Below the pieces are notes generated by a model. That model saw only the letters and a program-made list of their open reading frames with translations, ran no database searches and was not told where the DNA came from. Source: Lysobacter silvisoli (GTDB lineage Bacteria > Pseudomonadota > Gammaproteobacteria > Xanthomonadales > Xanthomonadaceae). Taken from it: a DNA stretch of 64,000 nt. Of the stretch, positions 1 to 64,000 are shown piece by piece. Every line of letters starts with the position of its first letter. The stretch's first letter is position 1. A program made the translations under genes and the position numbers. The stretch covers positions 1,116,001-1,180,000 of the forward strand of contig NZ_QTSU01000001.1 of NCBI RefSeq assembly GCF_003382365.1, read 5' to 3'.

Positions 1-1
1 C

Positions 2-2407
2 CTGGCCGCGGACAACTGCGACTTGGCGCTGGCCGGCGGCGTGGCGGTGATGGCCGGCCCGAGCATGCACGTCAAGACCGGCCAATCCGGCATGCTCTCG
101 GCCGACGGCCGATGTTATGCCTTCGATTATCGTGCCAACGGCTTCGTGCCCGGCGAAGGCGTGGGAGCGCTGATGCTCAAGCGCCTGGCCGACGCCGAGC
201 GCGACGGCGACATCGTCCACGCCGTGATCCGCGGCTGGGGCGTCAACCAGGACGGCAAGACCAACGGCATCACCGCACCGAACCCGGTATCGCAGACGCG
301 CCTGATGCGCTCCGTCTACGACCGCTTCGGGATCGATCCCGAAGACATCCAGCTGATCGAAGCCCACGGCACCGGCACCAAGCTGGGCGACCCGATCGAA
401 GTCGAGGGCCTGACCCAGGCCTTCCGCCACTACACCGACAAGACCGGCTACTGCGCCCTGGGCTCGGTCAAGGGCAACATCGGCCACACCCTCTATGCGG
501 CCGGCGTGGCCGGCGCGCTCAAGCTGGTGCTGGCGTTGAAGCACCGTCAGCTTCCGCCGGCGGCGAGCTTCGAACGCCTCAATCCGCACATCGATCTGTC
601 CGACAGCCCGTTCGTGGTCAACACCGCGCTGAAACCCTGGCCCGAGAACGCCAAGGGTGGACGTTCGGCCGTGGTCAGCTCCTTCGGCTTCAGCGGCACC
701 AATGCGCACCTGGTGCTGGAAGCGGCGCCGGTGCGGGATACGACCGCGGCGGCGGGACGCGATGTCGCCCCGGCGGGTCCGGCGCTGATTCCGTTGTCGG
801 CCAGAACTCCCGAGCAGCTGCGGCAACGCGCGCAGTCGCTGGCGGAGGCGCTGGCGCAGGGACTCGCGGCGCGCGTCGGCGACGATGCGCCCTCGCTGCA
901 CGACGTCGCCTACACGTTGCAGGCAGGCAGGGAGGCGATGGAAGAGCGCTGCGCGCTGGTCGCCCATACGCTGGACGAGCTCGAGGCACGTCTGCGCGCG
1001 TTCGCCGCCGAGCGAGCGCCCGCGGATATATACGTGGGCAGCAGCCTGTCGCGTGGCGGCAAGCTGGCCTTCATCGGACAGGACGCCGAGCTGAAAGCGG
1101 CGCTGATCGACACCTGTCTGCGCGACGGAAAACTCGACAAGCTCGCCGAACTGTGGGTCGACGGCGTCGATTTGCCGTGGGCGAAACTCTATCCGGCGCA
1201 AGACGACCGTGGTCCGCGGCGCGTCGAACTCCCGCTGTATCCGTTCGCGCGGGAGCGCTACTGGCTGGAAGAGGACGCCACGTCCCCGGCACAGCGCACG
1301 GAGGCAGCGGCAGCGGCGATCCACCCGCTGCTGCACGTCAATGCGTCGACCCTGCGCCAACAGCGCTATCGCTCCACGTTCGACGGCAGCGAGGATTTCC
1401 TGCGCGACCATCGCGTGCGTTTCGGCGAGGGACGGGTCGCGCATGTGCTTCCCGGGGTCGCGTATCTGGAGATGGCGGCCGCGGCGATCGCCGATGCACT
1501 GCCGGATGCCTTCGCGGATGCCGCTTCCGGTCTCGCCGCGTCGTCGATGGGGTCGCAGGCGCGCCTGGCGCTACGCGACGTGGTCTGGTGGCAGCCGATC
1601 TTGGTCGACGGACCGGCGACCGTCGAGATCGAGCTGGGCATCGATGACGATGGCGCGATCGCCTTCGCGGTCGTCAGCGGTTCGGGCGACGATCGCATCC
1701 TGCACTGCCAGGGCGAAGCGGACTTCGTCGATTCGGCTGGAGAGCGCATGGCGGACGCCGGGCTGCTGGCATCGGCTCAGCGCGGCGATCGATGGAGCGG
1801 CGACGAGGTCTACGTCGCTTTCGCCCAGATGGGCCTGCATTACGGCCCCTCGCATCGCGGCATCCGCGCGATCTCCCGGGTGGGCGGAAAGCTGGTAGCG
1901 GAACTCGCGCTGGCGACCACGGCTGGCGACGCCTACCGCATGCCGCCGGGGATCATGGACTCCGCGCTGCAGGCGTGCATCGGCTTCCTGCCGTCGCTGC
2001 AGGCGCTGCCGCAGGCGCCGTCGGTTCCGTTCGCGCTGCGCTCGCTGACGTTGCACGCACCGTGTCCGTCGGAAGCCGTCGTCGTGTTGACGCCCGCGGC
2101 GGGCGTCGCCGACGGCAGCGGCGCCCGGGCGGCCGTGGAGAGTTGCGATGTTTCGATCTTCGACCTGGACGGCGCGCTTTGCATCGACATCCGCGGCTTC
2201 GGCTGGCGGCCGGTGGACGGTGTCAGGGCCGCTACGCCGGCCGGGCTGGACGGCTCGGGCCTGGCGAATGAGGCAGGAACGTTGAATGGGGCCGGGATGA
2301 TGGAGTCGGGAGCGTTCGACGAGGCCTTCTATCGAGAGCTGCTGGAGAGCCTCTCCAGAAACGACGTGTCTGCCGAAGAGGCCGTCGAACTCGGGTTGCC
2401 GTCATGA
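2..2407 (+). CDS. trans-AT polyketide synthase, KS-DH (5' end outside window)
   Basis: The frame is open from base 2, so only the C-terminal part of a PKS is visible; an internal TTG at 23 is not a real start. The visible part begins within a ketosynthase downstream of its active-site Cys. The two KS histidines are present (EAHGTGT near 359-379, NIGHT near 475-489). The post-KS linker ends in YPFARERYW near 1237-1275. A dehydratase follows (about 1318-2215) with LRDH...LPG and the MDSALQ Asp/Gln motif. Its HxxxGxxxxP motif is stretched by five residues between His and Pro, as in the DH at 12190. The last 40 residues form a short helical tail (AFYRELLESL...SAEEAVELG) resembling the C-terminal half of a four-helix-bundle docking domain. 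The gene overlaps the next by four bases (ATGA). The module is split: its KR and ACP are on the next protein, and it should yield an alpha,beta-olefin. Confidence 0.95.
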   Translation: MAADNCDLALAGGVAVMAGPSMHVKTGQSGMLSADGRCYAFDYRANGFVPGEGVGALMLKRLADAERDGDIVHAVIRGWGVNQDGKTNGITAPNPVSQTRLMRSVYDRFGIDPEDIQLIEAHGTGTKLGDPIEVEGLTQAFRHYTDKTGYCALGSVKGNIGHTLYAAGVAGALKLVLALKHRQLPPAASFERLNPHIDLSDSPFVVNTALKPWPENAKGGRSAVVSSFGFSGTNAHLVLEAAPVRDTTAAAGRDVAPAGPALIPLSARTPEQLRQRAQSLAEALAQGLAARVGDDAPSLHDVAYTLQAGREAMEERCALVAHTLDELEARLRAFAAERAPADIYVGSSLSRGGKLAFIGQDAELKAALIDTCLRDGKLDKLAELWVDGVDLPWAKLYPAQDDRGPRRVELPLYPFARERYWLEEDATSPAQRTEAAAAAIHPLLHVNASTLRQQRYRSTFDGSEDFLRDHRVRFGEGRVAHVLPGVAYLEMAAAAIADALPDAFADAASGLAASSMGSQARLALRDVVWWQPILVDGPATVEIELGIDDDGAIAFAVVSGSGDDRILHCQGEADFVDSAGERMADAGLLASAQRGDRWSGDEVYVAFAQMGLHYGPSHRGIRAISRVGGKLVAELALATTAGDAYRMPPGIMDSALQACIGFLPSLQALPQAPSVPFALRSLTLHAPCPSEAVVVLTPAAGVADGSGARAAVESCDVSIFDLDGALCIDIRGFGWRPVDGVRAATPAGLDGSGLANEAGTLNGAGMMESGAFDEAFYRELLESLSRNDVSAEEAVELGLPS

Positions 2408-5400
2408 AGGATACGCTGCTGTCCATCTATCGCGCGGTCGCCGAAGGCCGGCTCGCACAGGCCGAAGCGCTGGTGCGAATCAAGGCTCTGAAGCGGCGGG
2501 CGTCCGAAGCGGAGCAGGGCGTCTTGCTCGCGGCGCCCGAATGGGTCGCCGCGCCGGCGACGCCGGCCCCGGCCCAGCCCGTGGACAGGATACTCGTCTG
2601 GGGCGTCGATCCGGCGGTGACCACGTCGTTGAAGACGATGCGTGGGGACGCGCGGATCGAAGCGTTCGCGCCTCCCGCGAACGTCGTCGCGGCGGATCGG
2701 ATTTTTACCGATGCGGCGCTGCAGGCGCTGGCCGCCATCCAGTCGATGTTGGCGGCCGGGCAGAGCTTCCGCACGCTGGTGTTTGTTACCGATACCAGTG
2801 ATGCCGATACGGCCGCCGTCGATGCCATGGTGGCCAGCGGCTTGGAAGCCATGTTCAGGACGGTGATGGAGGAAACTCCGGCCCTGACCGCGCGCGTGAT
2901 CAGGGTGCCGGCCGACATCGGCGCTGCCGAACTGCATCGGCTCGTGCACGACGAGTCCTGTACCGATGCGCCGCGCGGCGCGGCCGTGCGCCATGTACGC
3001 GATGCCGGCGGCCTGCGCCGCGAAATATCGCGCTGGCGCGTGCTGGGAGAGCATCCCGAAGGCCAGGTGCAGCCCGCCCCGCCGGTGGCGTTCAGGGAAG
3101 GCGGCTGCTATCTGATCACCGGCGGCGCTGGCGGCATCGGCCTTCAGTTCGCGCGCGAGATCGTCGCGCAGTGCCGCTCCGCGCGCATCGTGCTGGCCGG
3201 ACGCTCGGCGCTTTCGTCGCAGGCGCGCCGCACGCTGGATGCGTTGGCCACACCGCTGCACCGGATCGACTACGTCGCGCTCGACGTGACCGATCGCAGC
3301 GCCGTCGACGCCCTGGTGAGCCAGTTGCGCGAGCAGGACCAGCCGCTGCGCGGCATCCTGCACTGCGCGGGCATCCTCCGCGACGGCTTCATCCTGCGCA
3401 AATCGCCGTCCACGTTCGCCGAGGTGCTGGCGCCGAAGGTCGCCGGTCTGACGAATCTCGATTGGGCCACGCGCGACCTGTCGCTGGATTTCATCCTGCT
3501 GTGCTCGTCCTTCGCCGCCTGCTGGGGCATCGTCGGCCAGGTCGACTACGCCGCGGCCAATGCGTTCATGGACGCGTACGCCGCGCATCGCAATCGCCTG
3601 GCGGCGCGGGGCGAACGCCACGGACGCACCCTGTCGGTGAACTGGCCGCTGTGGCAGGACGGCGGGATGGGTATGGACGCCGCGACCCGCGAGCGGCTGC
3701 TGGATCACACCGGCATGCGTCCCTTGTCCACCGCCGCCGCGATGCGCGCGATGTACCGCGGCCTCACGCTTCCCGGCGAGCGTGTGCTGGTGATGGAAGG
3801 CGAATTGTCGGCAATGCGGGCGCTGCTTGAGGCGACGGATTCCGCAACGGGTTCTGCGGCCGGGGTTGCGCGCAAGAACGTCCTCGCCCCCGATGCGACG
3901 CCGGTGGGCATGGACGATGCCCTGCGCGAGAAGGCACTGGACTACCTCTGCCGGCAGTTCTCGCAGGTACTGAAGGTTCCCGCCGCCCGGCTGCGGCCGC
4001 AGGCGCCGCTTGAGCAGTACGGAATCGATTCGATTCTGGCGATGAAGCTGGTGACGCACCTGGAGACGATCTTCGGCAGGCTGCCCAAGACGCTGGCGTT
4101 CGAGTACCAGACCATCGCGCAGCTCAACGACTATTTCTGTACGACGCACGCGGATCGACTGATTGCGCTGTTGTCGCCGGAAGCCGTGGCCGCGGCCGCC
4201 GCAGCGGCTTCGTCTGCGCCGGCCATCGCCACGACGGCCGCGGGATCGCGCGTGCCCGGCAAGCGCATCGGCGCGATGCGCCGAACGCCGGACGCCGTGC
4301 AGCAGCCCGTTGCGCTCGCCTCGCGAAGCGGCACCGACTTGGGCGCCGCCGCCATGGCGCGCATCGAAAAGCCATCCGTCGATGCCGGGCCGATTCCCAG
4401 CCCCTCCCTCCATAGCGAGAGCATCGCCATCGTCGGCATCAGCGGCCGCTATCCGGAAGCCTGGGATCTGGACGAGTACTGGCGCAACCTGTCGCAGGGC
4501 GTGGACTGCATCCGTGAAGTTCCCGCCGACCGCTGGCGCTGGCAGGACTACTACCGCGACCCGGCTGGCGGCGAAGCGTTGGCCCCCGGTCAGCACAGCA
4601 GCCGATGGGGCGGATTCATCCAGGGCGCCGACGAGTTCGATCCCCGCTTCTTCAGCATCACACCGCGGGACGCCGAGCAGATCGACCCGCAGGAACGGCT
4701 GTTCCTGCAGCACGCGTGGATGGCGGTCGAGGACGCGGGCTACACCCGCGCCGCGCTGCAGGCCTGCCGCGGCGGCCAGGTGGGCGTCTACGCCGGGGTG
4801 ATGTACGGCGAATACAACCGATCGGGCAGCCTGGCCAGCATCGCCAACCGGGTGTCGTACGCGCTCAACCTGCACGGGCCGAGCATGACGCTCGACACCA
4901 TGTGCTCCTCGTCGCTGACCGCGATCCACCTGGCCTGCCAGGACCTGAAGCTGGGCCGCACCGACATGGCCCTGGCCGGCGGCGTCAATCTCAGCCTGCA
5001 TCCCGGCAAGTACGGCATGCTCAGCGCCAGCCAGTTCATCTCCAGCGACGGCCATTGCCAGAGTTTCGGCGAAGGCGGGGACGGCTACATTCCGGGCGAG
5101 GGCGTGGGCGTGGTGGTGCTCAAGCGCCTGTCCGACGCCGAGCGCGACGGCGATGCCATCCACGCGGTGATCCGCGGCAGCGCGCTGAACCACGGCGGCA
5201 AGACCAACGGCTACACGGTGCCCAATCCGCAGGCGCAGGCCGCGGTGATCTCCGATGCGCTGAAGGACGCGGGTGTCGATGCGCGTCATATCAGCTACAT
5301 CGAAGCGCACGGCACCGGTACCAAGCTTGGCGACCCGATCGAGATCGCGGCGCTGGGCAAGGCGTTCGGCGAACACACCGCGGATACCGGCTTCTGCCTG

Positions 5401-8400
5401 ATCGGTTCGGCCAAGTCGAACATCGGCCACTGCGAATCGGCGGCGGGCATCGCCGGGCTGACCAAGGTCGTCCTGCAGATGCGCCACCGTCAGATCGCGC
5501 CGTCGCTGCATTCGCAGCGGCTCAATCCCAACATCGACTTCGGCACCACGCCGTTCGAGGTCAATCAGCGCCTGCGGCCGTGGATCGCGCCGGTCATCGA
5601 CGGCAAAGAGGTCGCGCTGATCGCGGGCATTTCCTCGTTCGGCGCCGGCGGCGGCAATGCCCACCTGATCGTAGAGGCCCATGCCGGCGTTGCCCGCGCG
5701 GCCCGCGACGAACCTGCCGTGTCGAGTGCGCCTTGCGCGGTGCTGCTGTCGGCGCGCACCCTGCCGCAGCTGCGGGAGAAGGCGGCGGCACTTAAAGCCT
5801 TCGTCGAAGCCGATGCCGGCATCGATCTGCACGGCCTGGCCTACACCTTGCAACTCGGTCGCGAAGCGATGGAAGAGCGGCTGGCCATGCGCGTGGAGAC
5901 GCGTGCTGAACTGATCGACAAGCTCGACGTGTTCCTCGCCGACGAGCGCCCCGAGGACGGCGCGCTCGCGGACGACCTGTATTACGCGCAGTCGCGCCGC
6001 CACCGCGAGAGCATCGCGCTGTTCACGGTGGACCGGGACCTGCAGGCCAGCGTCGACGGCTGGTTCGTCGCCGGCAAGGTTTCGCGCCTGCTCGATGTCT
6101 GGACCAAGGGTCTGGACCTGGATTGGTCGAAACTGCACGGCGCGCCGCTGCCGGCGCGTATGCACTTGCCGGTCTATCCGTTCGCTCGAGAGCGCTACCG
6201 GCGCGAGGAGCCCGCGGACGCGCACGCTGGCATGATGACGGCGCAGACGATCCATTCCCTGGTCCATCGCAACGCTTCCAAACCAGGGCAGCAGCGCTAT
6301 CTCAGCGCGTTCCGAGCGGATGATCCGCGGATCACGGGGCTTAGGCTGCAGCGACAGGCGACGCTTCCTCGTGGCATGCAGCTCGAAGCGGCCCGCGCTG
6401 CCCTGGCCGACGGGCTGGGAATGCCCGGACAGGGCGTGCTCGAACAGGGCAGGGCATGGGCCTTCCGCGATGTGCGTTTCGGTGCGCCGCGGGCGGTGCC
6501 GGCCGCGATCGAGGTGGAGATTGCGGTACTGCCGCCCGGCCAGGCGCAGCGTCCCGAACCGCAGACGGCGGCATTCGAACTGTCCACGCCCGCCGATGGC
6601 CAGGTGCTATGCCAGGGGTTTGTTGAAGCTCACGCCGATACGTCCGCACCGATGCTCGACATCGCCGCGCTGTCGCGTGGCGCTTCGGTGCTGTTCGCCG
6701 ACCGTACCGCGGCGATCGAAGCGCAGCGCGCTGTCGGCCTGGAAGTCGACGCGCTGTATGCGCGCCTCGCAGCGGTGCAGCGCACGGCGGATGGCCTGTG
6801 GCTGACATTCGATACGCCGGATCCGTCGCAGACCGCGTTCGCGGACTGTGTGATCGACCCGTCCGCCGTTGATGCGGCGATGCTCGCCGCGCAGTGGTTG
6901 GCGTCCTCTCACGAGACGCCGCATTTCCCCGTGGGCTTTGCGGAAATGCGTGTATATCCGGTTCGCGATCGCCCGCGATACGCTTGGATCCGCGCGCAGA
7001 CCGCGACACGAGTCGACGGCCCCCCGTGCGTCGATATTTCCCTGTGCGGCGATGATGGCGCGGTGTGCATCGAGTTCACCGCGCTGAGCTTGCTGCCCGC
7101 CGTGGCGGCTGCCTGGGCTCCCATGGAAGCGACTCCGGCGCATGCTGCGCCGGCGGACCCGGCCGCTCGCATGCCGGATCGTCGGTTCGAAAGCCGCGTA
7201 TCCCACCGCAATCACGCTTCGCACCCCGACGTCGAAACCACGCCGGCATCGTTCGCGACCCCGTTGCGGAAGCCTGGCGCGATCGCGCTGGACTCGCCGG
7301 CCCTGATCGCCACGATCGCAACGGCCACCCTGACCAAGCCCTCGCTGCCGCTTTCGGCGCATGGCGCGGGGGAGGGCGGTCATCATGATGCTCAGTCCAA
7401 CGACGGCGGCACGTCTTCCGCTGCGGTGCTGCTGCAAGATCGCGGCGAAGGCCTGTTCGCGCTGCGTCTGCAGGCGCCCGCAGGCGAACTGGATCCCGCG
7501 CTGGTCGACGCGCTGCGACAAGCGCTGGCGCATGCGGCCGCACTGCCGTCGCTGAAGGCGCTGCTGATCGAAAGCGACGAGCGCATCTTCCTGCGTGAGG
7601 GCCAGGTACCGGCCGATCCCGAGGCCATGCACTTGCTTCTGCAAGCCTTGGCCGCGTTCCCCGCGCCGACGCTGGCGCTGCTCTCCGGGCAGGCGCTCGG
7701 CGCCGGCTTCCGCCTCGCTTGTGCCTGCGACAGCATCATCGCGGTCGACGACCAGGAGTACGGCTTCTCTACGCCGGGAGTGGCACCGGCCTTTGTCGAT
7801 CCTGCATCACACGACTGGCTCGCGGCGCGCTTCGGCGAATCGCTGGCATCGATGCTGGCGCTGCGCGAGCAGCCGATCAGCGGCCACGAGCTGCAGGCGG
7901 CCGGGTGGGGCGCGACGGTGGTGCCGCGCCTAGGCTTTGCAGCCGCCGTGGACGCGTTCTGCGCTCATCTGTCCGACAAATCCTCCGAAGCGCTACGGCT
8001 GCTGAAGGAACATCTGGCCCGGGAGTTCGGCACCGGCCTGGCCGCGGTGGCTGCATCGTCCGCTGCCGGCGATGCGCTGCTGCGGTCGCTGCAGGACTCC
8101 CTGGGCCCCGACCCCACGGTGGAAACCGGCGAGACCGCCGTCTCTCCAGCGGCCGATATCGCGGTGGAAGCCGGTGCGCTGCCCCTGACCTCGTCCGTAA
8201 TCCGCGCCAGCGTCGATGCCGAAGGCGTGGTCCTGGTGCGCCTGGAAGACCGCGACGCACGCAACATGTTCTCCGACGCGCTGATCGCCGGGCTGCAGGA
8301 AGTTTTCGATCATATCGGCGCCTCGCCCGCCTACAAGGCCGTCGTACTCACCGGCTACGACACTTATTTCTCCTCCGGCGGCACCCGCGACGGCCTCAAA

Positions 8401-11400
8401 GCGATCCAGGAAGGCAGGGTCCGCTTCACCGATCAGGACGTGTTCCAGTTGCCGATGCGCTGCCCGCTGCCGGTCATCGCCGCGATGCAGGGCCATGGCA
8501 TCGGCGCCGGCTGGACCCTGGGCCTGTTCTGCGACGGCGTGCTGTTCAGCGAGGAAAGCCGCTACGTCAGCCCGTACATGAATTTCGGGTTCACGCCCGG
8601 CGCTGGCGCCACCGGCATCCTGCCGGCCCGGCTGGGTTTCGACCTGGCCCGCGACAGCCTATTCACCGGGCGCGAAATCACCGGTGCGGAACTGGCGCGC
8701 CGCAACCCGCGGCTGACCGTGCTGCCGCGCGACCGCGTGCTGGACGAGGCGCTGGCGCTGGCGCGCAGCGTCGCCCGGCACCCGCGCGCCGGTCTGGTGG
8801 CGTGGAAGGCTGCGCGCATCGCACCTCAGTTCGATGCCTGGCAGGCGCTGTTCGCGCGCGAAGTCCGGATGCACGAAACCACCCTGGTGGGGCAGGCCGA
8901 CGCGCTGCGCCGCATCGAGCAGCGATTCGCGCCCTCGCCAGTGGAAGCGGAAGCGTCTCACGCGGTGCCGCGGCACGCGCCTGCCGCCACGGGCGCGGAG
9001 ATCCTGCCCGTTATCCGCCGTCTTCTGGCCGAAGAATTGCGCACGGACGAGGCCGACATCGACGCCGCCGCGCCGTTCGTCGACCTGGGTCTGGATTCGA
9101 TCTCAAGCGTGACCTGGATCCGCAGGATCAACGCGCACTTCGGGCTGGAGATCGAAGCGACCAAGGTCTATCGCTATCCGACCCTGCGAGCGCTCGCCGG
9201 GCACATCGGCGAACAGGTCCCGGCCGACGCGCAGGCCGGCCGCACCACGGATGCCGCAGTCGCCGCTGCCGTCGTAGCGCCGCTTACGATCGTGCCGTCC
9301 GCCCAGCCGCAGCACGCGGTATCGGCCTCCGCGGCAGCTAGCTCGTCGGTGCCGGCAGGCGCAGCGGCGGCCGTCGATCTCGGCGCCGTGCGCCGCACGC
9401 TCATCGATCTGCTGGCGCAGGAGCTGCGCCAGACGTCCGACAGCATCGATGCCGACCGCAGTTTCGTCGAGCTTGGGCTGGATTCGATTTCCGGGGTCAC
9501 CTGGGTGCGCGCGGTCAACCAGCGTTACGACCTCGCCATCGAAGCGACCCGGGTCTACGCCCATCCGACCGTCGAACAGTTCGCGCGCCTGGTGCGCGAC
9601 ACGCTCGCGCAGCGCGCCTCGGCGCACGCGCCCGCAGCGGCGGGAGTCGCCCATGCCTCGGTGCCTGCTGCACCGCCGCAGCCCGCAGCGGGCAACGCGT
9701 TCATCGATTCCATCGCGCCGCCCGCCTGGCCCGCGCTCGCGTCATGGCGCAGTGCCGGCACGGCCACGGTCGCGGCGGCGCCGCCAGCGGTCGCCGCACA
9801 GGGTATGCACGCCGCCGAAATCGCGGTCATCGGCATGGCCGGCCGCTTCCCGATGGCCAAGGATGTCGACAGCTTCTGGGACAACATCGCCAGCGGCCGC
9901 AACTGCATCAGCGAAATTCCCTCGGCGCGCTGGGATACCCGCGACTATTACGTCGAAGGCCAGCCCGGGCTCGGCCAGAGCAATTCGAAGTGGATGGGCG
10001 TGCTGGAAGGGCACGACCGCTTCGACCCGCTGTTCTTCGGCCTGACGCCGCTGGAAGCCGAATCCATGGACCCGCAGCAGCGCCTGTTCCTGCAGTGCTG
10101 CTGGCATGGCATGGAGAACGCGGGCTATACCGCGGAACGGTTGTCCGGCAGCCGATGCGGCGTGTTCGCCGGCTGCGCCAACGGCGATTACCACCTGCTG
10201 TCGCGCGAGCAGCAGATCAACGCGCTCGGCTTCACCGGCGGCGCGACTTCGATCCTCGCCGCGCGCGTGTCGTACTTCATGAATCTGCAGGGGCCCTGCG
10301 TGTCCATCGACACCGCATGCTCCTCGTCGCTGGTCGCGATCGCGTCGGCCTGCGACAGCCTGATCACCGGCGGCTCGGACATCGCCCTTGCCGGCGGCGT
10401 ATACGTGATGGCCAATGCCGACATGTTCCTGAAGACGGCCCATGCGGGTATGCTCTCGCCCGACGGCCGCTGCTACACCTTCGACCAGCGCGCGAACGGG
10501 TTCGTGCCGGGCGAGGGCGTCGGCGTGGTCATGCTCAAGCGCCTGGCCGATGCCGAACGCGACGGCGACAACATCCTCGCCGTCGTGCGCGGCTGGGGCG
10601 TGAATCAGGACGGGCGCACCAACGGCATCACCGCGCCGAACGCGGAGTCTCAGCAGCGCCTGATACGCGATGTCTACGACCGCTTCGGTATCGATCCCGG
10701 CCGCATCGAACTGGTCGAGGCGCACGGCACCGGCACCAAGCTCGGCGATCCGATCGAAGTCGACGGGCTGAAATCGGCCTTCCTGAACGCGACCGACCGC
10801 CGCCAGTACTGCGCGATCGGCTCGGTGAAGACCAACATCGGCCACTGCCTGACCGCGGCCGGTGTGTCGGGCTTCATCAAGCTGCTGCTGGCGCTCAAGC
10901 ACCGCATGCTGCCGCCCAGCGCCAACTTCGAAACGCCGAACGAACACCTGGACCTGGACGCCAGCCCGTTCTTCGTCAACACCGTCGCGCGCGACTGGAC
11001 CTCGCCCGATGGCGCCGCGCGCCATGCCGCGATCAGCAGCTTCGGCTTCAGCGGCACCAACGCCCACCTGGTGCTGGCCGAATACCTGCCGTCCGCCGCG
11101 CGTCCGCCGGGCGAGCCGCCGTTGCCATCCAGCGCCGGCTTCGTCGTGCCGCTGTCGGCACGCACGCCCGAACAATTGTTGCGCAAGGCCGCGGATCTGC
11201 GCGAGGCCTTGCAGGCTGGCCTCATAGGCGATCCCGGACACGATCCGGCCGCGCTGGCCTACAGCCTGCAGTGCCATCGCGACGCGATGGACGAACGCCT
11301 GGGCTTCGTCGCGCGCAGCGTGCGGGAAGTCATCGACACCTTGGGCGCCTACCTCGACGCCGCCGCTGCGAACCGGCCGCTGCCGCATGGCGTGCTCGCC

Positions 11401-12003
11401 GCGCACGTGCGGCAGGGGCGCGAAAGCGTGCGCCTGCTCAACGAAGACGCGGCCATGGCGGCGCTGGTCGTGGACAAGTGCATCGCCGACGGCAACGCGC
11501 TCAAGCTCTGCGAACTGTGGGTGAAGGGCCTGGCGCTGGACTGGCGCCAGCTGCACGGCGCGCGCAAGCCGCCGATGGTGGCGCTGCCGCCGTATCCGTT
11601 CGCCGAGGACGCGTACTGGCTCGCACCGGATGCCGGCTCGCCGGCGGCGGTGCCGGGTCAGGCCAGCGAGCGCTCACGACATCCGCATCCGCTGCTGCAG
11701 GAGCAGGTCGCCGACCTGACGGCGCAAGGCTACCGGCAAACCGCGCAGGCACAGAACGCCGATGCGGACAGCGCGCGGCGGACCGAGCGAATTCATCTGC
11801 CGACCTATGCGTTCGCGCGCATGCAGTGCTGGCTTCCGTCCGAGGGCAAACCGCCGCGTGCGGGTACCGGTCCGGCGGCAGCCGCGCCGTCGCCCGATCG
11901 ATACCTGCACAACCTGGACATCATCGCCGGGCTCTTCGCGGAACTGGAGGAGGACACGATGAGCGCCGCGGACGTGACGGCAAGGGTGAAGCAGCTGGCG
12001 TAA
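2404..12003 (+). CDS. trans-AT PKS: KR-ACP / KS-DH*-ECH*-ECH-ACPb-ACPb / KS
   Basis: 3199 residues, no AT domain. Order: N-terminal docking helices (1-35); KR (about 60-480, [13 protein letters not shown] and DYAAAN catalytic residues, B-type Asp in ILRD); ACP (Ser543, YGIDSI); KS (about 673-1096, Cys834 in TMCSSS); degenerate DH (about 1283-1563, no HxxxGxxxxP); a degenerate enoyl-CoA hydratase-like domain (about 1673-1896); a second, well-preserved ECH of the PksI/ECH2 type (about 1931-2173); two ACPs (about 2200-2270 and 2328-2401); KS (about 2472-2896, Cys2639); linker and a C-terminal docking tail. Both tandem ACPs carry Trp six residues after the phosphopantetheine Ser ([16 protein letters not shown]), the known flag for HMGS-dependent beta-branching. 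After the last KS there are two linker-like stretches ([20 protein letters not shown]) but no ACP; the rest of that module is on the next protein. The first KS shares a near-identical DNA block with the KS at 15288. Confidence 0.96.
4774..5545 (+). repeat. KS-coding DNA repeat, copy 1
   Basis: This block of a KS-coding region aligns without gaps to 15288-16059, at a constant offset of 10514 bases. Bases 4822-5007 appear identical to 15336-15521, including synonymous positions. The remainder differs by scattered, mostly silent changes, with one cluster of changes near 5008-5045. Both copies encode the KS that opens a beta-branching module. This looks like recent duplication or gene conversion rather than simple family resemblance. 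Confidence 0.9.
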
Positions 12004-12080
12004 ACGGTTAACGACACGTTAGGAACGGCGTTGAGCTTGCTGCAATGAGCAGCGGATAGGGAAATACGAGAACGGATGGC

Positions 12081-24955
<12,875 letters not shown>

Positions 24956-24959
<4 letters not shown>

Positions 24960-27900
24960 ACGCCTCTGCACCGATGAGCGCAAACAACGACTATCCCATC
25001 GGCGAATTCCGCTCGGTGTTCCATGGCTCGGAACCGTTCCTTGCCGACCACGTCATTCAGGGGCAGAAGATCCTGCCGGGCATGGCGTATCTCGAGATCG
25101 CCCGTGCCGCGGTCGCGGCGTCGGCGCCCCCTGGCGATGACGCCATGCTCGTGCTGAGCGACAGCGTATTCGTCAATGCATTGACGGTGACCGGCAAGCG
25201 AACGGTCACGGTGCGCGTGTATCCGGGCAGTGCGGGGCAGTTCGGCGTCGAAGTGAGCACCGAGCAGGGCGTTCATTTCCAGACCCGCGTGTCGGTGCAG
25301 AAGACGTCCGAGTGCCTGGTCGCCAAGGGCTATGCGCCCGTGCTGGATATCGCCCGGTTGCGCGCAGAGATCACGCGCCCCGGTCCGTCGAAAGCGGCGT
25401 TCTACCAGACCTTCAGGAAGCGCGGCGTCGAACTGGGCCCGTCCCACCGCGGCGTCGAGGAGATTTTGCTCGACGGCAAGGGCGAAGGCTTGGCCACGAT
25501 CCGCCTGCCGGGCTCCTCCGCTCGCGGCATGATGATGGACGCCGGCGCGCTCGACAGCATCATCCAGAGCGGCCTCGGGCTGGTCGACAATCCCGAGGCG
25601 AACGTCGTTCCGTTCGCGGTAATCAATACCCTGGTCGTCGGCGCGCTGACGGACACGATGATCGTCCATATCCGTCAGCGCCCGGACGGCATGCACTATG
25701 TCGCCGCCGATGAGCACGGCAAGGTCCGGGTGATCATCGAAGGGTTCCAGACCCGCGAGATCGATCTGCACGCCAAGCAGGACCGTTTGAGCTTCTATCG
25801 GCCGGTGTGGAAGCAGGTGCCGCCGCCACCTGCCGACGACCTGGCGGTGCAGGTGGTGGAAGCGCGCGACGACTACGCCGCCACGACCAAGGCGGTTCTG
25901 GCGGCGGCGCAATCGCTCGCAAGCGCCAAACACACCCGCTCCGCGCTCGAACTGCACCTCACCGAGCCCGACCGCGCTACGCGCGGGCTCTGGGCCGCGT
26001 TAAAGACGGTTTCGATCGAGCATTCGCAGATCGACGTCCGCCTCAGGTCTGGAGACGCCTACCTGGCGCTGTCGTACGAGGATGCCGATGCCGATATCGC
26101 CGGCGAATTCGCATGGCGCGACGGTACCACCGCGCTGATCAGCGGCGGACTGGGTGCGCTGGGATTGCTGGTCGCGCAGGACATCGCCGAGCGCACGACG
26201 GGCAGTACCCTGATCTTGCTGGGCCGGCGCACGCCGGACGAAGCGGAAACCGCACGCATCGAAGCGCTGCGGGCATCGGGCGCGAACGTGGTTCATCGCT
26301 GCTGCGATATCGCACAGATCGATGAGATCGAAAAGATCGTCGCCGAGTATCCCGGAATCGACGTCGTGGTACATGCCGCCGGGCTCATCGACGATGCCCT
26401 GGTGATCCACAAGACCGCCGAGGCCATCGACCGGGTGTTCGCGCCGAAGGTGCAGGGCATCGAGAACCTGGATCGCGCCACGGCCGGCTGCCCGCTCGAA
26501 CTGTTCATCGCCTTCTCGTCTGTGGCCGGTGCGCTCGGCAACGCCGGGCAGTTCGACTACGCGGCCGCCAACGGATATATGGACACCTATATCGAGGCGC
26601 GTTCGGCTCGCGTTCGTGCGCAGCAGGCGCGCGGCCGCTCGATCGGCATCAATTGGCCGCTCTGGGAAGAAGGCGCGATGCGGATCGACGACGCCAGCCG
26701 CGAGACCCTCGCCCGCGCCTATGCGATCAAGCCGCTGCCGAGTGCGGAGGGCTTGAAGGCGCTGCGTCTGGCCATCGCCTCGCCACACGCCAATTTGCTC
26801 CCGCTCTACGGCCAGAAGAGCGCTCAGGCAGCCTTGTTCGCGCCTCCGAAGGCCGTAGCGGTGGATGCGCGGCCGCAGCCGCCCTCGGTCGAACTCGACA
26901 AGCTGCAGCGCGAGATCCTGCAGGAGATGCGCCTGCAAACCGCGCAACACCTGAAGATGAAACCCAACCAGATCAGCGAGACCGAAGATTGGACCAATTT
27001 CGGCTTCGATTCGATTCTGATCTCGAGCTTCGTCTCGCATCTGAACAACGTCTACGACCTGAATCTGATGCCCACGGCGATGTTCGAGGCTTCGAACTTG
27101 CTGCGCTTCAGCCAGTTCCTCGCCGATAACCATGCGGCGGAGATGAGCAGGAAGTTCGCGAGGAACGGCGCGGTGGCCGCAGCTCCCGCGGCGAGCGTTC
27201 CGACGCAGCTCCCGACGCGGCCGGCGACGGATACGGTTTCGGCTGGTGCTGCCGTGTCGCAGTTCGCACGCCGGTTCCGCGAGGCCTACCGGAACCGGTC
27301 CAGCTATCGCGAGGAAGACGTCGCCGTGGTCGGCATGAGCTGCCGCATCGCCGGCGCGAACACTCCCGATGAGTTCTGGCGGATGCTGGACGAGGCCCGC
27401 GACATGATCAGCGAGATCCCGCCGGACCGGTGGGATTGGCGCGACTACGCAGGCGTCAGCCGCTGGGGTTCCTTCATTCCCGGGATCAAGGAGTTCGACC
27501 CGCTGTTCTTCGGCATCTCGCCCGCGGAAGCGATGTACATGAGCCCGGAACAACGGCTGATGATGCAATCGGTCTGGGAATGCATCGAAGACGCGGGCTA
27601 CGGCGGCGACAGCCTCAAGGGCACCAACACCGGCATCTATGTGGGCTGCGGGCCTAGCAGCTACACCACCATGATGAGCCACCTTCCGATCGAAGCCTAT
27701 TCGGTGACGGGCACTTTGTCTTCGGTGGGGCCGAACCGGATCAGCTACCACATGGACTGGCACGGCCCCAGCAATCCCATCGACACCGCCTGCAGCAGTT
27801 CGCTGGTGGCGGTGCACCGCGCCATCGAAGCCATCCGGGCAGGGCACTGCGAGGTGGCCATCGTCGGTGGCGTGAACGCACTGCTGTCGCCGGATGTGTA

Positions 27901-29035
27901 TATCAGCTTCACCAAGTCGGGCATGTTGTGCGAGGACGGCCGCTGCAAGACCTTCTCCGACAAGGCGAACGGTTATGTGCGCGGCGAAGGCGTCGGCATG
28001 CTGATGCTCAAGTCGCTCAGATCGGCCCAGCGCGACGGCGACGACATCTACGCCGTGATCAAGGGCGCGGCCGAGAATCACGGCGGGCGAACGACGTCGC
28101 TCACCGCGCCGAATCCCAACGCGCAGGCCGCGGTGATCAAGCGGGCGATCGAGGACGCCGGGATCGACTTCCAGCGTGTCGGTTACATCGAATGCCATGG
28201 CACCGGCACCGAGCTCGGCGATCCGGTCGAGATCAGCGGATTGAAGACCGTAGCCAGGGAGCTCCTGGACGCCGATGCCGCCGCCGAAAAGCAGGTCGCC
28301 GCGCCCTGTTACCTCGGCAGCATCAAGTCCAACATCGGCCACCTGGAGTACGGCGCGGGCGTCGCCGGCATGATCAAGCTGATCCTGCAGATCCGCCACA
28401 AGAAGATCGCCAAGAGCCTGCACTGCGACGCGATCAGCCCGTTGATCGACCTCAAGCGCACCCCGTACAAGGTCGCGCAGCAAGCGGTCGACTGGGAGGT
28501 TGCGGCCGGACAGACGCGCATAGGCGGGGTCAGCAGCTTCGGCTTCGGCGGGGTGAACGCCCACGTAATCATCGAGGAGTACGTCGACCCCAGGTCCGGC
28601 CAGGAATCGGACGATGCCGACCAGGAGCAGTTGCTGGTGTTCTCGGCACGCAACGCGGAAATCCTGCACGCGACCCTGCAGGCCTATCCCGAATTCCTGG
28701 CCAGGACCGACCGAAGTACGGCCACGCTGCGGCGCATCGCCCAGACCCTGCAGACCGGCCGGACCGGCATGCAGGAGCGGGTGGCCTTCGTCGCCCGTTC
28801 GATCGACGAGTTCGACGAGCTGCTGCGGGGGTTCCTGGAGGAAAAGGACGATTTCTACCATCGCAAGGTCTACCGCGGATCCAGCAAGGCGGGAACGGGC
28901 GACAAGCTCGATATCGGCGACACCCAGGCAGGTCAGGAATTCATGCGCCGGCTGGTCGAAACCGGCGAGCTCGGGAAGATCGCGGAACTTTGGGTCACGG
29001 GCGCGAAGCTGGACTGGCGGATCCTGCGCTCGTAA
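24956..29035 (+). CDS. trans-AT PKS: DH-KR-ACP / KS
   Basis: 1359 residues. It begins almost directly with a second dehydratase (about 12-272, DHVIQGQKILPG and ALDSIIQ intact), so the DH ending the upstream protein and this one form a tandem DH pair split across two polypeptides. KR follows (about 279-600, LISGGLGALG, DYAAAN, LIDD) and then ACP (Ser686, FGFDSI, no Trp flag). A KS (about 788-1209, Cys946, ECHGTGT, NIGHL) comes next and all catalytic residues are present. The protein ends in the post-KS linker with no ACP and no obvious docking helices. The likely continuation is the ACP that opens the PKS at 37406, beyond the intervening block of trans-acting genes. The tandem DH could give one dehydration plus a double-bond shift or cyclisation; intact Asp and Gln argue for ordinary DH chemistry, but a pyran-synthase-like role cannot be excluded by eye. 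Confidence 0.95.
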
Positions 29036-29082
29036 CCGCGGCCGGCATCGGACGCGACGGCACGGAACAACATTCGGTTCTT

Positions 29083-29090
29083 GGAGAGGG
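29083..29090 (+). promoter_or_regulatory. ribosome binding site deciding the HMGS start
   Basis: GGAGAGGG lies five bases before the ATG at 29096. It favours that start over the in-frame TTG at 29081, which would overlap the site itself. Confidence 0.75.
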
Positions 29091-29095
29091 ACAGC

Positions 29096-30355
29096 ATGAA
29101 AGCAGTGGGTATTGAAGCAATGAACGTGTTCGCCGGCACGGCCTTCCTGGACGTCAGGAAGCTGGCCGAGCATCGCGGACTCGACACCACCCGGTTCGAG
29201 AACCTGCTGATGAAGGAGAAGACGGTTGCGCTGCCGTACGAAGACCCGATCACCTTCGCGGTCAACGCCGCCAAGCCCATCGTCGATGCGTTGAGTCCCG
29301 AGGAACGGGACCGCATCGAGATGGTGATCACCTGTACCGAATCGGCGTTCGATTTCGGCAAATCGATGAGCACGTACTGCCACTCGCTGCTAGGGCTGAA
29401 CCGCAACTGCCGCCTGTTCGAGATCAAGAACGCCTGCTATTCCGGCGCCGCCGGCATCCAGATGGCAGTGAACTTCGTGCTGTCGCAGGCTTCGCCGGGC
29501 GCCAAGGCGCTGGTGCTCGCTACCGACATCTCACGCTTCATGGTCGAGGAGGGCGGCGACGCGCTGACCGCCGACTGGTCGTTCGCCGAGCCCAGCAACG
29601 GTTCCGGCGCGGTGGCCATGCTGATCAGCGACCAGCCGCACATCTTCCAGGTCGACGTCGGCGCCAACGGTTATTACGGCTACGAGGTCATGGACACCTG
29701 CCGGCCCACGGTCGACGGCGACGCCGGCGATTCGGACCTGTCCCTGCTGTCCTATCTGGACTGCTGCGAGAACGCCTTCCTGGAGTACAAGAAGCGCGTC
29801 CCGGACGCGGACTTCGCCGACACCTTCACTTACCTGGCCTATCACTGCCCGTTCGGCGGCATGATCAAGGGCGCGCACCGCAACATGATGCGCAAGATGG
29901 CACGGGCCAAGCCGCAGGAGATCGAGGACGACTTCCAGCGCCGCGTCACCCCGGGCATGATCCACTGCCAGCGCGTGGCCAACATCATGGGCGCGACCAC
30001 GGCGCTTGCGATCGCCAGCACCATCGACCACGGCGATTTCGAAACGCCCAAGCGCATCGGCGCCTTCTCCTACGGCTCCGGCTGCTGCTCCGAGTTCTTC
30101 AGCGGCGTGGTCCGCAAGGAAGGCCAGCAGCGCTTGCGCGCAATGGGCATCCAGGCCCATCTCGACCGGCGCATCGAACTGACGATGGAAGAGTACGACC
30201 GTCTGCTGGTCGGCAGCAACGCCGTGCGGTTCGGCACCCGCAACGTCGTGCTCGATGCCGGCTTCATCTCCCGCGCCCGCAGTGCGATGGACAAGCCGGT
30301 GCTGTTCCTGAAGGAGATCAAGGAGTTCCACCGCGAATACGAGTGGGTGGGCTGA
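29096..30355 (+). CDS. HMG-CoA synthase homologue of the beta-branching cassette
   Basis: 419 residues, the usual size for PksG/MupH/CurD-type HMG synthases. It would condense acetyl from the donor ACP with the beta-keto group of a chain held on an ACPb, giving an HMG-like intermediate. The nucleophilic Cys114 sits in NACYSG and the conserved His250 in YHCPFGG. The start is set by the GGAGAGGG site just upstream. The stop codon overlaps the start of the ECH1 gene. Substrates are most likely the two tandem-ACPb modules at 9000-9605 and 17485-18085. Confidence 0.95.
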   Translation: MKAVGIEAMNVFAGTAFLDVRKLAEHRGLDTTRFENLLMKEKTVALPYEDPITFAVNAAKPIVDALSPEERDRIEMVITCTESAFDFGKSMSTYCHSLLGLNRNCRLFEIKNACYSGAAGIQMAVNFVLSQASPGAKALVLATDISRFMVEEGGDALTADWSFAEPSNGSGAVAMLISDQPHIFQVDVGANGYYGYEVMDTCRPTVDGDAGDSDLSLLSYLDCCENAFLEYKKRVPDADFADTFTYLAYHCPFGGMIKGAHRNMMRKMARAKPQEIEDDFQRRVTPGMIHCQRVANIMGATTALAIASTIDHGDFETPKRIGAFSYGSGCCSEFFSGVVRKEGQQRLRAMGIQAHLDRRIELTMEEYDRLLVGSNAVRFGTRNVVLDAGFISRARSAMDKPVLFLKEIKEFHREYEWVG

Positions 30356-31149
30356 TGGACGGCCGCCCTCTGGACCACGCCGAACTCACCGCGTTGCGCA
30401 TGCGTTTCGACGACGACATCGCGTATCTGCAGATCCACAGGCCCGATGCGAACAACGCGATCAACGACCGCCTGATCGCCGAGTTCGGGTGGGCCCTGGA
30501 TGCGTGCGAGACGCGCGCGAAGATCGTCGTGGTCGAGGGCTTGCCTGAAGTCTTCTGCTTCGGCGCGGATTTCGCCGAGCTGCAGGCCAGTTTCGACGGC
30601 GGCGGCGTGCCGCAGCAGAACCCAGGACCGCTGTACGACGTCTGGCGGCGCCTGGCGACCGGGCCATACGTGTCCATCGCCCATGTCCGCGGCAAGGCCA
30701 ATGCCGGCGGCATCGGCTTCGTCGCGGCCTGCGACATCGTGCTCGCCGACTCGGCGGCGGTGTTCAGTCTCTCCGAGCTGCTGTTCGGACTGATGCCGGC
30801 CTGCGTGCTGCCGTTCCTGGTGCGGAGGATCGGCTTCGCGAGGGCCAACGCCATGACCTTGTCGACTCAGCCGGTTGCGGTACAGGTGGCGCGGGAGTGG
30901 GGGCTGGTCGACGCCTACGAGGACAACAGCGACAACCTGCTGCGCAAGCATCTGCTGCGTCTGCGCAGGCTCAACAAGACCAGCGTTGCGCGCTACAAGC
31001 GCTACATGAGCGCAATCGAAACTTCCATCGGCACGGCCGAGCCACTGGCGCTGGCCGCGAATCGCGACGTGTTCTCCGATGTCGAGAACCTGCAAAGGAT
31101 ATCGCGCTACGTCAAGACCGGCCAGTTTCCGTGGGAGGGAGCCGCGTGA
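30355..31149 (+). CDS. enoyl-CoA hydratase homologue ECH1 (PksH-type)
   Basis: 264 residues from the ATG at 30355, which overlaps the HMGS stop. An in-frame GTG at 30343 lies inside the HMGS gene and is less likely. Crotonase fold is indicated by FCFGADFAEL and GKANAGGIGF, the two oxyanion-hole segments. In beta-branching cassettes this enzyme dehydrates the HMG-like branch to a glutaconyl-like intermediate. Its position directly after HMGS and before ECH2 is the standard cassette order, which supports ECH1 over ECH2. Confidence 0.9.
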   Translation: MDGRPLDHAELTALRMRFDDDIAYLQIHRPDANNAINDRLIAEFGWALDACETRAKIVVVEGLPEVFCFGADFAELQASFDGGGVPQQNPGPLYDVWRRLATGPYVSIAHVRGKANAGGIGFVAACDIVLADSAAVFSLSELLFGLMPACVLPFLVRRIGFARANAMTLSTQPVAVQVAREWGLVDAYEDNSDNLLRKHLLRLRRLNKTSVARYKRYMSAIETSIGTAEPLALAANRDVFSDVENLQRISRYVKTGQFPWEGAA

Positions 31150-31898
31150 GCGCCGAGAAAGTCGTCGACCTGCAGTTCGTCGCCCCGCAGGTCGTTCAGA
31201 TCAGGATGCAGGACCGTACGAGCAAGAACACCTTTTCCGAGGCGCTCACCGAGGGGCTGATGGGCGCGTTCGCGCAGGTCGAACGCCTGCCGGACTGCAA
31301 GGTCGTGGTGCTGACCGGCTACGACAACTACTTCGCCAGCGGCGGCACCCAGGAGCAACTGATGAATCTGTCGGAGGGCCGTGGCGCGTTCACCGACAGG
31401 GCGATCTACGGCTTGCCGTTGCATTGCCCGGTGCCGGTGATCTCCGCGATGCAGGGGCACGGCATCGGCGGCGGATTCGTGCTGGGCATGTTCGCCGACC
31501 TGGTGGTGCTGGGGAGAGAGAACATCTACACCACCAACTTCATGCGTTACGGCTTCACTCCGGGCATGGGCGCGACTTTCATCCTTCCGCAAAAGCTGGG
31601 CTTGGCCCTTGCTACGGAAATGATGCTTTCGGCGAACAACTACCGGGGTGAGGAACTACAGCAGCGCGGAATTCCGTTTCCGGTGGTGCCGCGCGACCGG
31701 GTCCTGACGCATGCGCTGGAGCTGGCGCAGACGCTGGCCGAGAAGCCTCGCGTTTCGCTGGTCGCGTTCAAGGACCATCTGAGCGCGCCGCTGCGGCAGG
31801 CGCTGCCGGCCACCATCGCGCAGGAGGTCGAAATGCATGCCGTGACTTTTGCCCAACCCGAGGTGAGGGCAAAGATCGCCACGCTGTTCGGCGCATGA
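31146..31898 (+). CDS. enoyl-CoA hydratase homologue ECH2 (PksI-type decarboxylase)
   Basis: 250 residues from the GTG at 31146, whose bases overlap the ECH1 stop. The crotonase motifs FASGGTQEQL and MQGHGIGGGF are clear. Members of this family decarboxylate the glutaconyl branch to leave a methyl or exomethylene beta-branch. The protein closely resembles the second ECH domain inside the PKS at about 8195-8920 (shared phrases such as VVLTGYD and GFTPG), so the cluster carries both a free and an embedded ECH2. Confidence 0.9.
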   Translation: MSAEKVVDLQFVAPQVVQIRMQDRTSKNTFSEALTEGLMGAFAQVERLPDCKVVVLTGYDNYFASGGTQEQLMNLSEGRGAFTDRAIYGLPLHCPVPVISAMQGHGIGGGFVLGMFADLVVLGRENIYTTNFMRYGFTPGMGATFILPQKLGLALATEMMLSANNYRGEELQQRGIPFPVVPRDRVLTHALELAQTLAEKPRVSLVAFKDHLSAPLRQALPATIAQEVEMHAVTFAQPEVRAKIATLFGA

Positions 31899-31970
31899 GC
31901 GCACAAGGCCGTTATCGCATACGAAGCTATCGACTCCCCGAATCAATGCTTACCCACAACCGAGATCGCT

Positions 31971-32210
31971 ATGAACCTTGAAGACGTTTTCGCCATCATC
32001 GTCGGCCATACCCGGGAGGTCGTGCCTGGGCTGGACGACTATGCATTCCAGTTCACGGATTCCCTGCGCGAACTTGGCGCCAACTCGATCGACCGCTCCG
32101 AAGTCGTGATGCTGGCGCTGGAATCGCTGTCGCTGAAAGCGCCGATGATCGATTTCGCCAGGGCCGAGAACATGGGCGAACTGGCAACCCTGCTGCACGC
32201 CAAGCTCTGA
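31971..32210 (+). CDS. donor acyl carrier protein of the beta-branching cassette
   Basis: 79 residues, a free-standing ACP with the phosphopantetheine Ser39 in LGANSID. It lies between ECH2 and the decarboxylase KS, as AcpK-type donor ACPs do. Its expected role is to carry malonyl that the next gene product decarboxylates to acetyl for HMGS. It lacks the Trp flag of acceptor ACPs, as expected for a donor. The upstream gap of 72 bases shows no strong ribosome site. Confidence 0.9.
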   Translation: MNLEDVFAIIVGHTREVVPGLDDYAFQFTDSLRELGANSIDRSEVVMLALESLSLKAPMIDFARAENMGELATLLHAKL

Positions 32211-32259
32211 ACCTGCGCTAAGTGAACGCGAAACGCTTCCAGGATGGACCGCTCTGAAC

Positions 32260-33498
32260 ATGCACGCCGCTGAATCCGCTCCCATCGTCGTCTCCGGAAT
32301 CGGCGTTACCGCGTCGATCGGTCAAGGCCGTCGCGCGTTCGCCGATGCGCTGCTGGCCGGCGAGCACCGGTTCGCGGCGATGCGGCGCCCCGGACGGCAA
32401 AAGCCGGCCTCGGACGGTGACGTCGCCCCGGCATTCATCGGCGCGGAGATCGCCGATCTGCGCATGCCAGATGCCGTCGCCGCTGCGAAGCTGCGCAACT
32501 TGTCCTGGTCCGCTCAGGTAGCGCTCGCGACCCTGCAAGAAGCATGGGATGACGCCGAGCTCGATGATGTCGATCCACGCCGGATCGGCCTGATCGTCGG
32601 CGGGTCGAACTTCCAGCAGCGCGAACTGGCGCTCACTCAGGCCAAGTATCAGCACCAGCCCGAGTTCCTGCGTCCGACCCACGCGATGACGTTCATGGAC
32701 ACCGATCTGTGCGGCGTGTGCAGCGAAACCTTCGGCATCCGCGGCCTGGCCATCACCGTCGGTGGCGCGTCCGCAAGCGGGCAGCTGGCAGCGATACAGG
32801 CGATCGAAGCCGTGCGTTCCGGCCAGGTCGATGTCTGCATAGCGCTGGGCGCACTGATGGATCTTTCGTACTTCGAATGCCAGGCGTTCCGTTCCCTGGG
32901 CGCGATGGGATCGGACCGCTACGCCCACCAGCCCGAGTTGGCCTGCAGGCCGTTCGACCGCGACCGCGATGGCTTCATCTTCGGCGAAGCCTGCGGAGCG
33001 ATCGTCGTGCGCCGCGCCGCCGACGCGACGCGCACGCCTTATGCCGAACTCAAGGGCTGGGCGATGGCCTGGGACGCCAACCGCAACCCCAATCCCTCGC
33101 TCGAAGGCGAAACCGCCGTGATTCGTGGCGCATTGGCGAGGGCAGGGCTCTCCGCGGATGCGATCGACTATGTCAATCCGCACGGCACCGCATCGGTGGT
33201 CGGCGACGAGACCGAGCTGGCCGCGCTGCGCGCCTGTGGCCTGGATCGCGCCCACCTCAATTCGACCAAATCGCTGGTGGGGCATGGGCTTAGCGCGGCC
33301 GGCATGGTCGAACTGATCGCCGTGATGCTGCAGATGCAGGCGGGGCGCCTGCATCCGTCGCGCAATCTGGACAGCCCCATCGATGCGGGGTTCCGCTGGG
33401 TGGGGGCGACCGCCATCGATCACGTCGTCGAGCGCGCGCTCAACATGAGCATGGGCTTCGGCGGCATCAACACGGCGATCTGCCTGCAGCGCAGCTGA
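32260..33498 (+). CDS. free-standing decarboxylase ketosynthase (PksF-type)
   Basis: 412 residues with thiolase/KS fold. The active-site Cys is replaced by Ser171 (GGASASG), while both histidines remain (NPHGTAS and SLVGHGLS). This Cys-to-Ser change is the hallmark of PksF-type enzymes, which decarboxylate malonyl-ACP to acetyl-ACP but cannot condense. The start at 32260 places it 49 bases after the donor ACP. With the preceding four genes it completes the beta-branching cassette. Confidence 0.92.
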   Translation: MHAAESAPIVVSGIGVTASIGQGRRAFADALLAGEHRFAAMRRPGRQKPASDGDVAPAFIGAEIADLRMPDAVAAAKLRNLSWSAQVALATLQEAWDDAELDDVDPRRIGLIVGGSNFQQRELALTQAKYQHQPEFLRPTHAMTFMDTDLCGVCSETFGIRGLAITVGGASASGQLAAIQAIEAVRSGQVDVCIALGALMDLSYFECQAFRSLGAMGSDRYAHQPELACRPFDRDRDGFIFGEACGAIVVRRAADATRTPYAELKGWAMAWDANRNPNPSLEGETAVIRGALARAGLSADAIDYVNPHGTASVVGDETELAALRACGLDRAHLNSTKSLVGHGLSAAGMVELIAVMLQMQAGRLHPSRNLDSPIDAGFRWVGATAIDHVVERALNMSMGFGGINTAICLQRS

Positions 33499-33528
33499 TC
33501 GACCACACATTCTTACGTACGTTCGTTC

Positions 33529-33535
33529 AAGGAGG
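33529..33535 (+). promoter_or_regulatory. strong ribosome binding site of the trans-AT gene
   Basis: AAGGAGG five bases before the ATG at 33541 is the clearest Shine-Dalgarno sequence in the window. It suggests high translation of the malonyl transferase that must serve every module. Confidence 0.75.
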
Positions 33536-33540
33536 ATTCG

Positions 33541-34752
33541 ATGAAGACCTACATGTTTCCCGGGCAGGGATCGCAGGCGCGCGGCATGGGCGGGGACCTG
33601 TTCGATGCGTTTCCGGAGCTGACCGCGAAGGCCGATGAGGTGCTCGGATACTCCATCAAGGAACTGTGTCTGGAGGATCCCCGACGCGAACTGGGCAAGA
33701 CCCAGTTCACCCAGCCGGCGTTGTATGTGGTCAACGCGCTGTCCTATTACAAGCGGATCCAGGACACGGGCGAGATCCCCGATTACCTCGCCGGCCACAG
33801 CCTGGGCGAGTTCAACGCGCTGCTTGCGGCCGAGTGCTTCGACTTCGAGACCGGACTGAAGCTGGTCAAGAAGCGTGGCGAGTTGATGAGCGAAGCCGAT
33901 CAGGGTGCGATGGCCGCCATCGTCAACGCCTCCCGCGACCAGATCGAAGCTTTGCTCAGGGAAAAAGGCCTGGCAAACGTCGATATCGCCAACTACAACA
34001 CGCCGCTGCAGATCGTCATCTCCGGCCCCACCGCCGACATCGCCGCTTGCCAGGACATCTTCCAGTTCGACCGGGTGATGTACGTTCCGCTCAATACCAG
34101 CGGCGCGTTCCATTCGCGTCTGATGCTCCCTGCAAAGCGGAAGTTCGAGGCCTTTCTAAAGAAGCGCAAGTTCTCGAAGCCGAAGATTCCGGTGATCGCG
34201 AACCTGACGGCGCAGCCGTACCCGGACGCGGCCGTGGTCGAGTACCTGTCGAAGCAGATCTCCAGCACGGTGCTGTGGAGCGACACGATCCACCATCTCA
34301 TGTCGCTGTCGGATGCGATGGAGTTCGTCGAGATCGGCCACGGCGACGTGCTCGCGAAGATGATCCTGAAGATCAAGCAGATCGCCGCGAAATCTGCCGC
34401 GGAGCAGGCGCCGCCCCCGGCACCGGTGGAGAAGAAATCGGAAACTCCGAACCCGGCGGCTGTCGTTTCGGCGGCACCGAGCGCCATCGCTGCGACCGGC
34501 AGCGCACAGACCGAATCGAATAGCGGCCAGCGCGACGATCGCTTCGCGCTCGCGGAGCAGAAGGTCGCCGCGTGGAACAGTCGCCACCCCGTCGGCACCG
34601 GTGTGAAGTCGACGGTAGCCGCGCACGGGGCGCTGATCACGCGCACCCCGGCCGTGGTGCTGTTCGGCCATCGCGCGGCGGTCTACATGGAGGGCTACAA
34701 CGGCTACTTCGACCTCGACGAGCTTTCGCTCGACCAAACTTCGGCCGCCTAA
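33541..34752 (+). CDS. trans-acting malonyl-CoA acyltransferase with C-terminal extension
   Basis: 403 residues. The first 290 or so are a complete AT: PGQGSQ near the N-terminus, nucleophile Ser87 in GHSLGEF, the KKRGELM arginine, and His191 in GAFHS. It supplies malonyl to the AT-less modules. A Pro/Ala-rich linker (about 290-345) leads to a compact C-terminal segment (about 350-395, ending GYNGYFDLDEL) that I recall from other trans-ATs but cannot assign a function. It lacks the FMN-dependent ER domain that many trans-AT clusters fuse to an AT. The next gene starts six bases after the stop. Confidence 0.93.
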   Translation: MKTYMFPGQGSQARGMGGDLFDAFPELTAKADEVLGYSIKELCLEDPRRELGKTQFTQPALYVVNALSYYKRIQDTGEIPDYLAGHSLGEFNALLAAECFDFETGLKLVKKRGELMSEADQGAMAAIVNASRDQIEALLREKGLANVDIANYNTPLQIVISGPTADIAACQDIFQFDRVMYVPLNTSGAFHSRLMLPAKRKFEAFLKKRKFSKPKIPVIANLTAQPYPDAAVVEYLSKQISSTVLWSDTIHHLMSLSDAMEFVEIGHGDVLAKMILKIKQIAAKSAAEQAPPPAPVEKKSETPNPAAVVSAAPSAIAATGSAQTESNSGQRDDRFALAEQKVAAWNSRHPVGTGVKSTVAAHGALITRTPAVVLFGHRAAVYMEGYNGYFDLDELSLDQTSAA

Positions 34753-34758
34753 CCGCTC

Positions 34759-35793
34759 ATGCGCCTTCCTCTCGTCTTCATGTTCTCCGGGCAGGGCTCG
34801 CAGTACCACCAGATGGGACGCGAGCTGTACGACCGGCATCCCAGGTTCCGCCTGTGGATGGATCACTGCGACGAAATCGCCGAGCCGCTGATCGGCGGCT
34901 CGCTGTGCGACTTGCTGTACCGCAAAGGCGACAAAGGCCAGCCGTTCGACCGTCTGCTGCACACCAGTCCGGCGCTGGTGGCATTCGAATTCAGCCTGGC
35001 GCGGGTGTTGATCGAAGAGGGCGCCCGGCCGGACTACCTGCTCGGCTACAGTCTGGGCGAACTCACCGCCGCGATCATCGGCGGAGCATTGACCATCGAG
35101 CAGGGCATCGGCTTCGCTGCCGATTACGCCCGGCTGGTCGAAGCCGAAAGTCCGCCGGCGACCATGCTGGCGGTGGTCGGCGTGTCCGACGTCGAAATGC
35201 GCTATGCCGGCCTGCTCGCAGATTGCTGGGTGACCGCGCGCAACTTCGAGCGGCATCTGGTCGTGACCGGACCGGTCGATGCGATCGCGCCGCTGCGCGC
35301 GGCGCTGACCGGTGACGGCGTGGTCCATCAAGTGCTGGCGGTCAAGTACGGATTCCATACCGGCATGCATGCGGCGCTCGAAGCGCCGTTCAAGGCGCTG
35401 GCGGAGAAAGTGGACTTCGCGCCGCTGCGCACGCCGATGGTGTCGTGTCTGGACGGAAGCGTGCACGACGGCGAAAGCGATCAGAGGGAATGGTCGCAGC
35501 GTCTGTGGGCCACGTTCCGCCGGCCGGTGGAGTTCGGCGCCACGGTACGTGGCCTGCTCGATCGGGGCGATTTCCACTTCCTGGACGTAGGCCCCAGCGG
35601 CACGCTTGCGACCTTCGTCAAGTACCTGCTGCCGGTCGGGAGCGCGTCGACATTCGGCGACGTGATCAATAATTTCGGCAGGGACGAGCGCACCTATCGC
35701 GACGCGCTGCAGCGGCTGGGCTTGAGCGACGTCTCCAGCACCGCGTACCGGCAGGCTAGCGCCGCGCATTCCTCGGGGAGGGCGTCGGCTTGA
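34759..35793 (+). CDS. second trans-acyltransferase, probably acyl hydrolase (proofreading)
   Basis: 344 residues, AT fold with SGQGSQ, Ser98 in GYSLGEL and His200 in GFHTG. It differs from the preceding AT at both motifs (GYS rather than GHS, FHT rather than FHS). Clusters of this kind often pair a malonyl AT with an acyl hydrolase (PedC-type) that clears stalled or decarboxylated chains from ACPs. I favour that role, but selectivity for another extender unit is possible. Its stop overlaps the TTG start of the thioesterase. Confidence 0.85.
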   Translation: MRLPLVFMFSGQGSQYHQMGRELYDRHPRFRLWMDHCDEIAEPLIGGSLCDLLYRKGDKGQPFDRLLHTSPALVAFEFSLARVLIEEGARPDYLLGYSLGELTAAIIGGALTIEQGIGFAADYARLVEAESPPATMLAVVGVSDVEMRYAGLLADCWVTARNFERHLVVTGPVDAIAPLRAALTGDGVVHQVLAVKYGFHTGMHAALEAPFKALAEKVDFAPLRTPMVSCLDGSVHDGESDQREWSQRLWATFRRPVEFGATVRGLLDRGDFHFLDVGPSGTLATFVKYLLPVGSASTFGDVINNFGRDERTYRDALQRLGLSDVSSTAYRQASAAHSSGRASA

Positions 35794-36215
35794 GCCGATT
35801 CTTCGAACTGGGCCAGCAGGTGCTGGTGTCCCAGCCCTTCAGCAGGCTGCTGGGCACGGAGCTGTGCGAACTGTCCGAGGGCTACGCCGAGCTGTCGTTG
35901 CGGCTGCGCGAGGATTTCAAGCAAAGCTACGGCTACGTCCATGGCGGCGTCATCAGCTACCTGGCCGACAACTGCCTGACGTTCGCCGGCGCGACCGTGC
36001 TCGGCAATTGCGTGACCTCGGAGTTCAAGATCAATTACGTGATGCCGACCATCGGCGAGCTGCTGGTCGCCAAGTCCTCCGTGCTGTCCTTCGCATTGAG
36101 GCAGGCGGTATGCGAATGCAAGGTCTACGTCGTCCGCAATCAGGAGTCCATGCTGGTCGCGGCGGCGCAGGGCACGATCGTCAAGATCGAGACCGATATC
36201 AGGACGAGCGCATGA
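35790..36215 (+). CDS. hotdog-fold thioesterase, PaaI family
   Basis: 141 residues, one hotdog domain with the HGG motif (YVHGGVISYLADN) of PaaI-like acyl-CoA thioesterases. The start is the TTG at 35790, which overlaps the upstream stop and is preceded by GGGGAGG about nine bases away; no better ATG exists. It may hydrolyse aberrant acyl-ACP or CoA intermediates, a type II thioesterase role. The four-base overlaps on both sides show tight coupling with the AT and reductase genes. Confidence 0.85.
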   Translation: MSRFFELGQQVLVSQPFSRLLGTELCELSEGYAELSLRLREDFKQSYGYVHGGVISYLADNCLTFAGATVLGNCVTSEFKINYVMPTIGELLVAKSSVLSFALRQAVCECKVYVVRNQESMLVAAAQGTIVKIETDIRTSA

Positions 36216-37204
36216 AGGCCCTCGTCTACCACGAGTACGGATCTCCCGATGTTCTGCAGCTGCGGGACGTGGAGATGCCCGTACCGCGCTCGAACGAGCT
36301 GCGCATCCGCATGCGCGCCGCGTCGCTCAACCCGGCCGATCTGTATCTGATGCGCGGAAGCCCCTACATGCTGCGGTTTAAGATCGGCCTGAAACGACCG
36401 AAGAACAACGGTGTCGGCCTGGATTTCGCCGGGGTCGTCGACGCCGTCGGCGACGGGGTTACCTCACTGCGCGTAGGCGACGAAGTCTTCGGCCAGATTT
36501 CCGACTTTTCCACCGGACGCACCCGCGCCCTGGCCGAATACCTGTGCGTGGGCGCGGCGCTCGCAGTGAAGAAGCCGCAAGGCATCGGTTTCGCCGAAAT
36601 CGCCTCGATTCCGCTGGCGGGAAGCACCGCGCTGTTCGCGGTCCGCGATTACGGCCAGGTGACCTCCGGGCAGCATGTGCTGATCAACGGCGCGGGCGGC
36701 GGGGTGGGCGTGCATGCGGTGCAGCTTGCGAAGCATTTCGGCGCCACGGTCACGGCCGTGTGCAGCGAGGCCAAGCGATCGCTGATGCAGGAGATCGGCG
36801 CCGACCACGTTATCGACTACCGAAAGCAGGATTTCACCGCCGGTTCCACCCGCTACGACACGATCATCGACACGGTCAGCAGCCAATCCCTGCGTCGCTG
36901 CAGGCAGGTACTGGTGCCTCAGGGCCGGTTTGTTTGGGTGGGGGGAACCGGCAAGACCCATTGGTTTGGCCCGCTGCGCCTGGCGCTGAACGTACTGGCG
37001 ATGCCGCTGTTCGACCGCAGGCATCGCTGGATTCTGGCGTCGAAGGCGCCCACCGCCGAGGACCTGGCGACGCTCGCCGGCTTGCTCGAACAGGGGGCAT
37101 TCCGCCCAGTCATCGATCGGCGCTATCCGCTTGCGGATGCCGCCGATGCCATCCGTCATCTGGAGAAAGGCCATGCGTGCGGAAAGATCGTCGTCGAGAT
37201 CTGA
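36212..37204 (+). CDS. MDR-superfamily NAD(P)H-dependent oxidoreductase, candidate trans-enoylreductase
   Basis: 330 residues from the ATG at 36212 (overlapping the thioesterase stop). It is a medium-chain dehydrogenase/reductase of the quinone-oxidoreductase branch: GroES-like N-terminal half, then the nucleotide motif NGAGGGVGVHAVQLAKHFGA. No structural-zinc Cys cluster is visible. Cis-AT PKS enoylreductases belong to the same superfamily. As the window encodes no in-line ER and no FMN-type trans-ER, this is the best candidate for any enoyl reduction, though reduction of another intermediate is equally possible. It ends the block of trans-acting genes. Confidence 0.85.
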   Translation: MKALVYHEYGSPDVLQLRDVEMPVPRSNELRIRMRAASLNPADLYLMRGSPYMLRFKIGLKRPKNNGVGLDFAGVVDAVGDGVTSLRVGDEVFGQISDFSTGRTRALAEYLCVGAALAVKKPQGIGFAEIASIPLAGSTALFAVRDYGQVTSGQHVLINGAGGGVGVHAVQLAKHFGATVTAVCSEAKRSLMQEIGADHVIDYRKQDFTAGSTRYDTIIDTVSSQSLRRCRQVLVPQGRFVWVGGTGKTHWFGPLRLALNVLAMPLFDRRHRWILASKAPTAEDLATLAGLLEQGAFRPVIDRRYPLADAADAIRHLEKGHACGKIVVEI

Positions 37205-37320
37205 CCTGAATCCGGGAGCCATCGCGGACGTGAACGGAGAGGCTGCCAAGCCACGTTTCGCGATGCGCGTTGATTTACAAGAAAGCAGCGAAATTCCAGG
37301 GTTTTTTTTGCGATTTGAGT

Positions 37321-37349
37321 TGTTACCTGGCGGTCGAATGACTATGATC
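37321..37349 (+). promoter_or_regulatory. candidate sigma70-type promoter upstream of the DUF2156-lyase PKS
   Basis: TTGTTA (37321-37326) and TATGAT (37344-37349) are separated by 17 bases. They lie in the only clearly AT-enriched stretch of the window, 57 bases before the ATG at 37406. This is the longest intergenic gap (201 bases), so the second half of the cluster may have its own transcript. Assigned by eye only. Confidence 0.5.
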
Positions 37350-37357
37350 CGAGGTGG

Positions 37358-37377
37358 CGCCAAAGTGACTTGGCGCT
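37358..37377. promoter_or_regulatory. inverted repeat just downstream of the candidate promoter
   Basis: GCGCCAA and TTGGCGC form a perfect 7-bp stem around a 6-base loop, nine bases after the putative -10 box. It could be an operator or a 5' leader hairpin. The following leader contains AAGGAA (37391-37396) as the ribosome site for 37406. Confidence 0.45.
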
Positions 37378-37405
37378 GGGGACGGAACGCAAGGAATGCT
37401 GACCA

Positions 37406-40400
37406 ATGATGGACCATGACACCCTGCAGGAGCGCACAGAGAACTATCTGAAATCGCTGATCTGCGATTCGGCGGATACGGCGCTGGTCTTCGACGCGGA
37501 GACGCCATTCGGCGAGCTCGGCGTCAATTCTTTCCTGGTCCTGAAGATACTTAAGCGTCTGGAGCAGGACTTCGGCACGTTGCCGAAGACGCTGCTGTTC
37601 GAGAACTTCAACGTCCGGGATCTGGCCCGGTATTTCGTCAAATCGCATACGGACGTATTGATCGGCAAGTTCCCGGACGCTTTGCCGTCCGCGTCGTCGC
37701 AACAGGCGGAGCCGCGCCCATCGATTCCCACGGACGAGGTGCCCGCTCCCGCGCCAGCCGCGCCTGCGCGGGCGACGACGAGCGCGGCGAGCGAAACACG
37801 ACTGCCGGCAATGGTCGCGCTCAGGCACTTGCATCGCTACCCGCAACTGGAACGGCGCCGGCACGAGATTTTCGATCGTTACAAAAACGAATCTTCGGTG
37901 TCGCGCGGCACCGCGATGATCGCGCCGCTGCTGTTCTTCGGTGACGCTCAGCACGGCTATTTCAACTGCGGCAAAGGCAGGGACATCCTGCTGGCTTACG
38001 GCTATACCGGGCCGGAAGATCAGTTCCACCCGCTCGCCGAACAGTTGTATCGGTACTGCGACGCGCATGGCCTGCAGCTCAATCTGTTCGTCGAAGATAG
38101 GCTTCCCGAGCTGTGCGGCAAGCGCTTTTCCGCGACGCCATTCGGCGTGATGCAGCGCGTGACCGACCTGGCGTCCTTCACCCTGGAAGGCCAGAAAATG
38201 CGGCGTTTGCGCTATCTGGTGTCCAAGTTCGCCAATGCCGGTGCCTGCCGTACCCAAGAGTACATCTGCGGCAGCGATGCCAAGACCGCCGAGGCGGTCG
38301 CCGCGATCATCGACCGCTGGTGCGCGACTCGCACGATGGTCAATCCGCTGATCCACATCGTCAAGGCCGAGATCCTCGCGGGCACGCTGGACCGCGAGCA
38401 CCGGCTGTTCCTGACCTACGTCGACGATGTCCTGCAGAACGCGATCCTGGTGTCGCCGATGGCGGCCGGCGCCGGCTATCTGATGGATCTGGAGTTCTAC
38501 GGCCCGGACATGCCGCTGGGCGGGCTGGAATTCGCCATCGTCAACATCATCCAGACGCTGCGCGACGAGGGCTGCAGCGTGTTCAGCCTCGGCGGTACTT
38601 ACGGCTGCAAGCTCGCCGACTCGCCCGACGCGGACCCGGCGATCGAGAACATCCTCGAGGATCTGCGCCGCCAGGAGATCTTCAACGACGCGGGCAACCT
38701 TCAGTTCAAGAACAAATTCCGCCCCGAAAGCAAGGACATCTTCCTGTGCCGGGCCGTGGATGCGGGCAGGGCGGACAACGTTCTCGACATCATTCTGATG
38801 ATCGCAGACCCGGCGATATCGGACGGCGACGAGCCGCCGGTCGACGAGGTCGTGCCTGCGCCGGCGTGCGCCACGGAAGCGAATGCGGCGCCGGCCTCGA
38901 CCGCCGCCACGACGGCCACCGGCGACATCGCATCCAGCCCGCGCTGGAAGGCGCTGGAAGCGGCCGGTTTCAACCCGCTGAACATTCCCGCCGCGCAAGT
39001 CGACTTCGATCTGAAGACCGACTCCTGGGCGCAGTTGCGCCTGACCGCCATCGACAAGCAAATGGCCACCCTGTTCGCGCAGATCCAGCGGCCGATCGAC
39101 GTGAACGCCGGCCTGCGCCGGGTATTTCCGTTCAAGCACTTCACCCTGGCCGAGTCCGGGCGCGCGGCCGAAGCGCTGTTCTGCCAGGCCTGGGAGACCC
39201 GGGGTAGGGTGCCGCAGAACATCCTGTTCCCCAGCACGATTTTCAATCAGATCGACAACGGCTACTCCCCGGTAGAAATGCCCGTCGCCCATGCCTTCGA
39301 TCTGCAGTCCGACGCGCCTTTCAAAGGCGACCTCGATCTGTCCGCGCTGCGCGCCGAGATCGCAAGCCAAGGCGCAGAGATCGCTTATGTCTGCATCGAG
39401 CTGACCGATAACGCCACGGGCGGCGGCGCGGTGTCGCTGCCCCACCTGAAGCAGGTAAAGACCCTGCTGCAGGAGCACCGGCTGCCGCTGGTTCTCGATG
39501 CCACGCGTGTGCTCGAGAACGCACTGACCGTCATCGACCACGATCCCGAATGGCGCGGCGCCTCGCTGTGGCAGGTGGCGGAGGCCTTGCTGTCGCAGGC
39601 CGACGCGATCGTGGTCAGCCTGGCCAAGGATTTCTGCGTCGACAAGGGCGGGCTGATCGCGACCAACGATCAGGCGCTGCACGACCGGCTGCAAGCCTTG
39701 CAGCAGCGCGGCGGCAAGGCCCTGGACGTCACCGAGAAGAAGTGCATCGCGGCATCGCTGCAGAACCGCGGCTACATCGAGACCCATGTCCGCCGCCGCG
39801 TCGAGGCCGTGAAGGCACTGGGATCGCGTCTTGCGGAACGGCAATTGCCTGTCGTCCGTCCGGCGTCCGCCCATTGCGTGTTGATCGACGTCAAGCGTAT
39901 TCCCGAGTTTCGCGATCTGGCCGCACCGGTGGCATCGTTCGTGGCCTGGCTCTACCTGGCTACCGGCATCCGCGCCGGCGCGCACAGCGTCGGCATGCAG
40001 CACGATACCTCGCTCAATCAACTCGTCAGGCTGGCCATTCCCGTGGGCCTAAAAGCCGACGAGGTCAATCGGCTGGGCGACCGGCTGGTGGAAGCGTTCG
40101 CCGACATCGTCAATATCCCCGACCTCAGCGCGAGCGCAGGGGTGGGCGATCTCAACGTTCGGCTCACGCTGGATGGACTGTTGTCGCCGCGCAGCGTCGT
40201 ATCGGTGCCGGTGGGGGATGCGCAGGGCGCTGCTACGGTTGCAGCCGTGCACGCTTCGGCTACGCACGCCGCGCAGCCGCGTGCCGCTACCGCCGCGGCA
40301 GCCGGGCCGCAGGCCTCCGATATGTCGGTGCCGGCCGATATGGAAATCGCCATCGTCGGTATGGCCGCGCGCTTTCCGAAGGCCAGGAACGCCGAGGAGC

Positions 40401-43400
40401 TCTGGGAAAATCTCACCCAGGGGCGCGACTGCATCGATGAGATTCCGCAGTCGCGGTTCGAGCGCCGGCGCAACCGCGATGTGTTGGGCCGGTACCGCGG
40501 CGGCTTTCTCGACGACCTGGACCGCTTCGACTCGCTGTTCTTCAATATATCGCCGCGCGAAGCCGAGACCTTGGACCCGCAGGAGCGCCTGTTCCTGGAG
40601 GTCGCTTGGGAAGCTCTGGAAGACGCCGGCTACTACCCCGAGGCGTTCCAGAGCGAAGAGCTGGGCGCACGCCGGATCGGCGTGTACGTGGGCGCGGTGT
40701 GGGCGATGTACCAGATGGTCGGCGCCGAGGAGCGCCTGGCCGGCAACGCTGTGGTCGCCAACTCGTTCCTGTGGAGCGTCGCCAACCGCGCTTCCTACTT
40801 CATGAATTTCACCGGTCCCAGCATCGCGGTTGACACCGCGTGCTCGGCCAGCCTGACCGCGATCCATCTCGCCTGCGATGCCATCCGGCGCGGCGAATGC
40901 GCCGCCGCCCTGGTCGGCGGCGTCAACCTGGATGTGCACCAGTCCAAACAGGAAATCACCGTCGCTGGCGGTCTGCTGTCGGATGAAGGCCTATGTCGCG
41001 CCTTCGGCCGCGGCGCCAGCGGCTACGTGCCGGGCGAGGGCGTCGGCGCGCTGCTGCTCAAGCCGCTCGCCCAGGCGCGGCGCGACCGCGACAACATCTA
41101 TGCGGTGATCAAGAGCTCGGCGATCAGCCACGGCGGGCGCAACAGCGGCTATGCGGTACCGAACTCGAAGGCGCAGTGCGACGTCGTCAGCATGGCGCTG
41201 CAGAAGGCCAACGTGGACGCGCGCAGCATCGGTTACATCGAAGCCCACGGCACCGGCACCGAGCTGGGCGATCCCATCGAGATCGCCGGCCTCAACCAGG
41301 CGTTCGAAAAGGACCGGGTCGCGCTGCAGACCTGCCCGATCGGTTCGATCAAGACCAACATCGGCCACCTGGAAGCGGCCGCGGGCATCGCGGGCGTGTG
41401 CAAGACCATCCTGCAGATGCGTCACCGCACCCTGGTGCCGTCGCTGCATTCGGCCCAACTCAATGAATTCATCGATTTCGCGCATTCGCCGTTCGTAGTC
41501 CAGCAGACGCTGACGCCGTGGCAGCCCAAGGAAATCGATGGCGTGCTGCAACCGCTGCGTGCGGGCATCAGCTCTTTCGGCGCTGGCGGTTCCAACGCGC
41601 ATGTGATTCTCGAAGCGGTTTCGGACACCGCATTGTCCACCGGCGTTCCGGCGGAACGCGGGCTGCGCATTTTTCCGCTGTCGGCGCGTAACGAAGAGCA
41701 GCTGCGCCAGGTCGCGATGCGGCTGCAGTCCTTCGTCGAGAAGCGCCGCGACGGCGATGCCCCTCCCAGCCTCGATGAGATCGCCTTCACCCTGCAGCTG
41801 GGCCGCAAGTCCTTCGATCACCGCGTCGCCATTCTGGCGGACAGCCACGAGCGCCTGATCGGCAGGCTGCAGTCCTTCCTGGCAGGCACGCGCGACGAGC
41901 ACATCCTGATCGGCCACGTGAAGAATGCGGAAGGCATCACCAAGATGCTCAACCGCAAGGAAAAGGACGCCTTCGTCGATCTGCTGGCGAAATCGCGCGA
42001 TCCGATGAAGCTGGCGCAGCTGTGGATCGACGGCCTGGTGTCCGAATGGCAGGGCATGCAGATCGGTGAGCAGGGCAGGCGAATTTCGCTGCCGACGTAT
42101 CCGTTCGCCGACAAGCGTCATTGGCTCGAACCCATCCAAGGCAGCGCGATCGGGCCGGCGTCGGCCGGGCAGGTGGCCGGCCTGCATCCGCTGATCGACA
42201 GCAACGAATCCACGTTCGAGCGCCAGGTGTTCCGCAAGGTATTCACCGACCGCGAGTTCTTCATCTACGACCATCTGGTGTCCGACATCCCCACGCTTCC
42301 GGGCGTGGCTTATCTCGACCTGGCGCGCAAGGCCGGCGAGATCGCCGCCGGGCGCAAGGTCCGCAGAATCAAGAACATCCTCTGGGTCAGCCCGTTGACG
42401 GTGCGCAACTCGGTTGCCAACGAGGTGCTGGTCGAACTGAAGCCCGCTGGCGACTCGGTCGTGTTCGAGGTCTTCAGCGAACGCGAGGATGGAAGGAAGC
42501 AGCTCTATTGCCAAGGGAAGCTCTTCTATGCGACGGCCCAGGACGATGCGGCGGAAGACGAGCACATCGACCTGTCCGCGATCCGCAGTCGCTGCGACAA
42601 GGTCATGGACGCCGACCGTGCCTACCCGCTGTTCAAGACCCTCGGCCTGGGCCTGGGCCCCAGCTTTCAGGCGCTCACCGAGGTCCACCGCAATCCCCAG
42701 GCCGCCTTCGAGGTGCTGGGCGCCCTGAAGATGCCGGCGCTGGACGGCACGCGCTTCGATGAGTTCGTGCTGCATCCCTCGCTGGTCGACTCCTCATTCC
42801 AGGCGGCCATGGCCGCGCGGCTCGCCGACGCCGGCGGCGAGATGTTCGTGCCGTATTCGCTGGGCGAAGTGGAGATCCTGCATCCGCTTACCCAGGTCTG
42901 CTACAGCTACGTGACCGAGGCCAGGGACGAGAAGAAGTCGTCCAACGTCTCGAAGATGAACGTGCTCATCGTCGACGAGCAGGGCAGGGTGCTGGTCAGG
43001 GTGCGCGATTCGGTCGGTGTGCCGTTGCTCGACGTGCACGAAAAGCCCGGCGCCGCGTCTGGTGCGCCGTCAACGGGCGGCGACGATGCTGCGTTCCCTA
43101 CCTTGTATTACCGCCCCGAGTGGCAGCCCGCATCGCTCCCGGCTCCCGCAAGCGAGCCCTCGCGGCAGACCATCGTGTTGTTCGCACCCGATGAGCGCAG
43201 TCACGAGGCTTACCGGGCCGCGTTGGCCGCGTCAGGAGGCGACCCCGACAAGCTGATCGCGGTGCTGCCCGGCGACGGCTTCGCCCGTATCGACCCCCGT
43301 CGATATCGTATCGATGCCGGCAAGCGCGAGGACTTCGAGACGTTGCTTTCGGCGTTGCGCCAGCAATCCGATGCCGCCCTGAACCTGTGCTTCGCCTGGT

Positions 43401-46400
43401 CGGCGCTGCCCGACACCGAGGCCGACGGGCTGTCGGCCGAAGACCGCACGATGCGGGCGCTCGATCGCGGCGTGTACGCTTTCCTGTATCTGACCCAGGC
43501 CATCATCGCGCAGAAATGCGAGCCCGATGTCCGCCTGCAGTACCTATACTTCAGCACGCCGCTCGAAACGCAGCCGCACAATGAGGCGATCCAGGGCTTT
43601 GCGACCATTCTGCGCGCCGAGTGCCCTAAGCTCGCATGCAAGGTCGTTGAAATCGTCGGCACCGACTCGGCCGATGCCGCCGGCTTCGATACGACGTCGG
43701 TGGCCGCGATCGCGGCCGAGTTCTGCGACGATACCAAGGCCTTGGCGGTGCGCTACCGCGAAGGCGTGCGTTACCTGCGCCGTATCCACGGCTGCGAAGA
43801 ACCCGTCGCTCCGGCCCGGGACGCAGCCCCGATCCGTCATGGCGGCATCTACCTCATCACCGGCGGCGCCGGCGGCTTGGGCCTGATCTTCGCCGAGCAT
43901 CTGGCGAGGCAGTGCCAGGCGCGGTTGGTGCTGAGCGGCCGCGGCGCGCTCAAGCCGGAAGCCGAAGCGGCGCTCGACTCCATGCGCGCGGCCGGTGCCG
44001 AAGTGGTGTACGTGCCGGCCGACGTGTCCAAGCGCGAGGATGTCGAAAGACTGGTCCAAGTGTGCAAGGACCGCTATGGCGGGCTGCACGGCATCATCCA
44101 CAGCGCCGGCGTGCTGCGCGATGCGTACTTGCGCAACAAGACGCGCGACGAAATGGCGGCCGTGTTCGCGCCCAAGATCCGAGGCTCGGTGCTGCTGGAC
44201 GACGCGACGCGCGACGAACCGCTGGACTTCTTCGTGATGTTCTCGTCGCTGGCGGCGCTGGCAGGCAACGCCGGCCAGAGCGATTACTCGTACGCGAACC
44301 ATTTCATGGATGCGTTCGCCGCGCAGCGCAATGCGCGCGCTCGTGCCGGGCAGCGGCACGGCAAGGCGCTCAGCCTCAACTGGTCGATCTGGGCCGAGGG
44401 CGGCATGCGGCTGGACGAGCAAACCGCGCTGTTCTTCGAGCGCAATCTCGGCATCCGGCCGCTGCGGCGCGAGGTCGGTATCCAGGCGCTGATGCTGGGC
44501 CTGCATGGCGATCTGCCGCAGCTCGCGGTGCTGCAGGGCGTGAAGGACAAGGTCGAACGCGCCTGGGGCATCGGCGCGGTCGACGCGCCCAAGGCCGCCG
44601 AGGCGGCGTCTGCGGCGGCCCCGACGGTGGTTGGGGGCGAGGACGGCGATCTGGCGATCCAGGTCCAGGGCGCGCTGTCGCAGATCGTCATGGACTTCCT
44701 GAAGATCGACGCCGATGATGTCGACCTCGACACCATCCTGCTGGACCTGGGTTTCGATTCGATCGGGCTCACCTCGTTCAGCAACATGGTCAACGACAAG
44801 TACGGCCTGGACATCACGCCGGTCTTGTTCTTCGAGTATCCGAACATCCGCGAGATCGCCAAGCATCTCGCCCAGGACCACCGCGAGAACATGCTTCGCG
44901 TGCATGCGCAGGCGGGTACGCTGTCGGCCGCGGCCAACGCCGGCTCGCCCAGCCCAGCGCTACCGGTCCGGGATCAGCCTGTGTTCGCGCCCAAGAACGC
45001 GCTTGCCGTGCCGGATGCGACGCCGCCCGCGGGCACGGGGCGCTTCTCCCCCGGCCGCCGCTTCATCGAGCGCCCGATCGCCATCGTCGGCATGAGCGGC
45101 GTGATGCCGCAGGCGGACACGCTGGACGAGTACTGGGACAAGCTGAGCAAGGCCGAGAACAACATGGTCACGCTTGTTCCGCCGGACCGCTGGGACTGGG
45201 AGGCGTACTACGGCGATCCGCTGGCGGAGAAGAACAAGACGCTGTCGAAGTGGGGCGGCTTCATGCGCGAGGTCGACAAGTTCGACCCGCTGTTCTGGGG
45301 CATCTCGCCGCGCGAAGCGGAGATGATGGATCCGCAGCAGCGGATTTTCCTGGAGAGCGTCTGGGGTGCGATCGAGGACGCCGGCCACCGGGTCTCCGAC
45401 CTGGCCGGCACCAAGACCGGTCTGTTCGTCGGCGCGGCCACGCGCGACTACATCGACCTGATGGCGACGAACCAGGCCGAGCTCGACGGCTATTCCGCTT
45501 CGGGCACTTCGCACGCCATCCTCGTCAACCGCGTGTCGTTCCTGCTCAATCTTCACGGGCCCAGCGCGCCGCTGGACACCGCGTGCTCGAGTTCGCTGGT
45601 GGCCCTGCACCGCGCGATCGAGTCGATCCACACCGGCAGCTGCGACATGGCGATCGTCGGCGGGGTGCAGGTCATGCTCACCCCCGCCGGTCACATCTCG
45701 TTCGGCGCGGCCGGCATGCTGGCCGACGACGGCAAATGCAAGACCTTCGATTCGCGCGCGAACGGCTACGTCCGCGGCGAGGGCTCCGGCGCGATCCTGA
45801 TCAAGCCGCTGGAGAACGCCATCGCCGACGGCGACCATATCTATGCGGTCGTCAAATCCACCGCCGAGAACCACGGCGGCAAAGTGACGATGCTGACCGC
45901 GCCGAACCCGAACGCGCAGGCCGATCTGCTGGTCGAAGCCTACGAAAAGGCCGAGATCGATCCCCGCAGCGTCGGCTATCTCGAGTGTCACGGCACCGGC
46001 ACCAGCCTGGGCGATCCGATCGAGATCCAGGCCATGAAGAAGGCGTTCTCCGAGCTGTACCGCAAGCATCAGATCCCGCCGGCCGAGAAGCCGCACATCG
46101 GGCTCACCTCGGCCAAGACCAACATCGGCCATCTGGAAACCGCAGCCGGTATCGCCGGCATCCTGAAGGTGCTGCTGTCCATCAAGCACAAGCAGATTCC
46201 CGCGCTGCTGCACTTCGAGAAGCTCAATCCCTACATCAATCTCGACACCACCCCCTTCTATCCGGTGGAAAAGACCAAGGAATGGGAGCCGGCGGTCGAC
46301 GGGCAAGGCCGGGTCCACCCGCGCCGCGCCGGCATCAGCTCCTTCGGCTTCGGCGGCGCCAACGTACACGTAGTGCTGGAGGAGTACCTAGCGGACGAAG

Positions 46401-47905
46401 CCGCTCCGCGCGCGCGTCCGAGCGGCCCGTACGCCTTCGTGCTTTCGGCCAAGAACGCAGACCGCCTGCGCGCCAATGCCGAACGGCTGCTGGCTCATCT
46501 GCGTAGCCATCCGGAAGAGGACCTCGCCGACGTGGCCTACACGCTGCAGGTGGGCCGCGACGTCATGCCCGAGCGCATGGCCCTGATCGCGGCGAGCATG
46601 CAGGAGTTGACCGAACGGCTGCAGGCCTATGTCGACGGCGATGCCGCGGCGGCCGGCGTGCGCCAGTCCAGCGTGCGCCGCAAGGCCGACATAGGCACCA
46701 CCGACGCCGCAATCCTCGAGCAATGGCTGCGCGAGCGGGACCTGAACGCGCTGCTCGATGTCTGGCTCAAAGGCCAGGAGCCGGATTGGAAGGCGCTGTA
46801 TGCCGGCCACGCCATGCGCCGCTGCGTGCTGCCCACCTACGCCTTCGCTCGCGAGCGGTATTGGTTCGGCATCGATCCCGAGAAGCAGAAGCCGGGCAGC
46901 CAGGCGGTGGTGCATCCGCTGCTGCACCGCAACGCATCGGAGTTCGGCCGGCAGTCGTTCGCGTCGGACACCGCGCTGCTCGCGAAATCCTTGCGCGGGA
47001 CGGCGTTGCGGCCCGAGGCCGGGCTGCCCGATCTACTTCCGGTCGAGATGGTACGGCTGGCGGCGCGGGAGTCCCTGGGCGAGCGCGGGCGCAAGGCGCG
47101 CATCGAACTGCGTTCTCTGGCATGGACAACCTCCGAGCCGGACACGCAAGGCGGTACCGTCTCCGCGGACCTCTACGCGACCGGCGACGGCGAATTCGAC
47201 TTCGACGTAAAGGCCGTGGGCGCGGACGGCGAGTCGATGCTGTGTCATGGCGCCGGTAGCTACGTGGCGGGCAGGGAACCGGACCGCATCGATTTGTCCC
47301 AACTGCGCACCATGTTCCGTGGCGAGGTTCAGGACGCCGCGGACTACTACGGCGCCTTGGTCGGCGCAGGCATGGTCCGCGATCGCCTGCCCGATGGCGT
47401 GGTCGCCTGCCTTCGCGGCGAGCGGCAGCAGTTGCTCCAATTCCGCTTGCCGCCGGAACCCGATGGGGCGGGCGATGCGGCCGGTGCCTTGGACGCCTAC
47501 ACCTTGCTCTCGCTCGCGCACCTGGCCGGTATCGACCATCTGGCCGCGGCCGGCGTACCGCCGTCGGCCACGAGCCTGATCGGCCTGGAACGCCTCGCCT
47601 TCGCTCCGGGCGTCGCCCGCGAGGGCGCGATCTGGGTTCGCGCGGCACGTGGAGGCGGCCGCGGCGTGCTCGACATCGACGCGATCGATGCCGACGGTCG
47701 CGTACTCATCAAGATCAAGGGCCTGACGATCGGCTACCCCGCCACGCCGGACGCCGAGCGTGCGCACGACGAGGAATTCGCCTCGATGCTCGAATCGCTT
47801 TACGCCACAGGGCGGTCCGTAGGGTCCGAGCACGCAGCGCAGCGCACGGCGAGCCTGGAGTTCGAGGACGCGCTGGACGCGATATTCGAGGAGGGCGCGA
47901 CCTGA
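37406..47905 (+). CDS. trans-AT PKS: ACP-DUF2156-PLP lyase / KS-DH-KR-ACP / KS-DH*
   Basis: 3499 residues. Order: ACP (about 9-85, Ser42 in LGVNSF); Pro/Ala linker; DUF2156/MprF-like domain (about 134-472); PLP-dependent lyase of the tyrosine phenol-lyase/tryptophanase family (about 509-920, Lys741); KS (about 980-1405, Cys1146 in TACSAS); DH (about 1592-1875, DHLVSDIPTLPG with Asp in place of the motif Gly, LVDSSFQ); KR (about 1895-2350, [21 protein letters not shown]); ACP (Ser2452, LGFDSI); KS (about 2557-2997, Cys2727); degenerate DH (about 3167-3444, no catalytic motif); an acidic tail. No ACP follows the last KS. The opening ACP most likely completes the module whose KS ends the protein at 24956-29035. 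The DUF2156-lyase pair recalls the DUF-SH didomain that places sulfur on the leinamycin chain. The start could be either of two adjacent ATGs; AAGGAA precedes them. Confidence 0.95.
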   Translation: MMDHDTLQERTENYLKSLICDSADTALVFDAETPFGELGVNSFLVLKILKRLEQDFGTLPKTLLFENFNVRDLARYFVKSHTDVLIGKFPDALPSASSQQAEPRPSIPTDEVPAPAPAAPARATTSAASETRLPAMVALRHLHRYPQLERRRHEIFDRYKNESSVSRGTAMIAPLLFFGDAQHGYFNCGKGRDILLAYGYTGPEDQFHPLAEQLYRYCDAHGLQLNLFVEDRLPELCGKRFSATPFGVMQRVTDLASFTLEGQKMRRLRYLVSKFANAGACRTQEYICGSDAKTAEAVAAIIDRWCATRTMVNPLIHIVKAEILAGTLDREHRLFLTYVDDVLQNAILVSPMAAGAGYLMDLEFYGPDMPLGGLEFAIVNIIQTLRDEGCSVFSLGGTYGCKLADSPDADPAIENILEDLRRQEIFNDAGNLQFKNKFRPESKDIFLCRAVDAGRADNVLDIILMIADPAISDGDEPPVDEVVPAPACATEANAAPASTAATTATGDIASSPRWKALEAAGFNPLNIPAAQVDFDLKTDSWAQLRLTAIDKQMATLFAQIQRPIDVNAGLRRVFPFKHFTLAESGRAAEALFCQAWETRGRVPQNILFPSTIFNQIDNGYSPVEMPVAHAFDLQSDAPFKGDLDLSALRAEIASQGAEIAYVCIELTDNATGGGAVSLPHLKQVKTLLQEHRLPLVLDATRVLENALTVIDHDPEWRGASLWQVAEALLSQADAIVVSLAKDFCVDKGGLIATNDQALHDRLQALQQRGGKALDVTEKKCIAASLQNRGYIETHVRRRVEAVKALGSRLAERQLPVVRPASAHCVLIDVKRIPEFRDLAAPVASFVAWLYLATGIRAGAHSVGMQHDTSLNQLVRLAIPVGLKADEVNRLGDRLVEAFADIVNIPDLSASAGVGDLNVRLTLDGLLSPRSVVSVPVGDAQGAATVAAVHASATHAAQPRAATAAAAGPQASDMSVPADMEIAIVGMAARFPKARNAEELWENLTQGRDCIDEIPQSRFERRRNRDVLGRYRGGFLDDLDRFDSLFFNISPREAETLDPQERLFLEVAWEALEDAGYYPEAFQSEELGARRIGVYVGAVWAMYQMVGAEERLAGNAVVANSFLWSVANRASYFMNFTGPSIAVDTACSASLTAIHLACDAIRRGECAAALVGGVNLDVHQSKQEITVAGGLLSDEGLCRAFGRGASGYVPGEGVGALLLKPLAQARRDRDNIYAVIKSSAISHGGRNSGYAVPNSKAQCDVVSMALQKANVDARSIGYIEAHGTGTELGDPIEIAGLNQAFEKDRVALQTCPIGSIKTNIGHLEAAAGIAGVCKTILQMRHRTLVPSLHSAQLNEFIDFAHSPFVVQQTLTPWQPKEIDGVLQPLRAGISSFGAGGSNAHVILEAVSDTALSTGVPAERGLRIFPLSARNEEQLRQVAMRLQSFVEKRRDGDAPPSLDEIAFTLQLGRKSFDHRVAILADSHERLIGRLQSFLAGTRDEHILIGHVKNAEGITKMLNRKEKDAFVDLLAKSRDPMKLAQLWIDGLVSEWQGMQIGEQGRRISLPTYPFADKRHWLEPIQGSAIGPASAGQVAGLHPLIDSNESTFERQVFRKVFTDREFFIYDHLVSDIPTLPGVAYLDLARKAGEIAAGRKVRRIKNILWVSPLTVRNSVANEVLVELKPAGDSVVFEVFSEREDGRKQLYCQGKLFYATAQDDAAEDEHIDLSAIRSRCDKVMDADRAYPLFKTLGLGLGPSFQALTEVHRNPQAAFEVLGALKMPALDGTRFDEFVLHPSLVDSSFQAAMAARLADAGGEMFVPYSLGEVEILHPLTQVCYSYVTEARDEKKSSNVSKMNVLIVDEQGRVLVRVRDSVGVPLLDVHEKPGAASGAPSTGGDDAAFPTLYYRPEWQPASLPAPASEPSRQTIVLFAPDERSHEAYRAALAASGGDPDKLIAVLPGDGFARIDPRRYRIDAGKREDFETLLSALRQQSDAALNLCFAWSALPDTEADGLSAEDRTMRALDRGVYAFLYLTQAIIAQKCEPDVRLQYLYFSTPLETQPHNEAIQGFATILRAECPKLACKVVEIVGTDSADAAGFDTTSVAAIAAEFCDDTKALAVRYREGVRYLRRIHGCEEPVAPARDAAPIRHGGIYLITGGAGGLGLIFAEHLARQCQARLVLSGRGALKPEAEAALDSMRAAGAEVVYVPADVSKREDVERLVQVCKDRYGGLHGIIHSAGVLRDAYLRNKTRDEMAAVFAPKIRGSVLLDDATRDEPLDFFVMFSSLAALAGNAGQSDYSYANHFMDAFAAQRNARARAGQRHGKALSLNWSIWAEGGMRLDEQTALFFERNLGIRPLRREVGIQALMLGLHGDLPQLAVLQGVKDKVERAWGIGAVDAPKAAEAASAAAPTVVGGEDGDLAIQVQGALSQIVMDFLKIDADDVDLDTILLDLGFDSIGLTSFSNMVNDKYGLDITPVLFFEYPNIREIAKHLAQDHRENMLRVHAQAGTLSAAANAGSPSPALPVRDQPVFAPKNALAVPDATPPAGTGRFSPGRRFIERPIAIVGMSGVMPQADTLDEYWDKLSKAENNMVTLVPPDRWDWEAYYGDPLAEKNKTLSKWGGFMREVDKFDPLFWGISPREAEMMDPQQRIFLESVWGAIEDAGHRVSDLAGTKTGLFVGAATRDYIDLMATNQAELDGYSASGTSHAILVNRVSFLLNLHGPSAPLDTACSSSLVALHRAIESIHTGSCDMAIVGGVQVMLTPAGHISFGAAGMLADDGKCKTFDSRANGYVRGEGSGAILIKPLENAIADGDHIYAVVKSTAENHGGKVTMLTAPNPNAQADLLVEAYEKAEIDPRSVGYLECHGTGTSLGDPIEIQAMKKAFSELYRKHQIPPAEKPHIGLTSAKTNIGHLETAAGIAGILKVLLSIKHKQIPALLHFEKLNPYINLDTTPFYPVEKTKEWEPAVDGQGRVHPRRAGISSFGFGGANVHVVLEEYLADEAAPRARPSGPYAFVLSAKNADRLRANAERLLAHLRSHPEEDLADVAYTLQVGRDVMPERMALIAASMQELTERLQAYVDGDAAAAGVRQSSVRRKADIGTTDAAILEQWLRERDLNALLDVWLKGQEPDWKALYAGHAMRRCVLPTYAFARERYWFGIDPEKQKPGSQAVVHPLLHRNASEFGRQSFASDTALLAKSLRGTALRPEAGLPDLLPVEMVRLAARESLGERGRKARIELRSLAWTTSEPDTQGGTVSADLYATGDGEFDFDVKAVGADGESMLCHGAGSYVAGREPDRIDLSQLRTMFRGEVQDAADYYGALVGAGMVRDRLPDGVVACLRGERQQLLQFRLPPEPDGAGDAAGALDAYTLLSLAHLAGIDHLAAAGVPPSATSLIGLERLAFAPGVAREGAIWVRAARGGGRGVLDIDAIDADGRVLIKIKGLTIGYPATPDAERAHDEEFASMLESLYATGRSVGSEHAAQRTASLEFEDALDAIFEEGAT
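37805..38820 (+). other. DUF2156/MprF C-terminal-like (GNAT-fold) domain within the PKS
   Basis: Residues about 134-472 of the PKS. The phrases LLAYGYTGPEDQFHPLAE, SFTLEGQKMRRLRYLVSKF and, further on, GGLEFAIVNIIQ ending in FSLGGTYG match the layout of the double-GNAT catalytic domain of phosphatidylglycerol lysyltransferases. Those enzymes move aminoacyl groups from tRNA. There are no membrane segments here, so lipid modification is unlikely. Next to a PLP lyase and an ACP, it may bring an amino acid such as cysteine to the chain; this is inference. Confidence 0.75.
38930..40165 (+). other. PLP-dependent beta-eliminating lyase domain within the PKS
   Basis: Residues about 509-920 of the PKS. 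The order of motifs follows tyrosine phenol-lyase and tryptophanase: LEAAGFN...DFDLKTDS, FKHF, SGRAAEALF, FKGDLDLSAL, the Asp/Arg motif LVLDATRVLEN, the Schiff-base Lys741 in SLAKDFCVDKGG, and VRLAIP near the C-terminus. The cofactor residues look intact, so activity is likely. These enzymes cleave the beta-substituent of an amino acid; acting on a cysteine adduct it would leave a thiol on the polyketide. Confidence 0.82.
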
Positions 47906-48023
47906 TGGGCATCGCAAGCTTGTCGTCCAAATGGGGGCGCGATCCTGTCGCCGACTTGACACTGCCGGACCGGACAATCGGCTGATCCACCCGCGCCGCG
48001 GGTCATCGAACATGGAGCGTTGA

Positions 48024-49433
48024 ATGCAAAACCTGGGGAAATTAATCGAGGCTTGGGCCGATCGCGCCGGCCGCACGGCCATAGTCTGCGACGGGGCGGA
48101 GCTCGACTATGCTCAGCTGCACGACAGGATTCGTCACTGGCGCGAGCAACTGCAGGAGACGGGCGTCGCTCCCGGCGCCTGCATTGCGCTGCGCGGCAAA
48201 GTCTCCGGCGACATGATCGGCCTGCTATTCGCGCTGGTCGAGAATGCGAACATCGTGGTTCCCTTCCTGTCCGCCAGCGACTTCGAAGTCGAAGACGCGC
48301 TAGCGACCGCGTGCGTCGATGGCGTTTTCGAGTTCTCCAATGACGGTAGCAGTCGCTACACGCACTGCGGTTATGGCCAGCCTCACCCGCTGCTCGACCG
48401 CCTGCGCGGCGAGCCCAAGGAAGCCGGGCTGATCCTGTTCACTTCCGGGTCGACCGGCAAGAACAAGGCCTCGGTGCATCGCTTCTCGCGACTGATCGCG
48501 CACGTCCTGCAGAAGCCCGGGACGGCCTATCGCACCCTGATCTTCCTGATGTTCGACCATATCGGTGGCATCAACACGCTGCTGCACGTGCTGTTCAACG
48601 GCGGAACCGCCGTGTTCGTCGCCGACCGCTCGGTCCCCAATGTATGTCAGGCGATCGAATCGCAACGCGTTCAGCTGCTGCCGACAACGCCGACCTTCCT
48701 CAACATGCTGCTGATCTCGGATCAGCGCCGGGACTACGACCTGTCGTCGCTGGAGTTGGTCACCTACGGCACCGAGCCGATGTCGCTGGCGACGCTCAAG
48801 GCCTTGAACCAGGCCTTGCCCGACGTGCGCTGCAAGCAGACCTACGGACTCACCGAGGTAGGAATACTGCCGACCCGATCCGAGGACGCGGGCTCGACCT
48901 GGATGAAGGTCGGCGGGGAGCACCATGAGATCCGCGTTGTCGACGGCATCCTCTGGATCCGGACCGACGCCGCGATGATCGGCTACCTCAATGCGCCATC
49001 TCCTTTCGACGAGGACGGATGGCTCAACACCGGCGACAAGGTCGAGGAACGAGACGGCTACCTGCGCATACTCGGGCGCGAGTCCGAGATCATCAATGTC
49101 GGCGGCGAAAAGGTATACCCGAGCGAGATCGAGAACCTGATCCTGCAGCTGGAGAACGTCAGCGACGTCGTCGTCAGCGGCAAGGCGAGCGCACTTACCG
49201 GCCAGTTGGTTTTCGCCACCGTGCAACTGGTTGCGCCCGAGCCCGCGGCGCAGGTCGAGCGCCGCGTCCGCGCGCATTGCCGGGAGCATCTGCCGCCGTT
49301 CAAGGTGCCGGTCGGCGTGGCGGTCAGCGAAGAAGCCATGTTCGGTGCCCGCTTCAAGAAGATTCGTCGCCCGGCGCGCACGGCGCAGAGCGATGTCGTC
49401 AATGCCGAGAGGGAGCAGGAAAGTGTCGACTGA
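48024..49433 (+). CDS. AMP-forming acyl-CoA/acyl-ACP ligase
   Basis: 469 residues, ANL superfamily. Core motifs are all visible: LFTSGSTGKNKAS (phosphate loop), YGLTEVG, GWLNTGDKVE, GRESEIINVGGEKVYP, and a C-terminal Lys region (FKKIRR) in place of the usual A10 lysine. It activates a carboxylic acid as the adenylate and passes it to CoA or to a carrier. The free ACP at 50208 is the obvious partner. It could load a starter acid or re-activate an intermediate. The start follows a 118-base gap after the PKS; its end overlaps the SDR gene by 11 bases. Confidence 0.88.
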   Translation: MQNLGKLIEAWADRAGRTAIVCDGAELDYAQLHDRIRHWREQLQETGVAPGACIALRGKVSGDMIGLLFALVENANIVVPFLSASDFEVEDALATACVDGVFEFSNDGSSRYTHCGYGQPHPLLDRLRGEPKEAGLILFTSGSTGKNKASVHRFSRLIAHVLQKPGTAYRTLIFLMFDHIGGINTLLHVLFNGGTAVFVADRSVPNVCQAIESQRVQLLPTTPTFLNMLLISDQRRDYDLSSLELVTYGTEPMSLATLKALNQALPDVRCKQTYGLTEVGILPTRSEDAGSTWMKVGGEHHEIRVVDGILWIRTDAAMIGYLNAPSPFDEDGWLNTGDKVEERDGYLRILGRESEIINVGGEKVYPSEIENLILQLENVSDVVVSGKASALTGQLVFATVQLVAPEPAAQVERRVRAHCREHLPPFKVPVGVAVSEEAMFGARFKKIRRPARTAQSDVVNAEREQESVD

Positions 49434-50157
49434 CAAGCGGGTGGTCATCATCAGCGGCGGCAGCCGCGGACTGGGGCAGGCATTGGTTCAAGACCGTCTC
49501 GACGCGGGCGATATCGTCGCCACGTTCAGCCGTTCCAGCAGCGGTTTCATCGATGAGATGCGCAGCGCCGATCCGCAAGGCGAGCGCTTCCATTGGGAGC
49601 CGATCGAGGGGACCGACCTGGACGGGGTCAGGACCTTCGGCATGAACGTCATGCGACGCTACAAGCGCATCGATGCCCTGATCAACAACGCCGGCGTCGG
49701 TCTCGAGGGCTTGCTGACCATGACCTCGGAGCGCGACATCCACCTGGCACTGACCTTGAATCTTGAGTCGGTGATCGTGCTGACGCGCACCTGCCTCAAG
49801 GCGATGATCGCGGCGCGGCACGGGAGCATCATCAACATCTCTTCGGTCAACGCCCTGCGCGGCCACAAGGGCCTGACGGTCTACAGCGCCACCAAGGCGG
49901 CCCTGCTGGGCTTCACGCGCAGTCTCGCGAGCGAAGTCGGGCCGCAGGGTGTCACCGTCAATGCGATCGCCCCCGGCTTCTTCGAAAGCGACATGGTCGG
50001 CCACCTGACCGACGCCCAGCGCGCCCGCATCATTCGCCGGACGCCGATGCGCGCCATGTGCACCACCCAGGACATCGTCGACAGCGCCCGTTTCCTGCTG
50101 TCCACGCGCGCCATCACCGGTCAGACCCTGTCGGTCGATGGCGGCTTCTCATGCTAA
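49423..50157 (+). CDS. short-chain dehydrogenase/reductase, FabG-like
   Basis: 244 residues from the GTG at 49423, which lies inside the end of the ligase gene and follows GGGAG. Classical SDR: GGSRGLGQ cofactor motif, NNAG, catalytic Ser in INISS, and YSATK. It ends in DGGF like FabG 3-oxoacyl-ACP reductases. It sits between an acyl ligase and a free ACP, so it probably reduces a carrier-bound ketone. It could also replace the KR of the KS-DH-KR protein, whose KR lacks a usual Asn. Confidence 0.88.
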   Translation: MSTDKRVVIISGGSRGLGQALVQDRLDAGDIVATFSRSSSGFIDEMRSADPQGERFHWEPIEGTDLDGVRTFGMNVMRRYKRIDALINNAGVGLEGLLTMTSERDIHLALTLNLESVIVLTRTCLKAMIAARHGSIINISSVNALRGHKGLTVYSATKAALLGFTRSLASEVGPQGVTVNAIAPGFFESDMVGHLTDAQRARIIRRTPMRAMCTTQDIVDSARFLLSTRAITGQTLSVDGGFSC

Positions 50158-50207
50158 CGCCCAGCGCCATCGCTGGCCCTTCCGTTCAACCCGATTCCAG
50201 GAACGTC

Positions 50208-50453
50208 ATGAGCGAACACCAGAAGATCATCTACGACACTCTCCGTCGCGTAGCCGAGGAGGAGGGTCTGCAGATCGGCACGATCAGCGATTCCAGCGCG
50301 CTCATCGACATGCTCGGATTCCGCTCGCTGCATATCGCACGCATTCTGGCGATCCTGGAGATCGAGTTTTCTTACGACCCATTCGCGAGCGGCGACGTGC
50401 CGATCACCGGCCTGCGCACGGTCGGCGATCTTTGCGCCGCCTACGAGCGCTGA
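50208..50453 (+). CDS. free-standing acyl carrier protein
   Basis: 81 residues, all-helical carrier protein. The phosphopantetheine Ser40 is in GFRSLHIA, where Arg replaces the near-universal Asp before Ser. This deviation recalls the dedicated carriers of some fatty-acid-like or starter pathways. It follows the ligase and SDR and precedes a KS-DH-KR protein with no ACP of its own, so it likely serves that protein in trans. It may also serve the ACP-less last module of the PKS at 37406. Confidence 0.8.
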   Translation: MSEHQKIIYDTLRRVAEEEGLQIGTISDSSALIDMLGFRSLHIARILAILEIEFSYDPFASGDVPITGLRTVGDLCAAYER

Positions 50454-50540
50454 TCGGGCAGCTCTTCTCTAGACGATCGACTCCCGTTCCGACCACGTTA
50501 CGTGGCGGACTGGAAGGAATCCATTGCGGCAGGATCGGAT

Positions 50541-53500
50541 ATGGCAAGGAAGCACAGCGACATTGCAATCATAGGAATGGCTGGGAGATTTCCCGGCTCG
50601 GCCTCGACGCACGAGTTCTGGGCCGATCTGTGCGCTGGTCGCTCGGGCATCACCGCGCTTTCTGCCGAAGAACTGCTGGCCAATGGGGTGTCCGCCAAAG
50701 CCCTGGCCGATAAGAACTACGTGAAGTTCGCGCCGCTGCTCGCGGACCACGACTGCTTCGATGCCGAGTTCTTCTGGATTCCGCCGCGCGATGCGGAAGT
50801 CATGGATCCGCAGCACCGGTTGTTGCTCGAGTGCGCGTGGTCGGCCATGGAGGATGCCGGCTACCCACCGGGCACACAACCCGGCCGGGTCGGTGTGTTC
50901 GCCGGAAGCGGCGGCATCGTGTCCAGCCAGCTGCTTTCGTGCGCCGAACACTACGACGATGTCATAGGCAAGACTGGCGGCAATTGGCATGTCGGCAACG
51001 ACAAAGACTTCGCTCCGACGCGCCTGTCGTACAAGCTGAACCTGCGTGGCCCGGCCGTCGCCGTGCAAACCGCGTGCTCGACCTCGCTGGTGGCGGTGCA
51101 TATGGCGTGCCAGAGCATCCGCTCGGGCGAGTGCGACATGGCCCTGGCCGGCGCGGTCGCCGTACGCACGCCGCAGGTGGCCGGCTACCTGTACGAGAGC
51201 GGCAACATTCTTTCCGCCGACGGGCAGGTTCGCGCCTTCGATGCGGACGCGCGGGGCGTGGTGTTCGGCAGCGGCGTCGGCATGGTCTTGCTCAAGCCCC
51301 TGGAACAGGCGCTGGCCGACGGCGATTGCATCCAAGCCGTGATCAAGGGTTCGGCGATCAATAACGACGGCGGCCAGAAGATGAGCTTCCTGGCCACCAA
51401 GGTCGAAGGCCAGCTCGACTGCATGCGCGCGGCGCTGGACAACGCCGGTGTATCGGCCGACAGCCTCGGCTATGTCGAGGCGCATGGCACGGGTACGGCG
51501 ATGGGCGATCCTATCGAGATCCTCGCGCTGAGCCGCTTGTTCCGCAGCGAAACCGAGCGCCGTCAGTTCTGCGCGATCGGATCGGTCAAGAACAACATCG
51601 GCCATCTGGATATCGCGGCCGGTATGGCGAGCCTGATCAAGGTTGCGATGGCGCTGAAATCCCAGCGGATTCCGCCCTGCATCAACTTCACCAAGCCTAA
51701 TCCGAAAATCGATTTCGAAAGTAGCCCGTTCCACGTCAATACCGAGTCGATCGAGTGGCCGCAGGCCGACACGCCGCGCCGTGCCGCGATCAACTGCCTC
51801 GGCATCGGCGGAACCAACGCCTTCATGGTGCTGGAAGAGCCTCCGCAGCGTCCGCTGCCGGCGCGAGCGGTGGCAGCGCCGCGAATCGTAGTGTTGTCGG
51901 CCAGGACCGAGGCTGCGCTTTGGCGCAAGGTCGCCGACCTGGCCACCTGGCTCGAGGCCGGTCGGGGAGAGCATCTCGACGATATCGCCTACACGCTCGC
52001 CACGGGGCGCAGCCTGTTTACCAATCGCTGCGTGCTGGTGGCGAGCGATGCCGACGATCTGGCAGCCAAGCTTGGGCGCCTGAACCGGCATCGACGCGCA
52101 CCGGATTGCTTTGTCGGGATCGAAGTCGAGAATTCCAGCAATGCGACTCCGGGCCTGGATGAGTTCGCGCACTTTCTGGTGCGGCAGATTATCGACGGCC
52201 TTCCGGCCGAAGAAGCGCACGGCAAGTTGCTTGCGCTCGCCGACCTCTACTGCCGCGGAGCGAAGCTGTCGTTCGAAGACCTGTACGCGGGATCGGGCGC
52301 ACAGCGCATCGCTCTGCCTACCTATCCCTTCGAGAAAAGGCGCTTTGCGATACCGGAGCGGCCCGCCGATGCCCAGTCGGGGCCAACTACGGCGGCGCCC
52401 TCGGTCTTGCATCCTTTGCTGCACGCCAACGTATCCGACATTTCGGGGCCTATCTTCGCGTCCAAGTTCGAAGGCGGGGAATTCTTCCTGCGCGACCATG
52501 TGGTGCTCGAGCACCGCGTGCTGCCCGGCGTGGCGTACGTGGAGATGGTGCGCGCCGCCGTGGCCCTGGCCCTGCCGGGCGAGCGCACGCGAACGCTTGA
52601 GTTCAAGGACCACGCCTGGATCCAGCCGGTCGTGGTGGACGATGCGTTCGCGCTGACGGTGGTGCTGCACGATAGCGGCGAAGACGAGCGCGGCGGGCGC
52701 TGGCTCGAGTACGAGATCTTCTCCGAAAGCGGCGGCGAGACACCCCATGCCCGCGGAACGGTCCGCTGCAGTGCGGAAGCCATCGATACCGGGCCGATGG
52801 ATGTCGCAGCGGTCGGCAAGGCCGTCGAGGCCGCGAACCGCGATCGCGATGCGCTGTACGCGCGGTTCCGGACCCTGGGTTTGGCCTATGGCCCGTCGAT
52901 GCAAGGCATTGCCGAGCTGCGCTGCGGCGAGGACGAGGTGGTGGCGCGCCTGCGGTTGCCGGGCGCGTCCGACCCGCGCTTCGGCCTGCATCCGGCGATG
53001 ATGGACTCGGCGATGCAGTGCACGATCTGCCTGCTCGCGGGTTTGGACGTCGAGGGGGGCGCGGCGGTAATGCCATTCGCCTTCGACGACATGATCGTTC
53101 ACGGCGGCACCACCGACGAGATGTGGGTTTGGGTCCGCCGCTCGCCGGGTGCGGCCGTCGCGGACATGCCGTCGCTGGATATCGACCTGGTCGACGACCA
53201 GGGCCGGCCGCGGGTGAGCATCCGCGGCTTGGTCTCGCGTACGGTCGCATCCGCTCCCGCCGTTGCGCCTGCGCGCGCCATCGGGGTCGCGCCGGCGTCG
53301 GCCAAGCCGGCTGCGGCCCCGGCGTCCGGGCCCGACCTGCACGCGCTGGTCCCGATCTGGAATCCGGTCCGCTTCGGGCGCGACACCGTGACGCCGGCGC
53401 CGGGCGAACGCTGCCTGCTGCTGGGCGGAGACGAAGCGCTGGTCGCTTGGCTGCGTGCGGCTTCGATAGACCTGCAACATCAGCCGATCGCGGCTGGCGA

Positions 53501-54752
53501 TTCGGTCGAACGTATCGAGCGCCTGCTGTCCGAGCGCGAGTTCGACCATCTGCTGTGGTTCGCCCCCGAGACGAACGGCGACAACGAGTCGATCGTCTCC
53601 AGCCAGGAAGCGGGCGTAATCTGCTTGTTCCGCATTCTCAAGTCCCTGAGCCGGCTCGACCGGTTCGAGCGCGAGCTCAAGTTCACTATCGTCACCCGCC
53701 GCGCTGTGCAGGTCTTCGATGGCGAGCCGGTGATGCCGCATCACGCCGGCGTGCACGGAATGGTAGGCAGCGTCGCGAAGGAGCTGCCGCAGTGGCGCTT
53801 CCGGCTGCTCGACATCGAATCGACCGCCGACCTGGACCCGCGCGAAATCCTGTCCTTGCCCTGGGACGAGCAGGGCAGGGGCCTGGCGTTCCGCCACGAC
53901 GAGTGGTTCCGCCAGGAGTTCGCCGACGCCGGCCGCATGCCGTCCTCGCGCTCCGCTTACCGCCAGAACGGCGTTTACGTCGTGATCGGCGGCGCCGGCG
54001 GACTGGGCGAGGTATGGACGCGGCACATGGTCGCGCACTACGGCGCCGAGGTGATCTGGATCGGCCGCCGGCCGCTGGATGCCGAGATCGAGGAAAAGCT
54101 CGATGCGATCACGGGCCTGGGCCGGCGACCGCACTACTTTTCCGCGGACGCCACCGACGCGGCCGCGCTGGCGACGGCGGTCGCGGCCATCCGTGCGCGC
54201 TTCCCGCGGATCGATGGCGTGGTGCATTCCGCGCTGGTCCTGCGGGATCAGACGGTGCGCGCGATGGACGAGGCCGTGTTCCGCCAAAGCCTGGCGGCCA
54301 AGGTCGACGTCAGCGTGAACATCGAGCGCGCCTTCGCCGGCCAGGATCTCGATTTCGTGCTGTTCTTCTCGTCGGTGGCGTCGTTCCACCGCGACGCCGG
54401 ACAGTCGAACTACTGCGCCGGCTGCACCTTCAAGGACAGCTTCGCGCAGGCCCTGCGCGCGCGCCACCCCTACCCGGTCAAGATCGTCAATTGGGCCTAT
54501 TGGGGCAGCGTCGGCGTGGTCACCGACGCGTTCTATCGCAAGCGCATGGAAAGTCTGGGCATCGGCTCGATCGAGCCGGACGAGGCGATGCGTGAGCTGG
54601 AGGCCTTCGTCGCCTCGGACCTGGATCAGCTGGCGCTGATCAAGGTGATCTCCGAGCGCGCGCTAGACGACCTGGGGGTGTCGGAGCAGGTCCGCTATTA
54701 CGGGGATCAAGCGGCATCGGGCGGACAGGCCTGCCAGGCGCATGGGACCTGA
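50541..54752 (+). CDS. PKS: KS-DH-KR without ACP or AT
   Basis: 1403 residues from the ATG at 50541, preceded by AGGA; an in-frame GTG at 50502 has no ribosome site. KS (about 8-433, Cys179 in TACSTS, EAHGTGT, NIGHL) differs in style from the other KSs: phrases such as MDPQHRLLLECAW and INNDGGQKMSF resemble KSs of cis-AT and NRPS-hybrid lines rather than trans-AT ones. DH (about 624-904) reads DHVVLEHRVLPG, with Glu in place of the motif Gly, and MMDSAMQ. KR (about 954-1354) has VIGGAGGLGE and the Tyr in SNYCAG, but the following Asn is missing. There is no carrier, so the adjacent free ACP is the expected partner. It may be an extra elongation step or a side pathway for a starter or acyl group. 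Confidence 0.92.
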   Translation: MARKHSDIAIIGMAGRFPGSASTHEFWADLCAGRSGITALSAEELLANGVSAKALADKNYVKFAPLLADHDCFDAEFFWIPPRDAEVMDPQHRLLLECAWSAMEDAGYPPGTQPGRVGVFAGSGGIVSSQLLSCAEHYDDVIGKTGGNWHVGNDKDFAPTRLSYKLNLRGPAVAVQTACSTSLVAVHMACQSIRSGECDMALAGAVAVRTPQVAGYLYESGNILSADGQVRAFDADARGVVFGSGVGMVLLKPLEQALADGDCIQAVIKGSAINNDGGQKMSFLATKVEGQLDCMRAALDNAGVSADSLGYVEAHGTGTAMGDPIEILALSRLFRSETERRQFCAIGSVKNNIGHLDIAAGMASLIKVAMALKSQRIPPCINFTKPNPKIDFESSPFHVNTESIEWPQADTPRRAAINCLGIGGTNAFMVLEEPPQRPLPARAVAAPRIVVLSARTEAALWRKVADLATWLEAGRGEHLDDIAYTLATGRSLFTNRCVLVASDADDLAAKLGRLNRHRRAPDCFVGIEVENSSNATPGLDEFAHFLVRQIIDGLPAEEAHGKLLALADLYCRGAKLSFEDLYAGSGAQRIALPTYPFEKRRFAIPERPADAQSGPTTAAPSVLHPLLHANVSDISGPIFASKFEGGEFFLRDHVVLEHRVLPGVAYVEMVRAAVALALPGERTRTLEFKDHAWIQPVVVDDAFALTVVLHDSGEDERGGRWLEYEIFSESGGETPHARGTVRCSAEAIDTGPMDVAAVGKAVEAANRDRDALYARFRTLGLAYGPSMQGIAELRCGEDEVVARLRLPGASDPRFGLHPAMMDSAMQCTICLLAGLDVEGGAAVMPFAFDDMIVHGGTTDEMWVWVRRSPGAAVADMPSLDIDLVDDQGRPRVSIRGLVSRTVASAPAVAPARAIGVAPASAKPAAAPASGPDLHALVPIWNPVRFGRDTVTPAPGERCLLLGGDEALVAWLRAASIDLQHQPIAAGDSVERIERLLSEREFDHLLWFAPETNGDNESIVSSQEAGVICLFRILKSLSRLDRFERELKFTIVTRRAVQVFDGEPVMPHHAGVHGMVGSVAKELPQWRFRLLDIESTADLDPREILSLPWDEQGRGLAFRHDEWFRQEFADAGRMPSSRSAYRQNGVYVVIGGAGGLGEVWTRHMVAHYGAEVIWIGRRPLDAEIEEKLDAITGLGRRPHYFSADATDAAALATAVAAIRARFPRIDGVVHSALVLRDQTVRAMDEAVFRQSLAAKVDVSVNIERAFAGQDLDFVLFFSSVASFHRDAGQSNYCAGCTFKDSFAQALRARHPYPVKIVNWAYWGSVGVVTDAFYRKRMESLGIGSIEPDEAMRELEAFVASDLDQLALIKVISERALDDLGVSEQVRYYGDQAASGGQACQAHGT

Positions 54753-56411
54753 ATGAAGCTCACTTCTCTCCCAGTCAAGCGCGTGCGCGAACCCGGCGGC
54801 CGGCCAAGCCCCCTGCAGGCGCGGCCGATGGCGTCCGCGGCGATCTCGCTGCTGGCCCTTGGGGTGGCCTTCGGCGCCTGTGCGCAGACGCCCAAGACCG
54901 GGCCAACGTCGGATGCGGGCAGCGATTTCCTCGAAGGCGTGGTGATCGATCCGCCGGATCCGTCGCAGCCGGGCACGCAGGCGGGCGCAGCGGATGCGCG
55001 CGCCGGCGAGGCTGCCGACCGCTTGCCGCCGGAGCAGGGCAGCGACACCACCCTGGACCTGAGCGAGGTGGAAATCGACCCGCACACCTTCGACGAGGGG
55101 CCTGCGGAGCAGGCCGGACCGCCACCGCAAGCCGGTGGCCAGCCTGCGCTCGGCGGCCCCGAGGCCGAGGGCCAGGAGCCCGGCGCGCCGGTACCGGCGC
55201 CGGAGGCCGGCGCAGAGCCGACCGCGCCCACGGCGGAATCGGACAACCGGCTTGCGGCCTGGCTGGATTCGCTGCGCATCAGCCTGAAGCACGAAATTTC
55301 GTACAAGTTCGCCTCGCCGCAGCGGCTGGTGAACAACCGCTCGTCCGTCCGCCTGGAATATTCGCAACCGCTGACGGGCAATCTGTACTTCCGCCTGGAC
55401 ACCAAGCTCAACCTGCACTGGCATAACGATCACCGCGCCAAGGCCAAGGACGAGACCGTTTTTCGCGAACTGGTCACGCGCGAGGCCTACCTGCAGAGCA
55501 GCTTCGGCAATACCAGCTTCCGGATCGGCTATCAGATCCTGCCTTGGGGCGTTTCCGAGGGTGGCGCGATCACGGACGAAATCAGCCCGCGCAACAACTC
55601 CGAGTTCTTCTTCATCTCCTTGGAAGAATCGCGGATCGGGCAGCCGATGGTCACGATGGACCATTTCGGCGAATCGGGGCAGTGGACCGCGTTCTTCGTT
55701 CCGCGACCGGGCTACAACAAGTACCCGGACATCGGTTCCGAATACGACATTCCGGGCTCCTTCGACAAGAAGAAACCCGACGACAGCTGGGGAGACGCGG
55801 ACGCATACGAGTACGGCATGCGCTGGAAGCGCACGTTCGGCAAAAGCGACCTGAACCTCATGCTGGCCTCGCTGATCGACAACGACTACCTGGTACGCCA
55901 GCAGCGCTTCCAGATGTACGGCTTCGCCGCGAACATCGCCAAGGACAACTTCCTGTTCCGGACCGAAGTCGCATTGAAGCGGCCGCGCGCCTACTTCGCA
56001 CGTACTTCCGGCGCCAGCGGCCTGTCGATCGTGGAGAGCGACCAATTCGACTCGAGCTTCGGTTTCGACTACTCGCCGGGCGGCCGGCCGCTCACCTACA
56101 GCGCCGAAGTCGCCTGGAGCCGCCTGCTCGACTGGCGCAGCGACATCGTCGGACGCGAGCGGGACGAGTACTCCCTGATCGGCTCGGTGAGCAACCGCTT
56201 CTTCAACGACGACCTGACCCTGAGCTGGCTGGGCATCTACGCCAAACCCTACACCAGCTTTCAGAACAGGTTCCTCAGCTCCTACCTGATCGACGACAAC
56301 TCCACGATCTACCTCGAACTGTTCATCGCCGACGAGCGCGACGAGCGTAGCGGGACCTGGCCGTACCGCGACCAGAAGCAAATTGTCTTTCGATATCAAT
56401 ATCAGTTCTAG
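54753..56411 (+). CDS. outer-membrane beta-barrel protein (DUF1302-like)
   Basis: 552 residues, starting directly after the PKS stop. An N-terminal secretion signal is visible (charged start, then AAISLLALGVAFG, cleavage probably near ACA-QT). A Pro/Gly/Glu-rich low-complexity region (about 50-165) follows. From about 175 the sequence alternates polar and aromatic residues as in beta strands and ends in YQYQF, the terminal aromatic signal of outer-membrane barrels. DUF1302-type barrels are often found near RND/MMPL permeases, as here (62064), which suggests export of the product. The low-complexity region is unusual and could span the periplasm. Confidence 0.78.
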   Translation: MKLTSLPVKRVREPGGRPSPLQARPMASAAISLLALGVAFGACAQTPKTGPTSDAGSDFLEGVVIDPPDPSQPGTQAGAADARAGEAADRLPPEQGSDTTLDLSEVEIDPHTFDEGPAEQAGPPPQAGGQPALGGPEAEGQEPGAPVPAPEAGAEPTAPTAESDNRLAAWLDSLRISLKHEISYKFASPQRLVNNRSSVRLEYSQPLTGNLYFRLDTKLNLHWHNDHRAKAKDETVFRELVTREAYLQSSFGNTSFRIGYQILPWGVSEGGAITDEISPRNNSEFFFISLEESRIGQPMVTMDHFGESGQWTAFFVPRPGYNKYPDIGSEYDIPGSFDKKKPDDSWGDADAYEYGMRWKRTFGKSDLNLMLASLIDNDYLVRQQRFQMYGFAANIAKDNFLFRTEVALKRPRAYFARTSGASGLSIVESDQFDSSFGFDYSPGGRPLTYSAEVAWSRLLDWRSDIVGRERDEYSLIGSVSNRFFNDDLTLSWLGIYAKPYTSFQNRFLSSYLIDDNSTIYLELFIADERDERSGTWPYRDQKQIVFRYQYQF

Positions 56412-56421
56412 CGACCGCGAG

Positions 56422-58170
56422 ATGGATGACGCCATGCAGACGCCCGTTGAAGACGTATCGAACAAAATCCTGTCGAAACAGATCGACAAGCACGACGCCA
56501 TGCGCCTGTTCCAGTCGCTGGACAAGGAGTCGCAGTTGCAGGTGCTGGCGATCGTCCGCGGCGCGGAGCGCCTTGCACCGGCCAACGCCGGCAAGGGCGC
56601 GACTAGGCCCTTGAAGGCGCTGGACCAGCGCGATCTCACCGACGAGCACCGCGCCTGGATCGCCGCCCTGGTCGAGAAGTACGACCGCTTCGTGCCCAAG
56701 TCCAAGGCCAACGTGCTCGAGCACCAGGTGCATTTCGTCGACCAGCGCCGCGCGTTTCATCTTCTCAAGGATCTGAAGAAGCTCCACTTCCAGATCACCT
56801 ATACCCAGGCCGACGGCGCCTACGTGCACGATGCCGACGGCAACAAGTACATCGACATCTCCGGCGACATGGGCGTGAACCTGTTCGGCCACCGCCCCCC
56901 TTTCCTGATCGAGGCGGTCAAGCACAGCCTGGACCAGGGTATCCCGCTGGTCGGCTACTCGGACATGATCTTCCAGGCCTGCAAGCTGTTCTGCGAGATC
57001 ACCGGCCACGAACGCGCGCTGTTCACCCAGTCGGGCACCGAGGCGGTGATGTTCGCGGTACGCATCGCGCGCGCGGCGACGGGGCGCAAGAAGATCGTCC
57101 TTTTCGACGGTGCGTATCACGGCCTCTCGGACGCGGTGGCCGCCACCCGGGACCTGGCCGGCAACAGCTTTCCGCTGGCGCCGGGGATCCTGCAGGAGTC
57201 GGCCGACCAGATCATCGTGCTGGATTACGGCGACATGGCTGCGCTGGACACGATCGAGCGGATGGCCGGCGAGATCGCCACCGTGCTGGTCGAGCCGGTG
57301 CAGTCGCGCCATCCCTACAAGAAGCCGGTGGAGTTCCTCAAGGCGCTGCGCCAGCTGACGATCGAGAAGGACATTCCGCTGATCTTCGACGAGATGATCA
57401 CCGGTTTCAGGGTCTGCCATCGCGGCGCGCAGGGGATGTTCGGCATCCAGGCCGACATGGCCACCTACGGCAAGATCCCCGGCGGCGGGCTGCCGACCGG
57501 CGTCATCGCCGGCGCGGCGAAGTACATGGACCTGGTCGACGGCGGCACCTGGCGGTTCGACGACGACAGCATGCCCAGCTCCAAGCGCACCGGTATGGCC
57601 GGCACCCACTCGCAGAACCCGCTGAAGATCGCCGCCGCGCTCGCGGTGCTGGGCGAGATCAAGAGGCGCAGCGACGAACCGGCGCCCGACGGCACGTGCG
57701 CCTGCTTCCAGCAGGAGCTCAACCGGAAAACCACGTATCTCGCCGACACGCTCAACGCATTCTTCCGCGAACAACGCCTGCCGGTGGTCATCGACACCTT
57801 CGGTTCGCTGTTCCGCTTCCGCTTCGTCGACAGCTACTGGGGAGTGACCGAGGCGCTGTTCTTCATTCTGCTGCGCATGGAAGGGGTGGAGACCAATATC
57901 CAGGGCAACTGCTTCCTGACCACCGCCCACACCGACGCCGACATCGAGGCGGTCATCGCCGGCGTGAAGACCAGCATGTCGACGCTCAAGGGCAGCGGGT
58001 TCTTCCTTGAAGCCGAACCCGAACCGGTGCAGAAGGCTGCGCCGCCGCCCGAGGCAACGGTGTCGGCCATCCAGCGGTCCGGCCATGCGCCCGGGAACGA
58101 AATAGAGCGCCTGAGGGCGCTGCTCGCCGCCGACCTCGCGTTGGCCGAAGACGCAGGGGAGGGGAAATGA
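56422..58170 (+). CDS. class III PLP-dependent aminotransferase acting on carrier-bound chain
   Basis: 582 residues from the ATG at 56422; an earlier in-frame TTG at 56383 overlaps the barrel gene. The fold is that of glutamate-1-semialdehyde aminomutase-like enzymes: SGTEAVMFAVR, FDGAYHG, Asp323 in FDEMITGF, and the Schiff-base Lys351 in TYGKIPGGGLP. The same signature occurs in the AMT domains of mycosubtilin/iturin synthases, which convert ACP-bound beta-keto acids to beta-amino acids. The first 100 residues are an extra helical region (NKILSKQIDKHDAMRLF) like PKS docking helices, so the enzyme probably binds the assembly line. Its stop overlaps the start of the ACP-KS-ACP-TE gene, whose first ACP is a natural partner. 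Confidence 0.9.
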   Translation: MDDAMQTPVEDVSNKILSKQIDKHDAMRLFQSLDKESQLQVLAIVRGAERLAPANAGKGATRPLKALDQRDLTDEHRAWIAALVEKYDRFVPKSKANVLEHQVHFVDQRRAFHLLKDLKKLHFQITYTQADGAYVHDADGNKYIDISGDMGVNLFGHRPPFLIEAVKHSLDQGIPLVGYSDMIFQACKLFCEITGHERALFTQSGTEAVMFAVRIARAATGRKKIVLFDGAYHGLSDAVAATRDLAGNSFPLAPGILQESADQIIVLDYGDMAALDTIERMAGEIATVLVEPVQSRHPYKKPVEFLKALRQLTIEKDIPLIFDEMITGFRVCHRGAQGMFGIQADMATYGKIPGGGLPTGVIAGAAKYMDLVDGGTWRFDDDSMPSSKRTGMAGTHSQNPLKIAAALAVLGEIKRRSDEPAPDGTCACFQQELNRKTTYLADTLNAFFREQRLPVVIDTFGSLFRFRFVDSYWGVTEALFFILLRMEGVETNIQGNCFLTTAHTDADIEAVIAGVKTSMSTLKGSGFFLEAEPEPVQKAAPPPEATVSAIQRSGHAPGNEIERLRALLAADLALAEDAGEGK

Positions 58171-61100
58171 ACGCAGTCGCAGAACTACCGCTGCTGGACA
58201 CGATCGCGAGCACGGTCGCGTCCACGCTGAAAATTCCGGTCGACCGGTTGGACGTCGATGCCGACTTCGATTCCTTCGGCATGGATTCGATCATCGCCAT
58301 CGAGCTGATGACCAACCTGAGCAAGCAGCTCAAAGTGTCGATCACGCCGGCGCAGCTGACCACGGTCAAGTCGATCAGCGAGCTGGCCGGCGCCATCGGC
58401 GGCTGGATGAGCCAGGCGCCGGCCGCACCGAAGCCGCCGCAGATCGTCGTCGCGCCGCCGGCGCCTGCCGCCGCGGCCAGGCCATCGGTAAAGCCGGTCG
58501 CGGAGAGCGCCGCCCCGCGCCGCCGCGCCGAGGTCCGGCCGCAGGCACGCATCGGCGGGGTCGAAGGGCTGGAGCGCATCCTGGCCTTCGTCCGCGACGA
58601 ATACGGCCTGGATTTGCGCGGCGAGCGCTTCACGTCCAAGCAGGCGGTGATCGAGCATCTGCTGGAACACCATGCCGACGCTCTTTCGCGCTACTACGGC
58701 CTGTCCGCCGGCGAGCATGCCGACGAGCTCGCGCAGGTGCAGGCGGTCGCGCTGCCGAGCGGCCATCTCGGGATCGCCGTCGTCGGTATGGCCTGTACGT
58801 TCGCCGACGCCGCGACGCCGGGAGCGCTGTGGCACAACCTGATGGAACAGCGCTCTTTGATCGCCCCCCTCAAGGGAACCCGCTGGGGTCCCACGGACGG
58901 CGACGCCGCGCCGCGTTGGGGCGCATTGATCGCGGACGTGGACCGGTTCGATCCGGCTTTCTTCGGTCTCAGCGAGGACGAGGCCCGGTTGTGCGATCCG
59001 CAGGAACGCCTGGTGACGCAGGCGCTGTACCACGCCTTGCAGAATGCCGGCCTGCGTGCGGACGCCCTGCGCGGCAGTCGCACGGGGCTGTTCCTCGGCT
59101 ATGAGTACGCCGAGTACGAGCACCACCTGCGCCGCAACTTGCACCGCATCCCGAGCGCTCCGGCGCTCAGTTCGTCCAGCCCGATCTACTACCTGGCCAA
59201 CCGCATCTCGTTCCTGTACGACTTCAAGGGTCCGAGCGAAGTGGTCAACGCCAGTTGCGCGTCGTCCGGGCTTGCGATCCACCGCGCCTGCCAGTCGCTG
59301 GCCCAGGGCGAGTGCGACGTCGCCATCTGCGGCGGCGTATCGCTCAATCTCTTCGAAGGCGACTACGCGGCGATCGCGCGCTACGGCCTGCTGTCGCCCG
59401 ACGGCAGCTGCGGCGTGTTCGACGATGCCGCCAATGGCTTCACCCGCGGCGAGGGAGTGGGCCTGCTGGTGCTGACCCGGCTGGACGATGCCGAACGCGA
59501 CAACCGCCGCATCTACGCCAAGGTCGTCGCGACTCACCAGAACAACCGCGGCCGCGCCGGCTTCATTTCCGAGATCAAGCACGAGGCCATTACCGATGTG
59601 ATCGCGGGCTGTTACGAGAAACACGGCATCGCGCCCGACTCCGTGCGCTACATCGAAGTCGACGGATACGCCACCAAGTGGGGCGATTCCTTTGAGTTCG
59701 AAGGCATCAAGAACGCCTTCAATTCGTCGGCCACGGGCGACAAGCACTGTGCGCTGGGCAGCATCAAGGGCAACATCGGCCACGTCGAGCCGGCCAGCGG
59801 CGTGGCCAGCGCGATCAAGGTCGCGCTGTCGCTTTATCACAGGCAGTTTCCTGCGACGATCACCAAGAAGACGCTCAACAGCTTCATCGACATCGAATCG
59901 GCGGCGCACCCCTTGTACATCGCCGACCGCCCGCTGCCGTTCGAGCAGCTGCGTCGCGGCGACGAGCCGATCCGCGCGGGCGTCAACTCGTTCTCGGACA
60001 GCGGCGTCAACGTGCATCTGCTGTTCGAGGAACATCGCGCCGACAGCGCCGCGACGCGAGCGGAGCAGGGCGGCCGCCAGCTGTTCGTCTTCTCGGCGCG
60101 CACGCGCGAATCGCTGCAGGAGTCGCTGGCGCTGACGCGCGAATCCCTGCAGGACTCGCTGGCCCTCCACGCCGGCCGGCTGCCACTGGAGGACCTGGCC
60201 TACACCATGCAGCTGTCGACGGTGCCGATGGAACACCGCCTGGCCGTCGTCGCCGGCAGCCATAAGGAATTGACCGAAGCCCTGGCGCGCGCCGCCAAGC
60301 ACTTGGCCGCCAACAAGCCGGTGGAGGCCAATGGCGCCATCTACATCGGTGGCCCGCAAGAGCGCGACGACAGCCGCGTCTTCAGCATGATCAAATCGCA
60401 GATCGGCGAGGACAAGCTGATCGAGAACCTGCGCGAGGGCTTGCTGAAGGACATCGCGATGCTGTGGGTCGCCGGCATCGACATGCCCTGGGAGCGCCAT
60501 TGGCGGGAACTGGCGCTGACCCGCCGCCGCAATGCGCAGGCCTTGCCGCGGCTGGTCGACCTTCCGCCGTACCCGTTCGCCAGGAACCGCTACTGGCTGG
60601 ATTTCGACGACGCCGACGCGCAGGCGCGCGTGGCGATTCCCACCGTAGCCAGACCGCAGAAAGCCAAGAGCGAGCAGGGCGGCGGCGAGCGCGAAGCCGC
60701 GCGCCAGTGGCGTTTCGTCGACGCGCTCGCCGACGGCGAGCAGGCCGAAGCGATGGACGCGGCGGACAAGATCCGGCTCTTCCTCGCGCAGGAAATCGCC
60801 AGGGTCCTGGCCGTACCGCGAACCGACATCGATGCCGCCGCGGACTTCCTCGACCTCGGCCTGGATTCGGTCGGCATGGCATCGGTGATCCAGCAACTCA
60901 TCGGGCTGCTGGGCGAGAACCTCTCTCCCAGCGTGGTGTTCAATCATCCGAACATCGAGCGTCTGAGCGGCCACATGGCCGAAAAGTATCCGGCCAAGAT
61001 CGACCGTATCCATGTCGTCGGTACGGCGCAGGCGCCCGCTGCCGCCTCACCAGCGAAGGCGTCCTCCTCCGCATCGTCTTCCAAGTTCATGCGCCTGGCC

Positions 61101-61928
61101 ACGGCGGCCAGAACCGATCTGGAAACCTGGTTCGTGAGCCGGGATGCGGTCGACGACGACCTCGTGCCGATGCAGACCAATGCCTCGGGCACGCCCGTGT
61201 TCGCCGTCCCCGGGGCCGACGGCAGCGTCATGTCGCTGCGCACCTTGAGCCGCGCGATGCAAGGCGTGCGCCCGATGTTCGGACTCCAGTCGGTCGGCCT
61301 GGACGGCAAGCGCGAACCGCTGGCCTCCATACGCGCCATGGCCGAAGCCAACATCGCCAATCTCGCGGCGCTGCGGGATTGCAACAAGCTGAGCCTGCTC
61401 GGCTATTCCAACGGCGCCGTCGTCGCGTTCGAGATGGCGCATCAGCTGATGAAGAAGGACATCGCGGTCGAGCGCCTGGTGCTGGTGGATTGCCGCTGCC
61501 CGGGGCCGTCGGTCCGCAGCCTCGCGGACGAGATCTTCGAGGCCTTCGTCGACCTGATCAGGTCCCTGGGCGGCAAGTTCCAGCTCGATGCCGCCGAGTT
61601 CCGCGAGGTTCCGGAGGATCGCTGGGCCGACTACCTCTTCGAGCTGGTCCATCGCAACGGGTTCTGGATGCCGAGAGAGAACTTCATGCTTGCCTACAAG
61701 GTCTCGCTCGCCAACGAGAAGGCCTGCCGCAACTACCGTCCGAAGAAGCTGCCGCAGGCCTGCGAGACGGTGATCGTGCGCGGGACGCGAAGCAACGGCG
61801 ATCAGCCGCCGACCATGGGCTGGAGCAAGTTCCTGGCCAAGCCCGCCACCTGCATCGACATCGAAGCGGACCATCTGGCCGTCGTCGGCGTGGACGGCAG
61901 CGCGGCGATCGCGAGGATCTTTCAGTGA
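58167..61928 (+). CDS. terminal PKS protein: ACP-KS0-ACP-TE
   Basis: 1253 residues. ACP (Ser41, FGMDSI); Ala/Pro linker; KS (about 198-623) with Cys364 (NASCASS) and the NIGHV His, but the first catalytic His is replaced by Asp499 (EVDGYAT instead of EAHGTGT). Such KS0 domains transfer chains without elongating them. After the linker (YPFARNRYW) come a second ACP (Ser901, LGLDSV) and a thioesterase (about 1007-1253) with GYSNG Ser1081, Asp1108 and His1236. The TE makes this the release protein, giving a free acid, lactone or lactam. With the aminotransferase just upstream, an amine near the carboxyl end and macrolactam formation are possible; this is inference. Confidence 0.93.
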   Translation: MNAVAELPLLDTIASTVASTLKIPVDRLDVDADFDSFGMDSIIAIELMTNLSKQLKVSITPAQLTTVKSISELAGAIGGWMSQAPAAPKPPQIVVAPPAPAAAARPSVKPVAESAAPRRRAEVRPQARIGGVEGLERILAFVRDEYGLDLRGERFTSKQAVIEHLLEHHADALSRYYGLSAGEHADELAQVQAVALPSGHLGIAVVGMACTFADAATPGALWHNLMEQRSLIAPLKGTRWGPTDGDAAPRWGALIADVDRFDPAFFGLSEDEARLCDPQERLVTQALYHALQNAGLRADALRGSRTGLFLGYEYAEYEHHLRRNLHRIPSAPALSSSSPIYYLANRISFLYDFKGPSEVVNASCASSGLAIHRACQSLAQGECDVAICGGVSLNLFEGDYAAIARYGLLSPDGSCGVFDDAANGFTRGEGVGLLVLTRLDDAERDNRRIYAKVVATHQNNRGRAGFISEIKHEAITDVIAGCYEKHGIAPDSVRYIEVDGYATKWGDSFEFEGIKNAFNSSATGDKHCALGSIKGNIGHVEPASGVASAIKVALSLYHRQFPATITKKTLNSFIDIESAAHPLYIADRPLPFEQLRRGDEPIRAGVNSFSDSGVNVHLLFEEHRADSAATRAEQGGRQLFVFSARTRESLQESLALTRESLQDSLALHAGRLPLEDLAYTMQLSTVPMEHRLAVVAGSHKELTEALARAAKHLAANKPVEANGAIYIGGPQERDDSRVFSMIKSQIGEDKLIENLREGLLKDIAMLWVAGIDMPWERHWRELALTRRRNAQALPRLVDLPPYPFARNRYWLDFDDADAQARVAIPTVARPQKAKSEQGGGEREAARQWRFVDALADGEQAEAMDAADKIRLFLAQEIARVLAVPRTDIDAAADFLDLGLDSVGMASVIQQLIGLLGENLSPSVVFNHPNIERLSGHMAEKYPAKIDRIHVVGTAQAPAAASPAKASSSASSSKFMRLATAARTDLETWFVSRDAVDDDLVPMQTNASGTPVFAVPGADGSVMSLRTLSRAMQGVRPMFGLQSVGLDGKREPLASIRAMAEANIANLAALRDCNKLSLLGYSNGAVVAFEMAHQLMKKDIAVERLVLVDCRCPGPSVRSLADEIFEAFVDLIRSLGGKFQLDAAEFREVPEDRWADYLFELVHRNGFWMPRENFMLAYKVSLANEKACRNYRPKKLPQACETVIVRGTRSNGDQPPTMGWSKFLAKPATCIDIEADHLAVVGVDGSAAIARIFQ

Positions 61929-62074
61929 GCCCTCGGCCCTACGCCATCTACGGAACGGGTTGGATACCGGAACCCTTGCCGAATTGGACCTTCAACCAGC
62001 CTGTAGCCGCGGGGGCGTCGAGCCTGCGCATGGCCACCATCAAGACCCAGGGGAAGCGCATTCATGTCGTTTAG
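61925..62074 (+). CDS. possible small protein (49 residues), doubtful
   Basis: A GTG at 61925 overlaps the TE stop and opens a 49-residue frame (begins SPRPYAIYG) that overlaps the start of the permease gene by 11 bases. There is no recognisable domain and no ribosome site. It fills the 135-base gap between two genes in translational register with both overlaps, which is the only argument for it. It is equally likely to be chance. Confidence 0.25.
   Translation: MSPRPYAIYGTGWIPEPLPNWTFNQPVAAGASSLRMATIKTQGKRIHVV
62049..62056 (+). promoter_or_regulatory. ribosome binding site of the permease gene
   Basis: AGGGGAAG ends seven bases before the ATG at 62064 and fixes that start. Confidence 0.65.
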
Positions 62075-64000
62075 AGATCGAATCGTAAGCCGATTGTCCG
62101 AACACTTCGGGAACGTTCCGGATGCGTTGCGCAAGCGGCGCCTGCTGGTCGGCGTGGTCTTCGTCGCCTTGCTCGCAGCCAGCGTCATGGGCATCGGCAA
62201 GCTGCGCATGGACATGACCATCGAGGGCTGGTTCAACAAAGAAGATCCGACCCTGGTCGCGTTCAACCGCTACCACGCGCAGTTCGGCAGCGAGGACGGC
62301 GTCTACATCGTCTACAAGCCCAAGGACGGGGACGTGTTCTCGCCGGCTTCCCTGGAGGCGGTGCGCGGCATCCAGGACGATCTGATCAACTTCCGTGCCA
62401 AGCTCAAGGAGGGCGAGGCATCCGCGCTGGAGCACATCGTCAAGGTCGACACCCTGGTGAACGCCCCGGTGCTGACGGTCGACGGGGACGTGCTAGCTTC
62501 CAAGCAGCTGGTCGGCGACACGGTACCCACCTCGCCCGAGGCGATCGCCCAGATCAAGGCGATCGCGGAATCCGAGAAGCAGCTGCCGCTGCAGTTTTTC
62601 TCGCGCGATCACAAGTACGGCGGCATCTACATCGAGACCGACTTCGGCACCGTCCCGGTGGATGCGGAGGCGGTCACCGAGGACACGGTTCTGTCGCTCG
62701 ATCAGACCGCATCGCCCGGCGAGGACAAGCCCGGTGAGGACAAGCCGGTCGAGTTCAAGCCCACCGACCAGGCCGATTACCTGAAGCTGTTCGAGGAAAT
62801 CAAGAAGATCCTCGGCAAGCCCGAGTACGCCAAGCAGTTCGACTTCTATGCCGTCGGCAACACCGCGGCCGCCGAGCACGATGTGAAGATGTCCGAAGAG
62901 ATGGGCATGCTCTACATGGCCGCGTTCGCGATCATCATGGTGCTGCTGTGGTTCCTGTTCCGCTCCGCTTCGGCCGTGGTCTGGTCGATGCTGATCGTGA
63001 TCCTGAGCACGGTCTTCACCCTGGGCGCGGCCGGCCTGCTCGGGCTCACCGTGACCGGTTTCCTGATCCTCACCATCCTACTCATCCTGACCGTGGGCGT
63101 GGCCGATTCGGTGCACACGCTCACCGGCTACACCCGCCTGCGCACCTCCGGCATCGATCATCAGGATGCGTTGCGCCGAACCTACAAGTTCGCCGGCGTG
63201 GCGCTGCTGCTGACCGGTCTGACCAACATGACCGGCACGATGGCGCTGAACATCACGCCGGTCGTGCCGATCCAGAGCTTCGCGATCATGTCCACACTGG
63301 GCATCCTGTTCGCCTTGCTGCTGACCTTCTATCTGCTGCCGGTGCTGATCGACCTGTGGCCGACGGTGCCAAAGAAGAAGACGATCGTCGTGACGCAGGG
63401 CAAGAAGCGGTTCCTGGATTTGCTGCCGCGCCTCAAGTCGACCCTGGACAAGGTCGTCCCGCTGGTGGAGAAGCGCCCGATCGCCTTCATCGTTCCCTTC
63501 ATGCTGGTGCTCGCGTTCTCCATCTACGGCGCGACGCGGGTGAAGATCGACTCGCAGATACTGGACCAGTATCCGGCGGACTCGACCTTCACCCAGAGCG
63601 TGAAGGTGGCGGACGACCACATGATGGGCGCCTACGCCATGGTGCTGTACCTGGATTTCCACGAGGACTTCGCCCTGCAGGATCCGGACGTGCTCAAGGC
63701 CATGGACGAGCTGCAGAAGAAGTTCGAGACCAAGTACGGCAAGTACGTGGTGATGACCAACTCCATCGCCTACGTGGCCAAGGACGCCAACCGCAAGCTC
63801 AACGGCAACGCCGCGGCCTACGACCGCATCCCGGACACGCGCGAAGCCCTGGCGCAAACGCTGTTCATGTTCAACAGCGCGAATCCGAGCGAGCGCCAGC
63901 GCCTGGTCGACGACAACTACCGCAAGGCCAATATCAAGATCTCGCTGCACAGCTACGGCTCGTACGAGTACGACGAGGTCTTTCAGCAGATGCGCGCCGA
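62064..64000 (+). CDS. RND/MMPL-family exporter permease (3' end outside window)
   Basis: The 645 visible codons show an inner-membrane transporter of the RND superfamily, MMPL/HAE3-like. One membrane segment near residues 26-45 is followed by a large periplasmic loop (to about 280). A packed block of segments follows (about 283-435) that includes LTVGVADSVHT, the charged transmembrane motif of proton-driven members. Another segment near 475-495 leads into the second periplasmic loop, which runs off the window. A Gly/Glu/Asp/Lys-rich repeat (GEDKPGEDKP) interrupts the first loop. With the outer-membrane barrel at 54753 it probably exports the polyketide or provides self-resistance. Confidence 0.9.
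   Translation, partial: MSFRDRIVSRLSEHFGNVPDALRKRRLLVGVVFVALLAASVMGIGKLRMDMTIEGWFNKEDPTLVAFNRYHAQFGSEDGVYIVYKPKDGDVFSPASLEAVRGIQDDLINFRAKLKEGEASALEHIVKVDTLVNAPVLTVDGDVLASKQLVGDTVPTSPEAIAQIKAIAESEKQLPLQFFSRDHKYGGIYIETDFGTVPVDAEAVTEDTVLSLDQTASPGEDKPGEDKPVEFKPTDQADYLKLFEEIKKILGKPEYAKQFDFYAVGNTAAAEHDVKMSEEMGMLYMAAFAIIMVLLWFLFRSASAVVWSMLIVILSTVFTLGAAGLLGLTVTGFLILTILLILTVGVADSVHTLTGYTRLRTSGIDHQDALRRTYKFAGVALLLTGLTNMTGTMALNITPVVPIQSFAIMSTLGILFALLLTFYLLPVLIDLWPTVPKKKTIVVTQGKKRFLDLLPRLKSTLDKVVPLVEKRPIAFIVPFMLVLAFSIYGATRVKIDSQILDQYPADSTFTQSVKVADDHMMGAYAMVLYLDFHEDFALQDPDVLKAMDELQKKFETKYGKYVVMTNSIAYVAKDANRKLNGNAAAYDRIPDTREALAQTLFMFNSANPSERQRLVDDNYRKANIKISLHSYGSYEYDEVFQQMRA

Follow-up and report, generated by a model that had tools for sequence, protein, structure and literature searches.

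The soil bacterium Lysobacter silvisoli carries a trans-AT PKS cluster in which one PKS protein, here called protein E, begins with an ACP-DUF2156-PLP lyase unit. This unit is almost certainly a DUF-SH didomain of the leinamycin type, and it would very probably install sulfur into the growing polyketide. The explanation of the whole that we favour, and consider rather likely, is that this Gram-negative trans-AT PKS contains a sulfur-installing unit of the leinamycin type whose DUF is fed by Cys-tRNA. The DUF-SH architecture is already known, and the proposed tRNA link of the DUF is the part that looks new.

Protein E and its neighbourhood

The features below were located in the window, the whole stretch of 64,000 nucleotides that was analysed.

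24956-29035, + strand: protein D, the PKS preceding protein E
27320..28579, + strand: KS ending protein D (profile); candidate split-module partner of the N-terminal ACP of protein E
29081..30355, + strand: HCS, HMG-CoA-synthase-like, for beta-branching (profile)
30343..31898, + strand: pair of ECH genes in the beta-branching cassette (mechanical ORFs 30343-31149 and 30897-31898; true starts uncertain)
32260..33498, + strand: stand-alone KS of the cassette (Pfam, NCBIfam)
33541..34752, + strand: trans-acting AT (FabD profile above cut-off)
34759..35793, + strand: second gene with an AT fold (AT or acyl hydrolase)
37406..47905, + strand: PKS protein E (ATG, 3499 aa), with the ACP-DUF-SH at its start
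37412..37654, + strand: N-terminal ACP (profile match; ACP match to DisA)
37868..38761, + strand: DUF (LPG_synthase_C / DUF2156), double-GNAT fold (Pfam, profile, model)
38945..40108, + strand: SH domain of the PLP-dependent (thio)cysteine lyase type, with Lys741 (Pfam, profile, structure comparison)
40346..41617, + strand: KS, which would extend the thiolated chain (profile)
42176..44881, + strand: DH, KR and ACP of the following module (Pfam, profile)
45077..47725, + strand: KS and DH-like domain closing protein E (Pfam, profile)

After the ACP-DUF2156-PLP lyase unit, protein E continues with KS-DH-KR-ACP-KS; by domain profiles, one ACP precedes the DUF-SH, a KS follows it and a TE is absent. 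The protein has no cis AT, and stand-alone AT genes lie at 33541 and 34759. In Pfam, LPG_synthase_C (the former DUF2156) covers residues 194-448 (E 3.5e-18; 66.1 bits, cut-off 27.5) and Beta_elim_lyase residues 568-847 (E 5.3e-27). The motif SLAKDF begins at residue 738, so that the lysine of the SH domain is Lys741, and DATR and VRLAIP are found at 698 and 874. A sequence-only reading of this DNA had placed an ACP, a DUF2156 and a PLP lyase in a single PKS polypeptide; ORF 37406-47905 and the Pfam and profile matches bear this out, and the PLP residues are intact where that reading had located them.

The antisense frame of the DUF-SH stretch has one stop, and a long minus-strand ORF (36464..40021) overlaps the stretch; long antisense ORFs are frequent in GC-rich DNA. 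Because both halves of the didomain recur in 14 of the 297 genomes of the host's family, its own included, and DUF-SH matches were obtained at 122 places in the genome collection (the best 80 of the 122 being retained), DUF-SH is not a chance pattern. The tryptophanase-like half alone was matched in 10 more of the 297 genomes.

Relationship to the leinamycin-type DUF-SH

The DUF-SH of protein E aligned to the PKSs of three LnmK-bearing clusters (L017, L018 and L019) with 39.8-42.6% identity over 89-95% of the query; the PKS of a further locus (L020) resembles these in alignment but is unannotated. A further PKS with which it aligned comes from Streptomyces sp. CB01635 (L090), a strain named as an LNM producer in PMC8479088.

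The predicted structure of the lyase half matched 9cen, the solved guangnanmycin thiocysteine lyase, with E 2.3e-39 and TM 0.88 (query length), and is closer to 9cen than to any tyrosine phenol-lyase (TPL). The sequence scores of this half lie below the curated NCBIfam cut-offs for tyrosine phenol-lyase/tryptophanase (181.8/285, 149.7/720.7 and 96/825.8 bits). When SH was aligned to TPL, a Phe stood opposite Tyr71 and a 3-residue gap opposite the stretch with Arg381 (TPL numbering). Loss of these two residues agrees with PMC3870968.

The leinamycin DUF-SH parallel, drawn earlier from the letters of the DNA, has now become one of homology, through the PKSs of the LnmK-bearing clusters, the CB01635 PKS and the guangnanmycin SH structure. 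The relation of the leinamycin DUF to DUF2156, previously left open, is settled as homology, LnmJ and a Lysobacter protein both being listed with DUF2156-PLP by Milano 2013 (PMC3870968). The idea of a new kind of module is not supported: Table 2 of that 2013 paper gives F8TUA6 (Lysobacter sp. ATCC 53042) and A9ECY5 (Kordia algicida) as CP-DUF2156-PLP3-KS-KR-CP-KS, an order like that of protein E, and 109 DUF-SH clusters were surveyed, with further groups, by Meng 2021 (PMC8479088).

Protein E resembles the leinamycin family (LnmJ, GnmT, WsmR) in having an ACP followed by DUF-SH in the same order, a trans-AT PKS, full-length homology, the SH fold of 9cen and an HCS cassette, whereas it differs in its single ACP, its lack of a TE and its N-terminal unit with modules after it. 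The leinamycin family proper has a terminal KS-ACP-ACP-DUF-SH-TE module, which protein E does not possess.

Placement of the unit bears on a further explanation, a loading module in which the DUF loads cysteine on the ACP and the lyase strips the sulfur, giving a product without sulfur from the unit. In 50 of 84 loci the unit stands at the N-terminus, as a loading module would, and in Aquimarina L028 the 10 kb before it hold NusG, PRPP synthetase and L25 genes and no PKS domain. We regard this explanation as improbable, however, since the units that are C-terminal or internal (33/84) work on a grown chain, the lyase is nearest a thiocysteine lyase, and a KS-ending protein stands before the unit in the gene order of the window. 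In these counts loci of the same contig or species (L067/L075, L089/L091) were kept separate and L100, with a split frame, was put in the C-terminal class.

Fold of the DUF and proposed chemistry

From gene order, the terminal KS of protein D possibly pairs with the N-terminal ACP of protein E; proteins F (KS-DH-KR) and A (MT-ACP and onwards) likewise resemble a split pair. We infer the following chemistry for a sulfur-installing unit. An acyl chain on the N-terminal ACP, most likely passed on by the KS at the end of the preceding protein, would be beta-processed by the HCS cassette, and the DUF would couple a cysteine unit, by way of its sulfur, with the beta-carbon. Cleavage of the C-S bond of this cysteine by the PLP-dependent SH would then set pyruvate and ammonia free, so that a thiol or hydropersulfide stays on the chain, which would be elongated by the KS that follows. 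The DUF would act as an aminoacyl-tRNA-dependent transferase with Cys-tRNA(Cys) as donor, the cysteine being carried perhaps as a persulfide.

The predicted DUF structure (pLDDT 94.8) shows a double-GNAT fold, which together with the family profile places it in LPG_synthase_C. Among the best 50 of 834 Foldseek matches, ranks 1-17 were LPG synthases/MprF (E 5.5e-18 to 2.7e-11) and ranks 18-26 were FemX and the streptothricin enzymes Sba18/Sbb17 (about 1e-10), so that every enzyme in ranks 1-26 is known to depend on aminoacyl-tRNA or bears a title that says so. Ranks 27-28 have no known function, and ordinary tandem acetyltransferases appear only from rank 29 (2e-8). The double-GNAT fold is thus shared with A-PGS, L-PGS, MprF, FemX and Sba18/Sbb17 (E 5.5e-18 to about 6e-10), as is, by alignment, a K-x-K-F stretch near the end; unlike the LPG synthases, FemX and Sba18/Sbb17, the DUF lies within a PKS and its acceptor is presumably an ACP-bound chain. 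The proposed use of tRNA is like that of TglB, for which Cys-tRNA is a building block, while the LanB dehydratase NisB adds glutamate from Glu-tRNA onto Ser/Thr side chains; both belong to other protein families and act on other substrates (PMC9016710).

PMC8479088 poses the catalytic role of the leinamycin-family DUF as a future question, and PMC7618002 calls its conjugate addition 'proposed'. In the published model the DUF uses free L-thiocysteine (or cysteine), which it attaches to an enoyl chain bound to the ACP, and SH cleaves the adduct; the MprF-like fold would then be mere ancestry and any tRNA-Cys nearby would have another cause. This model, to which we give somewhat less than an even chance, draws on the published proposal of free L-thiocysteine as source and on SH kinetics, three SH domains favouring the thiocysteine adduct 50- to 106-fold (Meng 2021, PMC8479088; PMC7618002). 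Against it, the enzymes closest to the DUF in fold depend on aminoacyl-tRNA. That the DUF draws its cysteine from tRNA, as its fold and gene linkage suggest, is to our minds evenly balanced. The same holds for the wider proposal that the leinamycin DUF is a cysteinyl-tRNA-dependent transferase, to which tRNA-Cys would bring the polyketide sulfur, possibly in the form of persulfidated Cys-tRNA produced by CysRS.

A tRNA link would make the role of the DUF directly testable. If real, it would connect assembly-line polyketide synthesis with aminoacyl-tRNA chemistry, the translation machinery supplying a domain of a PKS, and would explain the presence of an MprF-like domain in a PKS. A cluster-borne tRNA-Cys would then serve as a genomic flag by which sulfur polyketides could be recognised in Pseudomonadota, Bacteroidota and Acidobacteriota.

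tRNA-Cys and CysRS genes linked to DUF-SH clusters

In the L. silvisoli genome a second tRNA-Cys gene lies 7.6 kb past the last PKS gene. One tRNA-Cys is present on the DUF-SH contig in this genome and in Pseudomarimonas, Steroidobacter gossypii, S. agaridevorans, Peristeroidobacter, Caballeronia, Paraburkholderia and a Terriglobia MAG; Aquimarina and an Angelobacter MAG have two each and F. imtechensis four, tandem arrays comprising two to four genes. These clusters span three phyla, Pseudomonadota, Bacteroidota and Acidobacteriota. If the DUF uses Cys-tRNA(Cys), as proposed, this would account for the extra tRNA-Cys of some clusters and the second CysRS of a few; some of the cluster tRNA-Cys genes are perhaps of a non-translational type.

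By a uniform pattern search, 9 of 44 genomes have a tRNA-Cys no more than 100 kb from DUF-SH, against 1.85 expected (P 6.4e-5), an excess that is weaker when the nine are collapsed to five lineages (P about 0.04). Matches per genome were tallied by hand, a four-gene array counting as one place, and some second matches (G240, G061, G310) look like chance. The 44-genome table leaves out G301-G304 and G319, which equal G115, G190, G100, G061 and G263, and G329-G333, which had no tRNA-Cys scan.

No linked tRNA-Cys was found in 32 of the 44 DUF-SH genomes, which speaks for the free-thiocysteine model; the number becomes 33 if the array of F. marina, found on a contig of its own of 3.7 kb, is not taken as linked. 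Among those without one are the cluster's nearest relatives, namely G190, G241 and G137 (each read over 160 kb) and G013 (120 kb), and the Kordia algicida genome (L050, G310). The four scanned genomes with the leinamycin-type layout (G305, G306, G326, G327) likewise had none, in contrast to the linkage seen in some relatives of the unit in the window. Against the free-thiocysteine model, six clusters in three phyla have a tRNA-Cys about 1.1 kb or less from trans-AT or AH genes. The remark in the sequence-only reading that the amino acid might come from aminoacyl-tRNA has gained genomic support from tRNA-Cys and CysRS linkage, beside the DUF fold, with the linkage confined to a minority of clusters.

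HCS clusters without DUF-SH, taken as controls, had a tRNA-Cys in 0 of 14 cases within 19-41 kb, a comparison that is not like for like, since the controls could miss a tRNA-Cys more than 10-20 kb from HCS and DUF-SH was judged to 100 kb. Four control loci, from three genomes that hold no DUF-SH, covered 19-20 kb; ten plasmid loci covered 41 kb, had no DUF-SH within it and lay outside the 4 plasmid records that match DUF-SH over its full length. One further control (L183, G474) was removed for its distant DUF-SH, leaving the 14; no tRNA-Cys lies within its 20 kb.

The extra tRNA-Cys genes might instead serve genomic islands that bear the clusters as attachment sites, or travel in such islands as passengers. 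Homology between L. silvisoli and Pseudomarimonas breaks off precisely at the 3' end of the tRNA, and 1.15 kb beyond the tRNA-Cys there is a 21-base remnant of a tRNA, as at an island attachment site; 2 of 13 Lysobacter genomes without DUF-SH have a second tRNA-Cys-like match 350 bases from the first. We nevertheless consider an island origin unlikely: complete second copies and tandem arrays are unlike attachment leftovers, the tRNA-Cys of Aquimarina, Terriglobia and Angelobacter sits between cluster genes on the same strand, and that of S. gossypii is flanked by PKS domains on both sides.

In the literature, searched mostly at title and abstract level, no tie of tRNA-Cys or CysRS to DUF-SH/DUF2156 PKSs was found, and the text of PMC7930024 mentions neither tRNA nor cysteine, Lysobacter, Fulvivirga or Aquimarina.

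Of 41 DUF-SH genomes, 4 have a second CysRS that is linked to the cluster. This second copy could confer self-protection, together with the tRNA-Cys, if a thiol-bearing product inhibits CysRS, as with target copies in other antibiotic clusters; the thiomarinol plasmid, one of the controls, has ileS inside its cluster. The copies retain the usual CysRS motifs, and that of Caballeronia comes directly after an efflux operon (OEP-HlyD-AcrB) in gene order, both in keeping with such a role. Self-protection nonetheless appears slightly less likely still than an island origin, since so few genomes have the second copy, tRNA-Cys arrays without CysRS are left unexplained, and L. silvisoli has a single CysRS, 0.6 Mb from the cluster. 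Were the Cys-tRNA-fed DUF confirmed, CysRS would be a possible target where a cluster holds a second copy.

In S. gossypii the CysRS lies beside the DUF-SH unit with a phosphoesterase gene. A housekeeping cysS-lpxH neighbourhood was rejected here, as the phosphoesterase recurs beside DUF-SH at 8 further loci (one a fragment, one in the L. silvisoli genome) and three more DUF-SH clusters have a second CysRS on the DUF-SH contig. Second CysRS genes of two Massilia genomes, Aliikangiella and Ardenticatenaceae G306 were discarded as linked copies, being on other contigs. Of the actinobacterial second CysRS matches, which may be mycothiol ligase, none is near DUF-SH by contig number; that of G333 is on the same contig, about 0.5 Mb off.

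The DUF-SH didomain of protein E

Protein E, a PKS of 3499 aa, is encoded by the ORF at 37406-47905 on the plus strand. Pfam and home-made profiles gave the domain order ACP, LPG_synthase_C (formerly DUF2156), Beta_elim_lyase, KS, DH, KR, ACP, KS and a DH-like end. The sequence-only reading had noticed an ACP, a DUF2156 domain and a PLP lyase in one polypeptide, which the domain profiles and the motif positions in the translation confirmed (Lys741 within SLAKDF, DATR at 698, VRLAIP at 874); judged from these motifs, the PLP residues of the SH domain are intact. LPG_synthase_C occurs at one place in this genome (4.54 Mb, 7 contigs), namely in protein E.

Among the best 80 of 122 didomain relatives in the genome collection, the closest named ones for the ACP-DUF-SH unit were in Lysobacter sp. 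ISL-50 (89%) and Pseudomarimonas arenosa (85%), and a PKS of Streptomyces sp. CB01635, an LNM producer according to the available text of PMC8479088, was also included. A tblastn search with the didomain matched three annotated actinobacterial PKSs, which have LnmK-family, ACP and HMGS genes alongside, as well as a fourth that is unannotated, all with 40-43% identity over 89-95%. The AlphaFold2 model of SH (pLDDT 94.6) matched the guangnanmycin thiocysteine lyase 9cen (Foldseek E 2.3e-39, TM 0.88) ahead of tyrosine phenol-lyase (TPL; E 2.2e-35), and the sequence ranking agreed (1.6e-65 vs 2.6e-41). These comparisons of sequence and model identify the unit as a leinamycin-type DUF-SH didomain. 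In the alignment the TPL stretch holding Arg381 faces a gap in SH and Tyr71 faces Phe (TPL numbering); by these marks SH is not a tyrosine or indole lyase. The consulted portion of PMC3870968 describes embedded domains without Arg381 and a Lysobacter model in which Arg takes the place of Tyr.

The idea that the module is of a new kind was not upheld, because such modules are already described in the portions available of PMC3870968, PMC8479088 and PMC7618002. Table 2 of PMC3870968 enters LnmJ with DUF2156-PLP3 and lists the architecture of protein E, in print for Lysobacter since 2013, in Lysobacter sp. ATCC 53042 F8TUA6 and Kordia algicida A9ECY5. PMC8479088 gives 109 DUF-SH clusters with three families beyond the leinamycin type, and the annotated non-leinamycin modules of PMC7618002 have one ACP and no TE. 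Across 84 parsed DUF-SH loci the unit was C-terminal in 26 (HCS, the HMG-CoA-synthase-like protein, being in view for 25 of them), N-terminal before a KS in 50, as in protein E, internal in 7 and otherwise placed in 1.

The DUF model was built from 67 sequences (pLDDT 94.8, pTM 0.91) and compared with the PDB using Foldseek. Among the 50 listed of 834 matches, ranks 1-17 were LPG synthases and MprF (E 5.5e-18 to 2.7e-11), ranks 18-26 FemX and streptothricin aminoacyl-tRNA-dependent peptide synthases (about 1e-10), and ranks 27-28 a protein of unknown function; ordinary tandem acetyltransferases first appeared at rank 29 (2e-8). By sequence, all ten PDB matches to E 1 were of LPG-synthase or MprF type, one titled merely hypothetical conserved protein. 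The modelled fold on its own does not prove tRNA use by the DUF.

CysRS and tRNA-Cys genes at DUF-SH clusters

Among the neighbour genes of DUF-SH, a cysteinyl-tRNA synthetase (CysRS) gene was found at L024:5879-7387, directly ahead of the Steroidobacter gossypii unit, and counts of CysRS and tRNA-Cys were therefore undertaken. A second full-length CysRS was present on the DUF-SH contig in 4 of 41 DUF-SH genomes (this genome, 14 and 26 further):

S. gossypii: 1.8 kb ahead of the PKS ORF
Caballeronia udeis: about 6 kb off, downstream of an efflux operon
S. agaridevorans and Peristeroidobacter agariperforans: about 81 kb off, yet adjoining the HCS-ECH-ECH-KS cassette

The second copies retain the HIGH-like, KMSKS and Zn-ligand motifs usual for CysRS. 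For these four clusters, self-protection of the producer by the second CysRS is a serious rival to a part in sulfur delivery. The Lysobacter silvisoli genome has a single CysRS, about 0.6 Mb from DUF-SH. In S. agaridevorans, the stretch from the HCS cassette to the second CysRS contains a NusG-type gene and a LuxR/LuxI pair (L116:7961-10688), which suggests quorum control of the cluster.

tRNA-Cys genes at DUF-SH clusters (first nine rows by ARAGORN)
S. agaridevorans: gca; few bases from CysRS gene end, convergent
Peristeroidobacter: gca; about 0.1 kb from CysRS gene end, convergent
Aquimarina (L168): two in tandem; about 0.15 kb past AH domain
Fulvivirga imtechensis (L159): four in tandem; about 0.5 kb past AT domain
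Caballeronia (L162): one; about 1.1 kb from AH
Paraburkholderia humisilvae (L165): one; about 0.6 kb from AH
Terriglobia MAG (L031): one; at most 0.1 kb past AT gene
Angelobacter MAG (L037): two; at most 0.1 kb past AT gene
S. gossypii (L115): one; past P450, ahead of further PKS domains
F. marina: three; on a 3.7-kb contig with ACP and stand-alone KS
L. silvisoli, second copy: contig C1:1185563-1185636; 47 bases past last stop, 7.6 kb past last PKS gene

The second L. silvisoli copy (Infernal, 61.2 bits vs threshold 29) follows genes for an MMPL protein, a GMC oxidoreductase, a P450 and a small biotin-carrier-like protein, and Pseudomarimonas has the identical gene order around its tRNA-Cys. 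The other copy, at 870178 of the same contig, stands with tRNA-Gly and tRNA-Leu. The 139-aa ORF directly ahead of the second copy (L125:8096-8515), by eye biotin carboxyl carrier protein-like, is common to Pseudomarimonas (75%) and, more weakly, G190 (43%). A 21-base copy of tRNA-Cys positions 22-42 lies 1.15 kb downstream (C1:1186784-1186804) and is possibly an old attachment site; the second tRNA-Cys stands where the end of an island could be.

The three acidobacterial tRNA-Cys lack the D-loop GG, carry TGCAATT as their T loop and score under the Rfam tRNA threshold, yet form a cloverleaf in the minimum-energy fold. The staphylococcal cell-wall tRNA-Gly offer a parallel. By eye, the remaining cluster tRNA-Cys are ordinary. 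At two Fulvivirga loci (L025:7875-8027, L054:1606-1759) a pair of neighbouring tRNA genes, whose anticodon loops are odd (cttc and ctgg by ARAGORN), lies 1.6 kb and about 4 kb, respectively, ahead of the ACP-DUF-SH gene; both genes of the L025 pair pass the Rfam tRNA model.

With one uniform pattern, tRNA-Cys was found within 100 kb on the DUF-SH contig in 9 of 44 DUF-SH genomes vs 1.85 expected (P 6.4e-5). Kinship reduces the nine to about five lineages (P for five or more, 0.04). On the other side, the tRNA-Cys lie much closer to cluster genes than 100 kb, and arrays do not enter the P value. Beyond the nine, L031 and L037 were found by ARAGORN only, and F. marina is a twelfth case, on a separate contig. 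HCS clusters without DUF-SH gave 0 of 14 within 19-41 kb; these controls reach less far than the 100 kb allowed for DUF-SH genomes. Thirteen Lysobacter genomes without DUF-SH had one pattern match in 10, two in 2 (about 350 bases apart) and none in 1. A first ARAGORN look at 84 loci (L017-L100), not targeted at tRNA-Cys, gave 12 tRNA genes in 9 loci: Cys 3 (two loci), Val 1, Leu 3 (Aquimarina), Met 1 and ambiguous 4 (two Fulvivirga loci). Linked tRNA-Cys was not found in 32 of 44 DUF-SH genomes (F. marina left aside), which speaks against tRNA delivery, as does the possible island end at the second L. silvisoli copy. Among the 32 are the closest cluster relatives (G190, G241, G137, G013), covered over 120-160 kb, and four scanned genomes of leinamycin type.

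A proposed role for Cys-tRNA

We propose that, starting from an enoyl-ACP or beta-branched enoyl-ACP, the DUF would carry cysteine over from Cys-tRNA, its sulfur being joined to the beta-carbon as the tRNA departs. Cleavage by SH would then give a thiol or persulfide, pyruvate and ammonia, and the next KS would continue. The thiol of the tRNA-bound cysteine might undergo conjugate addition in the DUF step. Glutamylation by LanB is followed by an elimination step. Alternatively, cysteinylation might turn a beta-hydroxyl into a leaving group, in analogy to LanB enzymes, which glutamylate in a tRNA-dependent manner (PMC9016710, available text). Clusters without their own tRNA-Cys would draw on the pool of the cell. 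If CysRS charges cysteine persulfide, such charging could accommodate the preference for thiocysteine measured in PMC8479088. No tie of tRNA-Cys or CysRS to DUF-SH PKSs was found in a literature search of mostly titles and abstract openings; the linkage offers a concrete test of leinamycin DUF function.

The gene cluster around protein E

The cluster extends from about 8.2 kb ahead of the window to a TE-bearing gene ending at 61928, with tailoring genes past that. PKS A begins MT-ACP, and PKS D ends in a C-terminal KS (27320-28579), followed by the HCS cassette (HCS, two ECH, stand-alone KS), two AT-fold genes, an ER-like gene and protein E; downstream are an AMP ligase, SDR, KS-DH-KR, class III aminotransferase and ACP-KS-ACP-TE. 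Taken in gene order, D would supply the KS and E the ACP of a single split module that lacks KR and DH and adjoins the beta-branching cassette. This reading, in which protein order is taken from gene order, matches the leinamycin sulfur module in its logic (KS-ACP-ACP-DUF-SH-TE, with HMGS; PMC7618002, available text).

In two PKS modules (window 2404-12003 and the 8.2 kb ahead of the window) tandem ACPs go together with in-line ECH domains, two or three per module; the assembly line therefore probably performs beta-branching at other points as well. No Pfam or NCBIfam match was obtained for the 552-aa ORF at 54753-56411, which lies after the KS-DH-KR protein and before the aminotransferase. 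Near DUF-SH PKS loci of the N-terminal type there is a recurrent calcineurin-like phosphoesterase (about 253 aa; the pairs shown are 52-80% identical):

L. silvisoli: L102:9369-10127, before PKS A
Other loci: L024:7390-8148, L031:4179, L042 (fragment), L044:3686, L046:2158, L058:1802, L059:4813, L065:3623
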